DNA of 64,000 nt, taken from NCBI RefSeq assembly GCF_018729255.1, contig NZ_CP076061.1, forward strand, positions 2,446,419-2,510,418, in the 5' to 3' direction. The stretch comes from Cupriavidus sp. EM10 (GTDB lineage Bacteria > Pseudomonadota > Gammaproteobacteria > Burkholderiales > Burkholderiaceae). Position numbers and translations under genes: made by a program. The notes below the pieces were generated by a model. That model was given only the letters and a program-made list of their open reading frames with translations. It ran no database searches and had not been told where the DNA came from. Shown here piece after piece: positions 1 through 64,000 of this stretch. Position 1 is the first letter of the stretch. Each line of letters opens with the position of its first letter.

Positions 1-57
1 TTCATCGTTGGCGGCGGGGATCAGGATGGGATTCAGTTGCAGGATCTGGGGCTTCAT
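1..57 (-). CDS. N-terminal fragment of a protein running off the left edge, possibly a D-2-hydroxyacid dehydrogenase
   Basis: Only the first 19 codons are inside the window: ATG at 57-55, reading MKPQILQLNPILIPAANDE. The opening is reminiscent of D-2-hydroxyacid dehydrogenases (glyoxylate/hydroxypyruvate reductase type) of Burkholderiaceae, but 19 residues cannot establish the family and no cofactor motif is visible. It is transcribed divergently from the HTH-citrate synthase gene at 201, and the AT-rich stretch between them should hold both promoters. The assignment is a recollection of similar N-termini, so treat it as weak. Confidence 0.35.
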   Translation of the reverse strand, partial: MKPQILQLNPILIPAANDE

Positions 58-124
58 GGGCTGTGGTGTTGTCGTTGTCAGGCCGGAATGTGGAACCCAT
101 GGTAGTTAGATATTGATTAAGTAC

Positions 125-160
125 GCAATATTGATATATAAAATCAACATAAATAATTGC
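125..160. promoter_or_regulatory. AT-rich divergent promoter region with nested inverted repeats
   Basis: The 143 bases between the divergent starts at 57 and 201 are strikingly AT-rich for this genome. They contain a nested palindrome: outer arms GCAAT (125-129) and ATTGC (156-160), inner arms TTGAT (131-135) and ATCAA (143-147) around a 7-base AT spacer. This is the expected form of an operator for a dimeric helix-turn-helix regulator. The gene at 201 starts with such a domain, so autoregulation is a reasonable inference, not shown. Confidence 0.45.
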
Positions 161-200
161 GACACCAGCATGGGAGAGCGGGAGAACCGCGGGTAAGCGA

Positions 201-1325
201 ATGGCAGCCTGGATATCGATGGACGAAGCGTGCACCCGGCTGGGCGTGCGCCCGCAAACCGTGTATGCGTACGTAAGCCGGGGCAAGATCGAAGTGACGT
301 CTGACCCGGCCGACACGCGCCGCAGCCTGTATCGGGCCGAGGACGTGGCAACGCTGGCCAGGCGCAAGCAGGCAGGCCGCAAGCACGAGACGCTGGCCAC
401 CAACACGCTGTTCGGCGCCGAGCCGAGCATCCCCACGGCGATTTCGACGTTCGTGCGCGAGCGGCTCTACTACCGGGGCACCGATGCGGTATCGCTGGCC
501 GAGACGGCCACGCTGGAAGACGCGGCGCAACTGCTGTGGGATTCGGCGCAGGCGGTGGATTTGTCGTCGTCAGCGCAGGTGGACAACCCTGGCCGTGTGG
601 CGGCATTCATGGCATTGGCGGAACTGGCCGCGCGGGGGCATTCCACGCATGGCCGCATGACGCGCGTGCTCCATGTGGAAGGTCAGGAGCTGGTAGGGCA
701 GCTGGCGAACGCGTTCGGCGCGCAGCCGGGCCAGCAGCCGCTGCATATCCGTTTCGCGCAAGGGTGGGGGCAGGGGCCGGAAGTGGCCGAATTGCTGCGC
801 GTGGCGATGGTGCTGCTGGTCGATCACGAGTTGACCAGTTCCGCGTTTGTAGCGCGTATCGCGGCTTCAAACGGGGCGTCGTTGCCCGCGTGCCTGCTGT
901 CGGGGCTGGCCACGCTCTCGGGGCCGCTGCACGGCGATGCCTCAGGCCGTGTCAGGGCGCTGTTCAGCGAGGTGGAGCGGCAGGGCGCGGACCAGGTCAT
1001 CTCGCACTACCTGTCGACCGGGCAGCCGCTGCCCGGCTTTGGCCACCATCTCTATCCCGATGGCGACCCGCGTGCCGTGGCGCTGCTGGACCGCTTTGCG
1101 CCGCCGCCGGTCATTGCGCGATTCATCGAACAGGCGACCCGGCTGACGGGGCTGCAGCCCAATATCGATGTGGCGCTGGCTGCTCTGGTAATCGGTTGCA
1201 GGCTGCCTGACGACGCGGCATTCGCCATGTTTGCCACCGCCCGCAGCATCGGCCTGCTGGCGCATAGTCTGGAGCAACTGGGCGTCGGGCAGGTGATCCG
1301 CCCGAGGGCCGCTACGTCGGTGTGA
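201..1325 (+). CDS. citrate synthase-family protein with N-terminal MerR-type helix-turn-helix
   Basis: A 374-residue protein. Residues 1-55 form a DNA-binding-type helix-turn-helix (SMDEACTRLGVRPQTVYAYV then an RRSLYRAEDV wing). The rest is a citrate synthase fold. The citrate synthase active-site positions are recognisable: the first His in VDHELTSSAF, the second in GPLHGDA, the substrate-binding stretch GFGHHLYPDGDPRA, and the Asp in PNIDVALAAL. It could condense an acyl-CoA with a 2-oxoacid and also bind DNA, or the catalytic fold may only sense a metabolite. It is shorter than housekeeping citrate synthase. It is divergent from the partial gene at the left edge with a palindrome between them. 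Substrate unknown. Confidence 0.75.
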   Translation: MAAWISMDEACTRLGVRPQTVYAYVSRGKIEVTSDPADTRRSLYRAEDVATLARRKQAGRKHETLATNTLFGAEPSIPTAISTFVRERLYYRGTDAVSLAETATLEDAAQLLWDSAQAVDLSSSAQVDNPGRVAAFMALAELAARGHSTHGRMTRVLHVEGQELVGQLANAFGAQPGQQPLHIRFAQGWGQGPEVAELLRVAMVLLVDHELTSSAFVARIAASNGASLPACLLSGLATLSGPLHGDASGRVRALFSEVERQGADQVISHYLSTGQPLPGFGHHLYPDGDPRAVALLDRFAPPPVIARFIEQATRLTGLQPNIDVALAALVIGCRLPDDAAFAMFATARSIGLLAHSLEQLGVGQVIRPRAATSV

Positions 1326-1461
1326 TGCCGGACAGGGCCTGAGCGGCTGGCGTCAGAACAATCCTGATTGTGGTAACTGCCAAGGGTGTGATACAAGATA
1401 GCCGCACGTCCGCCACCCTGGCGGCCGCGTCTTTATCTCGTTTAGTTGGAAAATTCAGAAA

Positions 1462-1665
1462 ATGGCAACAGGTACCGTGAAGTGGTTTAACGATGCGAAG
1501 GGTTTTGGTTTCATCTCGCCGGATGACGGCGGTGAAGACCTCTTCGCGCACTTCTCCGAAATTCAAGGCAACGGCTTCAAGTCGCTGCAAGAAGGCCAGA
1601 AGGTCAGCTTCGAAGTGAAGCAAGGCCCGAAGGGCAAGCAGGCAGGCAGCATCAAGCCGCTGTAA
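1462..1665 (+). CDS. cspA: cold shock protein, CspA family
   Basis: A 67-residue single-domain cold shock protein, the family's usual length. Both RNA-binding motifs are present: RNP1 as KGFGFISP (residues 13-20) and RNP2 as DLFAHF (27-32). Such proteins bind single-stranded RNA and DNA and melt secondary structure in mRNA. The 136-base gap before it may hold a structured 5' leader, as in other csp genes, though I did not identify a cold box. A strong hairpin follows and separates it from the convergent rpoD gene. Which csp paralogue it is cannot be told from sequence alone. Confidence 0.93.
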
Positions 1666-1691
1666 ATCTTCGCGTATTGACTACGTGAAGG

Positions 1692-1753
1692 CCGGTGGCT
1701 GGCGCCACCGGTCACGGCGCCCCGTGTCAAAACGGGGCGCCGCGTTCCTTTTG
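1692..1753 (+). terminator. tandem hairpins ending cspA, second one a Rho-independent terminator
   Basis: Two hairpins follow cspA. The first pairs CCGGTGG (1692-1698) with CCACCGG (1705-1711). The second is an 11-bp perfect stem (1715-1725 with 1732-1742) followed by a T-rich run at 1745-1753. The convergent rpoD gene ends at 1755, so the structure may also limit antisense transcription. Confidence 0.75.
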
Positions 1754-1754
1754 C

Positions 1755-3725
<1,971 letters not shown>

Positions 3726-3761
3726 GCGGGATGCGGAATCGTCACGAACCGGATTTGCCAA

Positions 3762-4101
3762 TACATTCTCCTGGACTGGTGGCCGACGATCGTCGCGGAC
3801 TTGGCCTTCGGCCAAGCCTGCGGGCGCGAACGAAATCGTGGAATGGCGCACGGAAGTCGAGGCCGAATGCCTCCCGCAGAATCCAGTGTGCGCAAAATGG
3901 GGAACCGCACATCATACTTGACGACGTTGTGCGGTGCAATAACCAAAGGCCGGTATTTCGCTGCCAATATGCTCGATAAGACGCATTACAGCAAGACAAA
4001 TCCGCAAACGACGCGGCCGCCGGCGACATAGTCTGGTGTGGGGGCTAGCAGAGGCATTTTCAAGTCAAGGCCGGCGGCTTGGCTGGCGTACGACGCGAGC
4101 G
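3762..4101. other. non-coding stretch upstream of rpoD
   Basis: About 340 bases between the rpoD start region and the terminator of the acyltransferase gene. Reading frames that cross it have no ribosome binding site or recognisable domain. The part nearest rpoD should contain its promoter, but I could not pick convincing -35 and -10 boxes. Confidence 0.4.
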
Positions 4102-4134
4102 AAAAAATGCCACGCGGCGGGGACCGCGTGGCAT
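4102..4134 (-). terminator. Rho-independent terminator of the acyltransferase gene
   Basis: A perfect 11-bp stem, ATGCCACGCGG (4107-4117) with its complement at 4124-4134, and a 6-base loop. On the minus strand it is followed by a run of T (complement of A at 4102-4106). It lies 160 bases beyond the stop codon of the gene ending at 4294. Confidence 0.8.
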
Positions 4135-4293
4135 CTGAAGTGAAGAGAGCAGGGGAGGGGTCAACCCTGAACTCCATTGGGTCGCCCGCATTGCACGGGC
4201 GACTGCAGTGTAGGGAGACACTTCTCATGCGGAAATCGGAATATTCCGAAATATCGGGCGAATTTGCCCGGTTGGCGGTGGTGCCGGTGAGAC

Positions 4294-5277
4294 TTATCGC
4301 CGAGCCGCCTGCATCACTGCATCGATTTCGCGGTCCTTGGCATCCCACTGATCCGCCAGCCAATGGTGAAACGCCGAGCGGAAGGCCTTGTCGGCGGCGT
4401 AGTCGGCGCCGCAAAAGCTGTCGGGGATCGGAATTTGCCGAATTCTTACAACGATCCGTCCGGCGCGGCCCGAGGCAAGGTCCCAGAAACTCGGCACGCC
4501 GTCGGGGTAGATGATCGTGGCATCGATCATCGAGCGGAACTGTGTGCCCATGGCGTTCAGGGTCGTGGCCAGTGCGCCCGCGCGGGGCTTGAGCAGATGG
4601 CGGTACGGCGACGACTGCGCTTGCCGGCGCGCCGGCGAGAACCGCGTGCCTTCGGCAAATACCATCACGCTGGTCGGCACGAGCTTGAATTTTTCGCACG
4701 CGCGCCGGGCGGTCTCCTGGTCCTTGCGGCCGAGCGCCGGATTTTTACGAAGTTTTGCCTTGCTGTAGCGCTTCATGAACGGGAAATCGAGCGCCCACCA
4801 GGCCAGGCCAATCACCGGCACGTAAAGCAGTTGCTGCTTGAGGAAGAACTTCAGCAGCGGAATGCGCTTGTTCAGCGCAAGCTGCAGCACGAAGATATCC
4901 ACCCACGACTGATGGTTGCAGTTGACCAGGTACCAGTCGTCCAGGCGCAGATCCCCAGTGGCCTCGATGTCCCAGATTTGCGGCTGCAGCCGCGCAATCC
5001 AGCGCGAATTCCGCGATACCCAGCCCGTGGCGATGCCGTTGAGCCAGGGGTCCACCAGCCGGTGCACGCCCGGTGTCGGCACGGCCAGCTTGAGCAGCGC
5101 CAGCGGGACGATTGGCACGAAGCAGGCCAGCGTATTGAGCGCCAGCAACGTGGCGCTGAGCAGGCCGGTCAGCCCGGCCAGACGCCGGGGCTTTGCCGTG
5201 GGCCGGGGTTGGCCCTTGGAGGATGCAGCGGGTGGTGCGCAGGGAGACGAAGCAGATGAAGGGGTGTTCGAATTCAT
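4294..5277 (-). CDS. 1-acyl-sn-glycerol-3-phosphate acyltransferase family protein (PlsC/YihG-like)
   Basis: A 327-residue lysophospholipid acyltransferase-family protein. A Pro/Ser-rich leader of about 30 residues is followed by a hydrophobic membrane segment (GLLSATLLALNTLACFVPIV). The catalytic NHxxxxD motif appears as NHQSWVD, and the acceptor-binding motif as FAEGTRFS. The enzyme would acylate a lysophosphatidic acid-like acceptor at the inner membrane. Length and the N-terminal anchor fit YihG-like acyltransferases better than the shorter PlsC. Stands alone and ends in a clear terminator. The exact acceptor cannot be read from sequence. Confidence 0.85.
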   Translation of the reverse strand: MNSNTPSSASSPCAPPAASSKGQPRPTAKPRRLAGLTGLLSATLLALNTLACFVPIVPLALLKLAVPTPGVHRLVDPWLNGIATGWVSRNSRWIARLQPQIWDIEATGDLRLDDWYLVNCNHQSWVDIFVLQLALNKRIPLLKFFLKQQLLYVPVIGLAWWALDFPFMKRYSKAKLRKNPALGRKDQETARRACEKFKLVPTSVMVFAEGTRFSPARRQAQSSPYRHLLKPRAGALATTLNAMGTQFRSMIDATIIYPDGVPSFWDLASGRAGRIVVRIRQIPIPDSFCGADYAADKAFRSAFHHWLADQWDAKDREIDAVMQAARR

Positions 5278-5389
5278 GTTCGCAAGTTTGCAAGAGGCCG
5301 AACGGCATCAATTTGTCCTCGATCAAGTTGAGGACGTTTGAACTAAAGATTCGGCTATGTGATGGTCGTGTTGTGGCGGTAGCGCCAGT

Positions 5390-6010
5390 TCAGTTGGCAC
5401 TGGCGGAGCGGCCGGCGTCCGGCGTCGCCGGGGCCGATGCAGGCGTTGACGGCTTTGGCGGCCCCGCATCGAGCAACGCGGCGATTTCGGGATCGCGCCG
5501 GCCGATATCCCAGTCACCGGCGTTGACCCTGGCGAAGTGTTCCGCGCAGAGTTGTTCGACGGCTGCCGGCTGATCGTGCTCCAGGGCTACCTGCATGACA
5601 TCGAGCTGCTGGTTGGTGAAGCTTTCGATCAGCGTCGCGTGCTGGTCCAGCAATGTCTGGTTGGCTTGCCGTTCGTGTTCACTGGCGCCGTTGGCGGCGG
5701 CGTCTTCCAGGCGCTGGTGATATTGGCGCGCCGCCGCCAGCCGAGGCGCGTTGCGATCCTGCCAGAGCGCCCATGCCGATTCCACGGCCTTGCGCGCCCT
5801 GGGTGCGTGCTCGGTGCAGAAGTCGACCGTGTTGTGGAGCACAGCTTCGTCCATCTGGGGGACCAGCCCGGCCGACACCTCGAGTTCGCTGCGCGGGTCG
5901 GGCTGGGAAGGCGGGGCCGGAGGCGTCTGCACCTCGCGCGAGCACCCCGCTGCTACAAGGGCGGCCACGGCGGAGGCCAGCATCATCTGGACGGTTTTGA
6001 GGCGATACAT
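5390..6010 (-). CDS. predicted lipoprotein of unknown function
   Basis: A 206-residue protein starting MYRLKTVQMMLASAVAALVA with a lipobox ending in Cys (LVAAGC, Cys about residue 22), so it should be lipidated and anchored in the envelope. The start at 6010 was chosen because it places the signal peptide at the N-terminus; upstream in-frame codons would bury it. The mature part is mainly helical and charged, with one conserved-looking DFCTEHAPRARKAVESAW segment, and ends in a Pro/Ala/Thr-rich tail. No family recognised. Adjacent to the acyltransferase on the same strand but separated by about 110 bases. Confidence 0.7.
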   Translation of the reverse strand: MYRLKTVQMMLASAVAALVAAGCSREVQTPPAPPSQPDPRSELEVSAGLVPQMDEAVLHNTVDFCTEHAPRARKAVESAWALWQDRNAPRLAAARQYHQRLEDAAANGASEHERQANQTLLDQHATLIESFTNQQLDVMQVALEHDQPAAVEQLCAEHFARVNAGDWDIGRRDPEIAALLDAGPPKPSTPASAPATPDAGRSASAN

Positions 6011-6141
6011 CCGGGGGCGGTGGTCTGTGGATGGCCGGCATTCTACCCGGCCACCGTCCGCCTGCCGTGGATACCGGGCCTGAAAGATCCGAGGCAGCAG
6101 GTAAAATGCCGGTCCTTCCGTATCCCTCGAAGTTCTCGCCA

Positions 6142-7067
6142 ATGGCAGTCACACGCAGCAAAAGACAGGCAACGCTGATCGGGCTGGTCGCCGTTCTCCT
6201 GTGGAGCTCGATCGTCGGGCTGATCCGGGGCGTCAGCGAGAGCTTTGGCGCCACGGGCGGGGCGGCGCTCATGTATACGGTGGCTGCCGCGCTGCTCTGG
6301 CTGACGGTGGGGCCGCCCGCGTGCGTGCGCTGCCGCGTTCCTATCTGCTCTGGGGCAGCCTGCTGTTCGTGACCTACGAACTGTGCCTGTCGCTATCTAT
6401 CGGCTACGCAAACACGGGCCGGCAGGCCATCGAAGTGGGCATGGTCAACTACCTGTGGCCAAGCTTCACAATGCTGGCGGCGATCGCCTTCAACGGGCAA
6501 CGGGCCAGCTGGCTGGTGGCGCCGGGATTCCTGGTGGCGATCCTCGGCATTGCGTCGGTGCTGGGCGGCGACCAGGGGCTGGACCTCGCGGGCATGGCCG
6601 CCAATGTCCAGGACAATCCGCTTAGCTATGGGCTGGCGTTCGCGGGCGCGATGATCTGGGCTGCCTATTGCACCGTCACCAGCCGGATGGCGCAGGGCAA
6701 GAATGCCGTCACGCTGTTCTTCATGCTGACGGCGCTGGCGCTGTGGGGCAAATACCTGGTCACCGATGGCGAAACCATGGTGTTCAGCCTCAAGGGCATC
6801 GGCTACCTGGCGCTGGCCGCGTGTGCAATGGGGTTCGGCTATGCCGCCTGGAACGTCGGCATCCTGCATGGCAATGTGACCGTGCTGGCCGGCGCCTCGT
6901 ACTTCATTCCGGTGATCTCGGCTGCCGTGGCGGCAGTGTTGCTGCAGGCGCCGCTTTCCCTCGCGTTCTGGAAGGGGGCGGCGATGGTCTGCGCAGGGTC
7001 CATTCTTTGCTGGCAAGCCACGCGTGGGCGTGGCTTGCGTGCGCCCGCTGTGTCCCAGGCGGAGTAG
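6142..7067 (+). pseudogene. yddG: aromatic amino acid exporter YddG (EamA/DMT family), frameshifted
   Basis: Strong similarity in order and wording to E. coli YddG: QATLIGLVAVLLWSSIVGLI at the start, then QAIEVGMVNYLWPS, FAGAMIWAAYCTVTSRM, GYAAWNVGILHGNVTV and a C-terminal MVCAGSILCWQATRG. About ten membrane segments are expected; the family exports aromatic amino acids and analogues such as paraquat. The reading frame breaks at 6313-6318. The first part runs from ATG 6142 to about 6312 and continues in the -1 frame from 6318. Adding one C to the CCC at 6316-6318 restores VGPPRVRALPRSYLL and a full-length protein of about 308 residues. So this is either a one-base deletion pseudogene or a sequence error. 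Confidence 0.85.
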
Positions 7068-7156
7068 CAGGCAAAGTCCTGAGCCAATCGGGCAGAGGTG
7101 ACAGACGGGCGCGCCGGCAAGGCGCGCCGCGTCATGCCACGCTCAGGTTGCAGCAA

Positions 7157-7507
7157 TTACTGGCACTGGCTGAGGGCGCCGGCCGCGTTGCTGTCGCTGC
7201 CGCGGAATCCCAGCCACGAGCCCGGCCCGTTGGCTGACTTCCGCACGACGGCGGCGGAGCCGTTGGGCGGCTGCTGTCCCGGCACATAGACGTCGAATGC
7301 CTGGTCGTTGGCCAGCATGTACTGCATCCATACCTGCTGGTTGGTCGCATCCGCCCATTTCTGTCCGATGCATTGTGCGGCGGCCTTGGGCGCCAGCTTG
7401 CTTTCGCCGACGGCTTGCGTGGTCGGGCTGGGCGGCGGGGTGTAGGGAGAGGTGGCACAACCTGCAAGCGTGGCCGCGGCCAGCGCGACAATGAAGGGAT
7501 ACTTCAT
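7157..7507 (-). CDS. small predicted lipoprotein
   Basis: A 116-residue protein starting MKYPFIVALAAATLAGCATS, with a short signal peptide and lipobox LAGC (Cys 17), so probably an outer-membrane-anchored lipoprotein. The mature part has a Pro/Thr linker (SPYTPPPSPTTQ) then a compact domain containing AAAQCIGQKWADATNQQVWM and ending in AGALSQCQ. Two Cys in the mature domain could form a disulfide. I do not recognise the family. It is convergent with yddG and separate from the mechanosensitive channel gene. Confidence 0.7.
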   Translation of the reverse strand: MKYPFIVALAAATLAGCATSPYTPPPSPTTQAVGESKLAPKAAAQCIGQKWADATNQQVWMQYMLANDQAFDVYVPGQQPPNGSAAVVRKSANGPGSWLGFRGSDSNAAGALSQCQ

Positions 7508-7784
7508 ATTATTGACTCCATATCCGATCGTGGAATGCGCCGACGGCTGACTCATGGCGAGCACCGCCGTCCGGCGCGGCTGAGATGTACGGCACGTGGG
7601 CGATGCTCCACGTCGTACCAGATAGGAGTCTAGGCGCCAGATACCCGGTACGCCTATGCCCGAAGCGCCATCTCGCCGTGTAGGGTTTTGTCTGATATCG
7701 AAAACTGCCTTCCGGGAAACTTTCGCGCGCCTCGGGCGTCGCTATCTGCATATCCGTGATGGAACCGCGCAGAGGCCCCGACAC

Positions 7785-8861
7785 ATGAATATGGCAATCC
7801 TGGTAAGTCATCCCTGGTTTGGCGCGGCAATGGGTGCCGTGGCCGCCATCCTGCTCGGGCTGCTGGCCCATCGGCTTGGCGGCCTTTTGCTGATGCGGAT
7901 GACCCGGCATACCCCGGTGCTGCATGCGATGGTCGTCAAGGCGCGCGGGCCGGCCCAAGTGGTGATACCGCTGTTCCTGCTGCAGACCACATGGCAGGCG
8001 GCGCCCGACGAACTGATCGGGATCAACAGCATCCGGCACCTGAACGGCCTGCTGATGATCGTGTCGGTGACGTGGCTGCTGGTGCGCATCATCGGCGGCT
8101 TTGCCCAGGGCATCCTGGACCAGCATCCGGTCAACGTGGCCGACAACATCGGCGCGCGCCGCATCCATACCCAGACGCGCGTGATCTCGCGCATTGCCAT
8201 GACGCTGGTGGGCGTGATGGGCGCGGCGATGCTGCTGATGACGTTTCCGGGCGCCCGGCAGGTGGGCGCGAGCCTGCTGGCATCGGCGGGTGTGGTCGGC
8301 CTGATTGCCGGCTTCGCGGCCAAGCCGGTGTTCAGCAACATGATCGCCGGGCTGCAGCTGGCGCTGACGCAGCCGCTGCGGCTTGACGACGTGCTCATCA
8401 TCGAGGGCGAATGGGGCCGCGTCGAGGAAATCACCAGCACCTATGTGGTGCTTCAGATCTGGGACGAACGCCGCCTGATCATTCCGCTGCAGTATTTCAT
8501 CGAAAAGCCATTCCAGAACTGGACCCGCAACAGTGCGCAGATCATGGGGTCGGTCTTTTTCTACGTGGATTACGGCATGCCGCTGGCGCCACTGCGCGAG
8601 GCGCTGACACGCATCGTGAAGTCGCGCCCGGAGTGGGATGGCCGTTTCTTTAATCTTGTGGTCAGCGACACCACCGACAAGACGATGCAACTGCGCGTGC
8701 TGTGCACGGCGGCGTCGTCGGGCCTGGCCTGGGATCTGCGCTGCGCGGTCCGTGAAGGGCTGATCGACTTCATGCAGCGCGAATATCCGCAGTTCCTGCC
8801 CCGGCTCAGGATCGAGGGGGATCGCGGCAGCGACCACCCGCCGCCTGCACAGCCGGCCTAG
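7785..8861 (+). CDS. small-conductance mechanosensitive channel, MscS family
   Basis: A 358-residue protein starting MNMAILVSHPWFGAAMGA, with three or four N-terminal membrane segments. The Gly/Ala-rich pore helix (ASLLASAGVVGLIAGFAAKP) leads into the MscS signature FSNMIAGLQLALTQPLRLDD. A beta domain follows (WGRVEEITSTYVVLQIWDERRLIIP) and then the cytoplasmic alpha-beta cap. MscS channels in the inner membrane release solutes on hypo-osmotic shock. Longer than E. coli MscS (286 residues) through an extra N-terminal membrane part. Start chosen at 7785, with an alternative ATG two codons later. Ends in a terminator hairpin at 8872. Confidence 0.92.
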   Translation: MNMAILVSHPWFGAAMGAVAAILLGLLAHRLGGLLLMRMTRHTPVLHAMVVKARGPAQVVIPLFLLQTTWQAAPDELIGINSIRHLNGLLMIVSVTWLLVRIIGGFAQGILDQHPVNVADNIGARRIHTQTRVISRIAMTLVGVMGAAMLLMTFPGARQVGASLLASAGVVGLIAGFAAKPVFSNMIAGLQLALTQPLRLDDVLIIEGEWGRVEEITSTYVVLQIWDERRLIIPLQYFIEKPFQNWTRNSAQIMGSVFFYVDYGMPLAPLREALTRIVKSRPEWDGRFFNLVVSDTTDKTMQLRVLCTAASSGLAWDLRCAVREGLIDFMQREYPQFLPRLRIEGDRGSDHPPPAQPA

Positions 8862-8871
8862 CAAAAGCAGA

Positions 8872-8900
8872 GCGGGCAGCCCATGCTGCCCGTTTCTCCG
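8872..8900 (+). terminator. terminator hairpin between convergent mscS-type and hydroxylase genes
   Basis: An 8-bp stem CGGGCAGC (8873-8880) with GCTGCCCG (8885-8892) around a CCAT loop, followed by TTTCT on the plus strand. It lies between two convergent genes and may act in both directions. Confidence 0.6.
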
Positions 8901-8915
8901 TCGCCTTCCCTCCTG

Positions 8916-9836
8916 TTACTGCGCGACTGCCACCTTTGTCTCGATATCCGGGGTGAGCTTGTGCCGCTGGCGGAGTTCTTCCGTCGTCGTGCCCTGGCCG
9001 TTCGGTGCCCAGCCCGGCGGCATCAGCAGGTAGCCAACGGCGCTCGGCAGGTTGCCTGACGCCATCATGTCCTTGCCCAGGCTGATCCAATGTTCGAACT
9101 GGTTGACCAGCGGGTTGTGCGTGGTGGTGGGGTGCACCAGGCCGAAGCGGCACGGCTCTTCGCCGCGTTCCGCCACGTAGGTGCCGAACAGGCGGTCGAA
9201 GATGATCAGCACGCCACCGTAGTTGGCATCGAGGTAGTCGACATTCGAAGCATGGTGCACGCGGTGGGCCGACGGGGTGTTGAACACGTATTCGAACCAG
9301 CCCAGCTTCGGAATCCAGGTGGTGTGCAGCCAGAACTGGTACAGCAGGTTCAGGCTCAGCGTGGCCAGCACCACTTCAGGACGCACGCCCAGGAAGACCA
9401 GCGGGGCGAAGAAGATGGCGGTGCCGGTAATCTTGCCGGTCCAGCCCAGGCGATAGGCGGTACCCAGCGTCAGTTCATTCGGCGAGTGGTGCACGGCGTG
9501 CGTGGCCCAGAAGAAGCGGATGCGGTGCGACGCGCGGTGATACCAGTAGTAGCAGAATTCCTGGCCGATGAAGAGCAGCAGCACGGCCAGCGCGCTGTTG
9601 ATCTCCACGGTGAAGATGCGGTGCTGCCAGGCCAGGGCGAAGATCGGCGCGGCCAGCGACAGCGGCAGGAAGGCCATCAGCTTGCGGCCAATCATGTCGA
9701 CCAGTGACAGGCCCATTTCATGCCAGGGGTACGTCTTGCCTTGCTGGCGTGCCCTGCGGGCCAGGAACGCGGCCTCGACCATCGAAGCGGCCACGATGAT
9801 GCCGGTGGCCAGGAGGGTGACTTTATGGAGTTGCAT
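8916..9836 (-). CDS. sterol desaturase/fatty acid hydroxylase family membrane protein
   Basis: A 306-residue integral membrane di-iron enzyme. Start at ATG 9836 (MQLHKVTLLATGIIVAASMV), which places a membrane segment at the N-terminus. The histidine clusters that ligate the di-iron centre are present: HRASH and HAVHHS near residue 115, and HRVHHAS further on. Several hydrophobic segments surround them (FLPLSLAAPIFALAW, AVLLLFIGQEFCYYWY). Such proteins hydroxylate or desaturate lipid substrates using O2. The physiological lipid cannot be inferred. Convergent with the MscS channel gene. Confidence 0.88.
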   Translation of the reverse strand: MQLHKVTLLATGIIVAASMVEAAFLARRARQQGKTYPWHEMGLSLVDMIGRKLMAFLPLSLAAPIFALAWQHRIFTVEINSALAVLLLFIGQEFCYYWYHRASHRIRFFWATHAVHHSPNELTLGTAYRLGWTGKITGTAIFFAPLVFLGVRPEVVLATLSLNLLYQFWLHTTWIPKLGWFEYVFNTPSAHRVHHASNVDYLDANYGGVLIIFDRLFGTYVAERGEEPCRFGLVHPTTTHNPLVNQFEHWISLGKDMMASGNLPSAVGYLLMPPGWAPNGQGTTTEELRQRHKLTPDIETKVAVAQ

Positions 9837-10248
9837 GATCGTCCTTTCGCTTTGGCTGAGACGCTTGGCTTGGCAGTCGCTGCGTCGGTGAGCCAACTGT
9901 AGGGGGCGATCCCGCGGGGCGCCACGTGGGAAGTATGTCGCCCTGTTTCATGGCCCGCAAAGCCTTGCGGGGCAAGGGTTTGCGGCGAATCCTGAAGTGG
10001 TTGCGCCGCGCCGGATGACACAGGTTGCCGAGGCGGATGCGCCGCATGCCACGCCCGGGTGCCAGGCGCTCATTTATGGCGATGGTCAGCGGATATCCGT
10101 TGCGATACTGACCCGCGCCAGCCATGACATCCGACGAAATAATTGCTGCCTGGCGATTGCGGCGAGCGTTTTCCATACTCTGGTCACCGCGCCGCCATGC
10201 ACCCCCGCCGACCCGGACGCGATGCCCCACCCCACCAAGGATATCGAG
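9837..10248. other. intergenic region between hydroxylase and DUF4410 genes
   Basis: About 410 bases between divergently transcribed genes, expected to carry both promoters. No convincing gene, repeat or RNA structure seen. The in-frame extension of the DUF4410 gene into it lacks a ribosome binding site and would precede the signal peptide. Confidence 0.4.
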
Positions 10249-11013
10249 ATGCAAACCACTTTCCAGACTATCGCCGCCCAGACCAAGCGCCTGACCATTG
10301 CCGCATTCGCCACCGGCGCGATGCTGGCCGCCGGCCATGCCAATGCCGGCGTCACGGGCCTGGCCCAGCCCGGCCTGATGGAATCGGTGCATGCCGACGT
10401 CATCTACGTGCACGCATTTCACGCCGACGCCGGCCAGGTCAAGCTGGACGGCGGCATGGTGCAGAAGGTGAAGGCGATGGCCGAAGGCACGACGGCCGCC
10501 GGCGAACAGTCGGAAGCCGCCGGCCAGGCCCGCGAACAGGTGGCCAACGAAATCGTCCGCACGCTGCGCGCCAAGGGGCTGAACGCCGTTCGCTCGGATG
10601 CGCCGGTGCCCGCCAATGTCAGCGCCGTGATCGTCGACGGCGACTTCCGCAAGATCGACGAAGGCAGCGGCCGCCGCCGTCTGTTGCTGGGCCTGGGCGC
10701 CGGCAAGAGCGAGGTGGTGACGCAGGTGCGCATTTCGTACCAGCCGGCCCACGGCGTCGCCGTGCCGCTGCAGACGTTCAATGCCGACGCCAATAGCGGC
10801 CATATGCCGGGTGTCGCCGAAACCGCCGGCGTCGGCGCCGTCGCCGGCCACGTGGCAATGGCCGCCGCCGCAGGCACAGGCGTGCACGGCGTGTCCGAGG
10901 TCAAGCACGACACCATCCACGCCGACGCCACGCGCCTGGGCGATGCCATCGGCCAACAGGTGGCGGCCGCCAGCGAAGAGGAAGGCTGGATGACAGTGCG
11001 TCCGGCGGTCTGA
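10249..11013 (+). CDS. DUF4410-type secreted protein
   Basis: A 254-residue exported protein. The N-terminus MQTTFQTIAAQTKRLTIAAF runs into a hydrophobic Ala-rich signal peptide ending around AGHANA, with AAGGA-type ribosome-binding sequence a few bases before ATG 10249. The mature part begins with strand-rich DVIYVHAFHADAGQVKLD and continues with repeated small-residue segments, the arrangement of DUF4410 proteins, whose function is unknown. The C-terminal half is unusually rich in His, Ala and Gly. A near-perfect terminator follows. Envelope or periplasmic location is inferred from the signal peptide. Confidence 0.7.
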   Translation: MQTTFQTIAAQTKRLTIAAFATGAMLAAGHANAGVTGLAQPGLMESVHADVIYVHAFHADAGQVKLDGGMVQKVKAMAEGTTAAGEQSEAAGQAREQVANEIVRTLRAKGLNAVRSDAPVPANVSAVIVDGDFRKIDEGSGRRRLLLGLGAGKSEVVTQVRISYQPAHGVAVPLQTFNADANSGHMPGVAETAGVGAVAGHVAMAAAAGTGVHGVSEVKHDTIHADATRLGDAIGQQVAAASEEEGWMTVRPAV

Positions 11014-11034
11014 TCTGACTTGAAATGCGTCTGA

Positions 11035-11070
11035 ACGCCGGTCTCCCGCCGTGTGGCGGGGGACCGGCGT
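11035..11070 (+). terminator. long terminator-like hairpin after the DUF4410 gene
   Basis: A 16-bp stem (11035-11050 with 11055-11070, one G-T pair) around a GTGT tetraloop, beginning 21 bases after the stop codon of the DUF4410 gene, followed by a weak T-containing stretch. Recognisable CdiA-type coding sequence starts immediately after it, which suggests the toxin fragment joined the chromosome here. Confidence 0.65.
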
Positions 11071-13330
11071 TGTCATTTGGAACCAGGAAAAACTCGCGCT
11101 CTACAAGAACGCGGCCGACTACGCCAAGGAACATAACCTGGCGCTGGGCCAGGCACTAAGCGGGGACCAGGTGAAGGCGCTGGACGCGCCGATGCTGTGG
11201 TACGTCGAGCAGGCAGTGCCCGACCCCCGATGCACGCTGGCGAGCACGGTCTGCCCGAGCGTCAACGCCCTCGTGCCGCAGGTCTACCTGCCTGAAGGCT
11301 ATGCACGGGCGCTGTCGGTGCCCACGGGCGGCACCATCAGCGGCGAGAACATCAAGCTGACCATCGACGGGCAGCTTCGCAACACCGGCCAGGTCATCGC
11401 GCAGGACACGCTGACGGTCAAGGCCGAAAGCATCGACCTGAGCCCGAACGTCGTGTCGATCGGCACCAATGCGTACAAGGCTCAGGGCGGCTGGAACGTG
11501 GTGACCGGCACCGTGGTGCAGCCCGGCGGCTTCCTGTCGGCGATGCACATGGACATCGAGGCCGACAGCATCCGGGCCGTGAACGACGCGTTCCGCGTGA
11601 CCCGCGCGGACGGCTCGGTGGACCCGGAAGCGAGCGCCGCGCTGGTGGCACAGCTCAAGGAAAGCCTGGGGCTGAACTACACCGAAGGCACGGTCGCCGA
11701 CGACATCCACACGCAGTTCATCAAGGAAAAGAAGGGCTTCGGCATCATCGGCCAGATTGTGGCGATGGTGGCGGCGGTGGCGATTTCGATTGTCACGGCG
11801 GGGGCGGGGGCGGCGATTGTGGGCTTCGTCGCAGGCGCGACGTTTGCGGCATCGACAGTCGGAGTCGCTATCAGTCTGGCCGTTAGCGGGTTGATCGCGG
11901 GCACGCTTTCAAGCATGTCCACCCAGCTTATAACAACGGGTTCGCTGAACATGGGGGCGGCTCTGAAGGCTGGCGCTGTCTCAGGCCTGACAGCAGGGCT
12001 GACGCAGGGCGGGCTGGGCGTGCTGAATCTGAGCGGCGCGGGCCTAAATACGTTGGGCGCCAATCTCACCACGGGGAGCTGGGCGGCGGTTCAGGACAGT
12101 CTCGGCAAGGCCATTGCTGCAAGCGTGGTGCGTTCGGCCATCAGCGCAGGAGTCAATACCATCGCCTATGGCGGGAGCTTTGGTCAGGCATTTGCGAATG
12201 GGCTCGTGCGCGATGCGGCGGCGGTGGCGGCGAATGCTGTTGGCATATCGGCGCCCGGTATTGGGACGCCAGGTTCTGATCCCCAATCCATTCTTGCCAA
12301 TGTGCTGGGTCATGCGTTGGTCGGCTGTGCCGCGCAGAGTTTGTCTGGCGGGGATTGTGCTGGGGGTGCCATTGGCGGGGCGGCCTCGGCCATCGCCGCG
12401 CCGTTGATCCGAGACCAGATCTACGCTGACAGCCCGGTGGTGAACTACAGCGATGACCCGGTGCGACAGGCGCTAACGGTAGGCTTGGCGACGCTCATTG
12501 GCGGGGCAACGGGGCTGCTGCTGGGAGCGAACTCCACGTCAGCGGCGCTGGCCGCGCAGAACGAGGCGCTGAACAATGCGACCAACGCCTCAGCCCCATC
12601 TTATGTACGGCGCGTTGCGGCCCTGGAAAACGCGAGGCTGATGGCGCAGTGCGGGACGTCATGCACGCAGGAAGACTTCCTGCGCATTGACACGCAGGTA
12701 CAGCAGGTGGCTGCGGCCGCGACGCTCGCCAGGATGAACAACCTGACGCCAGAGCAGACGCTGAAGCTGGCCGACACATTGTCGAACCTGTTGCCGTACT
12801 ATGGGTCGGCGGCGATGCTGTACCAGGCGGTAACGGGGCAGACCCTGAGTGGCCAGGAGCTGGGGACGGCGGACCGGTGGTTGTCGGGGATTCTGGGGGC
12901 GATTCCGGCGGGCGCAGCGGCCTACGGCAAGATCAGCGAGTTTGTGGCGGCAAAGGGCATTGGTGGAGGTGCAACCGGGACGGTCTGGGACTCAACAAAG
13001 GCGACGCAGCCAACCTATCCGGGGTCCGTCATTCCCAAGTCTTTTGAGATGTCATTGCCAAATGGGCAAAGTGTTTGGGTGCATGGCAATGCGACCGAGC
13101 ATTTGGCTGAATATGCTCAGATGGTGGCTACAAACAATCCTCCAAATGTTGTCCGGCTCACGACACAACAGCAACTGGCGAGCTTGCAGGGAGCCGTGAA
13201 TACGGCAACACAAGGTAGCGTGCCATACAACCAGCTCGTGAATGTAGGAGGATGGGAGTTGAAGTTTGCCCCGCCGCGACAGCCCGGGCAAATGCCAGCC
13301 CTTATCCATGCACTTCCCACAGGAAAGTAA
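11051..13330 (+). CDS. 5'-truncated CdiA/filamentous haemagglutinin-type polymorphic toxin tail
   Basis: A 759-codon frame opening with GTG inside a terminator stem and without a credible ribosome binding site. It matches only the C-terminal part of very large two-partner-secreted CdiA/FHA proteins. A haemagglutinin-repeat end (LDAPMLWYVEQAVPDP, YLPEGYARALSVP, GTVVQPGGFLSAMHMDIEAD) is followed by a Gly/Ala-rich DUF637-like region with hydrophobic stretches. A pre-toxin TG-like segment (PYYGSAAMLYQAVTGQTL, about residue 580) leads to a variable toxin domain of about 100 residues (from about 655). The toxin contains VWVHGNATEHLAEYAQM and GGWELKFAPPRQPGQM; I cannot assign its activity. No TPS signal or secretion domain is present, so it cannot be exported as such. 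The toxin-encoding end is more AT-rich than the rest, as is usual for exchangeable CdiA tails. Confidence 0.75.
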   Translation: MWRGTGVVIWNQEKLALYKNAADYAKEHNLALGQALSGDQVKALDAPMLWYVEQAVPDPRCTLASTVCPSVNALVPQVYLPEGYARALSVPTGGTISGENIKLTIDGQLRNTGQVIAQDTLTVKAESIDLSPNVVSIGTNAYKAQGGWNVVTGTVVQPGGFLSAMHMDIEADSIRAVNDAFRVTRADGSVDPEASAALVAQLKESLGLNYTEGTVADDIHTQFIKEKKGFGIIGQIVAMVAAVAISIVTAGAGAAIVGFVAGATFAASTVGVAISLAVSGLIAGTLSSMSTQLITTGSLNMGAALKAGAVSGLTAGLTQGGLGVLNLSGAGLNTLGANLTTGSWAAVQDSLGKAIAASVVRSAISAGVNTIAYGGSFGQAFANGLVRDAAAVAANAVGISAPGIGTPGSDPQSILANVLGHALVGCAAQSLSGGDCAGGAIGGAASAIAAPLIRDQIYADSPVVNYSDDPVRQALTVGLATLIGGATGLLLGANSTSAALAAQNEALNNATNASAPSYVRRVAALENARLMAQCGTSCTQEDFLRIDTQVQQVAAAATLARMNNLTPEQTLKLADTLSNLLPYYGSAAMLYQAVTGQTLSGQELGTADRWLSGILGAIPAGAAAYGKISEFVAAKGIGGGATGTVWDSTKATQPTYPGSVIPKSFEMSLPNGQSVWVHGNATEHLAEYAQMVATNNPPNVVRLTTQQQLASLQGAVNTATQGSVPYNQLVNVGGWELKFAPPRQPGQMPALIHALPTGK

Positions 13331-13338
13331 TACAAGCC

Positions 13339-13733
13339 ATGGTTATCAATATTGAAAAGCCCTTGCGATTGTGCCTTGACGTTGTCGAGACGGATGAACA
13401 TGTTCCGTCAATGAGGATGCAGATCGCTGTTGATGTGCAGCAGTTCGGACATAAGCTGGCGTATAGGGTAATGCATGGTTCGACTGCGCAACGTGGGATA
13501 CGTTTGTTCAGGGGCTAGCCGGACCTGATACAACGAAGATCTCTCTTGTTGATATGGGTGATCACTTCACGTTGACGCTCGGCGTGGTGAGCGGGTGCTT
13601 GGAGCTAGCGTGGGAAATGAAGAAGCGTGATACCTCTGGAGCCATTACTACTGCCACGTTCCGTTCTCCGATTGATGCCGATACGTTTGCCCATGTAACG
13701 CTTCAGTTCAAAGAGTTCGAACGCTGGTGGTAG
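13339..13733 (+). pseudogene. cognate immunity protein gene, frameshifted
   Basis: Lies 8 bases after the toxin stop codon, the standard position for a CdiI-type immunity gene. ATG 13339 opens MVINIEKPLRLCLDVVETDE and continues to KLAYRV. From 13470 the natural continuation is one frame back: NAWFDCATWDTFVQGLAG, then DHFTLTLGVVSGCLELAWEM and a C-terminal FAHVTLQFKEFERWW ending at TAG 13731. Adding one A to the AA at 13470-13471 restores a 131-residue acidic protein. As written, the frame stops at 13518. The sequence is AT-rich relative to neighbours. The family is not recognised by name; the role is inferred from position. If the frameshift is real, the neighbour's toxin domain would be unprotected but is also probably unexpressed. 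Confidence 0.65.
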
Positions 13734-13799
13734 TTGTTATTAGTGGCGCGGACATGACGAACCCGGCTTCGGCCGGGTTCGTCGTTTCTGTGGCGCTGC

Positions 13800-14042
13800 T
13801 TACGGCTCTAGAGGTGAGTCGGATACCGTTTGCACGTCATCGACGACGACGTGCTCGCCCTGCAGGTCGAAGCGCACGAACTGGCGCCGACCGTCGGGGA
13901 AGCGTTTCTCGACGAGCCCCTTGGGGGTGTCCGGCGTGGAGACGTAGATGGGATTGCCCCGAGCCAGGTGGGCGCGAGCGTCCTCGTCACTGTCGTCGTT
14001 GGCCATGGCGTCGAAGAGCGCGTCCTGCTCGGCGGACGACAT
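13800..14042 (-). CDS. small conserved-looking hypothetical protein
   Basis: An 80-residue acidic protein starting MSSAEQDALFDAMANDDSDE, ending in a strand-rich tail (GLVEKRFPDGRRQFVRFDLQ, HVVVDDVQTVSD). It has a regular alternating hydrophobic pattern and no signal peptide. I do not recognise a family. Its start overlaps the 3' end of the PhnD-like gene as that gene is written; with a small frame correction the two would instead be about 20 bases apart. It may be the last gene of the GntR-linked operon. Confidence 0.5.
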   Translation of the reverse strand: MSSAEQDALFDAMANDDSDEDARAHLARGNPIYVSTPDTPKGLVEKRFPDGRRQFVRFDLQGEHVVVDDVQTVSDSPLEP

Positions 14043-14865
14043 CTGATATTCGGTGCCCCGTCACCGAATCTCCAACTCCCGCTCCGCACCCGAGGCCCCC
14101 GCCACCAACCCCCATACCCCCCACCTCCGGCCGCACAAACCTTTCCACCAGCACCGCGTCAAGCAGCGCCCCGTAGCTGCCATCCGCGTGCAACCCGCAC
14201 AACCGCTCGATCAACCGTTCCCGCTCCGATTCCGCCAGGTCAGCAGACGCCACCAGCAACGGATTCGGCGTCCATGGCGTCCAGGCGATGGTCATCAGGC
14301 CGTCGAGCAAGGCCGGCTCATGTCGTCGCACCAAATCCAGGAAGTAGCTGTCCAGCGCCGTGACATCGATCTGCCGTTCGCGCAGGGCGGTCAGCGCACG
14401 TATGGGCGTGTCCAGCGGGCCGATCGATTCGGAAAACAGCGCGCCGCGCTTGCTGGCAAACGGCGCCAGCAGTTGGCGCGCGGCGTGGTAGCCCGACTGG
14501 GAGTGCCTGGCCATCCAGCCGAAGCGGTGGCCGAAGGTGTCTTCCACGGTTTGCCAGCCGCTGTCGGCACGTACCAGCAGTTCGCTGCGGTAGCGCGGCA
14601 GGCCGCCGTAGGCAGCGGGCGAGGGCACGGGGGCGACCAGCGGCGCAACGGGTGCCATGCCTTGCGCGAACGGCAGCCCGCACATGAAGCCGCAGACCAG
14701 GTCGGATCGCTGCCATAGCGACGGCAGCGGGGCCGGCCAGGCGAACGGTACCACCTCCACGGGCCACGACAGGTCGGCGAACACGCGTGAGAACAGCGCG
14801 TGCCACGCGTCGGTGACCGCCGGCGTGGCGTTGTACATGCGGAAGGAGGCGATGCCGGCGGCCAT
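13987..14865 (-). CDS. PhnD-like phosphate/phosphonate-type ABC binding protein
   Basis: A protein of about 292 residues resembling the PhnD family of periplasmic binding proteins: ASFRMYNATPAVTDAWHALF at the start, LVCGFMCGLPFA, RSELLVRADSGWQTVEDTFG, RFGWMARHSQSGYHAAR and ALDSYFLDLVRRHEPALL. No signal peptide is visible, so export is uncertain. The C-terminus is odd: after ERFVRPE it becomes a Gly/Arg-rich tail overlapping the next gene by 56 bases. An alternative frame gives ASGAERELEIR and a stop at 14061-14063, leaving a normal gap, so a frameshift near 14090 is likely. It starts 12 bases after the cyclodeaminase gene, so the two are probably cotranscribed. Confidence 0.65.
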   Translation of the reverse strand: MAAGIASFRMYNATPAVTDAWHALFSRVFADLSWPVEVVPFAWPAPLPSLWQRSDLVCGFMCGLPFAQGMAPVAPLVAPVPSPAAYGGLPRYRSELLVRADSGWQTVEDTFGHRFGWMARHSQSGYHAARQLLAPFASKRGALFSESIGPLDTPIRALTALRERQIDVTALDSYFLDLVRRHEPALLDGLMTIAWTPWTPNPLLVASADLAESERERLIERLCGLHADGSYGALLDAVLVERFVRPEVGGMGVGGGGLGCGAGVGDSVTGHRISDVVRRAGRALRRHGQRRQ

Positions 14866-14876
14866 GTCGGCAGACC

Positions 14877-15881
14877 TCAGGCGAACCGCAGCGTCTGGCC
14901 CAGGCCCTTGGCGCGGGCCTTGGTCAGCATGGCGTGCCCGAGCGCGATGTCGGTGGTGGACAGTCCGCGGTGCCAGAACAGGATCGTCTCGTCGTCGCGC
15001 TCGCGGCCCGGCTTCAGGCCGGCCACGATCTGTCCCAGTTCGGCGTGCAGGTTTTCCTCGCTCAGCCGGCCGCTGTCCACGTGCTGGCGCAGCGCGCCGA
15101 ACGGCAGGCCCTTGCGGCACTGGCCCCAGTCGTCCACCACCATCTTGCTCATGATGTCGGTCAGCGACAGTTCCACCGCGCTCATGGTGCCGTAGGGGAT
15201 CACCAGCGCGCCGGGCTTGATCCAGTCGGTCAGCAGCATCGGCGTGGGCTGGGGCAGGCGAGACGCCTCCACCACGATATCGGCGCCGCGCACGCACGAT
15301 TCCCAGTCGTCGGTCACGGTCACGCGCTTGCCCAGGTCGCGCGACAGCCGCGCGGCAAAGGCATCGCGGCTTTCCGGGCGGCGGGAATGCACGCGGATCT
15401 CGTCGAAGTCGTACAGCGAATCCAGTAGCCGCACGTTCCAGTACGACGTGCCGCGCGCGCCGATGTGGCCCAGCACCTTGCTGTCCTTACGCGCCAGGTG
15501 CCTGGCGCCCAGCGCCGTCACCGCCCCGGTGCGCATGTCGGTGATGGCGGTGGCGTCGATCACGGCCAGCGGCGTGCCGTTGTCGGGATCGAACAGGTTG
15601 AGCAGCGCCATCTCTGACGGCAACCCGTGCTTGTAGTTGTCGACGTAGTCGGACACCACCTTCACGCCCGCCACGTGCAGCGGCTTGATAAAGCCGCGCA
15701 GCACGTTGAAGTGTCCCTTGTCCGACGATTCCGGCACCAGGTGCACGCGCGGTTCGATCACCGTCTCGCCTCGGCCCTGGGCGGCCAGCGCGGCTTCCAC
15801 GGCGGCCAGGATCTCGGCGTCGGTCAACGCCAGTTCGGCCACGTCGGGGCCGTTCAGGTAGGTCAGGTACAGCTCGTTCAC
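14877..15881 (-). CDS. ornithine cyclodeaminase/mu-crystallin family protein
   Basis: A 334-residue NAD(P)-dependent enzyme of the OCD/mu-crystallin family. It shows the N-terminal substrate domain (LALTDAEILAAVEAALAAQG, GVKVVSDYVDNYKHGLPSEM), the conserved LLNLFDPDNGTPLAVIDATA and ITDMRTGAVTALGARHLARK segments, and a Rossmann fold (VLGHIGARGTSYWNVRLLDS, where the usual GxGxQ is GARGT). Members deaminate ornithine to proline or reduce cyclic imines and related amino acids. The substrate here is unknown, and the altered nucleotide-binding motif points away from classical OCD. It sits between a TctC receptor and a PhnD-like binding protein. Confidence 0.85.
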   Translation of the reverse strand: MNELYLTYLNGPDVAELALTDAEILAAVEAALAAQGRGETVIEPRVHLVPESSDKGHFNVLRGFIKPLHVAGVKVVSDYVDNYKHGLPSEMALLNLFDPDNGTPLAVIDATAITDMRTGAVTALGARHLARKDSKVLGHIGARGTSYWNVRLLDSLYDFDEIRVHSRRPESRDAFAARLSRDLGKRVTVTDDWESCVRGADIVVEASRLPQPTPMLLTDWIKPGALVIPYGTMSAVELSLTDIMSKMVVDDWGQCRKGLPFGALRQHVDSGRLSEENLHAELGQIVAGLKPGRERDDETILFWHRGLSTTDIALGHAMLTKARAKGLGQTLRFA

Positions 15882-15893
15882 GGGGGTCTCCTC

Positions 15894-16916
15894 TTACTGC
15901 AGCGGGGGAATGTTGGCGCGATGCACGATGGCGCGCCATTTTGTGGTTTCGGTGGCGATGGTCTCGCCGAAAGACTGGCTGCTGCTGCCCACGGGTTCCA
16001 GCCCCAGGCCGTCCAGCTTCTGTTTCACGTCGGGGTCGCGCAGCACCGCGGCCACGTCTTTCTGCCATTTGCGCACCACGCTGTCGGGCGTGCCCTTGGG
16101 CGCCACCAGCCCGTACCACGATGTCACGTCGAAGCCGGGATAGCCCGATTCCGCCACGGTGGGCACGTTGGGCAGCTGCGGCAGGCGATGCGGCCCGGCC
16201 ACGGCCAGGGCCACGAGCTTGCCGGTGCGCACGTGCTGCAGCACGGTGGAGATGCCGCCAAACATCATCTGCACCTGGCCGCCCAGTACGTCGTTGAGCG
16301 CGGTGGCCATGCCGTTGTAGGGCACGTGGACGGTCTTGACGCCGGCTTCGAGGTTCAGCAGTTCGCCGGCCAGATGCGCGCCGCTGCCATTGCCCGGCGA
16401 CGCAAAGTTCAGCTGGCCCGGATGGGCCTTTGCGTACGTCACCAGGTCCTTGAGCGAGCGCGCCGGCACCGACGGATTGACCACCAGCACATTGGGCGAT
16501 GCGGCCAGCATCGTCACCGGCACGAAGTCGCGCGTCTCGAAGTTGAGCTTGCGGAACAGGATCGGATTGACGGTCAGGTTGCCGGCCGGCGCCAGGCCCA
16601 GCGTGTAGCCGTCGGGGGCGGCGCGTGCCACGTTCTCCATGCCGATGTTGCCGGCGGCGCCGGGCTTGTTGTCGACGACCACGGGCTTGCCCCATTGCTC
16701 GGACAGCTTCTGTCCCACCAGCCGGGGCAGCGCGTCGGCCACGCCGCCGGCGGCGAACGGCACCACGATCCGCACCGGGCGGTTTGGATAGTCGTCGGGC
16801 TGCGCCAGCGCCGGCCTTGGCGCGGCCGCCAGCGTCGAGAGGATTGCCAGCGCGGCAGAAATGCCCAGCAGCGGATGCCGCCACGTCGATGCCGGCCTGA
16901 GTACGTAACGGTTCAC
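15894..16916 (-). CDS. tripartite tricarboxylate transporter-type binding protein (TctC/Bug family)
   Basis: A 340-residue periplasmic binding protein. The GTG start at 16916 was chosen because GGGGAG lies six bases upstream and a signal peptide follows at once (PLLGISAALAILSTLAAAPR, cleaved near PALA-Q). Family hallmarks: DYPNRPVRIVVPFAAGG, VVDNKPGAAGNIG, NVLVVNPSVPARSLKDLV, FASPGNGSGAHLAGEL and VPYNGMATALNDVLGGQV. Bug proteins bind small carboxylates or amino acids. No TctA/TctB membrane genes are nearby, a common situation in Burkholderiales. First gene of the operon with the cyclodeaminase, divergent from the GntR regulator at 17205. Confidence 0.92.
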   Translation of the reverse strand: MNRYVLRPASTWRHPLLGISAALAILSTLAAAPRPALAQPDDYPNRPVRIVVPFAAGGVADALPRLVGQKLSEQWGKPVVVDNKPGAAGNIGMENVARAAPDGYTLGLAPAGNLTVNPILFRKLNFETRDFVPVTMLAASPNVLVVNPSVPARSLKDLVTYAKAHPGQLNFASPGNGSGAHLAGELLNLEAGVKTVHVPYNGMATALNDVLGGQVQMMFGGISTVLQHVRTGKLVALAVAGPHRLPQLPNVPTVAESGYPGFDVTSWYGLVAPKGTPDSVVRKWQKDVAAVLRDPDVKQKLDGLGLEPVGSSSQSFGETIATETTKWRAIVHRANIPPLQ

Positions 16917-16998
16917 GCGAAACTCCCCGTGTTTCCAGTGCGATTGCAAGACTTGACCCTGTCGAAACCTGTCGCGATCCTTGTACTGTGGATCGACT

Positions 16999-17042
16999 TG
17001 TATAGACTGATCGTAGCGAAGCTGTCTGATACTGTATAGACA
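16999..17042. promoter_or_regulatory. candidate GntR/HutC-type operator between tctC and the GntR gene
   Basis: The intergenic region holds two direct copies of TGTATAGAC (16999-17007 and 17033-17041), starting 34 bases apart. The second copy is also the right arm of an imperfect palindrome, TGTCTGATACTGTATAGACA (17023-17042). HutC-subfamily GntR regulators recognise TGTATA-like palindromes, and the gene at 17205 encodes such a regulator. Direct observation of the repeats; binding is inferred. Confidence 0.5.
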
Positions 17043-17204
17043 ACTTTTCGCATATGGGAAAGCGGATTTCTCATAAGATGCGAAACCGCACGGGGCTGGT
17101 GCCGATGGCACTGGCGCTGTGCGCGGCCGCGCGAGGGCCGCCGCACATTTCACCGTTGCGGGTCGCGCGGCATATCCGATCGACAACGCCTGCAGGGAAT
17201 CTTC

Positions 17205-17948
17205 ATGCCAACCAGTCCGACCGTCCGACCCAGCGATGCGGCCACGCCGGCCTTCCAGCGCATCAAGGACTACGTGCAGGCGCAGATCGCCGCCGGCGTG
17301 TGGCGCGAGGGCGAGGCCATCCCGCCCGAACTGCGGCTGGCGGAAACGTTCGCGGTGTCGCGCATGACGGTCAACCGGGCGCTCAACGAGCTGGAGGCCG
17401 AGCAGATCCTGGTGCGACGCAAGGGAGCCGGCACCTTCGTCGCCGAGCAGCGCTACCAGGCCACCGTGGTGGAGATCCGCAGCATTGCCGAGGAAATTCG
17501 CGCCCGGGGGCACCGGCACCGCAGCAGCCTGTACCGGCTGGAGCGGCAGCGGGCCACGCGCAGCCTGGCCAGCCAGTTCGGGGTGGCGGAACGCAGCACG
17601 CTGTTTCACTCGGTGATCCTGCACTACGAAAACGATGCGCCGATCCAGGTCGAGGACCGCTGGGTCAATCCGGCCGTGGCGCCGGACTACATGGATGCCG
17701 ATTTCAGCGACATCACACCGAACGACCACCTGATGCGCGTGGCGCCGCTGCAGCGCGCCGAATACCAGATCGAGGCGCTGCTGCCGGCCGCCGACGTGGC
17801 GGAGATGCTGATGATCGCGCCGGCCGAGCCGGCGCTGGTGCTGCGCCGACGCACGTTCTCGCGCGGCGCGGTGGCGTCGGTGGTGGTGCTATGGCATCCG
17901 GGAAAACGCTACCGGTTCGGCGGGGCGCTAGGACAGCCCCCACTGTGA
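17205..17948 (+). CDS. GntR family transcriptional regulator, HutC subfamily (UTRA domain)
   Basis: A 247-residue regulator. The N-terminal winged helix has the GntR signature (FQRIKDYVQAQIAAGVWREG, IPPELRLAETFAVSRMTVNR, GAGTFVAEQ). The C-terminal UTRA ligand-binding domain includes LFHSVILHYENDAPIQVEDR and a terminal VLRRRTFSRGAVASVVVLWH. Divergent from the tctC-cyclodeaminase-phnD-like operon, with repeated TGTATAGAC motifs between, so it most likely represses that operon and itself until a ligand, perhaps an amino acid derivative, is bound. Length and architecture are normal. Confidence 0.92.
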   Translation: MPTSPTVRPSDAATPAFQRIKDYVQAQIAAGVWREGEAIPPELRLAETFAVSRMTVNRALNELEAEQILVRRKGAGTFVAEQRYQATVVEIRSIAEEIRARGHRHRSSLYRLERQRATRSLASQFGVAERSTLFHSVILHYENDAPIQVEDRWVNPAVAPDYMDADFSDITPNDHLMRVAPLQRAEYQIEALLPAADVAEMLMIAPAEPALVLRRRTFSRGAVASVVVLWHPGKRYRFGGALGQPPL

Positions 17949-18048
17949 GCGTCCGGCTGGGGCGTACTTGTCTGCCATCGAATAAGCAATAGAATCAAGA
18001 AGCGGGGTGCATGCGCATGGCGCCTCGGACGGGAGGCAGGAGACGGGA

Positions 18049-18567
18049 ATGGTTGCCATACACGGCAAGCTGGCGGGAGCGGTGGCAGGGGTTGCCCTGA
18101 TACTGGGCGGCTGCGTGGCGTATCCCGGCTACGACACCGTCTATGGCGGCTACGGCAGCTATGCAGGAAGCTACAGCAGCTACACGGGCACCGGCGATGC
18201 CGCCACGTTCACCAGCGACTATCCCGCCTATCCCTACTACTACGGCGGCTACTACGGCGGCTACCCCTACGGATATCCCTACGGCTATGCGGGCTGGCCC
18301 GCGTACAGCAGCGTCTGGATCGGCTACGGCTGCTGCGCGTATCGGGGTTACTACGGATACCGTGGCTACTACGGCTACCGCGGCTATGGCTACCGTGGCG
18401 GCTACTACGGCGGATACCGCGGCGGCTACTACGGCGGCTACCACGGTGGATACCATGGCTATGGCGGCGGCTATCGTGGCTACGGCGGTTCGGGTGGCGG
18501 ATACAGCGGTGGCTATGGCGGTGGCTATCGCGGCGGTGGTGGCGGCCGGGGTGGCAGGGGCCGCTGA
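18049..18567 (+). CDS. Gly/Tyr-rich repeat lipoprotein
   Basis: A 172-residue lipoprotein. ATG 18049 has AGGAGA six bases upstream. MVAIHGKLAGAVAGVALILG leads to lipobox LGGC (Cys about 22). The mature protein is almost entirely low-complexity Gly-Tyr repeats (YGGYYGGYPYGYPYGYAG, then YRGYYGYRGYYGYRGYGYRG), turning into GGYRGGYYGGY and a Gly/Arg-rich basic end (GGGGRGGRGR). Such tracts can drive self-association or cell-surface adhesion, but no function can be named. Repeat units at the DNA level are related but not identical, so it is not a simple recent expansion. Confidence 0.75.
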   Translation: MVAIHGKLAGAVAGVALILGGCVAYPGYDTVYGGYGSYAGSYSSYTGTGDAATFTSDYPAYPYYYGGYYGGYPYGYPYGYAGWPAYSSVWIGYGCCAYRGYYGYRGYYGYRGYGYRGGYYGGYRGGYYGGYHGGYHGYGGGYRGYGGSGGGYSGGYGGGYRGGGGGRGGRGR

Positions 18568-18594
18568 CTGGCGGCCCTGTCCGGGCGAGCAGCG

Positions 18595-19020
18595 CTAGGG
18601 CAACTGCCGCAACTGGCCGATGACCGACATCAGCCGGCCGTGCGCCACCGTGACAGACGCCTCGTCCTGCAGCGCTTCCTGGTAGCGTTGACGGAAGGCC
18701 TGGTCGCCTTGTTCGCTGAACAGTTTCTGCGTGGCGCCGGCCACGGCGCGGCAGGTCTCGTCGTGATGCTCGTCGCCGTCCAGCTCCTCGTCGATCTCGA
18801 TGATCAGGCGCGACAACGGATCGAGCCAGCGGAAGAACGATTCCTCCGTCACCAGCTGCACGAACTGTCCTGCGGGAATCGGGCCATGCAGTCTTTCATA
18901 TTGGCCCCGGTCATAGCCGATGACCTCCTTGTGCACCTGGAGCAATGCCGCCCGCAAGGCACGCAGCCCCGAGCGGCGGGTTTCCTGGGTAGCAAGGAAC
19001 TGTTCGCTGGGCATGCCCAT
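18595..19020 (-). CDS. hypothetical helical cytoplasmic protein
   Basis: A 141-residue protein starting MGMPSEQFLATQETRRSGLR, all helical by appearance, with a central FVQLVTEESFFRWLDPLSRL and an acidic IIEIDEELDGDEHHDETCRA segment. No signal peptide, membrane segment or catalytic motif is recognised. The wording is regular enough to suggest a conserved family. The start is uncertain among 19020, 19014 (GGAG seven bases before) and 19041 (MNRGKVEMGMPSE). The 298 bases between this start and the EEP gene end at 19319 presumably hold its promoter; nothing else was seen there. Confidence 0.65.
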   Translation of the reverse strand: MGMPSEQFLATQETRRSGLRALRAALLQVHKEVIGYDRGQYERLHGPIPAGQFVQLVTEESFFRWLDPLSRLIIEIDEELDGDEHHDETCRAVAGATQKLFSEQGDQAFRQRYQEALQDEASVTVAHGRLMSVIGQLRQLP

Positions 19021-19318
19021 CTCCACTTTTCCTCTGTTCATGGGGCAGGCCGTATCGACATGACCTTCGGCGGCGGTCCTCCCGGGGCCACCCTTCACCC
19101 GCCCGTTGTTATCGGAAGCACACGTCCACGCCCGATGACATGCACGGTGTGCAACTCAGTATAGGCACCGGCATGGCCCCAATCTAGCGCGCCCGCCTAG
19201 CGAAATACCCGTATTGCGGCCCTGCGGCATGGGATGCTTCGCCATGCCGGACGCGCCTTGCCGCGCATGCCGGCATTGCAGTGCAGCGATGCCATCGCTC
19301 GCGCTTCGTCGGGTCTTG

Positions 19319-20083
19319 CTATTGCGAAGTGAGCCGCATCCGGGCCAGCAGCGGCAGGTGATCGGAGGCCAGCCGGGCCAGCGGCGTGCGGTGGCTGGCC
19401 ACGGCCACCAGGTGTGCGCGCGGCGAGGTCCAGATGCGATCCAGCGCCAGGAACGGCAGCCGCGACGGAAAAGTCGACACATGCGGCGTGCGCTCGAAAT
19501 AGGCATGCAGCCAGCGCAGCGGGCGGCCCCACAGGAACCACTCGTTGACATCGCCCAGCAGGATGGTGGGCTGCGCCGGCGCCTCGGCCAGCGCGGTCAG
19601 CAGGCGCCGCACCTGCCAGCGGCGTTCGCCAGGGCGCAGGCCCAGGTGCGTGGCGATCACGCGCAGCGCGAACGTGCCGGACTCGATGGCATTGCATTCC
19701 AGCAGCGCGTCGATGGCGCCACGCGGCTCGCATCCCTTCACGCTCAGGTCGATCTGGCGCACGCGCACGGGCGGATAGCGCGTCAGCAGCGCGTTGCCGT
19801 AGTCGCCATCGTCCCGCACCAGCGTCGGGCCGGGAATGGCGTGCAGGCCGGTGTGCTGCGACAGGAAGCGCAGCATGTCGAAGCCGGTGCCGCGTGTTTC
19901 CACTTCCTGCAGCGCGATCATGTCGGCGCGCAGTTCGTTGATGACCTCGCAGATGCGCTTGGGCACGAAATGCCCGTCGGTGCCGACGCCGCCGTGGATG
20001 TTGTAGCTTGCCACCGAGATATCGGCATGCAGCGAGCCAGCCGGCGCCTGCGCGGGGGCGTGGCCCGGTTCCCGGGCGGTCAT
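19319..20083 (-). CDS. endonuclease/exonuclease/phosphatase (EEP) family hydrolase
   Basis: A 254-residue EEP-fold metal-dependent hydrolase. Motifs in order: SVASYNIHGGVG, MIALQEVETRG (metal-binding Glu), GNALLTRYPPVR, VIATHLGLRPGERRWQVRRL (catalytic His), ILLGDVNEW (Asp and Asn), and the C-terminal ASDHLPLLARM (Asp-His). Its ATG overlaps the TGA of the phospholipase D-type gene (ATGA at 20080-20083), so the two are translationally coupled. This pairing suggests a joint role in phospholipid or phosphodiester metabolism. Substrate could be a lipid headgroup or nucleic acid. Confidence 0.85.
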   Translation of the reverse strand: MTAREPGHAPAQAPAGSLHADISVASYNIHGGVGTDGHFVPKRICEVINELRADMIALQEVETRGTGFDMLRFLSQHTGLHAIPGPTLVRDDGDYGNALLTRYPPVRVRQIDLSVKGCEPRGAIDALLECNAIESGTFALRVIATHLGLRPGERRWQVRRLLTALAEAPAQPTILLGDVNEWFLWGRPLRWLHAYFERTPHVSTFPSRLPFLALDRIWTSPRAHLVAVASHRTPLARLASDHLPLLARMRLTSQ

Positions 20084-22305
20084 CGGGCCCCCTCGCTCGA
20101 TGGCGGCGGGCAGCAACGCGGCCGTTGCGATCTGGCCTTGGCATGTGCCGGCCCGTGGTCGGCCCGGCCGCGCCGCTGGCGCCGGCGCCGCAGCACCCAC
20201 CACAGCGCGGCCGGGATCAGCAGCACCAGCGCCAGCAGCGCGAACGTCTTCGGATCGGGATTGCGGGCGACGGCGGCGATGCGGTCCACCAGCGACGCCG
20301 ACACGATGATGCCCGGCGACATGCCGATGGCGGTGCCCAGCAGGCAATCGCGCAACCGGATGCGCGACGCGCCGACCACCAGGTTGACCAGCGTGAACGG
20401 CGCCACCGGTACCAGCCGCAGCACCACCATCGCCAGCAGGCCGTGCTGGCTGACCTGCTGGCTCAGGCGGTTCAGGCGCCGGCCGCCAAAGCGCTGCACG
20501 GCGTTGCGGCCCAGCAGGCGACCCACCGTGTAGCCGGCGGCCGTGCTCAGCACCGTGCCCCCCAGCGCAATCGCGCCCCCGTACAGCGGCCCGAATACCA
20601 CCACGGTCACCACGATCAGTACCGTCACCGGAAACAGGGTCAGCCCGCCGGCGACAAAGGCGGCCATCATCGCCAGCGGGGCGAACGGCATGTCGTCCAC
20701 GCGCTGCACCAGCGCCAGCACATGGCGGAAGTCGGCCCATTCGCGCAGCGGCGTGTAGCGCCATGCAAAGACCACCCCGGCCACCACCAGCACCAATGCC
20801 ACCAGCAGCGCCACGCGGCGGGCCACATGGGGGCGCGCTTCCGGGCCGACGAATTCGGCCATCACCTCTTCGGCGTCGATGGGCTCAATCGGATCGAGCA
20901 GGCTGGCGTCGGGCAGCGCCGCATCGATGTCGTCAGGCACGGTGGGCACGAACGGCTGCAAGGTGCGTCCGTCGGGCCGATGCAGCGCCGCCAGCGCGTC
21001 GTTCAGGCGCGGGTGCGCCGCCATGGCATCCGCAAGCGCGTCGGGCGTCACGGCCAGATGCTCGCACAGCAGGCGGTCGCGCATGGCCCGGATGCCGGCC
21101 GCCACGCGCGGGTCGCCCCGGGATTCGATCACCAGGTTGCACTCGGTATCGAGCCCGAAAGACCGGTTGCTCAGGTTGGCCGATCCGATCGTCAGCAGGC
21201 GGTCGTCCACGGCCATGACCTTGGCGTGCACATTGACGCAGGCATCGCCCAGCCCCGGCACATGCGGGCAGTACAGCTGGAAGCGCCCATCCGGATCGAT
21301 CTCGCGCAGCCCGCGATACAGGCGCGCCCGCAGCACGCCCATGCTGGCCTCTTCAAGCCAGCCGCTTTCGGTGCGGCGCGACACCAGGGCGATGTCCGGC
21401 CCGTCCGGCTGGTGCAAGCGGTCGGCGAACGCGTCGGCAATCAGCCCGGAGCTGAAGTACTGGTTTTCCAGGTAGATGCTGTCGCGGGCGGCGCCGATGG
21501 CGTCGGTATAGAGCGTGCGGATTTCGCTGATGCCCGGCGCGTCGTCGCGTGCGGGGAACGTGCGGCTGATGCCCACGGGCACATTGGTGATATCGGGCGC
21601 GATGTGCCGGGGCCACGGGTCCGTGGCGGACAGTTTCGGCGCCGGTGGCACGCGCGGACGGCGTCCGGTGGCGTTCAGCCATCGCTCGGCCGCCAGTTCG
21701 CCCAGTGCCTGCGCGGCCTGGCCGTCGACCATGCACTGCACGTCGTGGAATGGCGCGTACGGCTTGCCGTCCGGGTCCACGCGGCGCGGATCGTCGGGCA
21801 GGTGGTGATGGGTATCCCAGCGGCGGATGGTCAGGTCGAGCCCGCCCACAAACGCCAGCTTATGGTCGATGACCACCACCTTCTGGTGATGCGATGCGCC
21901 CACCGGATGGTTGCCGTCCAGACAGAACGACAGCCGCCGGTGCGTTTGCCAGTGCTCCTTGGCGGCCGGCAGGAATTCGCGCTCCAGCGCGAACACCATC
22001 GCGTAGTCCCAGCTCAGCACGTAGATGCGCAGACCCCGGCGTCGCCGGCAGAGGGCATTGAGGAAGTCGCGCAGCTCGGCGGGCAGGCCGTCGGCGGGCG
22101 CGGCGTCGGAGCCCTGCAGCAGCCGCATGCGGCTGTCGATGTCCCATCCGAGGATGAAGACACTGTGCTCGGCCTGCGTAAGCGCCTGGCGCAGCGCCGG
22201 AAAGTACGCGTCGGCATCGACCAGCATGGACAACCGCGCGCACGGCGCCACGCGCCAGCAATTGCGGCCCGGGCGCAGCAGGGAGGGTTCGGCGTCGTTT
22301 GTCAT
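20080..22305 (-). CDS. phospholipase D/cardiolipin synthase-like protein fused to a VTT (DedA-like) membrane domain
   Basis: A 741-residue two-part protein. The N-terminal half is a phospholipase D-superfamily enzyme with two HKD motifs: HHQKVVVID (His140, Lys142, Asp147) and HAKVMAVDDRLLTIGSANLS (His360, Lys362, Asp367). After a linker, residues from about 500 form a membrane domain with a VTT/SNARE-associated signature (GGLTLFPVTVLIVVTVVVFG, GRLLGRNAVQRFGG, LVPVAPFTLVNLVVGAS) and a basic C-terminal tail. The fusion puts a phosphodiester transferase on an undecaprenyl/phospholipid-type membrane protein. Likely acts on inner-membrane phospholipids. Start at ATG 22305; an upstream in-frame ATG at 22326 is less likely. 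Coupled to the EEP hydrolase. Confidence 0.87.
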   Translation of the reverse strand: MTNDAEPSLLRPGRNCWRVAPCARLSMLVDADAYFPALRQALTQAEHSVFILGWDIDSRMRLLQGSDAAPADGLPAELRDFLNALCRRRRGLRIYVLSWDYAMVFALEREFLPAAKEHWQTHRRLSFCLDGNHPVGASHHQKVVVIDHKLAFVGGLDLTIRRWDTHHHLPDDPRRVDPDGKPYAPFHDVQCMVDGQAAQALGELAAERWLNATGRRPRVPPAPKLSATDPWPRHIAPDITNVPVGISRTFPARDDAPGISEIRTLYTDAIGAARDSIYLENQYFSSGLIADAFADRLHQPDGPDIALVSRRTESGWLEEASMGVLRARLYRGLREIDPDGRFQLYCPHVPGLGDACVNVHAKVMAVDDRLLTIGSANLSNRSFGLDTECNLVIESRGDPRVAAGIRAMRDRLLCEHLAVTPDALADAMAAHPRLNDALAALHRPDGRTLQPFVPTVPDDIDAALPDASLLDPIEPIDAEEVMAEFVGPEARPHVARRVALLVALVLVVAGVVFAWRYTPLREWADFRHVLALVQRVDDMPFAPLAMMAAFVAGGLTLFPVTVLIVVTVVVFGPLYGGAIALGGTVLSTAAGYTVGRLLGRNAVQRFGGRRLNRLSQQVSQHGLLAMVVLRLVPVAPFTLVNLVVGASRIRLRDCLLGTAIGMSPGIIVSASLVDRIAAVARNPDPKTFALLALVLLIPAALWWVLRRRRQRRGRADHGPAHAKARSQRPRCCPPPSSEGAR

Positions 22306-22426
22306 GGCGAAGGGTACGCTTCGCAAGTTCCGTACCGGTCGCGCGGCGGCGCAATCTCGCGGTCTATCGGCAGGGTGGGGCGATGTGCCTGGTGTGCCCC
22401 TTACGCGCCTTTGTAAAACTTGCGCG

Positions 22427-23197
22427 TCAGGCGGCAGCGGCCAGACGCCATGCGGCGGGCGGCATGCCGAAGCGGCGCGAGAACGCGCGCGTGAAGGTGG
22501 TCTGGTCGGGATAGCCGACGCCGGACGCGATATCGGCCAGCGGCATCGCCCCGGCCATCAGCCATTGCACGGCCTGATCCAGCCGCAGGCGCGTCTGGTA
22601 GCCGTGGGGCGTGTCGCCGAACGCGTCGCAGAACAGCGTATGAAAGCGGCGCGGCCCCCAGCCGATGCGCGCGGCAAGCTGGTCCACGCGCAACGGCGTC
22701 GAAAGGTGGCTGCGCAGGTAATGGTCGATGGCACCCACCGGAAAGCGCGCGGCGTCGGCCTGGCGGTCGTCGAGGCCGAGCATGGCGGACAGGCCGCTCG
22801 CCAGCGCCGCGGCCTGCTGCCAGGCGTGCTGGGCCGGCACGGTGCCCGAAGCAGGCTGCACGGCGGCCAACCCCCGCACGCGCCGGGCGAATGCGGCATC
22901 CATGACGAACATGCGGGGCGTCGCCATCAACCGCGCCGGTAGTGCCACGGAGCTGGAAGGAAAGTCGGCCACCAGTTGCAGGTTGCCGGCCAGGCCGCTG
23001 CACAGGTGATGCATGCCGGCCGGAATGACCAGTCCGTGCGTGCCATCCACCCGGTAGGCGTGCCCGTCGATTTCCAGTTCGGACTGTCCATCGACGCCGA
23101 ACAGCAACTGGTGATAGTCGTGCGCGTGGCCGAACGGCCGCGGCTGATAGCGGCGCGGCTCGACCAGCGGCGAGGCATGCTCAACGAGCTTCGGCAT
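22427..23197 (-). CDS. AraC family transcriptional regulator with cupin sensor domain
   Basis: A 256-residue regulator. An N-terminal cupin-type arabinose-binding-like domain (FGHAHDYHQLLFGVDGQSEL, GTHGLVIPAGMHHLCSG) is followed by the two AraC helix-turn-helices (LRVDQLAARIGWGPRRFHTL and PLADIASGVGYPDQTTFTRA, then FSRRFGMPPAAWR). Its start overlaps the 3' end of the EamA exporter gene by 17 bases on the same strand, so it is cotranscribed with and probably controls that exporter. Confidence 0.9.
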   Translation of the reverse strand: MPKLVEHASPLVEPRRYQPRPFGHAHDYHQLLFGVDGQSELEIDGHAYRVDGTHGLVIPAGMHHLCSGLAGNLQLVADFPSSSVALPARLMATPRMFVMDAAFARRVRGLAAVQPASGTVPAQHAWQQAAALASGLSAMLGLDDRQADAARFPVGAIDHYLRSHLSTPLRVDQLAARIGWGPRRFHTLFCDAFGDTPHGYQTRLRLDQAVQWLMAGAMPLADIASGVGYPDQTTFTRAFSRRFGMPPAAWRLAAAA

Positions 23198-24089
23198 GAC
23201 GTGGCTTGCCCTGGGTCTGACACAGCCAGACGCCGACCCCGGCGATGGCCATGCCCAGCCACTGCACGGGCCCGAGACGGTCGCCGAACAGCAGCGCGGC
23301 CTGCACGGCGGCCAGCGGCGGCGCCAGGAACATCAGCGCGGCGGCATTGGCGGCGTGGCCACGCCGGACCAGCCCCAGCAGCAGCCAGGTGCCCAGTCCC
23401 GACAGCACCACGGCGGCCCACGCCAGCGACATCCACAGCGTGGGGCCGGCCTGCCACCGCAACGCGCCGATGCCGCCGGAGGCACTCACTACCACGCCGG
23501 CCACCAGCATCGCCCCGGCGTTCTGCCAGGCCGAACTGGCGCGGATATCCGCGCGGCGGATCGAGGTTTTCTGGAGGAGGGTACCCATCGTGATCGACAC
23601 TATCGCCAGCACGCCAACCAGCACGATCCAAGGGGAAACCGCGTGCGGCGCGCCGGCCTGCATGGCAGGCAAGACTACCAGACCCACGCCCAGCGCGCCC
23701 AGCCCCAGCCCGCACCACGTGCGCGACGATGGTTGCTCGCCCAGCAGCGGGATGGCAAGCAGGGCGGTCAGCAGCGGCTGCAGCGCGCCCAGCAGCGCCA
23801 TGATCGACGGCGACAGGCCATGCGCCACCGCGCCATAGCCGGCGCACAGGTAGATGCCCTGCATCAGCGCGCCGGCCAGCAGGTGGCGCGGCACCTGCGA
23901 CAGCGGCGGCCAGGCGGCGCGGCCGGCGGCGGCTATCAGCGCGAACATCAGCGTGGCCAGCGCAAAGCGCGCCAGCAGGAACAGGCTCGTGTCGGCCACC
24001 GGCACCACGGCCTTGCCGACGATGAACCCGGTGGACCAGATCAGGACGAAAGCCATGGCGGGCAGCCAGGCGGGAACGGGGCGCGACAT
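23181..24089 (-). CDS. EamA family (DMT) transporter
   Basis: A 302-residue membrane protein with ten predicted segments and two EamA repeats: PAWLPAMAFVLIWSTGFIVG with KAVVPVADTSLFLLARFALA in the first, and AGVVVSASGGIGALRWQAGP, LGTWLLLGLVRRGHAANAAA and FLAPPLAAVQAALLFGDRLG in the second. DMT-type carriers usually export amino acids or other small metabolites, or drugs. It forms an operon with the overlapping downstream AraC regulator. Substrate unknown. Confidence 0.9.
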   Translation of the reverse strand: MSRPVPAWLPAMAFVLIWSTGFIVGKAVVPVADTSLFLLARFALATLMFALIAAAGRAAWPPLSQVPRHLLAGALMQGIYLCAGYGAVAHGLSPSIMALLGALQPLLTALLAIPLLGEQPSSRTWCGLGLGALGVGLVVLPAMQAGAPHAVSPWIVLVGVLAIVSITMGTLLQKTSIRRADIRASSAWQNAGAMLVAGVVVSASGGIGALRWQAGPTLWMSLAWAAVVLSGLGTWLLLGLVRRGHAANAAALMFLAPPLAAVQAALLFGDRLGPVQWLGMAIAGVGVWLCQTQGKPRHAEAR

Positions 24090-24212
24090 CTTGGATCGTT
24101 GAAGGGTTGCAGGCCCGGGGCGGATTTCCGGAAGTTGCCCGGCAGACTAGCGCAGCCAGGCGGGGATGTCTTGGCAAATCCTGCACAGACCTGATCGGGC
24201 CGGCTGACCACG

Positions 24213-25088
24213 CTACGTCGCGGCGTTGACCTGCGTGCGCAGGTAGTCGACCACGCGCGCCACGCGCGGCGCCAGCGACCATTCCGACCGGTGGATCAGC
24301 CACAGCTTGTCGATCACCGGCGCATGGCAGTCGAGCACCCGGATCTGCTCCTGCTGCGCGAACGCCTGCCGCGCATACCGCGGAATCACCGTAAAGCCAA
24401 AACCGCGCGCCACTGGTTCCAGCATCAGGCTCACCTGGTTGCTGAAACCCCGGCACGGTAGCGTATGCACGCCCGGATTGCCCGGATAGTGGCGGCTCAG
24501 CAGCCGGTTGGCCATGGCCTTGCCGTCGGGATGGTCGACAAAGCCGATGCGCTGCAGGTCGTCCCAGCCCACCACGTGTTCGGCGCCCGGATACACCAGC
24601 TCCAGCGGCTCTTCGCTGAACGGGGTGGCGGTCAGCCGGGGATCGTCGGGCTTGAGCGATACCAGCCCCACGTCGAAACGGTTCTGCAGCACGCTTTCCA
24701 GCACTTCGGCATCGGGCGCGAAGCGGTGGCGGATGATCAGCCCCGGCGTCTTGCCCTGCAGGTCCAGCAGGCGCGGATACAGGAACAGGCCGATGCTGCC
24801 GGGCGTGATCAGCCCCACCACGCCGCTTTCGCCATCGTCGACCAGCCGTGCGCGCAGGCGGTCGTTGGCCAGTTCCATGTCGGCGCAGTATTCCAGCAGT
24901 GCGCGGCCGGCTGGCGTCAGTTCAAGCGCGCGCGGGCGGCGGATCAGCAGCGGGCCCAGCGCGTCTTCGAGATGACGGATGTGCTGGCTGACGGCGGCCT
25001 GCGTCAGGCCCAGTTCGTCAGCCGCGCTGGTAAAGCTGCCGGTTTGGGCCAGCATGGCGAACGAGCGCAGCCATTGCGGGTTAAGCAT
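24213..25088 (-). CDS. LysR family transcriptional regulator
   Basis: A 291-residue LysR regulator. HTH: MLNPQWLRSFAMLAQTGSFT, DELGLTQAAVSQHIRHLEDA. The effector domain includes VVGLITPGSIGLFLYPRLLD and LVSLKPDDPRLTATPFSEEP. Divergent from the old-yellow-enzyme gene, with a 15-base palindrome of LysR type in the 93 bases between them, so it very probably regulates that gene. Confidence 0.93.
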   Translation of the reverse strand: MLNPQWLRSFAMLAQTGSFTSAADELGLTQAAVSQHIRHLEDALGPLLIRRPRALELTPAGRALLEYCADMELANDRLRARLVDDGESGVVGLITPGSIGLFLYPRLLDLQGKTPGLIIRHRFAPDAEVLESVLQNRFDVGLVSLKPDDPRLTATPFSEEPLELVYPGAEHVVGWDDLQRIGFVDHPDGKAMANRLLSRHYPGNPGVHTLPCRGFSNQVSLMLEPVARGFGFTVIPRYARQAFAQQEQIRVLDCHAPVIDKLWLIHRSEWSLAPRVARVVDYLRTQVNAAT

Positions 25089-25097
25089 AATGAACTC

Positions 25098-25112
25098 TTA
25101 TCAAAACGATAA
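25098..25112. promoter_or_regulatory. LysR-type operator palindrome
   Basis: TTATC AAAAC GATAA is a perfect 5+5 palindrome with the T-N11-A core of LysR binding sites. It begins 10 bases upstream of the LysR start codon (25088) and lies about 70 bases upstream of the divergent flavin oxidoreductase gene at 25182. Confidence 0.6.
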
Positions 25113-25181
25113 CGGAAAGGTAGTTTTCATTATAGCTTGCCGTGTCTAATATCGCTGCATTGCAACACGCAGAGATCACAC

Positions 25182-26293
25182 ATGACTACGCCTGCACTTT
25201 TCACCCCGTTCACCCTGAAGGACGTTACGCTGCGCAACCGCATCGCGGTGCCCCCGATGTGCCAGTACAGCGCGGTCGATGGCTTCACCACCGACTGGCA
25301 CCTGTCCCATTACGCCGGTCTGGCGCGCGGTGGCGCCGGCCTGGTGATCGTCGAGGCCACGGCCGTGTCGCCGGAAGGGCGTATCTCCCCGGGAGACACG
25401 GGTTTGTGGAATGACGAGCAGGCCGTTGGCATGGCGCGCATCGCCGAGGCCATCAAGGCCGGCGGCGCCGTTCCGGGCATCCAGATCGCCCATGCCGGCC
25501 GCAAGGCCAGCGCCAATCGCCCGTGGGAAGGCGACGACCATATTGCCGAGGGCGACGCGCGCGGCTGGCAGACGATTTCCCCGTCGGCCAAGCCGTTCGG
25601 CGCGAATCTGGCCAAGATGCCCGAAGCGATGACGCAGGCCGATATCGCCCGCGTGCAGGCCGATTCGTGGCGGCCGCCAAGCGGGCGCTCGATGCCGGCT
25701 TCCAGTGGCTCGAACTGCACTTCGCGCACGGCTACCTGGCGCAGAGCTTCTTCTCCGTCCATGGCAACGAACGCACTGACGCCTATGGCAATGACGCCAT
25801 CGGCCGTGGCCGCTTCCTGCTGGAAACGCTGGCCGCCGTGCGCGAGGTGTGGCCGCAGAACCTGCCGCTGACCGCCCGTTTCGGCGTGATCGAGTACGAC
25901 GGCAACGACGAGCAGACGCTCAAGGAATCGATCGAACTGGTGCGCGCCATGCGCGAGGGTGGGCTGGACATGCTGAATGTCAGCGTCGGCTTTTCCACCC
26001 CCGACGCCAAGATCCCCTGGGGCCCGGCCTTCCTGGCACCGATCGCCGAGCGCGTGCACCGCGAGGCCGGCCTGCCGGTGGCCTCGTCGTGGGGCATCGA
26101 CGACCCCGTGGTGGCCAACCGCGTGGTCGAGGAAGGCCAGATGGATCTGGTGATGGTGGGCCGCGCGATGCTGGGCAACCCGCACTGGCCGTACCAGACC
26201 GCCATGAAGCTGGGCATGGAGCGTCCGTCGTGGGTGCTGCCCGCGCCGTACGCCCATTGGCTGGAACGCTACCGCGTGCAGTCGGCGGCCTGA
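25182..26293 (+). pseudogene. NADH:flavin oxidoreductase, old yellow enzyme family (YqjM/XenA type), frameshifted
   Basis: An OYE-family flavoenzyme. From ATG 25182: FTLKDVTLRNRIAVPPMCQY, WHLSHYAGLARGGAGLVIVE, IQIAHAGRKAS. In a different frame: FVAAAKRALDAGFQWLELHF, YLAQSFFSVHGNERTDAYGN and C-terminal MVGRAMLGNPHWPYQTAMKL. The wording and the active-site Cys in VPPMCQYSA match the YqjM/xenobiotic reductase A branch, which reduces activated C=C bonds using NAD(P)H. The break is at 25664-25665: restoring one T turns GATTCG into GATTTCG and gives a continuous product of about 370 residues. Either inactivated or a one-base sequence error. Divergent from its probable LysR regulator. Confidence 0.87.
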
Positions 26294-26321
26294 TCGGCGG
26301 TTGCCGGCACGGCTGATCGGG

Positions 26322-27776
26322 TCAGAACGATCCGACCAGCGTGCCCAGCACGATCACGGCCACCAGCGCCAGCAGCGGCCCGACGATGCCGACCATCACG
26401 ATGCCGCCGTAGCTTTGGCGGTGCGTGGAGCCGCAGACGGCCAGCAGCGTGACCACGGCGCCGTTGTGCGGCAAGGTGTCGAGCGTCCCCGCGCTCATCA
26501 CGGCCACTCGATGCAGCACGGCGGGATCGAGCCCGATTTCCAGCGCCCGCGCCAGGTAGGTGCCGCCCAGTGCATCGAGCGCGATGGTCAGCCCGCCCGA
26601 GGCCGACCCCGTCAGCGCCGACAGCACGTTCGTGGCCACGGCCAGCGACACCAGCGGGCCGCCTTCGATCGACAGCACCCAGTCCCGCACCACCGCAAAG
26701 CCCGGTAGTGCGGCAACCACGGCCCCGAAGCCAACCAGGCTGGCCACGCTGAGCACCGGCAGCGCCGCCGCATGGGCGCCAGCGCCCATGGTGTCGCGCA
26801 GCGCGGTCAGGCGCCGCCAGTTCAGCAGCACCAGGCTCAGGATGGCCGCCGCCAGCGCCACGATCACGGACCATACGCCGCCCACGGCCTGCAAGGTAGT
26901 GGCGCCCCATTCGGGCAGCGACAGGTAATCCGCGTCAAGGCGTGGCAGCACGGCCAGGCTCATCGTCAGGTTCACCGCGATCACCACCACCAGCGGCAGC
27001 AGCGCCACCAGCGGGCCGGGCGGCTGGGCGCTGCGCTGGCCGTGCAGCGTTTCGGCCGGATCGAACTCATGCGCGGTACTGGCCCGCTCGCGGATCAACG
27101 GCCGCTCGGCCACTTCCTCCACGCCGGCCGACATCCCTTCACCATACCCTTCGCCCTTGCGGCGCGCGGCCGCTTCGCAGCGTGCCAGCCACCACATGCC
27201 GAACGCCAGCATGAGCAGGCTGGCGATGATGCCCAGCCCCGGCGCCGCAAACGGCGTGGTGCTGAAGAACGGCATCGGGATGGCGTTCTGGATGGCCGGC
27301 GTGCCGGGCAGCGCCGACATCGTGAAGGTCGAGGTACCGAGCACGATGGCCGCCGGCATCAGCCGGTGCGGGATATTGGCCGCGCGGAACAGCGCGTGGG
27401 CCATCGGCGCCAGCACGAAGAACGCCACGAACAGGCTGACGCCGCCGTAGGTGAGCAGCGCCCCGGCCAGCACCACGGCCAGCATGGCGCGGCTGGGCCC
27501 GAGCGTGCGGGTCATCCAGTCGGCAATCGCGGTGACCGATCCGCTGTCGTCCATCAGCTTGCCGAACAGCGCGCCCAGCAGGAACAGCGGAAAGAATTGC
27601 GCCACGAAGCCGGCGGCCGTGCCCATGAAGGTCTGGGTCCAGTGGGCCAGCAGCGGCTCGCCCGCCGTGGCGGCAGCCAGCAGCGCGGCGGCCGGGGCGA
27701 TCAGCAGGATGCTCCAGCCACGGAACGCCATCCAGATCATCGCCGCCAGGGCGATGACGATGCCGAGCAGGCCCAT
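26322..27776 (-). CDS. GntP family permease
   Basis: A 484-residue membrane permease with about 12-14 hydrophobic segments: GLLGIVIALAAMIWMAFRGW, FFPLFLLGALFGKLMDDSGS, GTSTFTMSALPGTPAIQNAI, and the conserved late segment NVLSALTGSASGGLTIALDA with SAGTLDTLPHNGAVVTLLAV. GntP permeases take up gluconate or 3-hydroxybutyrate-type hydroxy acids by proton symport. A poorly conserved cytoplasmic loop of about 60 residues lies mid-protein. Starts 2 bases after the patatin gene, so the two are cotranscribed. The substrate may be a hydroxy acid released by the patatin's hydrolysis, which is inference. Confidence 0.9.
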   Translation of the reverse strand: MGLLGIVIALAAMIWMAFRGWSILLIAPAAALLAAATAGEPLLAHWTQTFMGTAAGFVAQFFPLFLLGALFGKLMDDSGSVTAIADWMTRTLGPSRAMLAVVLAGALLTYGGVSLFVAFFVLAPMAHALFRAANIPHRLMPAAIVLGTSTFTMSALPGTPAIQNAIPMPFFSTTPFAAPGLGIIASLLMLAFGMWWLARCEAAARRKGEGYGEGMSAGVEEVAERPLIRERASTAHEFDPAETLHGQRSAQPPGPLVALLPLVVVIAVNLTMSLAVLPRLDADYLSLPEWGATTLQAVGGVWSVIVALAAAILSLVLLNWRRLTALRDTMGAGAHAAALPVLSVASLVGFGAVVAALPGFAVVRDWVLSIEGGPLVSLAVATNVLSALTGSASGGLTIALDALGGTYLARALEIGLDPAVLHRVAVMSAGTLDTLPHNGAVVTLLAVCGSTHRQSYGGIVMVGIVGPLLALVAVIVLGTLVGSF

Positions 27777-27778
27777 GG

Positions 27779-28822
27779 TCAGACCTCCTGCAGCAGTTCG
27801 TCGAGATAGAACGACGAGCGATGGCCCAGGTCGTCGCCATGCATGGCCAGGAACTGATCGGCCGCCGCGCGGCCTTCGTCGCGCAGCATGCACAGGAACG
27901 GCCATTCGGCATTCATCTTCGACGACGAGCCAAGCTCGGCCATGCGCTCGCTGGCGATGCGGTGGATGCGCATGTGGGCCCACTGGGCGCCCTCGGCGGC
28001 GCCGGGATCGGCCACGCGCTGCAGCACGGCGATCATGCGCAGTTCCTTGAGCAGCGCCGCGTTGAACGATATCTCGTTGACCCGGCTCAGGATGTCGCGC
28101 GCCGTGCGCGGCACGCCGGAGCGGGCCACCGGGTTGATCTGCACGAGGATGGTGTCGCGCGACTGGCACTCCCGCACCAGCGGCGTGATGGTGGGATTGC
28201 CGGCGTAGCCGCCGTCCCAATACGGCACACCATCGATTTCCACGGCCTGGAACACGGTGGGCAGGCAGGCCGACGCCAGCAGCACGCTGGCCGTGACCTC
28301 GGTGTTCTTGAACACGCGGCCACGCCCGGTTTCCACGTTGGTGGCGGTGACGAACAGGTGGATCGGTGCCTGGGCCAGCACATCGAAATCGATGGTGGCC
28401 TGCAGCACCTCGGCCAGCGGATTGCTGCCGGCGCGGTTCAGGTCATAGGGCGACCAGATGCGCGCGGCCAGGTCGGCGGCGACGAACAGCGGGGAGTTGT
28501 CGAGCGTCCAGCGCCCCAGGATCACATCGAGCGGACTGCGCCGGAACGGGCTGAAGCGGGCGGCATCGGATACCCGCTGCCAGAAAGCCTCCAGCGCCTG
28601 ACGCGCCCCGGCCGCCCCGTTCAGCGCATGGCCGTAGACCAGCACCGCGGCATTCATCGCCCCGGCGGACGTGCCCGAGATGCCGTCGATATCCAGCCAC
28701 GGCTCCTCCAGCAGCCGGTCCAGCACACCCCAGGTAAATGCCCCATGCGCGCCCCCGCCCTGCAGCGCCAGGTCGATCAGCAACGGCGCGCGCGCCGCAG
28801 CGGTCTTGCCTTCCTCGTTCAT
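27779..28822 (-). CDS. patatin-like phospholipase family protein
   Basis: A 347-residue serine hydrolase. ATG 28822 starts MNEEGKTAAARAPLLIDLAL, followed by the oxyanion-hole motif QGGGAHGAFTWGVLD, the nucleophile elbow GTSAGAMNA, and the catalytic Asp in DGGYAGNP, making the Ser-Asp dyad complete. The C-terminal part is helical (EGAQWAHMRIHRIASERMAE). Such enzymes hydrolyse phospholipids or, in related proteins, polyhydroxyalkanoate-like esters. Upstream gene of a two-gene operon with the GntP permease. Confidence 0.9.
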   Translation of the reverse strand: MNEEGKTAAARAPLLIDLALQGGGAHGAFTWGVLDRLLEEPWLDIDGISGTSAGAMNAAVLVYGHALNGAAGARQALEAFWQRVSDAARFSPFRRSPLDVILGRWTLDNSPLFVAADLAARIWSPYDLNRAGSNPLAEVLQATIDFDVLAQAPIHLFVTATNVETGRGRVFKNTEVTASVLLASACLPTVFQAVEIDGVPYWDGGYAGNPTITPLVRECQSRDTILVQINPVARSGVPRTARDILSRVNEISFNAALLKELRMIAVLQRVADPGAAEGAQWAHMRIHRIASERMAELGSSSKMNAEWPFLCMLRDEGRAAADQFLAMHGDDLGHRSSFYLDELLQEV

Positions 28823-28932
28823 CCGACGCTCCCGAAGGTGAAACACGTGAGGTACAAGCCGCTCTATTATTTGTTGTGCGGTGCAACTTAGGCAAGGCGA
28901 TGGTTTCGCTGCGTGTTCGCTATCGTTATACT

Positions 28933-28953
28933 TGTACAGTTAATTGGACATGT
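28933..28953. promoter_or_regulatory. candidate YefM-type operator upstream of the toxin-antitoxin pair
   Basis: Just upstream of the antitoxin gene lie the palindromes TGTACA (28933-28938) and ACATGT (28948-28953). E. coli YefM recognises TGTACA hexamers in its own promoter, so this is a plausible autoregulatory site. An AT-rich TATACTTGTACAGTTAATT context fits promoter overlap. Confidence 0.45.
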
Positions 28954-28968
28954 ATGTGGAGTGCTCAA

Positions 28969-29238
28969 ATGCGCACAGTTCATTTCTCGGATGCACGGAA
29001 TAACCTCAAGGCCGTCATCGATCAGGCTATTGAGGATCACGACGCCGTGCTGATCACTCGCCGGGATGCCCCCAACGCGGTCATCATGTCGCAGGAGCAA
29101 TACGATAGCTGGGCGGAAACCATCTATCTGCTCAACTCGCCGGCAAATGCCGCGCACCTCGCCCGCTCGCTGGAACAGTTGCGAGCCGGGGAAACGCAAT
29201 CGCGAAAGCTCATTGATCCGGACGATGCAGCGGAATGA
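28969..29238 (+). CDS. type II antitoxin, Phd/YefM family
   Basis: An 89-residue antitoxin. The N-terminal DNA-binding fold is MRTVHFSDARNNLKAVIDQA with the conserved VLITRRDAPNAVIMSQEQYD, typical of YefM, and the C-terminal toxin-neutralising tail is acidic (SRKLIDPDDAAE). It should bind its promoter and inhibit the YoeB-type toxin. The TGA overlaps the toxin's ATG (ATGA, 29235-29238), giving coupled translation in the usual antitoxin-first order. Confidence 0.92.
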   Translation: MRTVHFSDARNNLKAVIDQAIEDHDAVLITRRDAPNAVIMSQEQYDSWAETIYLLNSPANAAHLARSLEQLRAGETQSRKLIDPDDAAE

Positions 29239-29504
29239 CGCGCAACATCTTGTTCACCGCTGATGCGTGGGAGCAGTACCTCTTCTGGCAAGGGCAAGAT
29301 CGGAAGACGCTAAGGCGCATCAATCAGCTGGTCGATGATGCACGGCGGTCTCCCTTTGAGGGCATCGGAAAGCCCGAGCCCTTGAAAGGAAACCTCGCAG
29401 GGTTCTGGTCGCGCCGCATCGATGACACCAATCGACTTGTCTATAAAGCCGACGACACTGCCGTCTCTATCGTCAGCTGTCGCTATCACTATGGCGACAG
29501 GTAG
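29235..29504 (+). CDS. yoeB: YoeB/Txe family mRNA interferase toxin
   Basis: An 89-residue toxin very close in layout to E. coli YoeB: WEQYLFWQGQDRKTLRRINQ, RRSPFEGIGKPEPLKGNLAG, FWSRRIDDTNRLVYKADD and the C-terminal CRYHYGDR. The catalytic set is present: Glu in PFEG, Arg in SRRI, and the His-Tyr near the end. It cleaves mRNA in the ribosomal A site when released from the antitoxin. Both genes look intact. Confidence 0.95.
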   Translation: MTRNILFTADAWEQYLFWQGQDRKTLRRINQLVDDARRSPFEGIGKPEPLKGNLAGFWSRRIDDTNRLVYKADDTAVSIVSCRYHYGDR

Positions 29505-29550
29505 CGATAGGTACGCGTGAATTAGCCTACGTCGACGGCAGCAGCAGAAA

Positions 29551-29581
29551 GCTCCGCTCTCCCGCCTGGCGGGAGCGGAGC
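29551..29581 (-). terminator. terminator of the sugar-acid operon
   Basis: A stem of about 14 bp (29551-29566 with 29568-29581, with a 2-base bulge) ends the minus-strand operon 31 bases beyond the dehydratase stop codon. On the minus strand it is followed by TTTCT. It also separates this operon from the convergent toxin-antitoxin genes. Confidence 0.65.
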
Positions 29582-29611
29582 ACGACATGGCGGGAGAGGC
29601 GGCAAGAAACC

Positions 29612-30787
29612 TTACCCAATCACCTCGAACTGATCGAAATACGCCTCGTTGAGCGTCAGCCCAAGCCCCGGCAGGTTGTCGTCCAGCTGCAGGTAGCCGT
29701 TGTCCGGCGTGGGTTCGCCCTTGAAGATGTAGTAGAACAGCTCGTTGCCGACCTCCACGTCGTGCACCGGGAAGAACTCGGACATGGGTGACGCCGTCGA
29801 TGCCATGGTCAGGTGGTAGTTGTGCATCTGGCCGGCATGGGGGATCACCGGCACCGACCACGCCTCGGCCATCGCGTTGATCTTCTGGGCGGCCGTGATG
29901 CCGCCCACCCGGTTCGTGTCGTACTGGATCACGTCGACGGCGCGCCGTTCCAGCAGGTCCTTGAAGCCGTATGACGTGAACTCGTGCTCGCCGCCCGAGA
30001 TCGGGAACGGACTCATCTTCTTCAGCTCGGCATAGCCCTCGATATCGTCGGCGATGACCGGTTCCTCCAGCCAGCGCGGGTTGAACTCGGCCAGGCGCGG
30101 GATCATGCGGCGCGCGTATTCGAGCGTCCAGCCCATGTAGCACTCCAGCATGATGTCGACGCCGTCGCCCACCAGTTCGCGCAGCAGTCGCACCTGTTCA
30201 AGATTCTTCAGCATGCCGGCCGGCCCATCCTTGGGGCCGTAGCCGAAGCGCATCTTCATGGCCGTGAAGCCCTGGTCCAGGTAGCGCTGGGCCTCGCCCA
30301 GGAAGGCGTCGCGGTCGTCGTTGTTGTAGAGCTTCGACGCATAGCACCAGATCTTTTCCTTGGTACGCCCGCCCAGCAGCTTGAACACGGGCCGGCCGGT
30401 GGCCTTGCCCATCAGGTCCCACAGCGCGATGTCCACCGCCGAGATGGCCGCCATGCCGATACCCTTGCGGCCCCACGCATGCGTGCGGCGATACATCTTC
30501 TGCCACAGGTATTCGTTGTCGAACGGGTCCTGGCCGATCACGATCGGCGCCAGGTACTGGTCGACGATCTGCTTGGCCACGCGCGGCGCCAGCGCGCAGT
30601 TGCCGATGCCCACATGGCCGTCGTCGGTTTCCACCTCGACCACGAGCCAGCCGTGGAAGCGGAACGACCCCATGGCGTCGCCCCGGTCGAACAGGATGTC
30701 CGTGGCGTTGGTGCAGAAGTGGGCCTGCGGCGGCACCGTCTTGCCTTTCCATTCGAAGACGCGGGCGCGGACGTTGGTGATTTTCAT
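29612..30787 (-). CDS. enolase-superfamily sugar-acid dehydratase (mandelate racemase/L-rhamnonate dehydratase-like)
   Basis: A 391-residue enolase-superfamily protein. The N-terminal capping domain starts [20 protein letters not shown]; the barrel carries [20 protein letters not shown], the KxR motif in AMKMRFGYG, and metal-ligand positions in [19 protein letters not shown] and ISGGEHEF. The basic His region is [14 protein letters not shown]. Domain order and the PVFKLLGG motif resemble L-rhamnonate dehydratase, so it probably converts an aldonate into a 2-keto-3-deoxy acid. Last gene of the tctC-pdxA-like operon. With the nearby KDA dehydratase it fits a non-phosphorylating sugar-acid route, but the exact sugar acid is not determined. 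Confidence 0.85.
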
Positions 30788-30812
30788 AAGGGAGTCCTGG
30801 TGGCGTGGAGGG

Positions 30813-31838
30813 TCAGGCGGCCTGGGCGTCGGCCAGCCGGCGGGCGCCCATCTGGCAGGCCAGGTGAAAGGCCTGCAGCGTGGCGCCCGGATTGGCGCGG
30901 CCCTGCTGCGTGATATCGAAGGCGGTGCCGTGGGCCGGGGTGGTGATCGGCACGGGCAAGCCGCCCTGGACCGTCACGCCGCGCGAGAAGCCCATCAGCT
31001 TGATGCCGATCTGGCCCTGGTCGTGGTACATCGTGACGATGGCGTCGAACTGGCGCTGCTCCGGGCCGCCCTGGACCTTCAGGAAGATCGTGTCGGCGGG
31101 GAACGGTCCCTGCGCGGCCACGCCGCGAGACTGCGCCTCGGCCACGGCCGGGCCGATCACGTCGATTTCCTCGCGGCCGAACGCGCCGTTGTCGCCGTTA
31201 TGCGGGTTCAGGCCGCACACGGCAATGCGCGGGGTGGCCACGCCGGACCGGCGCAGCGCGTTGTCGATCAGGTCGATGGCGTCGCGCACGCGGGACGGCG
31301 TGATCAGGGCCGGTACTTCCTTGATGGCCACGTGCGACGTCACGCGCGACGTCCACAGCCCGTCCAGCACGTTGAATTCGCAGAACGGGCCGGTGTAGCC
31401 CAGTTTTTCGGCAAACCAGTGCAGTTCGTCGTTGTGGCCCATGCCGGCCGCGTGCATCGAGCTCTTGTTCAGCGGCCCGAACAGGATGGCATCGGCCTGG
31501 CCGGCCTGCGCCAGCGTCACGGCCAGCTGCAGCGTACCCAGGCAATAGCGGCCGCCGGCGGCACTGGCCTCGCCGCGCGGATAGGCGGGCTGGTCGTCCA
31601 GATTCCAGTGATACAGGCGCGGGCCGTGCTCGGTGCCCTGGAAGTCGGGGCGCTCCACCTCGGGCAGTGCCAGGCTCACGCCGGCCACTTCCATGCCGCG
31701 CCGCCATTCGTCGCGGTCGGCGATCAGCAGGATGCGCGCCTGCGCGGCCACGGGGTCGGCCAGCAGCCGGGCAATCAGTTCGGGGCCGATGCCGGCGGGG
31801 TCGCCGAGCACCATGGCAATACGGGGGCGTTGGGGCAT
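30813..31838 (-). CDS. PdxA family 4-phospho-acid dehydrogenase (PdxA2-like)
   Basis: A 341-residue member of the PdxA family. [20 protein letters not shown] is the typical start; substrate and metal residues appear in [44 protein letters not shown] and [13 protein letters not shown], with the terminal PAHGTAFDI. True PdxA makes vitamin B6; paralogues in sugar-acid clusters (PdxA2) oxidise 4-phospho-threonate or -erythronate. The location between a TctC receptor and a sugar-acid dehydratase favours a catabolic PdxA2 role. No matching DUF1537 kinase is visible nearby, which leaves the substrate open. Starts 2 bases after the tctC stop. Confidence 0.85.
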
Positions 31839-31840
31839 GT

Positions 31841-32806
31841 TCAGTCCAGTTTGACGCCGAGTTCGGCGATCAGCTTGCCGTAGCGCGCATATTCGCTGCG
31901 CGAGAAGGCGTCGAATTGGGCGGGGTCCATCGTGCCGGCGACGGCGCCGACATCGGCCAGCCGGCGGATGGTGTCCGGGTCCTTCATCACCTGCGCCATG
32001 GCCGCGCTGATCTTCTGCAGCGTGGCGGGCGGCGTGCCGGCGGTGGCGTAGACGCCGTACCAGGTATTGGCCTGGATATCGGGCACGCCAGCTTCCTTGA
32101 GCGTCGGCACGTTGGGCAGCAGCGCCGAGCGCTTTTCCGACGTCACCGCCAGCGCCCGCAGCTTGCCGGCCTTGATATGGTTGATGACCGACGGCATGGT
32201 CTCGAAACTCATGTCGACCTGGCCGCCCATCAGGTCCACCAGTCCGCTGGCGCTGCTCTTGTACGGCACGTGCAGCATCTTGCCGTGGATCTGGTGCACG
32301 AAGGCTGCCGCCGCCAGATGCTGCGTGCTGCCGACGCCCGACGAGCTGTACCGGTACTTGTCCGGATGGGCCTGGATCTGGGCCACCAGCGTCTTCGCGT
32401 CCTGGATCGGCAACTGGGTGTTGACCACCAGCACGTTCGGCACCTGCGCCACCAGCGCCACCGGCGCCAGGTCCTTCAGCGGGTTGAACTGCAGCTTGAG
32501 CAGGTGCGGCGCGATGGCCTGAGACGTCGACACGCCCATCAGCAGCGTGTTGCCATCGGGCGGGGCCTTGGCGGTGATGTCCGCCGCGATGGTGTTCGAG
32601 GCGCCGGGGCGGTTGTCGACCACCACCGGCTGCTTGAGGATGGCGGCCAGCTTGTCCGAGACGATGCGCGCCATGATGTCGGTGCCGCCGCCCGGCGCGG
32701 CCCCCACCATCATGCGGATCGGGCGGGCGTCGTCGGCCCGGGCGCATGGCGCGGCCATGCCAAACATCGCGATACCGGCCAGGGTGCCGGCCATCCATGT
32801 CTTCAT
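31841..32806 (-). CDS. tripartite tricarboxylate transporter-type binding protein (TctC/Bug family)
   Basis: A 321-residue periplasmic receptor. ATG 32806 follows a GGAGACAG ribosome-binding stretch and opens a signal peptide (MKTWMAGTLAGIAMFGMAAP, cleaved near CARA). Family motifs: IRMMVGAAPGGGTDIMARIV, VVVDNRPGASNTIAADI, NVLVVNTQLPIQDAKTLVAQ, SSSGVGSTQHLAAAAF and VPYKSSASGLVDLMGGQV. First gene of the operon, divergent from the KDA dehydratase; probably binds the sugar acid or a related carboxylate. No membrane TctA/B partner in the window. Confidence 0.92.
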   Translation of the reverse strand: MKTWMAGTLAGIAMFGMAAPCARADDARPIRMMVGAAPGGGTDIMARIVSDKLAAILKQPVVVDNRPGASNTIAADITAKAPPDGNTLLMGVSTSQAIAPHLLKLQFNPLKDLAPVALVAQVPNVLVVNTQLPIQDAKTLVAQIQAHPDKYRYSSSGVGSTQHLAAAAFVHQIHGKMLHVPYKSSASGLVDLMGGQVDMSFETMPSVINHIKAGKLRALAVTSEKRSALLPNVPTLKEAGVPDIQANTWYGVYATAGTPPATLQKISAAMAQVMKDPDTIRRLADVGAVAGTMDPAQFDAFSRSEYARYGKLIAELGVKLD

Positions 32807-33038
32807 GTCTGTCTCCGTCGTGGGCAGTCTGCGCTGCGTGACGTCCACTATACGAAAGACCAGTGCCCCCGGAAAACTGAGCATTTCTGAAGCGGCGATA
32901 AGCGGCACTGATATGCGGGTTAACGCGGTACGCCCGGCTGGAGCGATCACCGCAGGCGATCGGGGTATCGGCAGGATTCAATAGGCAGCGCCCCCGGCGG
33001 CCCGTATATTGGGCGCCACACGACAACAAGGAGACAGC

Positions 33039-33959
33039 ATGGCCAACCCCGTGTATCGCGGCGTATTCCCGGTGGCGCCGACCATCTTCGACGCCCAGGG
33101 CGGGCTTGACCTGGACGGCCAGCGCCGCTGCATCGACTTCATGATCGATGCCGGGTCGCACGGCCTGTGCATCCTGGCCAATTTCTCGGAGCAGTTCGTG
33201 CTGACCGACGACGAGCGCCAGCTGCTGATGACCACGGTGCTCGACCACGTGGCGGGCCGCGTGCCGGTGATCGTCACCACCACGCATTTCAGTTCGCGCA
33301 TCTGTGCCGAGCGCAGCCGCGCCGCGCAGGATGCCGGCGCCGCCATGGTGATGGTCATGCCGCCTTATCACGGCGCCACGATCCGCGTGCCGGAGCGCAG
33401 CATCCACGAGTTCTTCGCCACGGTGTCGGCGGCCATCGACATCCCGATCATGATCCAGGACGCCCCGGTCAGCGGCACCACGCTGTCGGCGCCGTTCCTG
33501 GCGCGCATGGCCCGCGAGCTGGCCAACGTGTCGTACTTCAAGATCGAGGTGCCGCAGGCCGCCGCCAAGCTGCGCGAACTGATTGCGCTGGGTGGCGATG
33601 CCATCGTGGGGCCGTGGGACGGCGAGGAAGCCATTACGCTGATGGCCGACCTGGAGGCCGGGGCCACGGGGGCCATGACCGGGGCCGGCTATCCAGATGG
33701 CATCCGCCAGATCCTCGATGCCTGGCAGGCCGGCGATGCCGAGGGGGCCGCCGACCGCTACCAGCAATGGCTGCCGCTGATCAACTACGAGAACCGCCAG
33801 GGCTGGCTGGCCACGGCCAAGGTGCTGATGCAGGAAGGCGGCGTGATCCGATCGGATGCGGTACGCCATCCGCTGCAGCCGATGCATCCGGCCACGCGCG
33901 AGGGTTTGCTGAAGGTGGCGCGCCGGCTCGACCCGCTGGTGCTGCGCTGGGGGCGCTGA
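33039..33959 (+). CDS. 2-keto-3-deoxy-L-arabonate dehydratase-like (DHDPS/NAL superfamily)
   Basis: A 306-residue class I aldolase-fold enzyme. AAGGAGA precedes ATG 33039. MANPVYRGVFPVAPTIFDAQ, GLCILANFSEQFVLTDDER, VIVTTTHFSSRICAERSRAA, MVMVMPPYHGATIRVPE and YFKIEVPQAAAKLRELIALG (Schiff-base Lys) closely follow the characterised Azospirillum L-2-keto-3-deoxyarabonate dehydratase as I remember it. The position of the usual Tyr of DHDPS is IQDAP, also as in that enzyme. The reaction yields alpha-ketoglutarate semialdehyde. Divergent from the tctC-pdxA-dehydratase operon, with which it forms a consistent pathway, and followed by a convergent LysR gene. Confidence 0.85.
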   Translation: MANPVYRGVFPVAPTIFDAQGGLDLDGQRRCIDFMIDAGSHGLCILANFSEQFVLTDDERQLLMTTVLDHVAGRVPVIVTTTHFSSRICAERSRAAQDAGAAMVMVMPPYHGATIRVPERSIHEFFATVSAAIDIPIMIQDAPVSGTTLSAPFLARMARELANVSYFKIEVPQAAAKLRELIALGGDAIVGPWDGEEAITLMADLEAGATGAMTGAGYPDGIRQILDAWQAGDAEGAADRYQQWLPLINYENRQGWLATAKVLMQEGGVIRSDAVRHPLQPMHPATREGLLKVARRLDPLVLRWGR

Positions 33960-33974
33960 ACTGCCCGGCGATTG

Positions 33975-34901
33975 TCAGGCCGCGTGCGCCCGTAGCGTAT
34001 CGATCAGCAGGCTCATCGACGCCGACACCGGCCTGCCGCGCCGGGTGACGATGCCGTACGGCCCCAGCTTGATCGGCAGGGGCAGCGGCAGCACGGCCAG
34101 CGCGCCAAGCTGCGCGTAGTAGGCGGCCACCGATTCGGGCAGCACGGCGATCAGTTCGCTGTCGATCAGCAGCGAGGTGGTCATCAGCACGGCGGCCGTT
34201 TCGATGGTCGACGGCGGCGCGGGCACGCCGGCGTCCTCGAACGAGCGGTCCAGCAGCGCCCGCATCGGGCTGGGACGCGGCTGCATGATCCACGGGAAGC
34301 GGGTCAGTTCGGCAAAGGCCAGCGTGCGCTGGCCCGCCAGCGGATGCTGCGGCCCGACCACGATGGCCAGGCCCTCGTCGCCAAGCTGCTCGAAATCGAG
34401 CGCGGTGCTGTCCCAGCCTTCGGGCACGCGGCCCAGGACCACGTCGAGCTGGTCGCGTTCCAGCAGGGGCATCAGCACGTCGCTGGTATCGACCTGCACC
34501 GCGATTTCCAGCTGCGGATGGTCGCGATTGAGCTGGCGGATCGCGCTGGCCAGCAGCCCCGGCGTGGGCGCCATCACCGCGCCGACGCGCACGCGTCCGA
34601 TCTTGCCCGATTCCAGCGCCACCAGTTCGTCGCGCAACCCGGCCATATCGGCAAACACGAGCTTGGCGTAGCGCGTGGCGGCGCCGCCAAAACGGGTGGC
34701 CCGCAGGCCGCGCGCATGCCGTTCGAACAGCGCCACGCCCAGCAAATCTTCCATGTCCTGCAGCATCTTGCTGACGGCTGGCTGGGACAGCGTCAGCGCT
34801 TCGGCCGCCTGGCGAAGCGACCCGCGCTCTTCGATGGCTACCAGCAGGCGCAGGTGCTGCATCTTCAGGCGGTTGTGCAGGGCGGAGACGGACGGGATCA
34901 T
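33975..34901 (-). CDS. LysR family transcriptional regulator (GbpR/PcaQ-like)
   Basis: A 308-residue regulator. MIPSVSALHNRLKMQHLRLL, the HTH in SLRQAAEALTLSQPAVSKML, and an effector domain beginning GKIGRVRVGAVMAPTPGLL. The HTH and linker wording resemble the GbpR/PcaQ branch of LysR proteins, which often control sugar-binding-protein or aromatic genes. Convergent with the KDA dehydratase gene 15 bases away, so it probably regulates the adjacent sugar-acid cluster. Confidence 0.92.
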   Translation of the reverse strand: MIPSVSALHNRLKMQHLRLLVAIEERGSLRQAAEALTLSQPAVSKMLQDMEDLLGVALFERHARGLRATRFGGAATRYAKLVFADMAGLRDELVALESGKIGRVRVGAVMAPTPGLLASAIRQLNRDHPQLEIAVQVDTSDVLMPLLERDQLDVVLGRVPEGWDSTALDFEQLGDEGLAIVVGPQHPLAGQRTLAFAELTRFPWIMQPRPSPMRALLDRSFEDAGVPAPPSTIETAAVLMTTSLLIDSELIAVLPESVAAYYAQLGALAVLPLPLPIKLGPYGIVTRRGRPVSASMSLLIDTLRAHAA

Positions 34902-35107
34902 GGCCGGGCTCTTGGCGGATGGGGCGTCATTCTAATGCGGCGGCCCCTGGCGCAGGGGCGCCGGGCGGTAAATCTTCCACAGGGTGCGCAGCGCTACATG
35001 GCGCTGGCTGGCCTTGCGCGGAGGGATGGCCGCCAACGCGGGGCGGGCGCCAGCGGAACGGAACTTGCAGGGATTGCAGGTTTCAAGCCACACGCAAGGA
35101 GACCCAG

Positions 35108-35752
35108 ATGACACAGCAGACCCCGAAGAATCGCTGGTTCAACCCCGGTGTATCCGATGCCGGCAGCGACTGGGCCGTACACGACCAGACCGAGGATTTT
35201 GGCGGACCGGATTCCTATCCGCGCCCCTGGGCACGCGGCCGCCAGGCTGACGCCCGCGCCTATGAAGGATCGCGGGTCGATCCGGCCGCCTATGGCATTG
35301 CTGACGACGATGGCCTGCGCACGGCGCCCGGCCGGGCCCGCTGGCATCGCGCAGCGGACGTGAACTGGCAGGACCGGCATGAAGACGGCGCATTGCGCCA
35401 TCGGCCCGGGGCGGGCGGCCGCGTGGCGGGCGTACCGCGCGAGGAAGAGCGAGGTTACGGTGGTGGCTACGGTGGTGGCTACGGTGGTGGCTACGGTGAG
35501 CCGGTCCATCGGTCCGAGCCGGTCTGGCCAAAGGGCTATGTCCGCTCGGACGAACGCATTCGCGACGACGTCTGCATGCGCCTGGCCCACGACGGCCATG
35601 TCGACCTGAGCGACGTGGAAGTGGATGTCGACGCCGGGGTGGTCACATTGCGCGGCGCGGCCCACGACCGCGGCGAGAAGCACCGCATCGAGGACATCGC
35701 CGAGCATGTCATGGGTGTGAAGGACGTGCGCAACGAACTGCGGGTCCGCTGA
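35108..35752 (+). CDS. BON domain protein with Gly-Tyr linker repeat
   Basis: A 214-residue protein. ATG 35108 begins MTQQTPKNRWFNPGVSDAGS. A disordered polar N-terminal half (rich in Arg, Asp and Gly) leads to a short tandem repeat, YGGGYGGGYGGGYG, encoded by near-identical 12-base units around 35456-35496. The C-terminus is one BON domain (DERIRDDVCMRLAHDGHVDL, VEVDVDAGVVTLRGAAHD, IAEHVMGVKDVRNELRVR). BON domains bind membranes or phospholipids, as in OsmY. No signal peptide is seen, unusual for an OsmY-type protein; Burkholderiaceae have many such stress-related BON proteins. Confidence 0.82.
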   Translation: MTQQTPKNRWFNPGVSDAGSDWAVHDQTEDFGGPDSYPRPWARGRQADARAYEGSRVDPAAYGIADDDGLRTAPGRARWHRAADVNWQDRHEDGALRHRPGAGGRVAGVPREEERGYGGGYGGGYGGGYGEPVHRSEPVWPKGYVRSDERIRDDVCMRLAHDGHVDLSDVEVDVDAGVVTLRGAAHDRGEKHRIEDIAEHVMGVKDVRNELRVR

Positions 35753-36125
35753 CAGCGCCTCGCAAGGACGGAGGGCTGGCCTTGGCTTCGGGCCTTCCGT
35801 CCCACGATCCCCCGATTCCACCGCCGCTTGACGCCGCGCATTCTGTGCGGATACCGGTCGCCAGCCTTTCTGCCTTGAAAGGTTGATGCTGCATCGCAAA
35901 ATCTCCATTTCTCCCCGAATTTGACTGGCTCCCCGGCCACCCGGACGGGTGGCTGTGGCGCTGCGCCGCAGCATCGAATTGTTGCGTCCTGCAGAATGAA
36001 TCGCCAAAACCGTTACCTTGACATTGCGTGATCCAAAGTCTTACGCTGCCGGCCATGCATAGAAGACGTTCGCATCTAGAACGCTGGTTCGATATGCGGT
36101 CATTTCGACTCACAGGAGACAAGCC
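35753..36125. other. intergenic region upstream of the short-chain fatty acid transporter operon
   Basis: About 370 bases. Just after the BON gene an imperfect inverted repeat (GGACGGA at 35766-35772 with TCCGTCC at 35796-35802) could be a terminator, though no T-run follows. Nearer the next operon a TTGACA at 36018-36023 could be a -35 box, but the -10 region is unconvincing. No gene seen. Confidence 0.4.
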
Positions 36126-37463
36126 TTGAACAAGGTTGCCGGGTTCTTTACCGAACTGATGCGCCGGTATTTGCCGGACCCCTTCGTATTTGCCATCGGG
36201 CTGACCCTGCTCAGCATGGTCATGGCGATGCTGGTAGAGGGGCAGGGCGCCAGCGCCATCATCACCAACTGGGGCAAGGGCTTCTGGAACCTGCTCTCGT
36301 TCACCACGCAGATGGCCGTGATCCTGGCCATGGGCTACGTGCTGGCCACTGCGCCGCTGGTCGATCGCTTCCTGAACAGCATCGTGGCCCGTGTGGCCAC
36401 GCCGCGTGGCGCCATCATCGTGGCCACGCTGGTGGGCGGCATCGGCAGCTACCTGAACTGGGGCTTTGGCCTGGTGATCGGCGGCATCATCGCGCGCAAG
36501 CTGGCCGTGAAGGTCAAGGGCGTGCACTACCCGCTGATCATTGCCTCGGCCTATAGCGGCTTCACGATGTACGGCCTGGGCCTGTCCGCCAGCATTCCGG
36601 TGCTGATCTCCACGCCGGGACACCCGATGGAAAAGCTGATGGGCGTGATCGCGCTCAAGGACACCATCTTCTCGGCGCCGATGCTGCTGACCAGCCTGGC
36701 CGTGATCGTCACGCTGCCGCTGCTCAACGCGATGCTGCATCCGCGCGACGCCAAGGACGTGGTCGAGATCAAGGAAGAACCCGAGGCCAGGGAAGCCGCC
36801 GGCGGCGCCCACAGCATGGGCATCGAGAACACGCTGGCCGCGCGCATGAACAACAGCCGCCTGCTGAGCCTGCTGATCGGGCTGTGCGGCATGGCCTATG
36901 CGGTGCTGTACTTCGTGCAGGGCGGCACGCTGGACCTGAACCTGATCAACTTCCTGATCCTGTTCATCGGGGTGCTGCTGCTGGGCACGCCGGCCAACTA
37001 CGTGGCCAAGCTCAATGAAGGCATCAAGACGATTTCGGGCATCATCCTGCAGTATCCGTTCTATGCGGGCATCATGGCGGTGATGGCGGGCTCGGGGCTG
37101 GTGGATACCATCTCGCGCGTGTTCGTCGATATCGCCACGCCGCAGACCCTGCCGTTCTGGGGCCTGGTCAGCAGCTTCGTGATCAACTTCTTCGCGCCGT
37201 CGGGCGGCGGCCACTGGGTGATCCAGGGGCCGTTCATGATCGACGCGGCCAAGGCCATCGGCAGCTCGGTGGCGCAGACGTCGATGTCGGTGATGCTGGG
37301 CAACGCGTGGAACGACCTGGTGCAGCCGTTCTGGATCCTGCCGGCGCTGGCGCTCTCGAAGCTCAAGCTCAAGGACGTGATGGGCTACACCGTGATCATG
37401 ATGTTCTGGGTCGGCGCGATCTATATCGTGGCGCTGCTGGCCTGGGGCATGGCCACCCACTGA
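36126..37463 (+). CDS. short-chain fatty acid transporter, AtoE family
   Basis: A 445-residue permease with about 12 membrane segments. The start is TTG 36126 with AGGAG eight bases upstream (CACAGGAGACAAGCC). Hallmarks: MNKVAGFFTELMRRYLPDPF, ILAMGYVLATAPLVDRFL, GGIGSYLNWGFGLVIGGIIA, FFAPSGGGHWVIQGPFMIDA. AtoE-type carriers import butyrate-like short fatty acids. First gene of a five-gene operon with YciI, cyclase, muconolactone isomerase and enol-lactonase genes, so here it may import an organic acid or lactone feeding the beta-ketoadipate route. Confidence 0.9.
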   Translation: MNKVAGFFTELMRRYLPDPFVFAIGLTLLSMVMAMLVEGQGASAIITNWGKGFWNLLSFTTQMAVILAMGYVLATAPLVDRFLNSIVARVATPRGAIIVATLVGGIGSYLNWGFGLVIGGIIARKLAVKVKGVHYPLIIASAYSGFTMYGLGLSASIPVLISTPGHPMEKLMGVIALKDTIFSAPMLLTSLAVIVTLPLLNAMLHPRDAKDVVEIKEEPEAREAAGGAHSMGIENTLAARMNNSRLLSLLIGLCGMAYAVLYFVQGGTLDLNLINFLILFIGVLLLGTPANYVAKLNEGIKTISGIILQYPFYAGIMAVMAGSGLVDTISRVFVDIATPQTLPFWGLVSSFVINFFAPSGGGHWVIQGPFMIDAAKAIGSSVAQTSMSVMLGNAWNDLVQPFWILPALALSKLKLKDVMGYTVIMMFWVGAIYIVALLAWGMATH

Positions 37464-37490
37464 AGTCGTTCTTACAGCAGGAGACCTCGC

Positions 37491-37787
37491 ATGCCGTACC
37501 TGATCGAAACCTTCGACAAGCCGAACCACCAGCACGTGCGCCAGGCCAACCGGCCCACGCACCTGGACTACCTGGAGGCCAACAAGCAACTGCTGCTGGC
37601 CTGCGGCGCGAAGCTCAACGACGACGGCAGCGATGGCGGCGGCGGCATCTATATCGTCGACGTCGACACGCGCGAGGCCGCCCAGGCCTTTATCGAGGCC
37701 GATCCGTTCCACCAGGCAGACCTGTTTGCCGAAATCAGGATCGTGCGCTGGCGCAAGGCGTACCTGGACGGCGTTCGCCACATCTGA
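37491..37787 (+). CDS. YciI family protein
   Basis: A 98-residue protein with the YciI dimeric alpha-beta fold: MPYLIETFDKPNHQHVRQAN, RPTHLDYLEANKQLL, and a second strand-helix unit GIYIVDVDTREAAQAFIEAD with PFHQADLFAEIRIVRWRKAY. The His in THLDYL and the Asp/Pro in ADPFHQ match conserved YciI positions. The fold is related to muconolactone isomerases and some dehydrochlorinases. AGGAG precedes ATG 37491. Within the catabolic operon it may isomerise or dehydrate an intermediate. Confidence 0.88.
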   Translation: MPYLIETFDKPNHQHVRQANRPTHLDYLEANKQLLLACGAKLNDDGSDGGGGIYIVDVDTREAAQAFIEADPFHQADLFAEIRIVRWRKAYLDGVRHI

Positions 37788-37820
37788 GCCGATATCTGAC
37801 CCGATACCCGAGCAGCCCCC

Positions 37821-38879
37821 ATGAAACGATGGAAGCAACGGCCCGAAGGCGCCAACTGGGGCGACTTTGGCGATGACGACCAGTTGGGTCGCCTGAACCT
37901 GATCACCCCGGCCTGCGTGCGGGCCGCCGCCCAGGAAATCCGCAGCGGCCGCACGTTCTGCCTGTCGCTGCCGCTGGACCTGCCCGGCGGCAACGTGCTG
38001 AACCCGCGCCGGCATCCGCCGGTGCTGCGGCCCACGTTCCGCGACGACGTGGCCTACGTCAACTTTCCGCTGGCCAAGGTCGATCCGCGCGCGCTGGACG
38101 TGCTCAGCGACGACCAGGTGCTGCTGTCGATGCAGTATTCGACGCAGTGGGATTCGCTGGCGCACGTGGGCGCGCTGTTCGATGCCGACGGCGATGGCGT
38201 GGCCGAGCGCGTCTACTACAACGGCTTCCGGCCCAATACCGATATCGTGGGGCCGGTGGACTACGCCGAAGCCGACCACTTCGCGGCACACGCCTGCGGC
38301 CACGACCATAGCCACGCCGAGGCGCTGGGCATCGAGACCTTCGCGGCCCACGGCATCCAGGCGCGCGGCGTGCTGGTCGACCTGGCGCATCACTACGGCC
38401 GCGAATGCCGCACGGTGGGCTACGACGACCTGATGCGCGTGATCGATGCCGACAGCGTGGAAGTGGGCAGCGGCGACATCCTGGTGCTGCGCACCGGGTT
38501 TGCCGAGATGCTGGTCGAGATGGCTGGCCAGCCCGACGCCGAGCGGCTGCACAACAGCTGCTGCGCGCTGGACGGACGCGACGACCGCCTGCTGCAGTGG
38601 ATCACCGATTCCGGCATCGCCGCGATTGCCGCCGACAACTACGCCGTCGAGCGCTACCCGGCGCGCCCGATGCCCGACAGCGCCGGCCCGGTGCCGATGC
38701 TGCCGCTGCATCATCACTGCCTGTTCAAGCTGGGTTTGCCGCTGGGCGAACTCTGGCACCTGCGCGACCTGGCCGCCCATCTGCGGGCCGAAGGCCGCCA
38801 CCGATTTTTCCTGTCGGCGCCGCCGTTGCGGCTGCCTGGCGCGATGGGCTCGCCCGTCACGCCGGTTGCCACCGTCTGA
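37821..38879 (+). CDS. cyclase family protein (kynurenine formamidase-like metal hydrolase)
   Basis: A 352-residue member of the cyclase/KynB superfamily. Conserved pieces: SLPLDLPGGNVLNPRRHPPV, QWDSLAHVGALFDADGDGV, GVLVDLAHHYGRECRTVGYD, GDILVLRTGFAEMLVEMAG and HHCLFKLGLPLGELWHLRDL. The HxGxxxDxP metal motif of small KynB proteins appears as the longer SLAHVGALFDADG form of cyclase-like enzymes. Members hydrolyse amides or lactones, or dehydrate cyclic acids using Zn or Mn. Starts 33 bases after the YciI gene. Substrate unknown. Confidence 0.85.
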   Translation: MKRWKQRPEGANWGDFGDDDQLGRLNLITPACVRAAAQEIRSGRTFCLSLPLDLPGGNVLNPRRHPPVLRPTFRDDVAYVNFPLAKVDPRALDVLSDDQVLLSMQYSTQWDSLAHVGALFDADGDGVAERVYYNGFRPNTDIVGPVDYAEADHFAAHACGHDHSHAEALGIETFAAHGIQARGVLVDLAHHYGRECRTVGYDDLMRVIDADSVEVGSGDILVLRTGFAEMLVEMAGQPDAERLHNSCCALDGRDDRLLQWITDSGIAAIAADNYAVERYPARPMPDSAGPVPMLPLHHHCLFKLGLPLGELWHLRDLAAHLRAEGRHRFFLSAPPLRLPGAMGSPVTPVATV

Positions 38880-38936
38880 TTCCGTGCCAAACATAGCCGT
38901 TTAGCCAACTAGCCACGTTTACCTGAAGGAGCCGCC

Positions 38937-39221
38937 ATGCTGTTCATGGTCGAAATGACTGTCCGTATCCCCCATTCGCTCGATCCGCAGGTGGCGGACA
39001 AGATCAAGGCCGAGGAAAAGGCCTACTCGCAGCAGTTGCAGCGCGACGGCAAGTGGCGCCACCTGTGGCGCGTGGCTGGCCAGTACGCCAACGTCAGCAT
39101 CTTCGACGTCAAGGACGCCGACGAGCTGCACACCATCCTGACGGCGCTGCCGCTGTATCCGTACATGGAAATGCAGGTCACCGCGCTGGCGCAGCACAGT
39201 TCGGCCATCGCCCAGAACTGA
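38937..39221 (+). CDS. catC: muconolactone delta-isomerase
   Basis: A 94-residue CatC: MLFMVEMTVRIPHSLDPQVA, KAEEKAYSQQLQRDGKWRHL, WRVAGQYANVSIFDVKDADE and PLYPYMEMQVTALAQHSSAI, nearly the whole family signature. It converts (+)-muconolactone to 3-oxoadipate enol-lactone. AAGGAGCC precedes the ATG. Its normal partner genes catA and catB are absent here, so in this operon it may act on a muconolactone arising elsewhere or on an analogue. Confidence 0.93.
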   Translation: MLFMVEMTVRIPHSLDPQVADKIKAEEKAYSQQLQRDGKWRHLWRVAGQYANVSIFDVKDADELHTILTALPLYPYMEMQVTALAQHSSAIAQN

Positions 39222-39236
39222 ACCGGAGCCCCGACC

Positions 39237-40016
39237 ATGCCGTTTGCCGATCTTCCGGACGTCAGGCTTCATTACCAGCTCGATGGCGATGCCAGCCTGC
39301 CGGTGCTGGTGCTGTCCAACTCGCTGGGCACCAGCTTCGAGATGTGGCAGCCCCAGGTGGCCGAACTGACAAAGCATTTCCGGCTGCTGCGCTACGACAC
39401 GCGCGGCCATGGCCAGTCGGCCGTGACCGAGGGCCCGTACTCCATCGCCCAGCTTGGCGGCGATGTGATCGCGCTGCTGGACCACCTTGGCCTGCAACGC
39501 GTGCATTTCTGTGGCCTGTCGATGGGCGGCATCACGGGCATGTGGCTGGCGCTGAACCACGCCAGCCGGCTTGAGAAGCTGATTCTCTGCAACACGGCCG
39601 CCTATATCGGCCCGCCCGAGAACTGGGCCAACCGTGCCGCCGCCGTGGAGCGCGATGGCGTGGCATCGATTGCCGCCGCAGTGGTCGACAAATGGCTGAC
39701 GCCCGATTTCGCGGCGCAGCAGCCGGAGCTGGTGCAGCATCTGCGCGCCATGCTGGGCGCCACCGATGCGCGCGGCTATGCCGCCAACTGCCGGGCCGTG
39801 CGTGACTCGGACCTGCGCGCCGAAATTGGCCGGATTACGACGCCGACGCTGGTCATCGCCGGTTCTGGCGATATCCCGACGCCGCCCGCCGATGGCCGCT
39901 TCCTGGCCGAAACCATCCCCGGCGCGCAGTACGTCGAACTGTATGCCGCACACCTTTCCAACCTGCAGCAGGTGGACGGATTCAGCCAGGCAGTGGTGAA
40001 GTTTCTTGCTGCCTGA
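39237..40016 (+). CDS. pcaD: 3-oxoadipate enol-lactonase
   Basis: A 259-residue alpha/beta hydrolase. VLSNSLGTSFEMWQPQVAEL is the PcaD/CatD oxyanion-hole region, RLLRYDTRGHGQS and the nucleophile elbow FCGLSMGGITGMWLAL follow, and the acid and His lie in VIAGSGDIPTPPADGRF and AAHLSNLQQVDGF. It hydrolyses 3-oxoadipate enol-lactone to 3-oxoadipate, the step after CatC, whose gene ends 15 bases upstream. Confidence 0.93.
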   Translation: MPFADLPDVRLHYQLDGDASLPVLVLSNSLGTSFEMWQPQVAELTKHFRLLRYDTRGHGQSAVTEGPYSIAQLGGDVIALLDHLGLQRVHFCGLSMGGITGMWLALNHASRLEKLILCNTAAYIGPPENWANRAAAVERDGVASIAAAVVDKWLTPDFAAQQPELVQHLRAMLGATDARGYAANCRAVRDSDLRAEIGRITTPTLVIAGSGDIPTPPADGRFLAETIPGAQYVELYAAHLSNLQQVDGFSQAVVKFLAA

Positions 40017-40077
40017 CATCCCCGTGGCCGCCGTTCGGCTGTAGCATCGCCGCCTGGATCAACTGGCAGGTGAGGGG

Positions 40078-40877
40078 ATGGCAACACGAATGAAGGGATG
40101 GCGCATCGGGCTGGCGTTGCTGGGCGGCTTGCTGCTTGGCGATGCCGTCATGCTGGCGATGCGGGGCGTGATGCATTTTGGCGTGGCGCTGCCGGGCGTA
40201 CTCGGCCTGGGCGCGCTGGCGCTGGCGGCACGGTGGGATACCGTCGCCCGCTGGCGGCGGGCACATCCGCCCGTGGCCTGGCTGTGGCGCGCGGGCTGGG
40301 CGGTGCTGATCGTCTGGCTGGTCAGCGTGGCGATCTTCTTCCGCTTTCTCAGCCAGGGCGCCTATGTGCCAGGCGGCCCCCAGGCGGCCGGGCCGGCACC
40401 GGCGGCCATCCTGGTACTGGGTTCGGGATCGCCCAATTGCGAGGTATCGCCGACGCTGAAGTCCCGTCTCGACGTGGGACTGGCGCTGGCTCGCCAGCAA
40501 CCGACGGCGGCGGTCGTGGTCTCGGGGGACGCGATTTCAGTGGCCTCGATTGCACCGAAGCCGGCCTGATGGCCGATTACCTGGTCGGCCAGGGGCTGCC
40601 GGCGCAACGCATCCTGCGCGAAGACCGCAGCACCAGCACCGAGGAAAACATGCGCTTCTCGCGCGCCGTGCTGGAAGCGCATGGCATCGGCCCCGACGCG
40701 CCGCTGGTCATGGTCACCAGCGATTTCCACCTGCTGCGCGCCGTGCGCATCGCGCGCAAGGCGGGCTTCGGCGCGGTGTCTGGCGTGGCTTCGCCGACGC
40801 CGCTGTACGTCCGCTATAACGCGTGGCTGCGCGAATACTTCGCCTATATCAGCGGCTGGGCGCTGCGCGAGTTCTGA
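40078..40877 (+). pseudogene. YdcF family (DUF218) membrane-anchored protein, frameshifted
   Basis: ATG 40078 encodes two to three membrane segments (WRIGLALLGGLLLGDAVMLA, WAVLIVWLVSVAIFFRFLSQ) then the start of a DUF218 domain (ILVLGSGSPNCEVSPTLKSR, AAVVVSG). The domain continues in another frame: RDFSGLDCTEAGLMADYLVG, ILREDRSTSTEENMRFSRAV, VMVTSDFHLLRAVRIARKAG. Adding one G to the five-G run at 40524-40528 restores VVSGGRDFSG and a protein of about 266 residues. DUF218 proteins (YdcF, ElyC/SanA) are linked to envelope metabolism and bind nucleotide-like ligands. Either a real one-base deletion or a homopolymer sequence error. Confidence 0.82.
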
Positions 40878-42473
40878 TCAGACGGGGATGCCGAAATGGT
40901 CCGCGCGGGCCATCGGCCAGTATTTTTCCCACAGGCTGAATCGCAGGTTGCCGTTGACCAGGTCGCCCGGCTGCAGGAAGTCGAACAGTTCCGACATCGG
41001 CTTGACTTCGCTGGGCGACAGGCGCCGCACGATATGGTGCGGCGTCAGCTCGCCGGGCGAATGCAGGCCGGCGGCTTGCAGCAGTTCCTGCAGCGCATGC
41101 AGGGTATGGCGATGGAAACTGGCCACGCGCTCGGCCTTGTCCGGCACCACGATGGCACGCTGGCGCACCGGGTCCTGGGTGGCCACGCCCACCGGGCAGC
41201 GGTCGGTGTGGCACTTCTGCGCCTGCACGCAGCCCAGCGCGAACATGAAGCCGCGCGCGGCATTGCACCAGTCGGCGCCCATGGCCAACGTGCGCGCGAT
41301 ATCGAAGGCGCTGATCAGCTTGCCGCTGGCGCCTACGCGGATCTTGTCGCGCAGGTTGGCGCCGACCAGCGTGTTGTGCACCAGCAGCAGCCCTTCCTGC
41401 AGCGGCACGCCGATATGGTCGACAAATTCCACCGGCGCCGCGCCCGTGCCGCCTTCGGAGCCATCCACCACGATAAAGTCCGGCAGGATGCCCGATTCCA
41501 GCATGGCCTTGACCACGCCGAAGAAATCCCACGGATGGCCGATGCAGAGCTTGAAGCCGGTGGGCTTGCCACCCGACAGGCTACGTAGCCGATCGACGAA
41601 TTGCAGCAGTTCAAGCGGCGTGGAGAATTCGCTATGGGCGGCGGGCGATACGCAATCGATACCCATCGGCACCCCGCGCGTGGCCGCGATTTCCGGCGTG
41701 ATCTTGGCGGCCGGGAGCACCCCGCCATGGCCAGGCTTGGCACCTTGCGACAGCTTGACCTCGATCATCTTCACCTGCGGGTCGGCGGCCTGCTTGGCGA
41801 ACAGGTCGGGATCGAAGCTGCCATCGGCGCGACGGCAGCCAAAGTAACCCGAGCCCAGTTCCCAGATCAGGTCGCCGCCTTCGGCGCGGTGATAGGGCGA
41901 GATCGAGCCCTCGCCAGTGTCGTGGGCAAAACCGCCGAGCTTGGCGCCGCGATTGAGCGAGCGGATGGCGTTGGCCGACAGCGCGCCAAAGCTCATGGCG
42001 GAAACGTTGAAAACCGAGATGTCGTAAGGCTGGGCGCGGTCGGCGCCCACCGTGATGCGGAAATTGGAGCTCGCGATCCTGGTCGGCGCCAGCGAATGGC
42101 TGATCCATTCGTAGCCCGGCCGCTTGACGTCGAACTCGGTGCCGAACGGGCGGCTATCCACCTCGTTCTTGGCGCGCTGGTACACCAGGCTGCGCTGGGC
42201 GCGCGAGAAGGGCGCCTCGGAGGTCTCGTCCTCGATGAAGTACTGGCGGATTTCCGGCCGAATGAATTCCAGGAAAAAGCGCGCGTGACCCCAGATCGGA
42301 TAGTTGCGCAGGATGGCGTGGCGCTTCTGCAGCATGTCGTGCGCGCCGACGATGCAGAACGCCAGCGGCAGCGCGACCCACCACCAGGACAGCGCGCGGG
42401 TGGCCGCCAGGGCGGTCAGGACAATCAGGCCGCCGGCCGCCAGGGCCACGGCGCCATAACGACGCTCGATCAT
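40878..42473 (-). CDS. FMN-binding glutamate synthase family protein
   Basis: A 531-residue protein equal to the synthase domain of glutamate synthase large subunit, without the glutaminase domain. Two N-terminal membrane segments (GAVALAAGGLIVLTALAATR, WWWVALPLAFCIVGAHDML) are followed by ISVFNVSAMSFGALSANAIR, GDLIWELGSGYFGCR, KLSQGAKPGHGGVLPAAKIT and FIVVDGSEGGTGAAPVEFVD. A Cys cluster C-x5-C-x4-C (CVQAQKCHTDRC) matches the 3Fe-4S site. The family is widespread as stand-alone proteins of unclear reaction. Convergent with and abutting the YdcF gene. Confidence 0.9.
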   Translation of the reverse strand: MIERRYGAVALAAGGLIVLTALAATRALSWWWVALPLAFCIVGAHDMLQKRHAILRNYPIWGHARFFLEFIRPEIRQYFIEDETSEAPFSRAQRSLVYQRAKNEVDSRPFGTEFDVKRPGYEWISHSLAPTRIASSNFRITVGADRAQPYDISVFNVSAMSFGALSANAIRSLNRGAKLGGFAHDTGEGSISPYHRAEGGDLIWELGSGYFGCRRADGSFDPDLFAKQAADPQVKMIEVKLSQGAKPGHGGVLPAAKITPEIAATRGVPMGIDCVSPAAHSEFSTPLELLQFVDRLRSLSGGKPTGFKLCIGHPWDFFGVVKAMLESGILPDFIVVDGSEGGTGAAPVEFVDHIGVPLQEGLLLVHNTLVGANLRDKIRVGASGKLISAFDIARTLAMGADWCNAARGFMFALGCVQAQKCHTDRCPVGVATQDPVRQRAIVVPDKAERVASFHRHTLHALQELLQAAGLHSPGELTPHHIVRRLSPSEVKPMSELFDFLQPGDLVNGNLRFSLWEKYWPMARADHFGIPV

Positions 42474-42690
42474 GTGAGGGACTTTTTTTCAGGGCAACCC
42501 CCGATGATGACGCTTGTGGGGCGGCAAGTGAAGTATCGGCAGTGGAAACGCTGTCTTGATCATCGGACAACAAAATGCGATTAACCGCCATGGCGGGATG
42601 CCCTGCGCATATCGCGGCGCATTGCTGCAGCGCCGCGTTTGCGCGGGCAGGGTGGGGCGTGGCGGGCGAGGGGAGCAAACCGGCAGCCGC

Positions 42691-43443
42691 TCAAATAACC
42701 CCGCCATTGACGCGAAGCGTCTGGCCGTTGACCCACGCGCCATCGGCGCCCGCGAAGAATGCCGCGGCGTTGGCGATGTCTTCCGGCGCGCCCAGGCGTT
42801 CCAGCGGCGCCATCTTTGCCATCCGGTCGATCAGTTCGGGCGACTTGCCGTCGAGGAACAGTTCGGTGGCCGTCGGCCCCGGCGCAACCGAGTTGACGGT
42901 GATATTGCGGCCGCGCAGCTCCTTCATCAGCACGGCCGTCATGGTCTCCACGGCGGCCTTGGACGCTGCGTAGACGCCATAGGTCGGCATCAGCAGTCCC
43001 ACAAGACTCGACGACAGGTTGATGATGCGGCCGCCATCGCGGAGCCGGCGCGCCGCCTCGCGCAGTGTGTTGAACGTGCCCTTCAGGTTGATGTCGATGA
43101 TGCTGTCGAACAGGGCGTCGTCGCTCTCGGCCAGCGTGGCCAGCTTCATGATGCCGGCGTTGTTGACCAGCACGTCGACGCCGCCAAAGGCCGCCTCGGC
43201 GGCGGCAAACATGCGGGCCACGGCGGCGGGGTCGCTGACGTCGGCCTGGTGGGTCAGGGCGCGGCCGCCGGCCGCTTCGATTTCGGCGGCCACGGCCTCT
43301 GCGTCGCGGGCGCTGCCCGCGTAGTTGACGACGATGGTCAGGCCGTCGGCCGCCAGACGGCGGGCGATGGCGGCGCCAATGCCGCGCGAGGCGCCGGTCA
43401 CGATGGCGACGCGGTTGGCTTGGGAGTTGGGGGTGGCAGTCAT
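42691..43443 (-). CDS. short-chain dehydrogenase/reductase
   Basis: A 250-residue classical SDR. TGASRGIG is the cofactor Gly motif (residues 16-23), NNAGIM the structural motif, and the catalytic Ser, Tyr and Lys are in NLSSSLVGLLMPTYGVYAASK (YxxxK as YAASK). The AGSARDAEAVAAEIEAAGGRA region resembles NADP-preferring 3-oxoacyl-ACP reductase-like SDRs. Divergent from a LysR gene at 43617, its probable regulator. Substrate not inferable. Confidence 0.92.
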   Translation of the reverse strand: MTATPNSQANRVAIVTGASRGIGAAIARRLAADGLTIVVNYAGSARDAEAVAAEIEAAGGRALTHQADVSDPAAVARMFAAAEAAFGGVDVLVNNAGIMKLATLAESDDALFDSIIDINLKGTFNTLREAARRLRDGGRIINLSSSLVGLLMPTYGVYAASKAAVETMTAVLMKELRGRNITVNSVAPGPTATELFLDGKSPELIDRMAKMAPLERLGAPEDIANAAAFFAGADGAWVNGQTLRVNGGVI

Positions 43444-43616
43444 GTCAGGGCTCCGGTGGATCGATTCAGGTCAGTTGAACCGCGTTGCGCTGCGGTGTGG
43501 CTCCACTATGGGCGATAGCTCGCGCTGGATAATCGGTCTAGAATTGCCCGCACTTGTTCTCCCACGGAAACAATGGTGTTCGTGTGGGCATTAATCGACA
43601 CAAAAGGCGGCAGGGG

Positions 43617-44516
43617 ATGGATCGATTCGACGCAATGCGCCTCTACACACGGGTAGTGGAACGTCGCAGCTTTACGCTGGCTGCTGGCGATATGGACGTG
43701 CCCCGGTCCACGGTAACCAAGGTCATCGCCGATCTGGAGCGGCGCCTTGGCGTGCGCCTGCTCCAGCGCACCACGCGCGTGGTGCGGCCCACCCTGGACG
43801 GCGAGGCCTATTACCGCCGATGCCTGCGCATCCTTGACGATATCGAGGACGCCGAAGGTGGTTTCAGCGGCGCGGAGCCGCGTGGCATGCTGCGGATCGA
43901 GGTCCAGGGCACGCTGGCGCGCCATTTCCTGATGCCGGGCTTCCCCGATTTCCTGGCCCGCTACCCGCAACTGCAGATCACCATGAGCGAAGGCGACCGC
44001 TGGGTTGACCTGGTGCAGGAGGGCGTGGACTGCGTGCTGCGCTATGGCAAGCTGCCCGACAGCGAACTGGTGGCCCGACAGGTGGCCATGCTGGATCGAC
44101 TGACCTGCGCCACGCCCGATTACCTGGAGCGCTTCGGCACGCCCGCCGACCTGGCATCGCTGGAAGGCCACCGGATGGTAGGCATCCGGCAGATGAGCAC
44201 CGGCAATGTCACGCCGCTGGAGTTTGTCGTGGGCGATGACCTGAAGAGCGTGTCGCTGCCGTGTCCGCTGGCCGTGACCGGCACCGAAAGCTATCTGGCC
44301 GGCATCGAACTGGGGCTGGGCATCGCCCAGGTACCGCGCTTCCACATCATGGATCAGCTAAAACGCGGCACGCTGGTAGAGATCCTGCGCGACACCCCGC
44401 CGCCTTCGCAGCCGGTGTCGCTGCTCTATCCGCGCTCGCGCCAGTTGTCGCCACGCGTGCGCGCGTTCCTGGACTGGGCGGCCGGGGAGTTTGCGCGCAG
44501 CCGGTTGCTGGGTTGA
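43617..44516 (+). CDS. LysR family transcriptional regulator (CrgA-type)
   Basis: A 299-residue regulator starting MDRFDAMRLYTRVVERRSFT, with HTH AAGDMDVPRSTVTKVIADLE and recognition-helix end RRLGVRLLQRTTRVVRPTLD. The N-terminal FDAM-Y-RVVE pattern is common to the CrgA/DsdC-like branch of LysR regulators. Divergent from the SDR gene, about 170 bases apart. A start codon upstream in frame at 43554 is less likely. Confidence 0.92.
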   Translation: MDRFDAMRLYTRVVERRSFTLAAGDMDVPRSTVTKVIADLERRLGVRLLQRTTRVVRPTLDGEAYYRRCLRILDDIEDAEGGFSGAEPRGMLRIEVQGTLARHFLMPGFPDFLARYPQLQITMSEGDRWVDLVQEGVDCVLRYGKLPDSELVARQVAMLDRLTCATPDYLERFGTPADLASLEGHRMVGIRQMSTGNVTPLEFVVGDDLKSVSLPCPLAVTGTESYLAGIELGLGIAQVPRFHIMDQLKRGTLVEILRDTPPPSQPVSLLYPRSRQLSPRVRAFLDWAAGEFARSRLLG

Positions 44517-44529
44517 CGTCCCAGGCCGA

Positions 44530-45645
44530 TCAACCCAGCGCCGCCCGCACCCCGCTGAGCGCATCGATGGCCTCGCGCAGTTCGCGCTCCAGCACCGCAA
44601 CCAGTTCGGCCGATGGCATCGAGCGCGCCAGCGGCGCGGCCTGGCCGGCCCACTGGGCGGCGAATTCGCTGACGCCCTTGGCCTTGGCGGCGGCGTGCAG
44701 GGCCTTGCCGGCGTCGTACGTCACCGGATAGTCGGGGATTGCCGGGGCATCGGCGGCGGTGCCGAGGCTTGTGAAGCGGCTGGTGAAGCCGCGCGCGGCG
44801 CGTCCCGAGATGGCGCGGGTCAGCGTGGTGGGGCGGGTGTCTGCGGCAGTCAGCGCGGCGCGATAGGCGGCGTCGGCGGCCGATTCGTCGGTGGCTACGA
44901 AAGCCGTCCCCAGTTGCGCGGCGGCGGCGCCCAGCGCCAGCACGGCGGCGATCCCCGCGCCATCCATGATGCCGCCTGCGGCGATCACGGGCAGGCCGGT
45001 GCGGGCCACCAGCACGCGCGTCAGCGCGAAAATGCCTAGCCCTTCGTCTTCCGCCTCGGTGTCGAAGGCGCCGCGATGGCCGCCGGCCTCGATGCCCTGG
45101 GCCACGATGGCGTCAATGCCGGCCGCCTCGACCCGCCGGGCATCCTGCAGCGACGTGGCGCTGGCCAGCAGCACGATGCCGGCCGCCTTCATCGCATCGA
45201 TCCATTCCTGGGCCGGCAGGCCGAAATGGAAGCTCACCACGGCCGGCTTTTCTTCCAGCAGCATCTGGTACATCGCGTCGTCGACCACGAAGCTCTTGTA
45301 GATCTCGCGCAGCGCGGAGGGCGGCGTGGCGCCGAATTCGGCGAACGCCGATGCCAGATATCCCAGCCATGCTGATTCGCGCTCGGCGTCGGGCGTGGCG
45401 GGCGGGTGGCAAAACAGGTTGATATTGAACGGCCGAGCGGTCAGCGCGCGGGTTTCGCGGATCACCTTGCGCGCGCCTTCGGCATCCATGGCACCTACGC
45501 CCAGAGAGCCCAGGCCGCCGGCCTCGGAGACGGCGGCGGCCATGGCGGGGGTGCTGACGCCGGCCATCGGCGCCTGGATGATGGGCAGGCGGATGCCCAG
45601 GCGCGACAACAGGTGGCGGGACGGGTTCTGACGGGTGGTTTCCAT
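44530..45645 (-). CDS. nitronate monooxygenase
   Basis: A 371-residue FMN-dependent TIM-barrel protein of the 2-nitropropane dioxygenase family. Motifs: [64 protein letters not shown] (catalytic His), [20 protein letters not shown] and [12 protein letters not shown]. It oxidises nitronates such as propionate-3-nitronate. Two starts are possible: 45645 with AAGGA upstream, or 45663, whose ATG overlaps the TGA of the upstream LysR gene (ATGA). Either way the LysR regulator and this gene form an operon. Confidence 0.92.
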
Positions 45646-45659
45646 GGCGGTGGTCCTTG

Positions 45660-46589
45660 TCATGCAAGCTGGCCCCGGCGCAGTTCCTGCTCGAACGCGT
45701 CGTAGGCGGAGGTGGAGAAGCCGGAACGGCGGATCAAAAACGTATGCACTTTCCGGACGGAAACGGTCTGCAGCGCGCCCGCATCGCCCAGCATGGCCAG
45801 CAGCGAACGCGGCACGATGGCCACGGCCGAGCCTGCCATGACCTGGGCCAGGATGGCGTGGTACGAGGGGAGTTCGATGACCGCGAGATGGCGGCGCACA
45901 TCGTCGCCGGCCTGTTCGAGCCAGTCTTCTGCACAGCGCCGATAGGTGCAGCCGCGCGAAAAGGCGGCCAGCTGGCGCAGGGTCACATCTTCGGGGCGCC
46001 GCACCTTTGGATGGGTCGCCGGCAGCACCAGGACCAGTTCCTCGGTGGTCAGGTAGATGCCCTCCAGGCCTTCGCCCATGTCGGATACGGCGATGTCCCG
46101 CGGGGCGCCCGTACCGGGGTGTGCCACGATCGCGCAGTCCACCCGGCGTTCCAGCACGGCATCGGCCAGCGCCTGCGACGTGCCGGTGGTCAGGTCCAGT
46201 TCGACATCGGGCCAGGCGGCGTGGAAGCGGCCCAGCGGCCGGGGCAGCAGCGTGGCGGCGGTGCTTTCCATCGATCCCACGCGCAGTCGGCCGCTCGGGG
46301 CATCGGCGCGCATCGACTGCCGCGCTTCCTCGGCCAGCGCCAGCAGCTGGTCCGCATAGCCAAGCAGCCGTTGCCCGGCGGGGGTCAGGATCATCTGCTT
46401 GCTGGCGCGCTGGAACAGGTTGACGCCCAGGCTTTCCTCAAGCTGCTTCACCCGCGTGGTGACGTTCGATTGCACGCGGTCCAGCACCTTGGCGGCACGG
46501 GTGATGCTCTGCTCGCGGGCCACCGCCCGGAAAATCTCCAGTTCAGCCAGTTCCACGCCGTGCAACGACACGTTCGTGTCGTTCTCCAA
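45660..46589 (-). CDS. LysR family transcriptional regulator
   Basis: A 309-residue LysR protein. HTH in [20 protein letters not shown] with [20 protein letters not shown]. The effector domain includes [20 protein letters not shown] and [15 protein letters not shown]. The wording resembles LysR regulators of drug or antibiotic efflux in enterobacteria and Burkholderia. It is cotranscribed with the nitronate monooxygenase. The short upstream region before the MFS gene end contains two GAGAAT copies (46592 and 46623), possibly part of its own operator. Confidence 0.9.
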
Positions 46590-46648
46590 TCGAGAATGAA
46601 AGTGTCGATAGTATTGTAATCAGAGAATCAATTGTCAAGCTGGCCGCA

Positions 46649-47907
46649 TCACTGCCGGCGCGCCCAGCGGTCGAATCCGGCACAGGCCAGCAGCAGGGCA
46701 CTGGTGACGAAGAAGACCGAGCGCATGCCAAAGTGCACGCCGATCTGGCCGCCGATCAGCGGCCCGACGACCTGCCCGGCAAACTGGGCCGACTGCAGGT
46801 AGCCCAGCATCTTGCCCGACTGGTGCTCCTTCACGGCCTGCCGTACCAGCTTGCCGATGGCCGGCAGCAGCCCGGCCAGCGTCATGCCCATCAGGCCGCG
46901 CAGCACCGCCAGCGACCACCAGTTCGTCACGAAGGCCTGCGGGATCATGACCAGCGCGGTGGCAACCAGGCAGCCGATGATGACGTTCCAGGCGCCAATG
47001 CGGTCGGCCAGCGCCCCGAGCCGCGACGCGGTCAGCACGCTGCCCAGCGCCGAACTGGCCATGACGATGCCGGCCGCCGTGACCAGGCGGTCGTGCGGCA
47101 CGCCCAGCTGGCCGATGTACACGGTAATGATCGGCTCGATCGACATGTTCGACAGCAGCACCATGGTGGCCGTGACCAGCAGGGCGGCCAGCGGGATACG
47201 GGATCCGGCTGCGTGGGTGGCGGCCCCGGAAGTTGCGGTCCCGATTGCCTTGACTGGCCGCTGAAAGTCCTCGCGCACCAGGAAAATGGTCAGCAGGGCG
47301 GCCACGGCGATCATCGCCCCGCCTGCGAAGAAGGTGCCGCGAATGCCGATCAGGCCCGGCAGCAGGCCGCCAACCAGCGGACCGACCAGGTTCCCGACCA
47401 GCGCCCCGGTCGACAGCACGCCCAGCGCCCAGCCAGCCCGTTCCGGCGGCGCCTGCGTGCCGATCATCACGGTGGCTGCCGACGCGTAGCCGCCGATCAG
47501 GCCCGCCGCGAAGCGCAGGGCCACCAGTTCGTAGACGTTGTGCGCCAGTCCGATCATCGACATGACGATGGCCATGCCGACGGCGGCGCGCACCAGCATC
47601 GGCTTGCGCCCGAAGCGGTCGGCCAGCTTGCCCCACAGCGGCGCGGTCACGGCCGTGGCCAGGAAGGTCACGCCGAAGGCGACACCCGACCACTGGACGA
47701 TGTCGGCCTGCGCGGTCACGCCCAGCTGCTCCACGTACAGCGGCAGGAACGGCAGCAGCATGCTCAGGCTGACGAGCGTGGTGAACGAGCCAAACGTGGC
47801 CACCGCGAGATTGCGCTGCCAGTACGTGGCATTGCGGGCGGCGTAGCCGTGGGGGGGACGTTTTCAGGAACGGAAGAGGCGGAGAGGGCGCTGGGGGATT
47901 CGGACAT
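46649..47907 (-). pseudogene. MFS drug-type transporter (MdtG-like), frameshifted near the N-terminus
   Basis: A 12-segment MFS transporter: VATFGSFTTLVSLSMLLPFL, WGKLADRFGRKPMLVRA (motif A), PIITVYIGQLGVPHDRLVTA. The 384-codon frame from 47803 lacks the first ~34 residues. ATG 47907 opens MSESPSALSASSVPENVP but falls out of frame at the run of seven G (47851-47857, seven C on the coding strand); one more base would continue into HGYAARNATYWQRNLAVATF. The partial second copy at 54281-54504 is in frame across this point, supporting the intended reading. Either a true deletion or a homopolymer error; translation could restart at 47803. Confidence 0.8.
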
Positions 47908-48148
47908 GGCGTGATTTATAGTGATGCCCGGCCAGCGGCGCCCGGGGGTGGATGGACGCCGGACTGGACCGGTGCCTCAAAGCTAGGGGAAAACCCACCC
48001 CATGGCGAAGGCATGCGGTGTATCAACAGTTATGCACGGCAGTAACAACTAACCGGAGACAGCGTCATGAAGAAGGGAGAACCGCAGGCCGGCATACCGG
48101 CCGCCGAGCTGATCGATGCCAGGATCGCCGAGCTTGGCGACTGGCGCG
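47685..48148. repeat. left copy of a direct duplication flanking the island
   Basis: 464 bases covering the 5' part of the MFS gene, the intergenic region and the first 82 bases of a DUF1801 gene. The same sequence, slightly diverged in the MFS part and identical in the DUF1801 part, recurs at 54281-54637. The left copy has about 108 bases of intergenic DNA (47920-48028) missing from the right copy. Confidence 0.85.
48067..48148 (+). pseudogene. 5' fragment of a DUF1801 gene
   Basis: ATG 48067 encodes MKKGEPQAGIPAAELIDARI AELGDWR, identical to the start of the intact DUF1801 gene at 54556, then changes abruptly at 48140-48148 into unrelated integrase-like DNA. The 9 bases ACTGGCGCG at the break are shared by both partners. 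The fragment keeps its ribosome binding site but lacks four fifths of the gene. Confidence 0.85.
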
Positions 48149-48365
48149 CCGCAGTTCTTCGGCAAGTGCTGGGCTACCGTCCTGGACGACGTCTGCGTCC
48201 GTTGCGAAGAATCGCTTCATGACCCGCCATAGCCGCCAGGCAGTGATCCCACCCTCAGTACTGAAGCTGCCGATCAAGGGCGTCGACGGTCGCCACTGCG
48301 ATGGCGTCACCGGCAGCCCACGCTCCACGAGGTAACGATCGCCAAGCGCCACGTTGCGAGCTATC
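48149..48365 (-). pseudogene. fragment of a tyrosine recombinase-like integrase
   Basis: On the minus strand the frame reads ARNVALGDRYLVERGLPVTP, then ITAWRLWRVMKRFFATDADV and ALAEELRRAS, ending at the junction with the DUF1801 fragment. This resembles the segment just before the RHTHATH active-site box of tyrosine recombinases in Burkholderiaceae; the catalytic box itself is missing. Truncated at both ends. The family call is from memory of similar sequences and is tentative. Confidence 0.4.
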
Positions 48366-48650
48366 CAGCATCACGCAAATTTCTTTGACCACACCGAGCT
48401 CTACACGATACGGGCTCGTTGCATCATTCATGTGGTCGACAAAGACGCAGTTGAGCGACGCAATGCGATGGTGGTCCTAGTGTGCAGGTTCAAGGTTGTC
48501 CGCGAGGTTGGCGAGAATGCCATCCATGCAGAACAGGCAGTGAGACGACTCGCCGATTGCGTCACGAATGGTGAGAAGCTCGGGCACCTTCAGCAAGGTG
48601 CGGCGCCTGGATACTTCCACTACATCCTCGTACCGGGCGTTGTTGAGCGT
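48366..48650. other. unassigned stretch between integrase fragment and metG
   Basis: About 285 bases. In the same frame as metG, directly after its TGA, an open stretch reads NARYEDVVEVSRRRTLLKVP and ends SSHCLFCMDGILANLADNLE before a stop near 48478. It has no start codon with a ribosome binding site and no family I recognise. It is not the usual tRNA-binding C-terminus of MetRS. It may be the remnant of another gene fused against metG. Confidence 0.35.
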
Positions 48651-50297
48651 TCAGCCGTTTCGTCCAGCGCTCTCGAGCATGGCCTCCACCTGCACCGCCT
48701 CCACGCGCTTCATCAGCGGCGAGAAGTCGTTCACAGTGTGGCCAACAAGGGGTTGGGCACGGTGGTGCCATTCCAGTGCATCAAGATTCAGGTACTCACA
48801 GACTTTTCGTGCAGTTTCAGGCAGCACGGGTTGCAGATAGATGGTGAGCAGCCGAAACAAGTTTATCCCAACGCTGCAAATTTCATGCAGCACCTGGTCC
48901 TGCCCCGCTTCTTTGGCAATGATCCAGGGCTTCTTCTCATCGATATACTGATTGGCTCGATCCGCCAGCGCCATAATTTCGCGCACCGCCTGACCATACT
49001 CTCGTTTTTCGTAGCACTCGCCTAAGAACTTGCCAGCTTCGACGAAGCTAGCGAGCAACTCAGGTTCCGTGCACGTCAAGGAAAGGGTGTTATCAAAACG
49101 CTTACTGATAAAGCTGGCGCAACGACTAGCAATGTTAATGTATTTTCCGATCAGATCAGAGTTTACTCGTTGCAAGAAATCGCTAAGATTAAAGTCGATA
49201 TCATGTATTCCGCTGCCAAGTTTTGCTGCAAAATAATAACGCAAATACTCAGGATCGAGATGATCCAGATAGTTGTTCGCGTTGATGAATGTGCCACGCG
49301 ATTTTGACATTTTTTCGCCGTTGGCGTTAAGGAAGCCGTGGGTGAAAATTGCCGTCGGCTTTCGGTAACCAGCCCCTTCAAGCAAGGCGGGCCAGAACAG
49401 TGTGTGGAAATATGTAATATCCTTGCCAATGAAATGGTATAGCTCTGTATTGCTCTCGGATGACCAGAATTCATCGAAGTCTAGCCCATTTTTGTCGCAC
49501 AAGACTTTAAAGCTTGCCATGTAGCCAATGGGCGCATCCAGCCAAACGTAAAAGTACTTATCCTCCGTATCCGGGATCTTAAAACCGAAATAGGGGGAAT
49601 CCCGGGAAATATCCCAGTCGCGGAGCCCAGCCTCGAACCACTCTGCCAGCTTGCGACTTACTTCCGCTTGCACACTGCCGCTCTCTTGCGACCATTTCCT
49701 GAGCATTGGCTCAAAATCAGTGAGTTTAAAAAAGTAGTGCAACGACTCCTTCTTCACCGGCGTGGCGCCCGAGAGAACCGAGTACGGATTCTTCAATTCC
49801 ACAGGAGTGTAGGTGGCGCTGCACTTCTCACAGTTATCTCCATATTGGTCGGAGGCACCGCAGCGGGGGCACTCGCCCTTGACGTAGCGGTCCGGTAGGA
49901 ACATATGTTCCTGGGGGTCGTATGCTTGAGTGATGAGCCGAGTGGCAATATGACCTGCTGCCCGATTCTTCAAGTAGACTGTTTCGACAAGTTGCCGATT
50001 CTCGTCGGAATCGGTAGTGTGGTAGTGGTCGAACGAAATGTAGAACGCTGCGAAGTTTGCCTTATGTTCCTGTGCCACCTGTTCGATCAGGGCCTGTGGC
50101 GTAATGCCTAGCTTTCTGGCATGCAACATGATCGGCGCACCATGCGCATCGTCGGCGCAGACGTAGTAAGTCTCGTGCCCGGTGCCACGATGATAACGAA
50201 CCCATATGTCGGTTTGGATAGCTTCGAGGATGTGCCCAAGATGAAGCGAACCGTTGGCATAAGGTAGTGCGTTAGTCACCAGCATCTTCTTACTCAT
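48651..50297 (-). CDS. metG: methionyl-tRNA synthetase, short form lacking the C-terminal tRNA-binding domain
   Basis: A 548-residue class I synthetase closely following E. coli MetG. The HIGH motif is in [18 protein letters not shown], the zinc knuckle is [17 protein letters not shown], the methionine pocket includes [14 protein letters not shown], and KMSKS is in [11 protein letters not shown]. The anticodon-binding helical domain is complete ([15 protein letters not shown] to [13 protein letters not shown]), ending soon after [12 protein letters not shown]. The EMAP-II-like dimerisation/tRNA-binding domain of full-length bacterial MetG (about 120 residues) is absent, but the core is sufficient for activity in E. 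coli. Base composition is clearly more AT-rich than the surroundings. It follows the M20 amidohydrolase by 157 bases on the same strand. Probably a second, horizontally acquired MetRS. Confidence 0.93.
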
Positions 50298-50454
50298 TTC
50301 GACTATCTCAAGTTATTTCGCGTTCTCCGGATTAAATCACCGAAAACTCGAATATTTGTAAAATTAAAGTTTTATAGCATTGCGGACAGTAATACTGCCC
50401 GAAGACCACTTGCATATTTCCGACGGCATAGCAGTGCGATCTACTTTCGTTACC

Positions 50455-51669
50455 TTAACTGACTGGCATGTCGGGTAAGACCGCATACTCGCGGGTGACA
50501 AAACGCCGGGCGGTTTCAGCCAGGACGGCGGTTCCCAGCGGCATTACCGACTCGTCAATGTCGAAAGTATCTGAGTGATGATTGCGGACCACCCCGTCGG
50601 GCAGAGCGGCGCCGAGCATGAACATCGCTCCCTTTGATGACTGGGTCATGTAGGAGAAGTCCTCAGCGCCCATCCCGAATTCAGTGGTATCGATCGTTTC
50701 TTCGCCCATCAGATCGAGCACGGTGCGTCTGAGCCATTTGTTGATCTGTTGGTCGTTGAACATCACCGGATAGCCGTGCAGCTTCTCCAGCCGGTATCCA
50801 CCGCCCATCGCCTCACTTAGCCTCAGCGCGGCTTCAAGTTCGTTCCACAACTGTGTCCGAACCTGCTCATCGAAAGCGCGAACGGTTCCGGAAAGATAGA
50901 CCGAATCGGGTATGACATTGGGGGCCTTGCCAGCCTGAATCTGACCCAAGCTGAGGATGCACGAGTCCAACGGACTGATCCGTCGGGACGGAATGGCATA
51001 GATCGTATTCAGTATCGGCCCAAGCATGAACAGCGGGTCTCGCCCCAAGTGCGGGTAGGCCCCGTGCCCGCCCTCGGCGAAAATCCAGGCGTTGAAGGAG
51101 TCAACAGAAGCCAAGCTGGCGCCATCCTGAAAGTAACAGATCCCCGAAGGGTGGTTTGAATCGACATGCAGGGCAATTACCGCATCAACACCAGCCAGTG
51201 CACCGTCTGCAATCATGGCTGTGGCCCCACTCAGCCCATTGCCGTCAAAGCCCTCTTCAGAGGGCTGAAATAGCAGCCGAACGTTCCCCTTCCAAGCGTG
51301 CCGGTTATCGAGGAAATCGCGCTGCAGTAGTTTTGCCACTCCCAGTAGCATCGCAGTGTGCGCATCGTGCCCGCAGGCGTGCATCACACCCGGGTTTTCT
51401 GAAGCAAAAGAGAGTGCCGTCTTCTCGGTGATCGGCAATGCGTCCATATCCGCTCTGATTGCGATTGTCGGGCCCTCCAGTGCTCCAATGTATGCAACAA
51501 CACCGGTGCCGCCGACTCCGGTCGACACTCGATTAACCCCCGTCTCGAGTAGGTATCGGGTCACAACACCGGCGGTGCGCAATTCCTGAAAGCCCAGTTC
51601 TGGGCAACGGTGTATATTCCGCCGTAAACTGACTAGTTCGTCTTGAATTGCAAAAGCTTGTGTCAACAT
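50455..51669 (-). CDS. M20 family amidohydrolase (N-acyl-amino acid/hippurate hydrolase-like)
   Basis: A 404-residue M20D-type metallopeptidase. Start set at ATG 51669 because AAGGAG lies six bases upstream; the ATG at 51675 abuts that site. Metal ligands: HACGHDAHTAM, the Glu pair in LLFQPSEEGFDGNGLSG, and a late His in RNHHSDTFDIDE. The lid domain has FAEGGHGAYPHLGRDPLFML. Such enzymes remove acyl groups from N-acyl amino acids or cleave amino acid conjugates. No signal peptide, so cytoplasmic. It lies between the HTD2-type gene and metG in the island; a link with an N-acylated amino acid is a reasonable inference. Confidence 0.92.
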   Translation of the reverse strand: MLTQAFAIQDELVSLRRNIHRCPELGFQELRTAGVVTRYLLETGVNRVSTGVGGTGVVAYIGALEGPTIAIRADMDALPITEKTALSFASENPGVMHACGHDAHTAMLLGVAKLLQRDFLDNRHAWKGNVRLLFQPSEEGFDGNGLSGATAMIADGALAGVDAVIALHVDSNHPSGICYFQDGASLASVDSFNAWIFAEGGHGAYPHLGRDPLFMLGPILNTIYAIPSRRISPLDSCILSLGQIQAGKAPNVIPDSVYLSGTVRAFDEQVRTQLWNELEAALRLSEAMGGGYRLEKLHGYPVMFNDQQINKWLRRTVLDLMGEETIDTTEFGMGAEDFSYMTQSSKGAMFMLGAALPDGVVRNHHSDTFDIDESVMPLGTAVLAETARRFVTREYAVLPDMPVS

Positions 51670-51801
51670 CACCATCTCCTTCACCACGGCATTTGCTTTG
51701 AACGCTCCCTTGTCTGAGCCCAAATGAAATCGACCGCGACGTAGTTCGGTTGCGCGGGGCGACAAGAGCATACTTGCACTGTCAGGAGGGATAACGAAGA
51801 G

Positions 51802-52697
51802 CTAACTCACCGGAAAGTAGCCCATCAGATATAGAAAACAGACCGCGCCGCGCTGCACGCCGATTAACTGGATCGTCATTACTGGGAATCGCTGTTCATT
51901 GAGCGCCGTGGCTCTAATTAGGTTTACGGCATCATCAAGTTCCACACAGAGGAGAGTCGTGCTATTGACGTAGGTTGGTCGGTGGACTTTTACGGCGATC
52001 CTGCCGGCACGGAAGCCTGGGTGTGAGCGGAGTGCCCGCCCAATCAGAACCTGTGCCAATAGTGGCCCATGAACAAGCAGTCCCCGATGGCCTTCCTCCC
52101 CGTAGCGTATGCCGCATCGTAATGGACGCGGTGATAAACCTTCAGCATTGCAGAGTAGCGAAACAGATCGACCTCGCTGAATGAGATCGACTTCATCACA
52201 GGTAGAGTTGCTTCGTCGAGCTTCTCGTTAGTCCGGCACACGATGGCCGGTTTGCCGGACGGTCCAGAGGCCGGACGGTAGACCCCAGTTCGCCGCTCTT
52301 CCAACACCACGGTATCTCCATCGCTCAAGCTCAATTCGATCGGCACAAAGGCCATCTCTCCAGACTTTCCTTGCTTCAGGATTGCTCGGCCAACCTCAGT
52401 GCGCAAGAGCAGGGGCTGGCCGAAATCGACCGCGACCTTGCCGCACTCGATGACGGAGTCAGTCCAGAGACGTCGCACAAAGTGCTCGGGTACTCCCCAT
52501 GGGCGAACCTTGGGGTGACCGTCCACACCCAGTTTCACCCCCAATGGGGTTTCATGGGTGAACAGCCAATGCCAAGCAGGCAGCAGCGGCGCGCTCGCTG
52601 CTGGCGTTTCACCCAGAACCTCTGCCATCAGATGAGAAAATTCAAGATACCGGGTTTTGTCGAGGATGAATTCACGCTCTGTTATCGCCATACGCAC
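51802..52697 (-). pseudogene. HTD2/FAS1-like MaoC-family dehydratase, frameshifted
   Basis: Two adjoining frames make one hot-dog-fold dehydratase of about 298 residues. From 52697: REFILDKTRYLEFSHLMAEV, LLPAWHWLFTHETPLGVKLG, RRLWTDSVIECGKVAVDFGQ, GDTVVLEERRTGVYR and AMLKVYHRVHYDAAYATG. The second frame continues GEEGHRGLLVHGPLLAQVLI, then IAVKVHRPTYVNSTTLLCVE. The HYDxxYA and HGPLLAQ motifs are typical of HTD2/mesaconyl-C4-CoA hydratase proteins. One more base in the C4 run at 52098-52101 (G on the coding strand) joins them. These enzymes hydrate or dehydrate acyl-CoA or acyl-ACP. Confidence 0.8.
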
Positions 52698-52700
52698 CCT

Positions 52701-53016
52701 CTAGCGGCAGTCCACAACGAGCCGCCCCTTTCTCCGGGTCGATTCGAGGAACTCGGAAAAATCCACTACCCGTAGTCGAACTTCGACGGCTGAGGCCGAT
52801 AGCTCAGGAATGCAGCGGGCGATTGCCTGTGAAAGCGAGTCCTTGAGCGATTCAGAGGCGACCGGCTCCCCATCAAGCAAAGCGACAATGAACTCGACGT
52901 GATCAGTTGTAACTCAGTCGTCGTTCAAGTCCACCACTACACTTTTCTATCACCCAGGCACGATGGTTACTACCAGCACGCTCAACCATGCTTTCAAAAC
53001 AGAACTCTTCCACCAT
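52701..53016 (-). pseudogene. short ORF resembling the C-terminal domain of a phenylacetate-CoA ligase-like enzyme, frameshifted
   Basis: GGGAG lies six bases before ATG 53016, which opens MVEEFCFESMVERAGSNHRA and continues to GGLERRLSYN before a TGA near 52905. One frame over, the sequence runs on as DHVEFIVALLDGEPVASESL, AIARCIPELSASAVEVRLRV and RRKGRLVVDCR to TAG 52701. Together these about 105 residues have the pattern of the small C-terminal domain of PaaK-type adenylate-forming ligases (regulatory beta-alpha unit and a terminal basic GR-DxR). The catalytic N-terminal domain is absent. It ends four bases before the HTD2-type gene. Identification is tentative. Confidence 0.35.
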
Positions 53017-53200
53017 GACAACTCCCGAGCCTATTTAATACAACCTGAAAAAACCACGAACATCGTGACCGGAAAACCGAGCATTCATTCTAGTTGCGCC
53101 CTTGTCTCGGCGGGGGTCAACATTGACTGAAGCACAGTAGGCAAGCGCATGGTATGCAGAACACAGTTCGCCGCCTATAGTAAAAATCCGAAACATGATT
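53017..53200. other. AT-rich non-coding stretch in the island
   Basis: This is among the most AT-rich sequence in the window, around 53150-53230 especially (TTTTAAATTTTAATT-like). It probably contains the promoter for the minus-strand island genes. No gene seen. Confidence 0.4.
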
Positions 53201-53977
53201 TTAAATTTTAATTCTGACTTTAGAATTGATTAATTCATGCTGTTGTAGCATCGTGCTAAAGGGGTTGGGGGAGCAGTGGAACTGTAAAAGCAGTTCAGCC
53301 CGCAATGCATCGACTTCACACCCGGCTGCCATGCCGGCCTTGAGCATGTCGTCGACGCTCGGCGTCTTGTCGAAGCGCCTGCGACTGATCGCCAGCACCT
53401 CTTCCACCAAACCTTCTCATTCATGGCGTCGCCTCATATCTGCTTGCAGGCGTGCGTCGTTCGGAAACATCTGGATGGCACGTTTGGCGTTCGCAAATGC
53501 ACCGCATGCGGTCATGGTTCTCGAGGAACTCGGTGACCTGCTGGCAGTCCTGCGCGTTCAGAAAGGTCTTCGCACAGCACGGCCAGGGCGCCATCAATGT
53601 CTCCGGTGCGCTCCAGCACCGCAAGATGCAACCGCTCGAGCATCCCTAAGCGCGGGCTGCGTGCCGCGCGACTGTCGAAATATGGCTCGCGACGTCGCAG
53701 GCGCCTGGCTTTTTCCGCCTGTGCAGTGTGCTCGGCCTTCGCTGCCAGCACCTCGTCCTTGGCAGCACGCCAATGCGCGGCCAGCCTTACGATACTGCTT
53801 GACCGCGTGCTCCCCAATCGCGGTTTCCGCAGCCGCGGTATCGAAACTGCCGAACGGGTCCTCCAGCAGCAACGGGAGATAGGTACCACCGAAAGCCATC
53901 GGCTAAGGCCCCGCGTCTTGCAGGTCCGCGACGAACTCTTCGCCGATGGAATTGACCAGATCCGCCGATCTCGCCAT
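53201..53977 (-). pseudogene. decayed DUF6880-like gene
   Basis: Pieces of one protein appear in different minus-strand frames in colinear order: MARSADLVNSIGEEFVADLQ (from 53977), GGTYLPLLLEDPFGSFDTAA with ETAIGEHAVKQYRKAGRA, then HWRAAKDEVLAAKAEHTAQA, GMLERLHLAVLERTGDIDGA, QQVTEFLENHDRM, and finally LVEEVLAISRRRFDKTPSVD ending near 53201. At least three or four frame changes separate them, more than single sequence errors would readily explain, so this is a true relic. The wording recalls DUF6880 proteins, function unknown. Confidence 0.5.
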
Positions 53978-54108
53978 TGCAGGCCGACCGGAGCATGTCT
54001 GTCGGCTCGAAATCGCGCCTTGATCGCGGTGATGTCCGTGCTGCTGAGTTGGATGAATTGCTGCAGGTCGAATTTGTTCAAGCGAGCGGGCAGAGCCTCT
54101 CTGCCCAC
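53974..54108 (-). pseudogene. N-terminal fragment of a Tn3-family-like transposase
   Basis: ATG 54108 opens GREALPARLNKFDLQQFIQL followed by SSTDITAIKARFRADRHAPV, which resembles the DUF4158 N-terminal domain of Tn3-family transposases. The similarity stops after about 45 residues, where the DUF6880-like relic begins in another frame. No terminal inverted repeat recognised. Tentative. Confidence 0.35.
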
Positions 54109-54280
54109 CCATCGATAAATAAATGACTAAAGCGGCACTTCATGCGGCATTGTTCGGAGGAAGACTGCGCGGCAAGAGCCCAGATCGCCGCATTAAGTCA
54201 CCGTCAGAAAACCTGAAACGTGCGCCAGAAAAAGGGTTAGCGGGCAAGTCGTATCGATCTGCACAAAAAGGAACGATTAC

Positions 54281-54504
54281 CCCGACCACTGGACGATGTC
54301 GGCCTGCGCGGTCACGCCCAGTTGCTCGTCATACAACGGCAGGAACGGTAGCAGCATGCTCAGGCTGACGAGCGTGGTGAACGAGCCAAACGTGGCCACC
54401 GCGAGGTTGCGCTGCCAGTACGAGGCGTTGCGGGCAGCGTAGGCGTGGACGGGGACGTTTTCAGGAACGGAAGAGGCGGAGAGGGCGCTGAGGGATTCGG
54501 ACAT
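54281..54504 (-). pseudogene. 5' fragment of the MFS transporter gene
   Basis: ATG 54504 encodes MSESLSALSASSVPENVPVH then ARNASYWQRNLAVATFGSFT and LLPFLPLYDEQLGVTAQADI, ending at the island junction after VQWSG. It is in frame where the main copy (46649-47907) is not, and differs from it by several substitutions, so it may come from a related but not identical donor. Confidence 0.85.
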
Positions 54505-54637
54505 GGCGTGATTTATAGTTATGCACGGCAGTAACAACTAACCGGAGACAGCGTCATGAAGAAGGGAGAACCGCAGGCCGGCATACCGGCCGCCGAGCTG
54601 ATCGATGCCAGGATCGCCGAGCTTGGCGACTGGCGCG
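54281..54637. repeat. right copy of the direct duplication flanking the island
   Basis: Matches 47685-48148 apart from scattered substitutions in the MFS part and a loss of about 108 intergenic bases. The loss lies between short imperfect repeats AGTGATGC and AGTTATGC seen in the left copy (47920 and 48028). The right copy runs directly into the intact DUF1801 gene; the left copy belongs to the near-complete MFS gene. Confidence 0.85.
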
Positions 54638-54969
54638 GCGAGATGCTTGCGCAATTGCGGGCCATCGTCCTGGAAGCCGATCCCGAGGTGGTCGAGGAAT
54701 GGAAATGGAGCGTGCCGGTGTGGTCGCGCGACGGCATCCTGTGCACGGGCGAGGTCTACAAGGCGGCCGTGAAGATGACGTTCGCCAAGGGCGCGTCGCT
54801 GGACGATCCCAAGGGACTGTTCAATTCGAGCCTGGACGGCAACGTGCGCCGGGCGATCGACTTCCGCGAGGGCCAGGCCATCAACAAGACCGCCCTGAAG
54901 GCGCTGATCCGCGCGGCGGTGGCATTGAACCAGTCCACCGCCAAGCCGAAGGCCAAGGCGCGGGCCTGA
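54556..54969 (+). CDS. DUF1801 domain protein
   Basis: A 137-residue protein with the YdhG-like DUF1801 fold: IDARIAELGDWRGEMLAQLR, ADPEVVEEWKWSVPVWSRDG, GEVYKAAVKMTFAKGASLDD, NSSLDGNVRRAIDFREGQAI, and a basic Lys/Ala tail. GGAGAC precedes the ATG. This is the intact counterpart of the fragment at 48067. The normal upstream region appears shortened by a deletion in this copy, which may affect its promoter. Function of the family is unclear; some members relate to iron or stress. Confidence 0.88.
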   Translation: MKKGEPQAGIPAAELIDARIAELGDWRGEMLAQLRAIVLEADPEVVEEWKWSVPVWSRDGILCTGEVYKAAVKMTFAKGASLDDPKGLFNSSLDGNVRRAIDFREGQAINKTALKALIRAAVALNQSTAKPKAKARA

Positions 54970-55151
54970 TCCGGCAGGGATGGCCGCCCGGCACCCGCCC
55001 ATGTCGGCGCGACACCGACATCCATTTCGGCCGTTGCGGGGTAGCATGAGTCGCTTTGGCTTGTTGTTGCGCGCCGTGCGGTCAGTGCGGTCCATGCGGT
55101 CCATGCGGTCGTCAGGCGCGCGCAGCCACGACCCCCTTCTATCCGGCCGGT

Positions 55152-58100
55152 ATGCAACCGTCTTCCCTGCAACGCTTCCTGTTTGGCGCGATTATCGTCC
55201 CGGTCACGATGGCCGTGGTGTTTGGCGTCGACGCGCTGACGCCGCTTGGCCTGGCCGCCTGGCTGTTCTACCTGGTGCCAGTCTGCCTGACCCTCTACGG
55301 CAATAACCCGAAGCTGCCGCTGATTACCGCTGCGGTGGCCACGGTGCTGATCGGCATCGGCTACGCGGTGTCGCCGGCCAGCACCATCAGGCCGATCTAC
55401 GCCATCGCCAACCGCAGCGCGGGCGTGATCATGCTGTGGTTCCTGGCGGCGGTGGTCTACCGCTATATCGTGTCGCAGACGGCCATGCAGCGCGTGGCCT
55501 GGCTGCAGCAGGCACAGGTGCGGGTGCACCAGGCCGTGCGCAATCCGCAATCGGCCGGCAATGTCGCCGACGGGCTGGTGCGCGTGCTGGCCGAGGCGTT
55601 CCAGGCGCATGTGGGCGTGGTGTACCAGGTCGATGGCGACCACATGCACCGCGTGGCCAGCTGGGCCCTGGCCAATGCCGACGACCTGCCGCAATCGCTG
55701 ACATCGGGGCAGACGCTGGCCGGCCAGGCGGCGGCCGAGAATCGGGTCATCGCGGTGGGCGGGCTGCCGGCCGACTATCTGCAGGTGTCGTCGGCACTGG
55801 GCCGCACGTCGCCCAACGAGATCGTTGCCGCGCCGCTGACAGCCGAGGGCGAGGTGATCGGCGTGGTGGAACTGGGCTTCGTCTCCATGCAGCGCGATAC
55901 CGCGGACATCGTGGAGTTGCTGGAGCGCATTGGCGATCCGATCGGCATGACGCTGCGCGCCGCCGCCTATCGCGGCCGCCTGGAAAAGCTGCTGGGCGAG
56001 ACCCAGCGCCAGAGCGAGGAACTGCAGGTCCAGCAGGAAGAGCTGCGCGTATCGAACGAGGAACTGGAAGAGCGTGGCCGCGCGCTGATGGATTCGCAGG
56101 CGCGGCTCGAAGCCCAGCAGGCGGAGCTGGAGCAGACCAACGTCCAGCTGGAAGAGCACGCGCAGCGGCTGGAAGGCCAGAAGCGCGAGATGCTGACGTT
56201 CCAGGCCGAACTGGCCGCCAACGCCCGCGCGCTGGAGCGATCCAACCAGTACAAGAGCGAATTCCTGGCCAATATGTCGCACGAACTGCGCACGCCGCTG
56301 AATAGTGCGCTGATCCTGGCCAAGCTGCTGCAGGAGAACAAGGAAGGCACGCTGACCGCCGAGCAGGTGCGCTACGCAGCCACCATCCACGCGGCCAACA
56401 CCGACCTGCTGAACCTGATCAACGACATCCTGGACCTGTCGAAGATCGAGGCCGGCCATCTGGTGATCGAGCACGAACCGGTGGAACTGAAGGCGCTGAC
56501 CGACACCATGCAGGGCATGTTCGGGCCGATCGGCGAGCAGAAGGGTGTGCCGTTCCGGGTCGAGCTGCTGCCCGGCGTGCCGGACGCGATCGTGTCCGAC
56601 AGCCAGCGTCTGCAGCAGGTGCTGAAGAACCTGCTGTCCAACGCGTTCAAGTTCACGGAATCGGGCGCCGTCACGCTGGCACTGGCCGCGCAGGGCGACG
56701 ATGCGGTGCGGTTCGAGGTGCGCGATACCGGCATCGGCATCCCGAAGGACAAGCAGCAGGTTATCTTCGAAGCCTTCCAGCAGGCCGATGGCACCACCAG
56801 CCGCCGCTATGGCGGCACGGGGCTGGGCCTGTCGATCTCGCAGGAACTTGGCCGCCTGCTGGGCGGCGCGATTTCCGTAGCCAGCGAGCCCGGCCAGGGC
56901 AGCGTGTTCGCGCTGACGGTGCCGCGCGTGCTGGGTGGCGACGCCGCCGCGCAGGCGGGGCTGATGAACCAGCAGGCCAACGCCCAGGCCCACACACAGT
57001 CCACCGGGGCCGCACAGTTGTCGGTGGCCCCGCCGCCGCGCGCCGTGCCGCCGGCCCCGGCGCCGGCCCAGGAGCCCATGGACCGCGTGCAGCCGGGCTA
57101 TCCGGCGCCGATTCCCGACGACCGCGACCATCGCACGCGCGGCAACCGGCTGATCCTGGTGGTCGAGGACGATCTCGACTTCGCCGGCATTCTCTACGAT
57201 CTGGCCCACGAACTCGATTTCGACTGCATCCACGCCACCACGTCGGCGCAAGGCCTGGAACTGGCGCGCCAGCACCAGCCGTGCGGCATCCTGCTGGACG
57301 TGGCGCTGCCCGACCAGTCGGGCCTGACGCTGCTGGACTGGCTCAAGCGCGACCCGGCCACGCGTCACATCCCCACGCACCTGGTATCGGTCAGCGACCA
57401 TGCCGAGGCGGCGCTGCACCTGGGCGCGGTGGGCTACACGTTCAAGCCGAGCGAGCGCGACAAGCTGGCTTCGGCCATCCGGGGCCTGGAAGCGCGCATG
57501 GCCGCCGGCCAGCGCCGGGTGCTGGTGATCGAGGACGATCCGGCGCTGCGCGAGAGCATCCGCGCGCTGCTGAAGTCGCTGGAGGCGGAGATCGTGACCA
57601 CCGACAGCGTGGCCGGCGCCACGGCGGCGCTGGACGGCTCGCCGTTCGACTGCGTGGTGATGGACATGGTGCTGCCCGACGGCACCGGCCACGACCTGCT
57701 GGCCCATATGGCGCAGCGGGCGCAGGCCAACGCCGGGGCCATGCCGCCCGTCATCATCTATACCGGCCGCCAGCTGTCGGCCGAGGACGAGCAGAAGCTG
57801 CGCCGCTATTCCAAGTCGATCATCATCAAGGGCGCCCGGTCGCCAGACCGGCTGCTGGACGAGGTGACGCTGTTCCTGCACAGCGTGGAGTCGTCGCTGC
57901 CGCCCGAGCACCAGCGCATGCTGCGCGCCGCGCGCAGCCGCGACGACGCCTTCGACGGGCGGAAACTGCTGCTGGTGGAAGACGATGCGCGCAACATCTT
58001 CGCGCTGTCGAAGGTGATCGAGCCGCTGGGCGCCACCGTGGAGATTGCCCGCAGCGGCCGCGAGGCGCTGGAGCTGCTGAAGCGGGTCGATGACATCCAC

Positions 58101-58328
58101 CTGGTGCTGATGGACATCATGATGCCCGAGATGGATGGCATTACCGCCATGCAGCACATCCGCCAGATGCCGCGGTACGCGCGGCTGCCGATCATCGCGC
58201 TGACCGCCAAGGCCATGCAGTCCGACCGCGAGGCCTGCCTGCAGGCCGGCGCCAACGACTACATCGCCAAGCCGATCGATGTGGACAAACTGCTTTCGCT
58301 GTGTCGGGTATGGCTACACGCAAACTGA
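55152..58328 (+). CDS. hybrid sensor histidine kinase with GAF domain and three receiver domains
   Basis: A 1058-residue protein. Start at ATG 55152 (MQPSSLQRFLFGAIIVPVTM). About three membrane segments (10-110), a GAF domain (130-275), a coiled coil (280-365), HisKA with NMSHELRTP (His377), and HATPase with NLLSNAFKF, RDTGIGIP and GGTGLGL. A Pro/Ala linker leads to three receivers with phospho-acceptors Asp716 (LLDVALP), Asp838 (VVMDMVLP) and Asp988 (VLMDIMMP). The last receiver has the full DD, D, T, K set; the first has a Val-Ser at the Thr region (LVSVSDH). Heads a four-gene operon with CheR, CheB and a second kinase, overlapping the next gene by 19 bases. Confidence 0.93.
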   Translation: MQPSSLQRFLFGAIIVPVTMAVVFGVDALTPLGLAAWLFYLVPVCLTLYGNNPKLPLITAAVATVLIGIGYAVSPASTIRPIYAIANRSAGVIMLWFLAAVVYRYIVSQTAMQRVAWLQQAQVRVHQAVRNPQSAGNVADGLVRVLAEAFQAHVGVVYQVDGDHMHRVASWALANADDLPQSLTSGQTLAGQAAAENRVIAVGGLPADYLQVSSALGRTSPNEIVAAPLTAEGEVIGVVELGFVSMQRDTADIVELLERIGDPIGMTLRAAAYRGRLEKLLGETQRQSEELQVQQEELRVSNEELEERGRALMDSQARLEAQQAELEQTNVQLEEHAQRLEGQKREMLTFQAELAANARALERSNQYKSEFLANMSHELRTPLNSALILAKLLQENKEGTLTAEQVRYAATIHAANTDLLNLINDILDLSKIEAGHLVIEHEPVELKALTDTMQGMFGPIGEQKGVPFRVELLPGVPDAIVSDSQRLQQVLKNLLSNAFKFTESGAVTLALAAQGDDAVRFEVRDTGIGIPKDKQQVIFEAFQQADGTTSRRYGGTGLGLSISQELGRLLGGAISVASEPGQGSVFALTVPRVLGGDAAAQAGLMNQQANAQAHTQSTGAAQLSVAPPPRAVPPAPAPAQEPMDRVQPGYPAPIPDDRDHRTRGNRLILVVEDDLDFAGILYDLAHELDFDCIHATTSAQGLELARQHQPCGILLDVALPDQSGLTLLDWLKRDPATRHIPTHLVSVSDHAEAALHLGAVGYTFKPSERDKLASAIRGLEARMAAGQRRVLVIEDDPALRESIRALLKSLEAEIVTTDSVAGATAALDGSPFDCVVMDMVLPDGTGHDLLAHMAQRAQANAGAMPPVIIYTGRQLSAEDEQKLRRYSKSIIIKGARSPDRLLDEVTLFLHSVESSLPPEHQRMLRAARSRDDAFDGRKLLLVEDDARNIFALSKVIEPLGATVEIARSGREALELLKRVDDIHLVLMDIMMPEMDGITAMQHIRQMPRYARLPIIALTAKAMQSDREACLQAGANDYIAKPIDVDKLLSLCRVWLHAN

Positions 58329-59200
58329 AACCGAAGGACGTGGAATCACCGGCCGCCGCTGGCCTGGACGACGGCACGGTGCTGCTCGATGCCAATTTCG
58401 ATATCGAGCTGGAACTGCTGCTGGAGGCCATCTTCCGCAAGTACCAGCATGATTTCCGGCGCTATTCGCGGGCGTCGCTGCGGCGTCGGCTGGAGCAGGC
58501 GTTGCGCGATCTGGGCCTGGGCACGCTGTCGCAGCTGCAGGACCGCATGCTGCGCGATGCCGTGCTGTTCGGCCGGCTGCTGCAGTACCTGACGGTGCAG
58601 GTCAGCGAGATGTTTCGCGATCCGAGCTACTTCCGCGCGATCCGCGAGCATGTGGTGCCGGTGCTGCAGACCTATCCGTCGATCAACGTCTGGGTGGCCG
58701 GCTGCAGCAGTGGCGAGGAACTGTGGTCGCTGGCCATCCTGTTCGACGAAGAAGGGCTGTCGTCGCGCACGGTGTTCTACGCCACCGACATCAACCCGGA
58801 GGCCCTGGCCATTGCCCGCGCCGGCGTGTACGACGCCGGGCGCCTGCGTGGCTTCGGCGAGAACTACCTGGCCGCCGGTGGGCGCCGCTCGCTGTCGGAC
58901 TACTATCACGCCGCCTATGGCAAGGCCAAGTTCAACGCCCAGCTGATCCGGCAATCGGTGTTCGCCGACCATAGCCTGGCCACCGACAGCGTCTTCCAGG
59001 AGGCCCAGCTGATTTCCTGCCGCAACGTGCTGATCTATTTCGACCGGCCGCTGCAGGACCGCGCCATTGGCCTGTTCCGCGATGCGCTGGCGCGGCGCGG
59101 GTTCCTGGGGCTGGGCAGCAAGGAAAGCCTGCACTTCAGTGCCCATGTCAAGGATTTCGAGCCGGTGGCGTCGCGCGAGCGGCTGTACCGCAAGCTCTGA
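58310..59200 (+). CDS. CheR-type protein-glutamate O-methyltransferase
   Basis: A 296-residue methyltransferase. N-terminal helical domain (FRRYSRASLRRRLEQALRDL, VSEMFRDPSYF), then the SAM-binding fold INVWVAGCSSGEELWSLAIL, FYATDINPEALAIARAGVYD and ISCRNVLIYFDRPLQ. The CheR family methylates chemoreceptor glutamates, but with no MCP, CheA or CheW here the target is unknown. ATG 58310 chosen; GTG 58301 in frame is an alternative. Overlaps the kinase gene, so translation is coupled. Confidence 0.92.
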   Translation: MATRKLKPKDVESPAAAGLDDGTVLLDANFDIELELLLEAIFRKYQHDFRRYSRASLRRRLEQALRDLGLGTLSQLQDRMLRDAVLFGRLLQYLTVQVSEMFRDPSYFRAIREHVVPVLQTYPSINVWVAGCSSGEELWSLAILFDEEGLSSRTVFYATDINPEALAIARAGVYDAGRLRGFGENYLAAGGRRSLSDYYHAAYGKAKFNAQLIRQSVFADHSLATDSVFQEAQLISCRNVLIYFDRPLQDRAIGLFRDALARRGFLGLGSKESLHFSAHVKDFEPVASRERLYRKL

Positions 59201-59209
59201 GGCGCGACC

Positions 59210-59806
59210 ATGACAACCATGACGCAACCGTATAGCGGGGTGGTGATCGGTGGATCGGCCGGCGCGCTGGAAGCGCTGAACGCCGTGTTGCCGATGCTGC
59301 CGGCGCGCGCCATGCCGGCGGTGGTGATCGTCATGCACCAGTTGTCGTCGACCCCGAGCCTGCTGCCGGGGCTGTTCGCCGTGCGCTGCGCGATGCCGGT
59401 GCACGAGGCCGAAGACAAGCTGCCGGTGCAGCCGGGGCATCTGTACCTGGCGCCGCCGGACTACCACCTGCTGCTCGAACGGGACCCCGACGTGCGGGAC
59501 GGCGTGCGGCTGGCGCTGTCCGTGGCGCCGCCCGTGCGGTTCTCGCGGCCGTCGATCGACGTGCTGTTCGAGTCGGCCGCCGTGGCCTGGCGCGCGCGCG
59601 TGCTGGGCGTGCTGCTATCCGGGGCGAACGACGATGGCGCGCGCGGCCTGGCCGTGATCCGCGCGGCGGGCGGCCAGACATGGGTGCAGTCGCCGGAATC
59701 CGCCGCGGTGGAGACCATGCCGCAAGAGGCCATCGCGCGTGGCGCGGCCGACCGCATACTGACCTTGGAGGCGATTGGCCACGGGCTGGCCCGCCTGACC
59801 GAATGA
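59210..59806 (+). CDS. CheB-type methylesterase domain protein
   Basis: A 198-residue stand-alone CheB methylesterase domain without the receiver. The catalytic triad is visible: Ser16 in VIGGSAGALEAL, His43 in VIVMHQLSS, and Asp142 in LLSGANDDGARG. The substrate loop PGHLYLAPPDYHLLLERD is typical. It would remove methyl groups or deamidate glutamine in the target of the neighbouring CheR. Its TGA overlaps the start of the following kinase gene (ATGA). Confidence 0.92.
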   Translation: MTTMTQPYSGVVIGGSAGALEALNAVLPMLPARAMPAVVIVMHQLSSTPSLLPGLFAVRCAMPVHEAEDKLPVQPGHLYLAPPDYHLLLERDPDVRDGVRLALSVAPPVRFSRPSIDVLFESAAVAWRARVLGVLLSGANDDGARGLAVIRAAGGQTWVQSPESAAVETMPQEAIARGAADRILTLEAIGHGLARLTE

Positions 59807-60960
59807 CGCCTACCATGCAACCACCCGTAAAGATCCTCGCCGTCGACGACATCGCCGCGAACCTGACCGCGCTCGATGCCGTGCTGGCCCGGCCGGGCGT
59901 GGAGATCGTCCACGCCAACTCCGGCGCCCAGGCGCTGGAACTGCTGCTGGACCACGACTTCGGGCTGGCCATCCTGGACGTCCACATGCCCGACATGGAC
60001 GGCTTCGAGCTGGCCGAGCTGATGCGCGGCAGCAAGCGCACCAGCCAGATCCCCATCCTGTTCCTGACGGCCGCCGGCCAGGATAGCCAGCGCGCATTTC
60101 GCGGCTATGCCACGGGCGCGGTCGATTTCCTGTTCAAGCCGGTCGATGCGCGCGTGCTGTCCGCCAAGGTCGATGTATTCGTGCAACTGGCCCAGCAGAA
60201 GCAGTTGCTGTCCGAACAGCTGGAAACCGCCCAGCAGCTGCTGAAGACCAACGAGATGCTGATGGCGGTGCTGGCGCACGACCTGCGCACGCCCCTGTCG
60301 GCAATCATCGCCTCGGCGTCGTTCCTGGGCCGCTTCGGCGGCGAGGAAAAGCTCAAGCCCGCCACGGACCGGATCGCGCGCAGCAGCCAGCGCATGGCGC
60401 GCATGGTGGACCAGTTGCTGCATGTGGCGCGTCTGCACGGCGGGCGGGTCAGCCTGATGCCGCAGGCGTCGGACCTGGGCGCGATCTGCGCGGCCATCGT
60501 CGACGAATGCCAGGTGTCGCGCGGACCGCTGCAACTTGCGCTGGAACTGGCCGGCGACACCCGCGCCACGATCGATCCCGACCTGATCGCCCAGGTCGTG
60601 CAGAACCTGGTGGGCAATGCGCTGCAGCACGGCGACCCCGAGGCGCCGGTAACAGTGCGCGTGGACGGCACTGACCGGGACAGCGTGACGGTGACGGTCT
60701 CCAACGGCGGCGCCATCGATGCGCACCTGCTGCCGCACATCTTCGACGCCTTCCATTCGGGCATGGGCACGACGGCCACCGCCAGTGCCAGCAACCCCGA
60801 AGGGCTGGGGCTGGGCCTCTACATCGCCCGCGAACTGGCCATGCTCCACGGCGGCACCGTGGTGGCCGAATCGTCGCCGGAGGAACGTACGACGATGTTC
60901 TCGGTGAAGCTGCCCCGGGAATGCTGCCAGGCGCAGCGCGCGATCCAGGCTGCAAGATAG
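59803..60960 (+). CDS. response regulator-histidine kinase hybrid (N-terminal receiver)
   Basis: A 385-residue soluble protein with receiver first: VKILAVDDIAANLTALDAVL, phospho-acceptor Asp59 in AILDVHMPDMDGFEL, LFLTA and FKPVDA. A coiled coil follows, then HisKA with VLAHDLRTPLSAI (His159) and HATPase with NLVGNALQHGD, a divergent N-G box (VSNGGAI) and GLGLGLYIARELAML. No membrane segment. As last gene of the kinase-CheR-CheB operon it probably receives phosphate from the hybrid kinase or senses a cytoplasmic signal. Confidence 0.93.
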   Translation: MTPTMQPPVKILAVDDIAANLTALDAVLARPGVEIVHANSGAQALELLLDHDFGLAILDVHMPDMDGFELAELMRGSKRTSQIPILFLTAAGQDSQRAFRGYATGAVDFLFKPVDARVLSAKVDVFVQLAQQKQLLSEQLETAQQLLKTNEMLMAVLAHDLRTPLSAIIASASFLGRFGGEEKLKPATDRIARSSQRMARMVDQLLHVARLHGGRVSLMPQASDLGAICAAIVDECQVSRGPLQLALELAGDTRATIDPDLIAQVVQNLVGNALQHGDPEAPVTVRVDGTDRDSVTVTVSNGGAIDAHLLPHIFDAFHSGMGTTATASASNPEGLGLGLYIARELAMLHGGTVVAESSPEERTTMFSVKLPRECCQAQRAIQAAR

Positions 60961-61200
60961 ACCGGTCGGGCTGCGCTAACCAAGCCGAAGGGGCCGACGG
61001 CCGGGCGGGAATGAAACGTGCCGGATTACGCGGTGGAAGGGCCGTGTGCGGCACGCTATGCCGTTGTTACCACCAAAGGCAGCATGTGGCGCTGCATATC
61101 GGAAATGTGCGAGCGGACGCAGCTTCGTGATTGCCTTCCCCACACCCGCGACCTATAGTTATCCGTCTGGCTAACTATTTGAACCCAGGGGGACTCGACG

Positions 61201-61605
61201 ATGCAGATCACGGTACAGACCACGGTTGCCGCCCCGATCGACCACGTATGGCGTGCCTACACGACGCCCGCCGACATCAAGCAATGGAACGCGGCGTCCG
61301 ATGACTGGCACACCACGGCCGCCTCGGTCGACCTGCGGGAGGGCGGCGCCTTCTCGTCGCGGATGGAAGCGAAGGACGGCAGCATGGGCTTCGACTTTGC
61401 CGGCACCTACTCGGAAATCGTGCCGAACCAGCGTATCGCCTATGCCTTCGGCGAACGGAAGGCCGTGGTGGATTTTGCTCAAACGCCCCAAGGGGTGACG
61501 GTACGCGTGAGCTTCGATCCTGACTCGGAATACCCGGTCGAGCAGCAACAGCAGGGCTGGCAAAGCATCCTCGACAACTTCAAGCGGCACGTCGAGGGCA
61601 AGTAA
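61201..61605 (+). CDS. SRPBCC (AHSA1-like) family protein
   Basis: A 134-residue START-like ligand-binding protein: MQITVQTTVAAPIDHVWRAY, TTPADIKQWNAASDDWHTTA, GGAFSSRMEAKDGSMGFDFA and C-terminal QQQQGWQSILDNFKRHVEGK. This is the activator-of-Hsp90-like/YndB branch, which binds hydrophobic ligands; the function is unknown. GGGGGA precedes ATG 61201. Convergent with the GAF kinase gene. The 240 bases upstream hold its promoter and no other gene. Confidence 0.92.
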   Translation: MQITVQTTVAAPIDHVWRAYTTPADIKQWNAASDDWHTTAASVDLREGGAFSSRMEAKDGSMGFDFAGTYSEIVPNQRIAYAFGERKAVVDFAQTPQGVTVRVSFDPDSEYPVEQQQQGWQSILDNFKRHVEGK

Positions 61606-61620
61606 AACCGCCGGCCGGCT

Positions 61621-62955
61621 CTAGCTGGCCAGGCGCGGCAAGGTGATCGTGGCCCGCGTGCCGCCACTGGGCCGCAGCGTCAGGTCGAGCCGGCCGTGAT
61701 GGGCGTCGACGATGGATCGGCAGATCCCCAGCCCCATGCCCATGCCGTTCGGCTTGGTCGTGAACAGCGGCTCGAAGATGCGGTCGGCCAGCTCGGGCGC
61801 GATGCCTTCGCCGTGGTCGTCGATATGGATATGCAGCACGTCTTGCGCGGGCTCGCAGGCCAGCCTCAGCAGCCGCTTGTCCGTGGGGATGTCCAGCATG
61901 GCTTCGGCGCCGTTCATCAGCAGGTTGATGATGGCCTGCTGCAGCGGCACGCGTTCGCCGCGCAGGGGCGTGGCGCCCGAGGGCCCGTCCACGCGCAGTT
62001 CCACGTGCATCGCGTCCAGTGTGCAGCCGACCATGGCGGCCACCTCCTGCAAGGCGTCATCGAGATCGAACACCGTGAACGTGGGTGCCGCCTGCCGGGC
62101 CTTGGCGCGCAGGCCATTGATGATGGTGCGCGCCCGCATGGCGCATGCCGAGATATGCGCAAGCATTTCGCGGGCACCATCGATATTGGGGCTGCTGCGG
62201 TCCAGCCAGCGCAGTCCCGCGCGGGCCGACGAGTCCAGCGCCGTCACCGGCTGCGCCATCTCATGGACAATCGACGCGACCATCTCGCCATATGCCTGGA
62301 GGCGGTTCGCCCGGGCCAGTTCCGACAGGGTGTCGCGCATCTTTTCCTCGGTGCTGCTCAGGCGCGCGCATTGTTCGGACAGCGCGTCGTGCAATCGCGC
62401 ATTCTCCAGCGCAAACCCGGCCTGCAGCGCGATGATCTCCGCCACGGCGGTCCGGGTCGACGTAAAGGCGTCCGGCGTGTACAGGTGTTCCAGGTAAAGG
62501 GCACCGACCAGCCTGCCATTGCAGCGCATCGGCATGCAGATCACCGAGCGGGGCCGAAAGCGCCGCACATAGTCGTCGGCCTGCCAGTCGGCGGCCTCGC
62601 AGGCGTCCCGCAGCACCAGCCCGTTGCCCAGGCGCGCGGCCGCGTCCAGGATGCCGGTGGGCAGCACGCCCATGGTCACTGGAAGCAGGAAGGCGTCCGG
62701 GTCCGCACGCATCAGTAGCGGGTCGGGCGCGACGGCGCTGGCCGCGATCTCCCAGGTGCCGTCCTGCAGCGTGGCCAGGCAGCCCCAGGACGCGCCGGTG
62801 CTCTGCAATGCCGCGTGCAGCAGCGTTTCGATGCGCCGCGCCGGCATGGCTTCGGTGGCCAGGCTCTGCGAGATCTGCCGCAGGGCCAGCATGTCCGGCG
62901 GCGCCATCTCGGCAGGGGTGCGGGTACTGCGCAAGTCGTCGAGTTTGCTGTTCAT
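61621..62955 (-). CDS. GAF domain-containing sensor histidine kinase
   Basis: A 444-residue cytoplasmic kinase. Start at ATG 62955 (MNSKLDDLRSTRTPAEMAPP). GAF domain about 30-190 (SVICMPMRCNGRLVGALYLE, FALENARLHDALSEQCARLS), a short coiled coil, HisKA-type phospho-acceptor in VASIVHEMAQPVTAL (His231), and HATPase with QQAIINLLMNGAEAM, DDHGEGI and MGMGLGICRSIVDAHHGRL. The H-box HEMAQP is the form seen in HWE/HK4-like kinases of the FixL/DctB type. No response regulator next to it. Divergent from a TetR regulator with about 360 bases between. Confidence 0.92.
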   Translation of the reverse strand: MNSKLDDLRSTRTPAEMAPPDMLALRQISQSLATEAMPARRIETLLHAALQSTGASWGCLATLQDGTWEIAASAVAPDPLLMRADPDAFLLPVTMGVLPTGILDAAARLGNGLVLRDACEAADWQADDYVRRFRPRSVICMPMRCNGRLVGALYLEHLYTPDAFTSTRTAVAEIIALQAGFALENARLHDALSEQCARLSSTEEKMRDTLSELARANRLQAYGEMVASIVHEMAQPVTALDSSARAGLRWLDRSSPNIDGAREMLAHISACAMRARTIINGLRAKARQAAPTFTVFDLDDALQEVAAMVGCTLDAMHVELRVDGPSGATPLRGERVPLQQAIINLLMNGAEAMLDIPTDKRLLRLACEPAQDVLHIHIDDHGEGIAPELADRIFEPLFTTKPNGMGMGLGICRSIVDAHHGRLDLTLRPSGGTRATITLPRLAS

Positions 62956-63314
62956 GTTCTTTTGTCTCTGGCCTGCCGGTATCGCGTCTTGTCCATGCTT
63001 CCCCGTTCGATCCGGCAGGGGGCTACGGCGGCTCTTCATGTAGTGAGCGCTCCATCAATCAACCTTAGCACAGGGTCTGCGCAAATGACAAACCCCGGCG
63101 CGTTGTGCCGGCGTCCGCGCAGCAGCCGGATACTGGCCGGCACACGCCGACAACCCATTGATTCAAAAGGATGTATGGAAGGCGCTTGCGATGGGCAGGC
63201 GGCGCTAGTATCATCCGTTCGCTCATGTAGTGTTCCCTGTATGAAATGCACGGAACGAATCCATCGGTGAGGATTCATGAGTCAGCGGCAACAGGCTGCT
63301 GATCTAGGAGCGAT
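62956..63314. promoter_or_regulatory. divergent regulatory region between the GAF kinase and TetR genes
   Basis: A 359-base intergenic region with two direct copies of TCATGTAGTG (63036-63045 and 63223-63232) and a perfect palindrome GAGCGCTC (63045-63052) abutting the first copy. These are candidate sites for the TetR regulator, one near each gene. No small gene or RNA was recognised in the rest. Confidence 0.4.
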
Positions 63315-63998
63315 ATGACACAAGCAGCAAAAAAGGCAGTGCGTGGCACCGGCGTCCGGGAGGCTGCGGCGCAGGCTACCCGCGACAAGATCCTGCGCGC
63401 CGCGACCAAGGTTTTCGCGCGCTACGGCTATGAAGGCGGCAGCGTCGAAAAGATCTCCAGTCTGGCCAAGTCCTACGACCGGATGATCTACTATTACTAC
63501 GGCAGCAAGGAGGGCCTGTTCATCGCCGTGCTGGAAGGCATCTACCGACGGATGGACGAGGCCGAGGCGAAGGTGGTTCCCGATCCGTCGGATCCGGTGG
63601 AAGCGCTGAAAACCGTGATCCGTTTCAAGATGGACTACTACCGGCGCAATCCTGATTTCGTCAACCTGCTCAATACCGAGAACCTGCACAAGGGGCGGCA
63701 TGTCTCCAAGGCGGAGCGTCAGGGCGAATACTCGTCCCATGCCGTGCGAATCATCGAACAAATCCTGGCCAGCGGCGTAGCCAAAGGCCTGTTTCGCCCG
63801 GACCTCAAAGCGCGCGACGTCTTTTTGCTGATCGCCTCGCCGGCGTATTTCTATACGTCGAATCGATACACGCTGTCCGCGTTTCTGGGCGAGGAACTTG
63901 ATACTCCCGAGGCCGTGCAACACTGGGAGTCGTTTGTCATCGACAGCGTGCTGCGCACCGTTCGTGCCGATACGCCAGCCAGCAGCCAGCCTGCCTGA
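63315..63998 (+). CDS. TetR family transcriptional regulator
   Basis: A 227-residue regulator. The basic N-terminus (MTQAAKKAVRGTGVREAAAQ) leads to the TetR HTH: ATRDKILRAATKVFARYGYE, GSVEKISSLAKSYDRMIYYY, YGSKEGLFIAVLEGIYRRMD. The C-terminal ligand domain is helical (PVEALKTVIRFKMDYYRRNP, FVNLLNTENLHKGRHVSKAE). This resembles TetR regulators near oxygenase or acyl-CoA genes, which would lie beyond the window's right end. The stop lies two bases from the window edge. Confidence 0.93.
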   Translation: MTQAAKKAVRGTGVREAAAQATRDKILRAATKVFARYGYEGGSVEKISSLAKSYDRMIYYYYGSKEGLFIAVLEGIYRRMDEAEAKVVPDPSDPVEALKTVIRFKMDYYRRNPDFVNLLNTENLHKGRHVSKAERQGEYSSHAVRIIEQILASGVAKGLFRPDLKARDVFLLIASPAYFYTSNRYTLSAFLGEELDTPEAVQHWESFVIDSVLRTVRADTPASSQPA

Positions 63999-64000
63999 CC

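Follow-up and report, generated by a model that had tools for sequence, protein, structure and literature searches.

Homology-facilitated illegitimate recombination (HFIR) combines one homologous end with a second joint at a microhomology of 3-10 bp, and its products generally show a deletion, according to PMC3240628. In Streptococcus pneumoniae, transformation can make merodiploids by joining sister chromatids, with duplications far larger than the one described below (as outlined in PMC3784515). Among transposons, the core of Tn6050 is described in PMC2864759 as very similar to the core of mercury transposons. Here we analysed a window of 64,000 nucleotides from Cupriavidus sp. EM10 (C2:2446419-2510418, reaching the contig end; the genome has four contigs and 6.66 Mb), in which the junction between an MFS transporter gene and a DUF1801 gene occurs twice, on either side of a decayed Tn3-family transposon that carries unusual cargo.

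Repeat finding and pairwise alignment both confirmed the direct duplication, with the two copies in the same orientation (Table 1). Three of 12 direct-repeat families build it, with identities of 92, 94 and 96% and spacings of 6596, 6489 and 6597, and pairwise alignment merges the three into a single block, in which the right copy is short of 108 bp. Because the match is colinear over such a length, the junction copies are not due to chance. They lie where the original prediction had located them; its start points, 47685 and 54281, are too early, as the bases on the right side belong to the terminal CCCC of a transposon (54280-54283). A search of the own genome with the junction gave three matches, all at the present locus. 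The DNA of about 6.1 kb between the copies is AT-richer, as had been proposed, with a GC content of 0.547 (48149-54277) compared with 0.691 and 0.682 in the flanks, and its supposed foreign origin is supported. The left MFS copy had been called near-complete. This holds for its length but not for its reading frame, which carries a frameshift in the N-terminal region relative to the right fragment and is open from an internal GTG at 47803. The frameshift sits at a run of seven G (47850-47857) and may be a sequencing error.

Table 1. Features of the duplicated junction and of the DNA between its two copies (positions in the window).
Feature	Position	Strand	Basis or remark
MFS transporter gene, full-length left copy	46649..47907	-	PF07690, E 6.3e-53; syntenic with G013
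Left junction copy (MFS 5' part, intergenic region, first DUF1801 codons)	47688..48148		repeats and alignment
121-bp identical block, in left copy	48028..48148		alignment of copies
Left joint, GCGCG common to host DUF1801 and the relative's integrase	48144..48148		alignment and sequences
Integrase gene remnant (about residues 440-502 of 561)	48144..48341	-	88.9% DNA identity to L061 6001-6198
507-aa hypothetical protein, C-terminal remnant	48341..48536	-	DNA 85.1% to L061 7681-7845, up to 48508
Cargo block, about 4.7 kb, inside the 507-aa gene remnant	48537..53285		GC 0.534; both limits approximate
Second methionyl-tRNA synthetase, 548 aa	48651..50297	-	NF001100, 785.4 bits (cut-off 587)
M20 amidohydrolase, about 410 aa (438-aa open frame from 51771)	50455..51687	-	TIGR01891, 349.2 bits (cut-off 153.75)
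MaoC-like dehydratase, split by a frameshift into two reading frames	51802..52697	-	both pieces match the family profile
507-aa hypothetical protein, N-terminal remnant	53286..53978	-	84.9% to L061 8041-8740, from 53290
Transposase gene start and right transposon end	53977..54283	-	83.4% to L061 12849-13153
Right terminal inverted repeat, GGGG inward	54242..54283	-	match to L061 terminus
Right junction copy	54284..54637		MFS fragment begins at transposon terminus; 108-bp intergenic deletion at 54517
Full DUF1801 gene	54556..54969	+	PF08818, E 1.1e-22

The right boundary of the island is a Tn3-family terminal inverted repeat. This had gone unnoticed in the original prediction, as had the nature of the outer segments of the island, both of which are remnants of that element. 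A plasmid search found an intact relative on the Cupriavidus metallidurans Ni-2 plasmid NZ_CP026547.1 (the stretch denoted L061). The relative is 7489 bp long, has GGGG termini with ATTTC flanking both sides, and encodes an integrase (PF12482 and PF00589 domains), a Tn3-family transposase (870.8 bits against NF033527) and two hypothetical proteins, one of 507 aa and one of 295 aa. About 43% of it, on the transposase side, is 82% identical to an IS882-family element annotated in C. necator H16 (NC_005241.1). Colinear matches to this relative, all on the same strand, cover four pieces of the island. For the C-terminal remnant of the 507-aa protein, tblastn matched residues 424-486 up to 48533, and the end at 48536 was placed by eye. 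Residues 3-52 of the transposase show 84% protein identity to that of the relative. When reversed, the terminal stretch 54242-54285 aligns with the far end of the intact element as well.

MFS sequence (GACCA) follows directly after the CCCC at 54280-54283. Because the MFS fragment begins exactly at the terminal repeat, the transposon had inserted into the MFS gene. The left terminus is absent at the locus, where homology sets in 336 bp into the element, and a search of the island for the relative's 295-aa gene found nothing. A Tn3-family member requires both terminal inverted repeats, of which only the right one is present, and only about the first 50 codons of the transposase remain. A 5-bp target-site duplication would be a further mark of such an element; the intact relative has its ATTTC on either side, and here the left end that would border one copy is lost. 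Since the transposase is nearly all lost, the island is a relic and not a working transposon. Two internal fusions imply at least two further deletions in the transposon: at 48341 the integrase runs into the last part of the 507-aa gene, and at 53977 the first part of the 507-aa gene runs into the start of the transposase. At the left joint, the host DUF1801 match runs to 48148 and the integrase homology begins at 48144; the resulting overlap of 5 bp is judged against a relative of 88.9% identity in place of the lost sequence.

In a survey of the genus, 48 of 60 genomes (own included) had matches to the element (E 1e-30 or better), which in many of them were limited to the integrase part. No second copy of the island DNA was found in the own genome, the other three matches being its own metG and two of 35-45 bases. 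Related integrases (68-71%) lie elsewhere in the genome, at C2:38476-39834, C4:113946-115213 and C4:32030-33349. Two further readings of the island were set aside. An integrated plasmid or phage is not favoured, as genes for replication, conjugation and capsid were absent among the Pfam-scanned proteins, and a tRNA-targeted genomic island found no counterpart in the window, where no tRNA was detected.

How did the junction come to be duplicated? We put at roughly one half the probability that a decayed, cargo-bearing IS882-like Tn3 transposon once lay in the MFS gene and that the junction was doubled by the uneven joining of a transposon-bearing and an empty allele. An IS882-like Tn3-family transposon would have inserted into the MFS gene of one allele, and this allele would then have met another from the same clade in which MFS and DUF1801 were uninterrupted. 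At one end, homologous recombination would have taken place at or near the onset of identity (~54517); at the other, a 5-bp microhomology joint would have linked DUF1801 to the transposon integrase. The outcome would be the 5' MFS parts of both alleles left in tandem. What the locus itself shows is the remnants of the transposon, a terminal repeat that marks the right boundary, the loss of the left terminus, the 5-bp overlap with the relative and a distinct pattern of differences between the copies. From there we infer the meeting of two alleles, in which the transposon-bearing DNA would be the incoming partner and would have arrived by natural transformation or conjugation. Several points count against this merger: no donor allele was found, HFIR usually deletes, the differences are few, and the right joint is perhaps illegitimate.

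An uninterrupted junction had been anticipated in related genomes, and one of the 59 other genomes of the genus (G013) indeed has the whole stretch from the MFS gene through the intergenic region to DUF1801. Window positions 45000-48181 and 54501-56989 align with it as one continuous stretch at 88%. With the MFS-to-DUF1801 query, 22 of the 59 genomes match and 37 are without a match at E 1e-10. Of the 22, G013 matches at full length, 15 match just in the MFS part and five just in the junction or DUF1801 part, and G011 has both parts at separate places. G010, G022 and G011 have the upstream gene together with the DUF1801 region and no MFS gene there. Judged by these genome comparisons, only a small clade seems to have the MFS-DUF1801 junction, and the donor of the second copy should therefore belong to that clade. 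No near donor of the right copy was found among the 59 other genomes; the nearest other junction is that of G013, which is 84% identical to the right copy in the MFS part and 88% overall.

The synteny with G013 also bears on the assembly. An artefact in which the DNA of two strains was fused is hardly credible, as both flanks are syntenic with that genome and the right boundary falls exactly on the transposon terminus. What can be said for it is that base-level quality is uncertain, one frameshift being a homopolymer difference from a near-identical contig and the other lying at the seven-G run.

The two copies differ by substitutions, as originally described, at 13 of 235 aligned MFS positions, together with one indel. 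After the 108-bp deletion in the right copy, there are no differences in 121 bp. At the MFS rate, zero differences over this length would have a probability of about 0.0012, which rises to 0.022 when scaled to the slower rate of the block in comparison with G013. The codon comparison of 12 changes (the discrepancy from 13 is one position beside the indel) gave seven synonymous and five nonsynonymous changes, with synonymous sites making up 25% of the total (one-sided P 0.015), and the reading frame of the right MFS fragment is still open. Because the differences lean synonymous and the right fragment is open, the copies would suit two alleles that diverged in functional genes and then met at the locus, small as the numbers are. 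This lean is a point against an origin in situ, in which an insertion would have been followed by unequal exchange between sister chromosomes, just one of them with the insert, and then by decay. Such an origin makes a foreign donor allele unnecessary, and the relic is much deleted and hence probably old. However, the differences end at 54517, and decay should mark both dead fragments, whereas the left DUF1801 fragment shows none. We regard an origin in situ as very unlikely.

The block of 121 identical bases speaks against the circle that had been suggested originally. In that model, a transposon-bearing donor segment from the integrase to DUF1801 would have been closed by the GCGCG joint and integrated by a single crossover at the host junction. 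The product would be exactly what is seen, direct repeats whose inner ends each have a truncated gene. Yet host-donor differences are expected along the whole repeat, and 121 bp are free of them (P about 0.001 to 0.02); an extra excision step is required as well. Because the two copies are identical over the last 121 bp of the repeat, the single-crossover circle is less favoured and appears unlikely to us. The earlier explanation is partly supported.

Which of the two alleles was the newcomer is a further question. When the differences are polarised by G013, the left copy agrees with that genome at 10 of 13 and the right copy at three of 13. The 10 changes on the right side also suit a fragment evolving faster after truncation, and the mirror image of the favoured merger has to be weighed here. 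The transposon would have sat in the resident MFS gene, and incoming intact MFS-DUF1801 DNA would have joined it by a homologous crossover left of the insertion and by microhomology in the integrase, deleting the left end of the transposon; the right copy would be the old one and the left copy the newcomer. The number of joints equals that of the favoured merger, and the right MFS fragment, with its 10 of 13 polarised changes and its intergenic deletion, is like a dead resident fragment. Set against this, the zero differences in the last 121 bp are unexplained by the model alone, and the left MFS gene is frameshifted, so that no repair is obvious unless the seven-G indel is a sequencing error. 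We hold the mirror image to be a possible but rather unlikely course of events. For the favoured merger, identity starts exactly at the 108-bp deletion point (~54517), where both sides have AGT in common, and the right joint may be homologous near the deletion point or may be a short-homology joint itself.

The cargo within the relic consists of three recognizable genes. The 548-aa methionyl-tRNA synthetase (MetRS) scored 576.4 bits against TIGR00398 (cut-off 336) in the profile search and has catalytic and anticodon domains, HLGH and KMSKS motifs and four conserved cysteines. It resembles MetG in domains and motifs, but it is without the C-terminal PF01588 domain and only 55% identical to the MetG of the own genome (C1:2780096). 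Among the best 120 of 8000 scored proteins, short forms of 544-548 aa occur at 89, 89, 80, 70 and 70%, alongside one protein of 557 aa at 65% and forms of ~670 aa with PF01588 at 71%. HLGH and KMSKS are kept in five short forms and two others aligned alongside. The short relatives on other contigs rule out that the MetRS was shortened by the rearrangement. PDB constructs of 547-551 residues, which we take to be active core fragments of E. coli MetRS, align with residues 2-544, and because constructs of like size align, the short form can probably charge tRNA. A metG gene is also annotated on several Escherichia coli plasmids of ~110 kb, with ~64% DNA identity to the metG of the window.

Relatives of the M20 amidohydrolase (P0121-P0123) include one at 87% (longest contig 15355 bp) and one at 80% (27780 bp). 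Relatives of the dehydratase are 279-281 aa long, and a piece of it matched them at 76% (15355-bp contig), 71% (17354 bp) and 66% (6063 bp). Since these sizes equal those listed for the MetRS relatives P0003, P0002 and P0004, the three cargo genes are probably linked on other contigs too. The stretches 52715-53190 and 48537-48650 flank the cargo genes, and neither reached any family at its cut-off; 48537-48650 had no plasmid match and no Pfam match. A guess by eye that ~52715-52930 is the end of an acyl-CoA ligase was unsupported by Pfam or by plasmid tblastn (best E about 1). The cargo does not look like an IS-bounded unit either, as 48501-48700 and 53151-53320 are without a common inverted word of 9 bases. 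Its edges share one 10-bp direct match (48526-48535 and 53154-53163), possibly by chance.

Within the searched data, the cargo is rare. Scanning with the dehydratase alignment yielded one relative among 37 candidate stretches of genome_contigs and none among nine of viral_contigs. Within the taxonomic order, the cargo DNA is matched in two of 399 genomes at E 1e-100 or better, the own genome and G643. In the class, 16 of 369 genomes (own included) match the dehydratase profile at E 1e-20 or better, the other genomes reaching at best 7.6e-35 compared with 7.6e-124 for the window copy. A plasmid search with P0242 returned 168 records, all below 60% identity. In a literature search on resistant or second MetRS, IS882, Tn6050, HFIR and the MAG name, no title among those listed dealt with the present cargo.

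The sole relative among the 37 candidate stretches of genome_contigs is a 3114-bp contig titled Rhodocyclaceae MAG (JADCJC010000058.1), which equals window 50081-53193 except for one base (99.97%). Its dehydratase is one intact frame of 298 aa. The dehydratase frameshift of the window, near 52097, is a homopolymer difference from this contig and may be a sequencing error. G643 is probably the same MAG, because its cargo match begins at the same base as the contig. G643 had no match to window 54700-62000 or 53194-54283, so that Cupriavidus DNA was not seen there; an empty answer of this kind says nothing without a known positive, although G643 did respond to the cargo. Two explanations stand side by side, a very recent transfer of the cargo between families and the wrong binning of a single 3-kb contig.

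The cargo is the more useful lead from this locus, with three linked-looking genes that include an extra version of an enzyme essential for translation. In self-resistance, a spare aminoacyl-tRNA synthetase can likewise stand next to metabolic enzymes, and metS2 of S. pneumoniae, a second MetRS gene, has a role in inhibitor resistance. We mention, as a speculative and on balance improbable reading, that the cargo could be a rare, mobile and undescribed module. Its short spare MetRS, travelling together with the M20 amidohydrolase and the MaoC-like dehydratase, would serve as a stand-in target against a methionine mimic or a MetRS inhibitor. If true, the MetRS would protect its carrier from a compound that the M20 and MaoC-like enzymes make or break down. 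The likeness to metS2 lies in an extra MetRS gene beside the genome's own; neighbours and species are unlike those of the present cargo.

The island shares with the IS882-like Tn3 elements of Cupriavidus the GGGG terminal repeat and the same order and strand of transposase start, integrase and 507-aa gene. It differs from them in what it has lost, namely the left terminus and the greater part of both transposase and integrase, and in holding foreign cargo inside the 507-aa gene. The joints recall HFIR as described in PMC3240628, one end possibly being a homologous joint and the other showing a 5-bp overlap inside the range of 3-10 bp; the net result here is a duplication instead of a deletion. 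With the merodiploids of S. pneumoniae, as outlined in PMC3784515, the locus has in common that intact and insert-interrupted copies of one locus stand in one chromosome. Those duplications measure ~100-900 kb and have pre-existing repeats at their borders, in contrast to less than 0.5 kb here. In kind, the rearrangement is ordinary, an example of known processes in a good state of preservation. On the favoured reading, one can still follow in the locus how nature spliced an allele with a transposon and one without into a small duplication.
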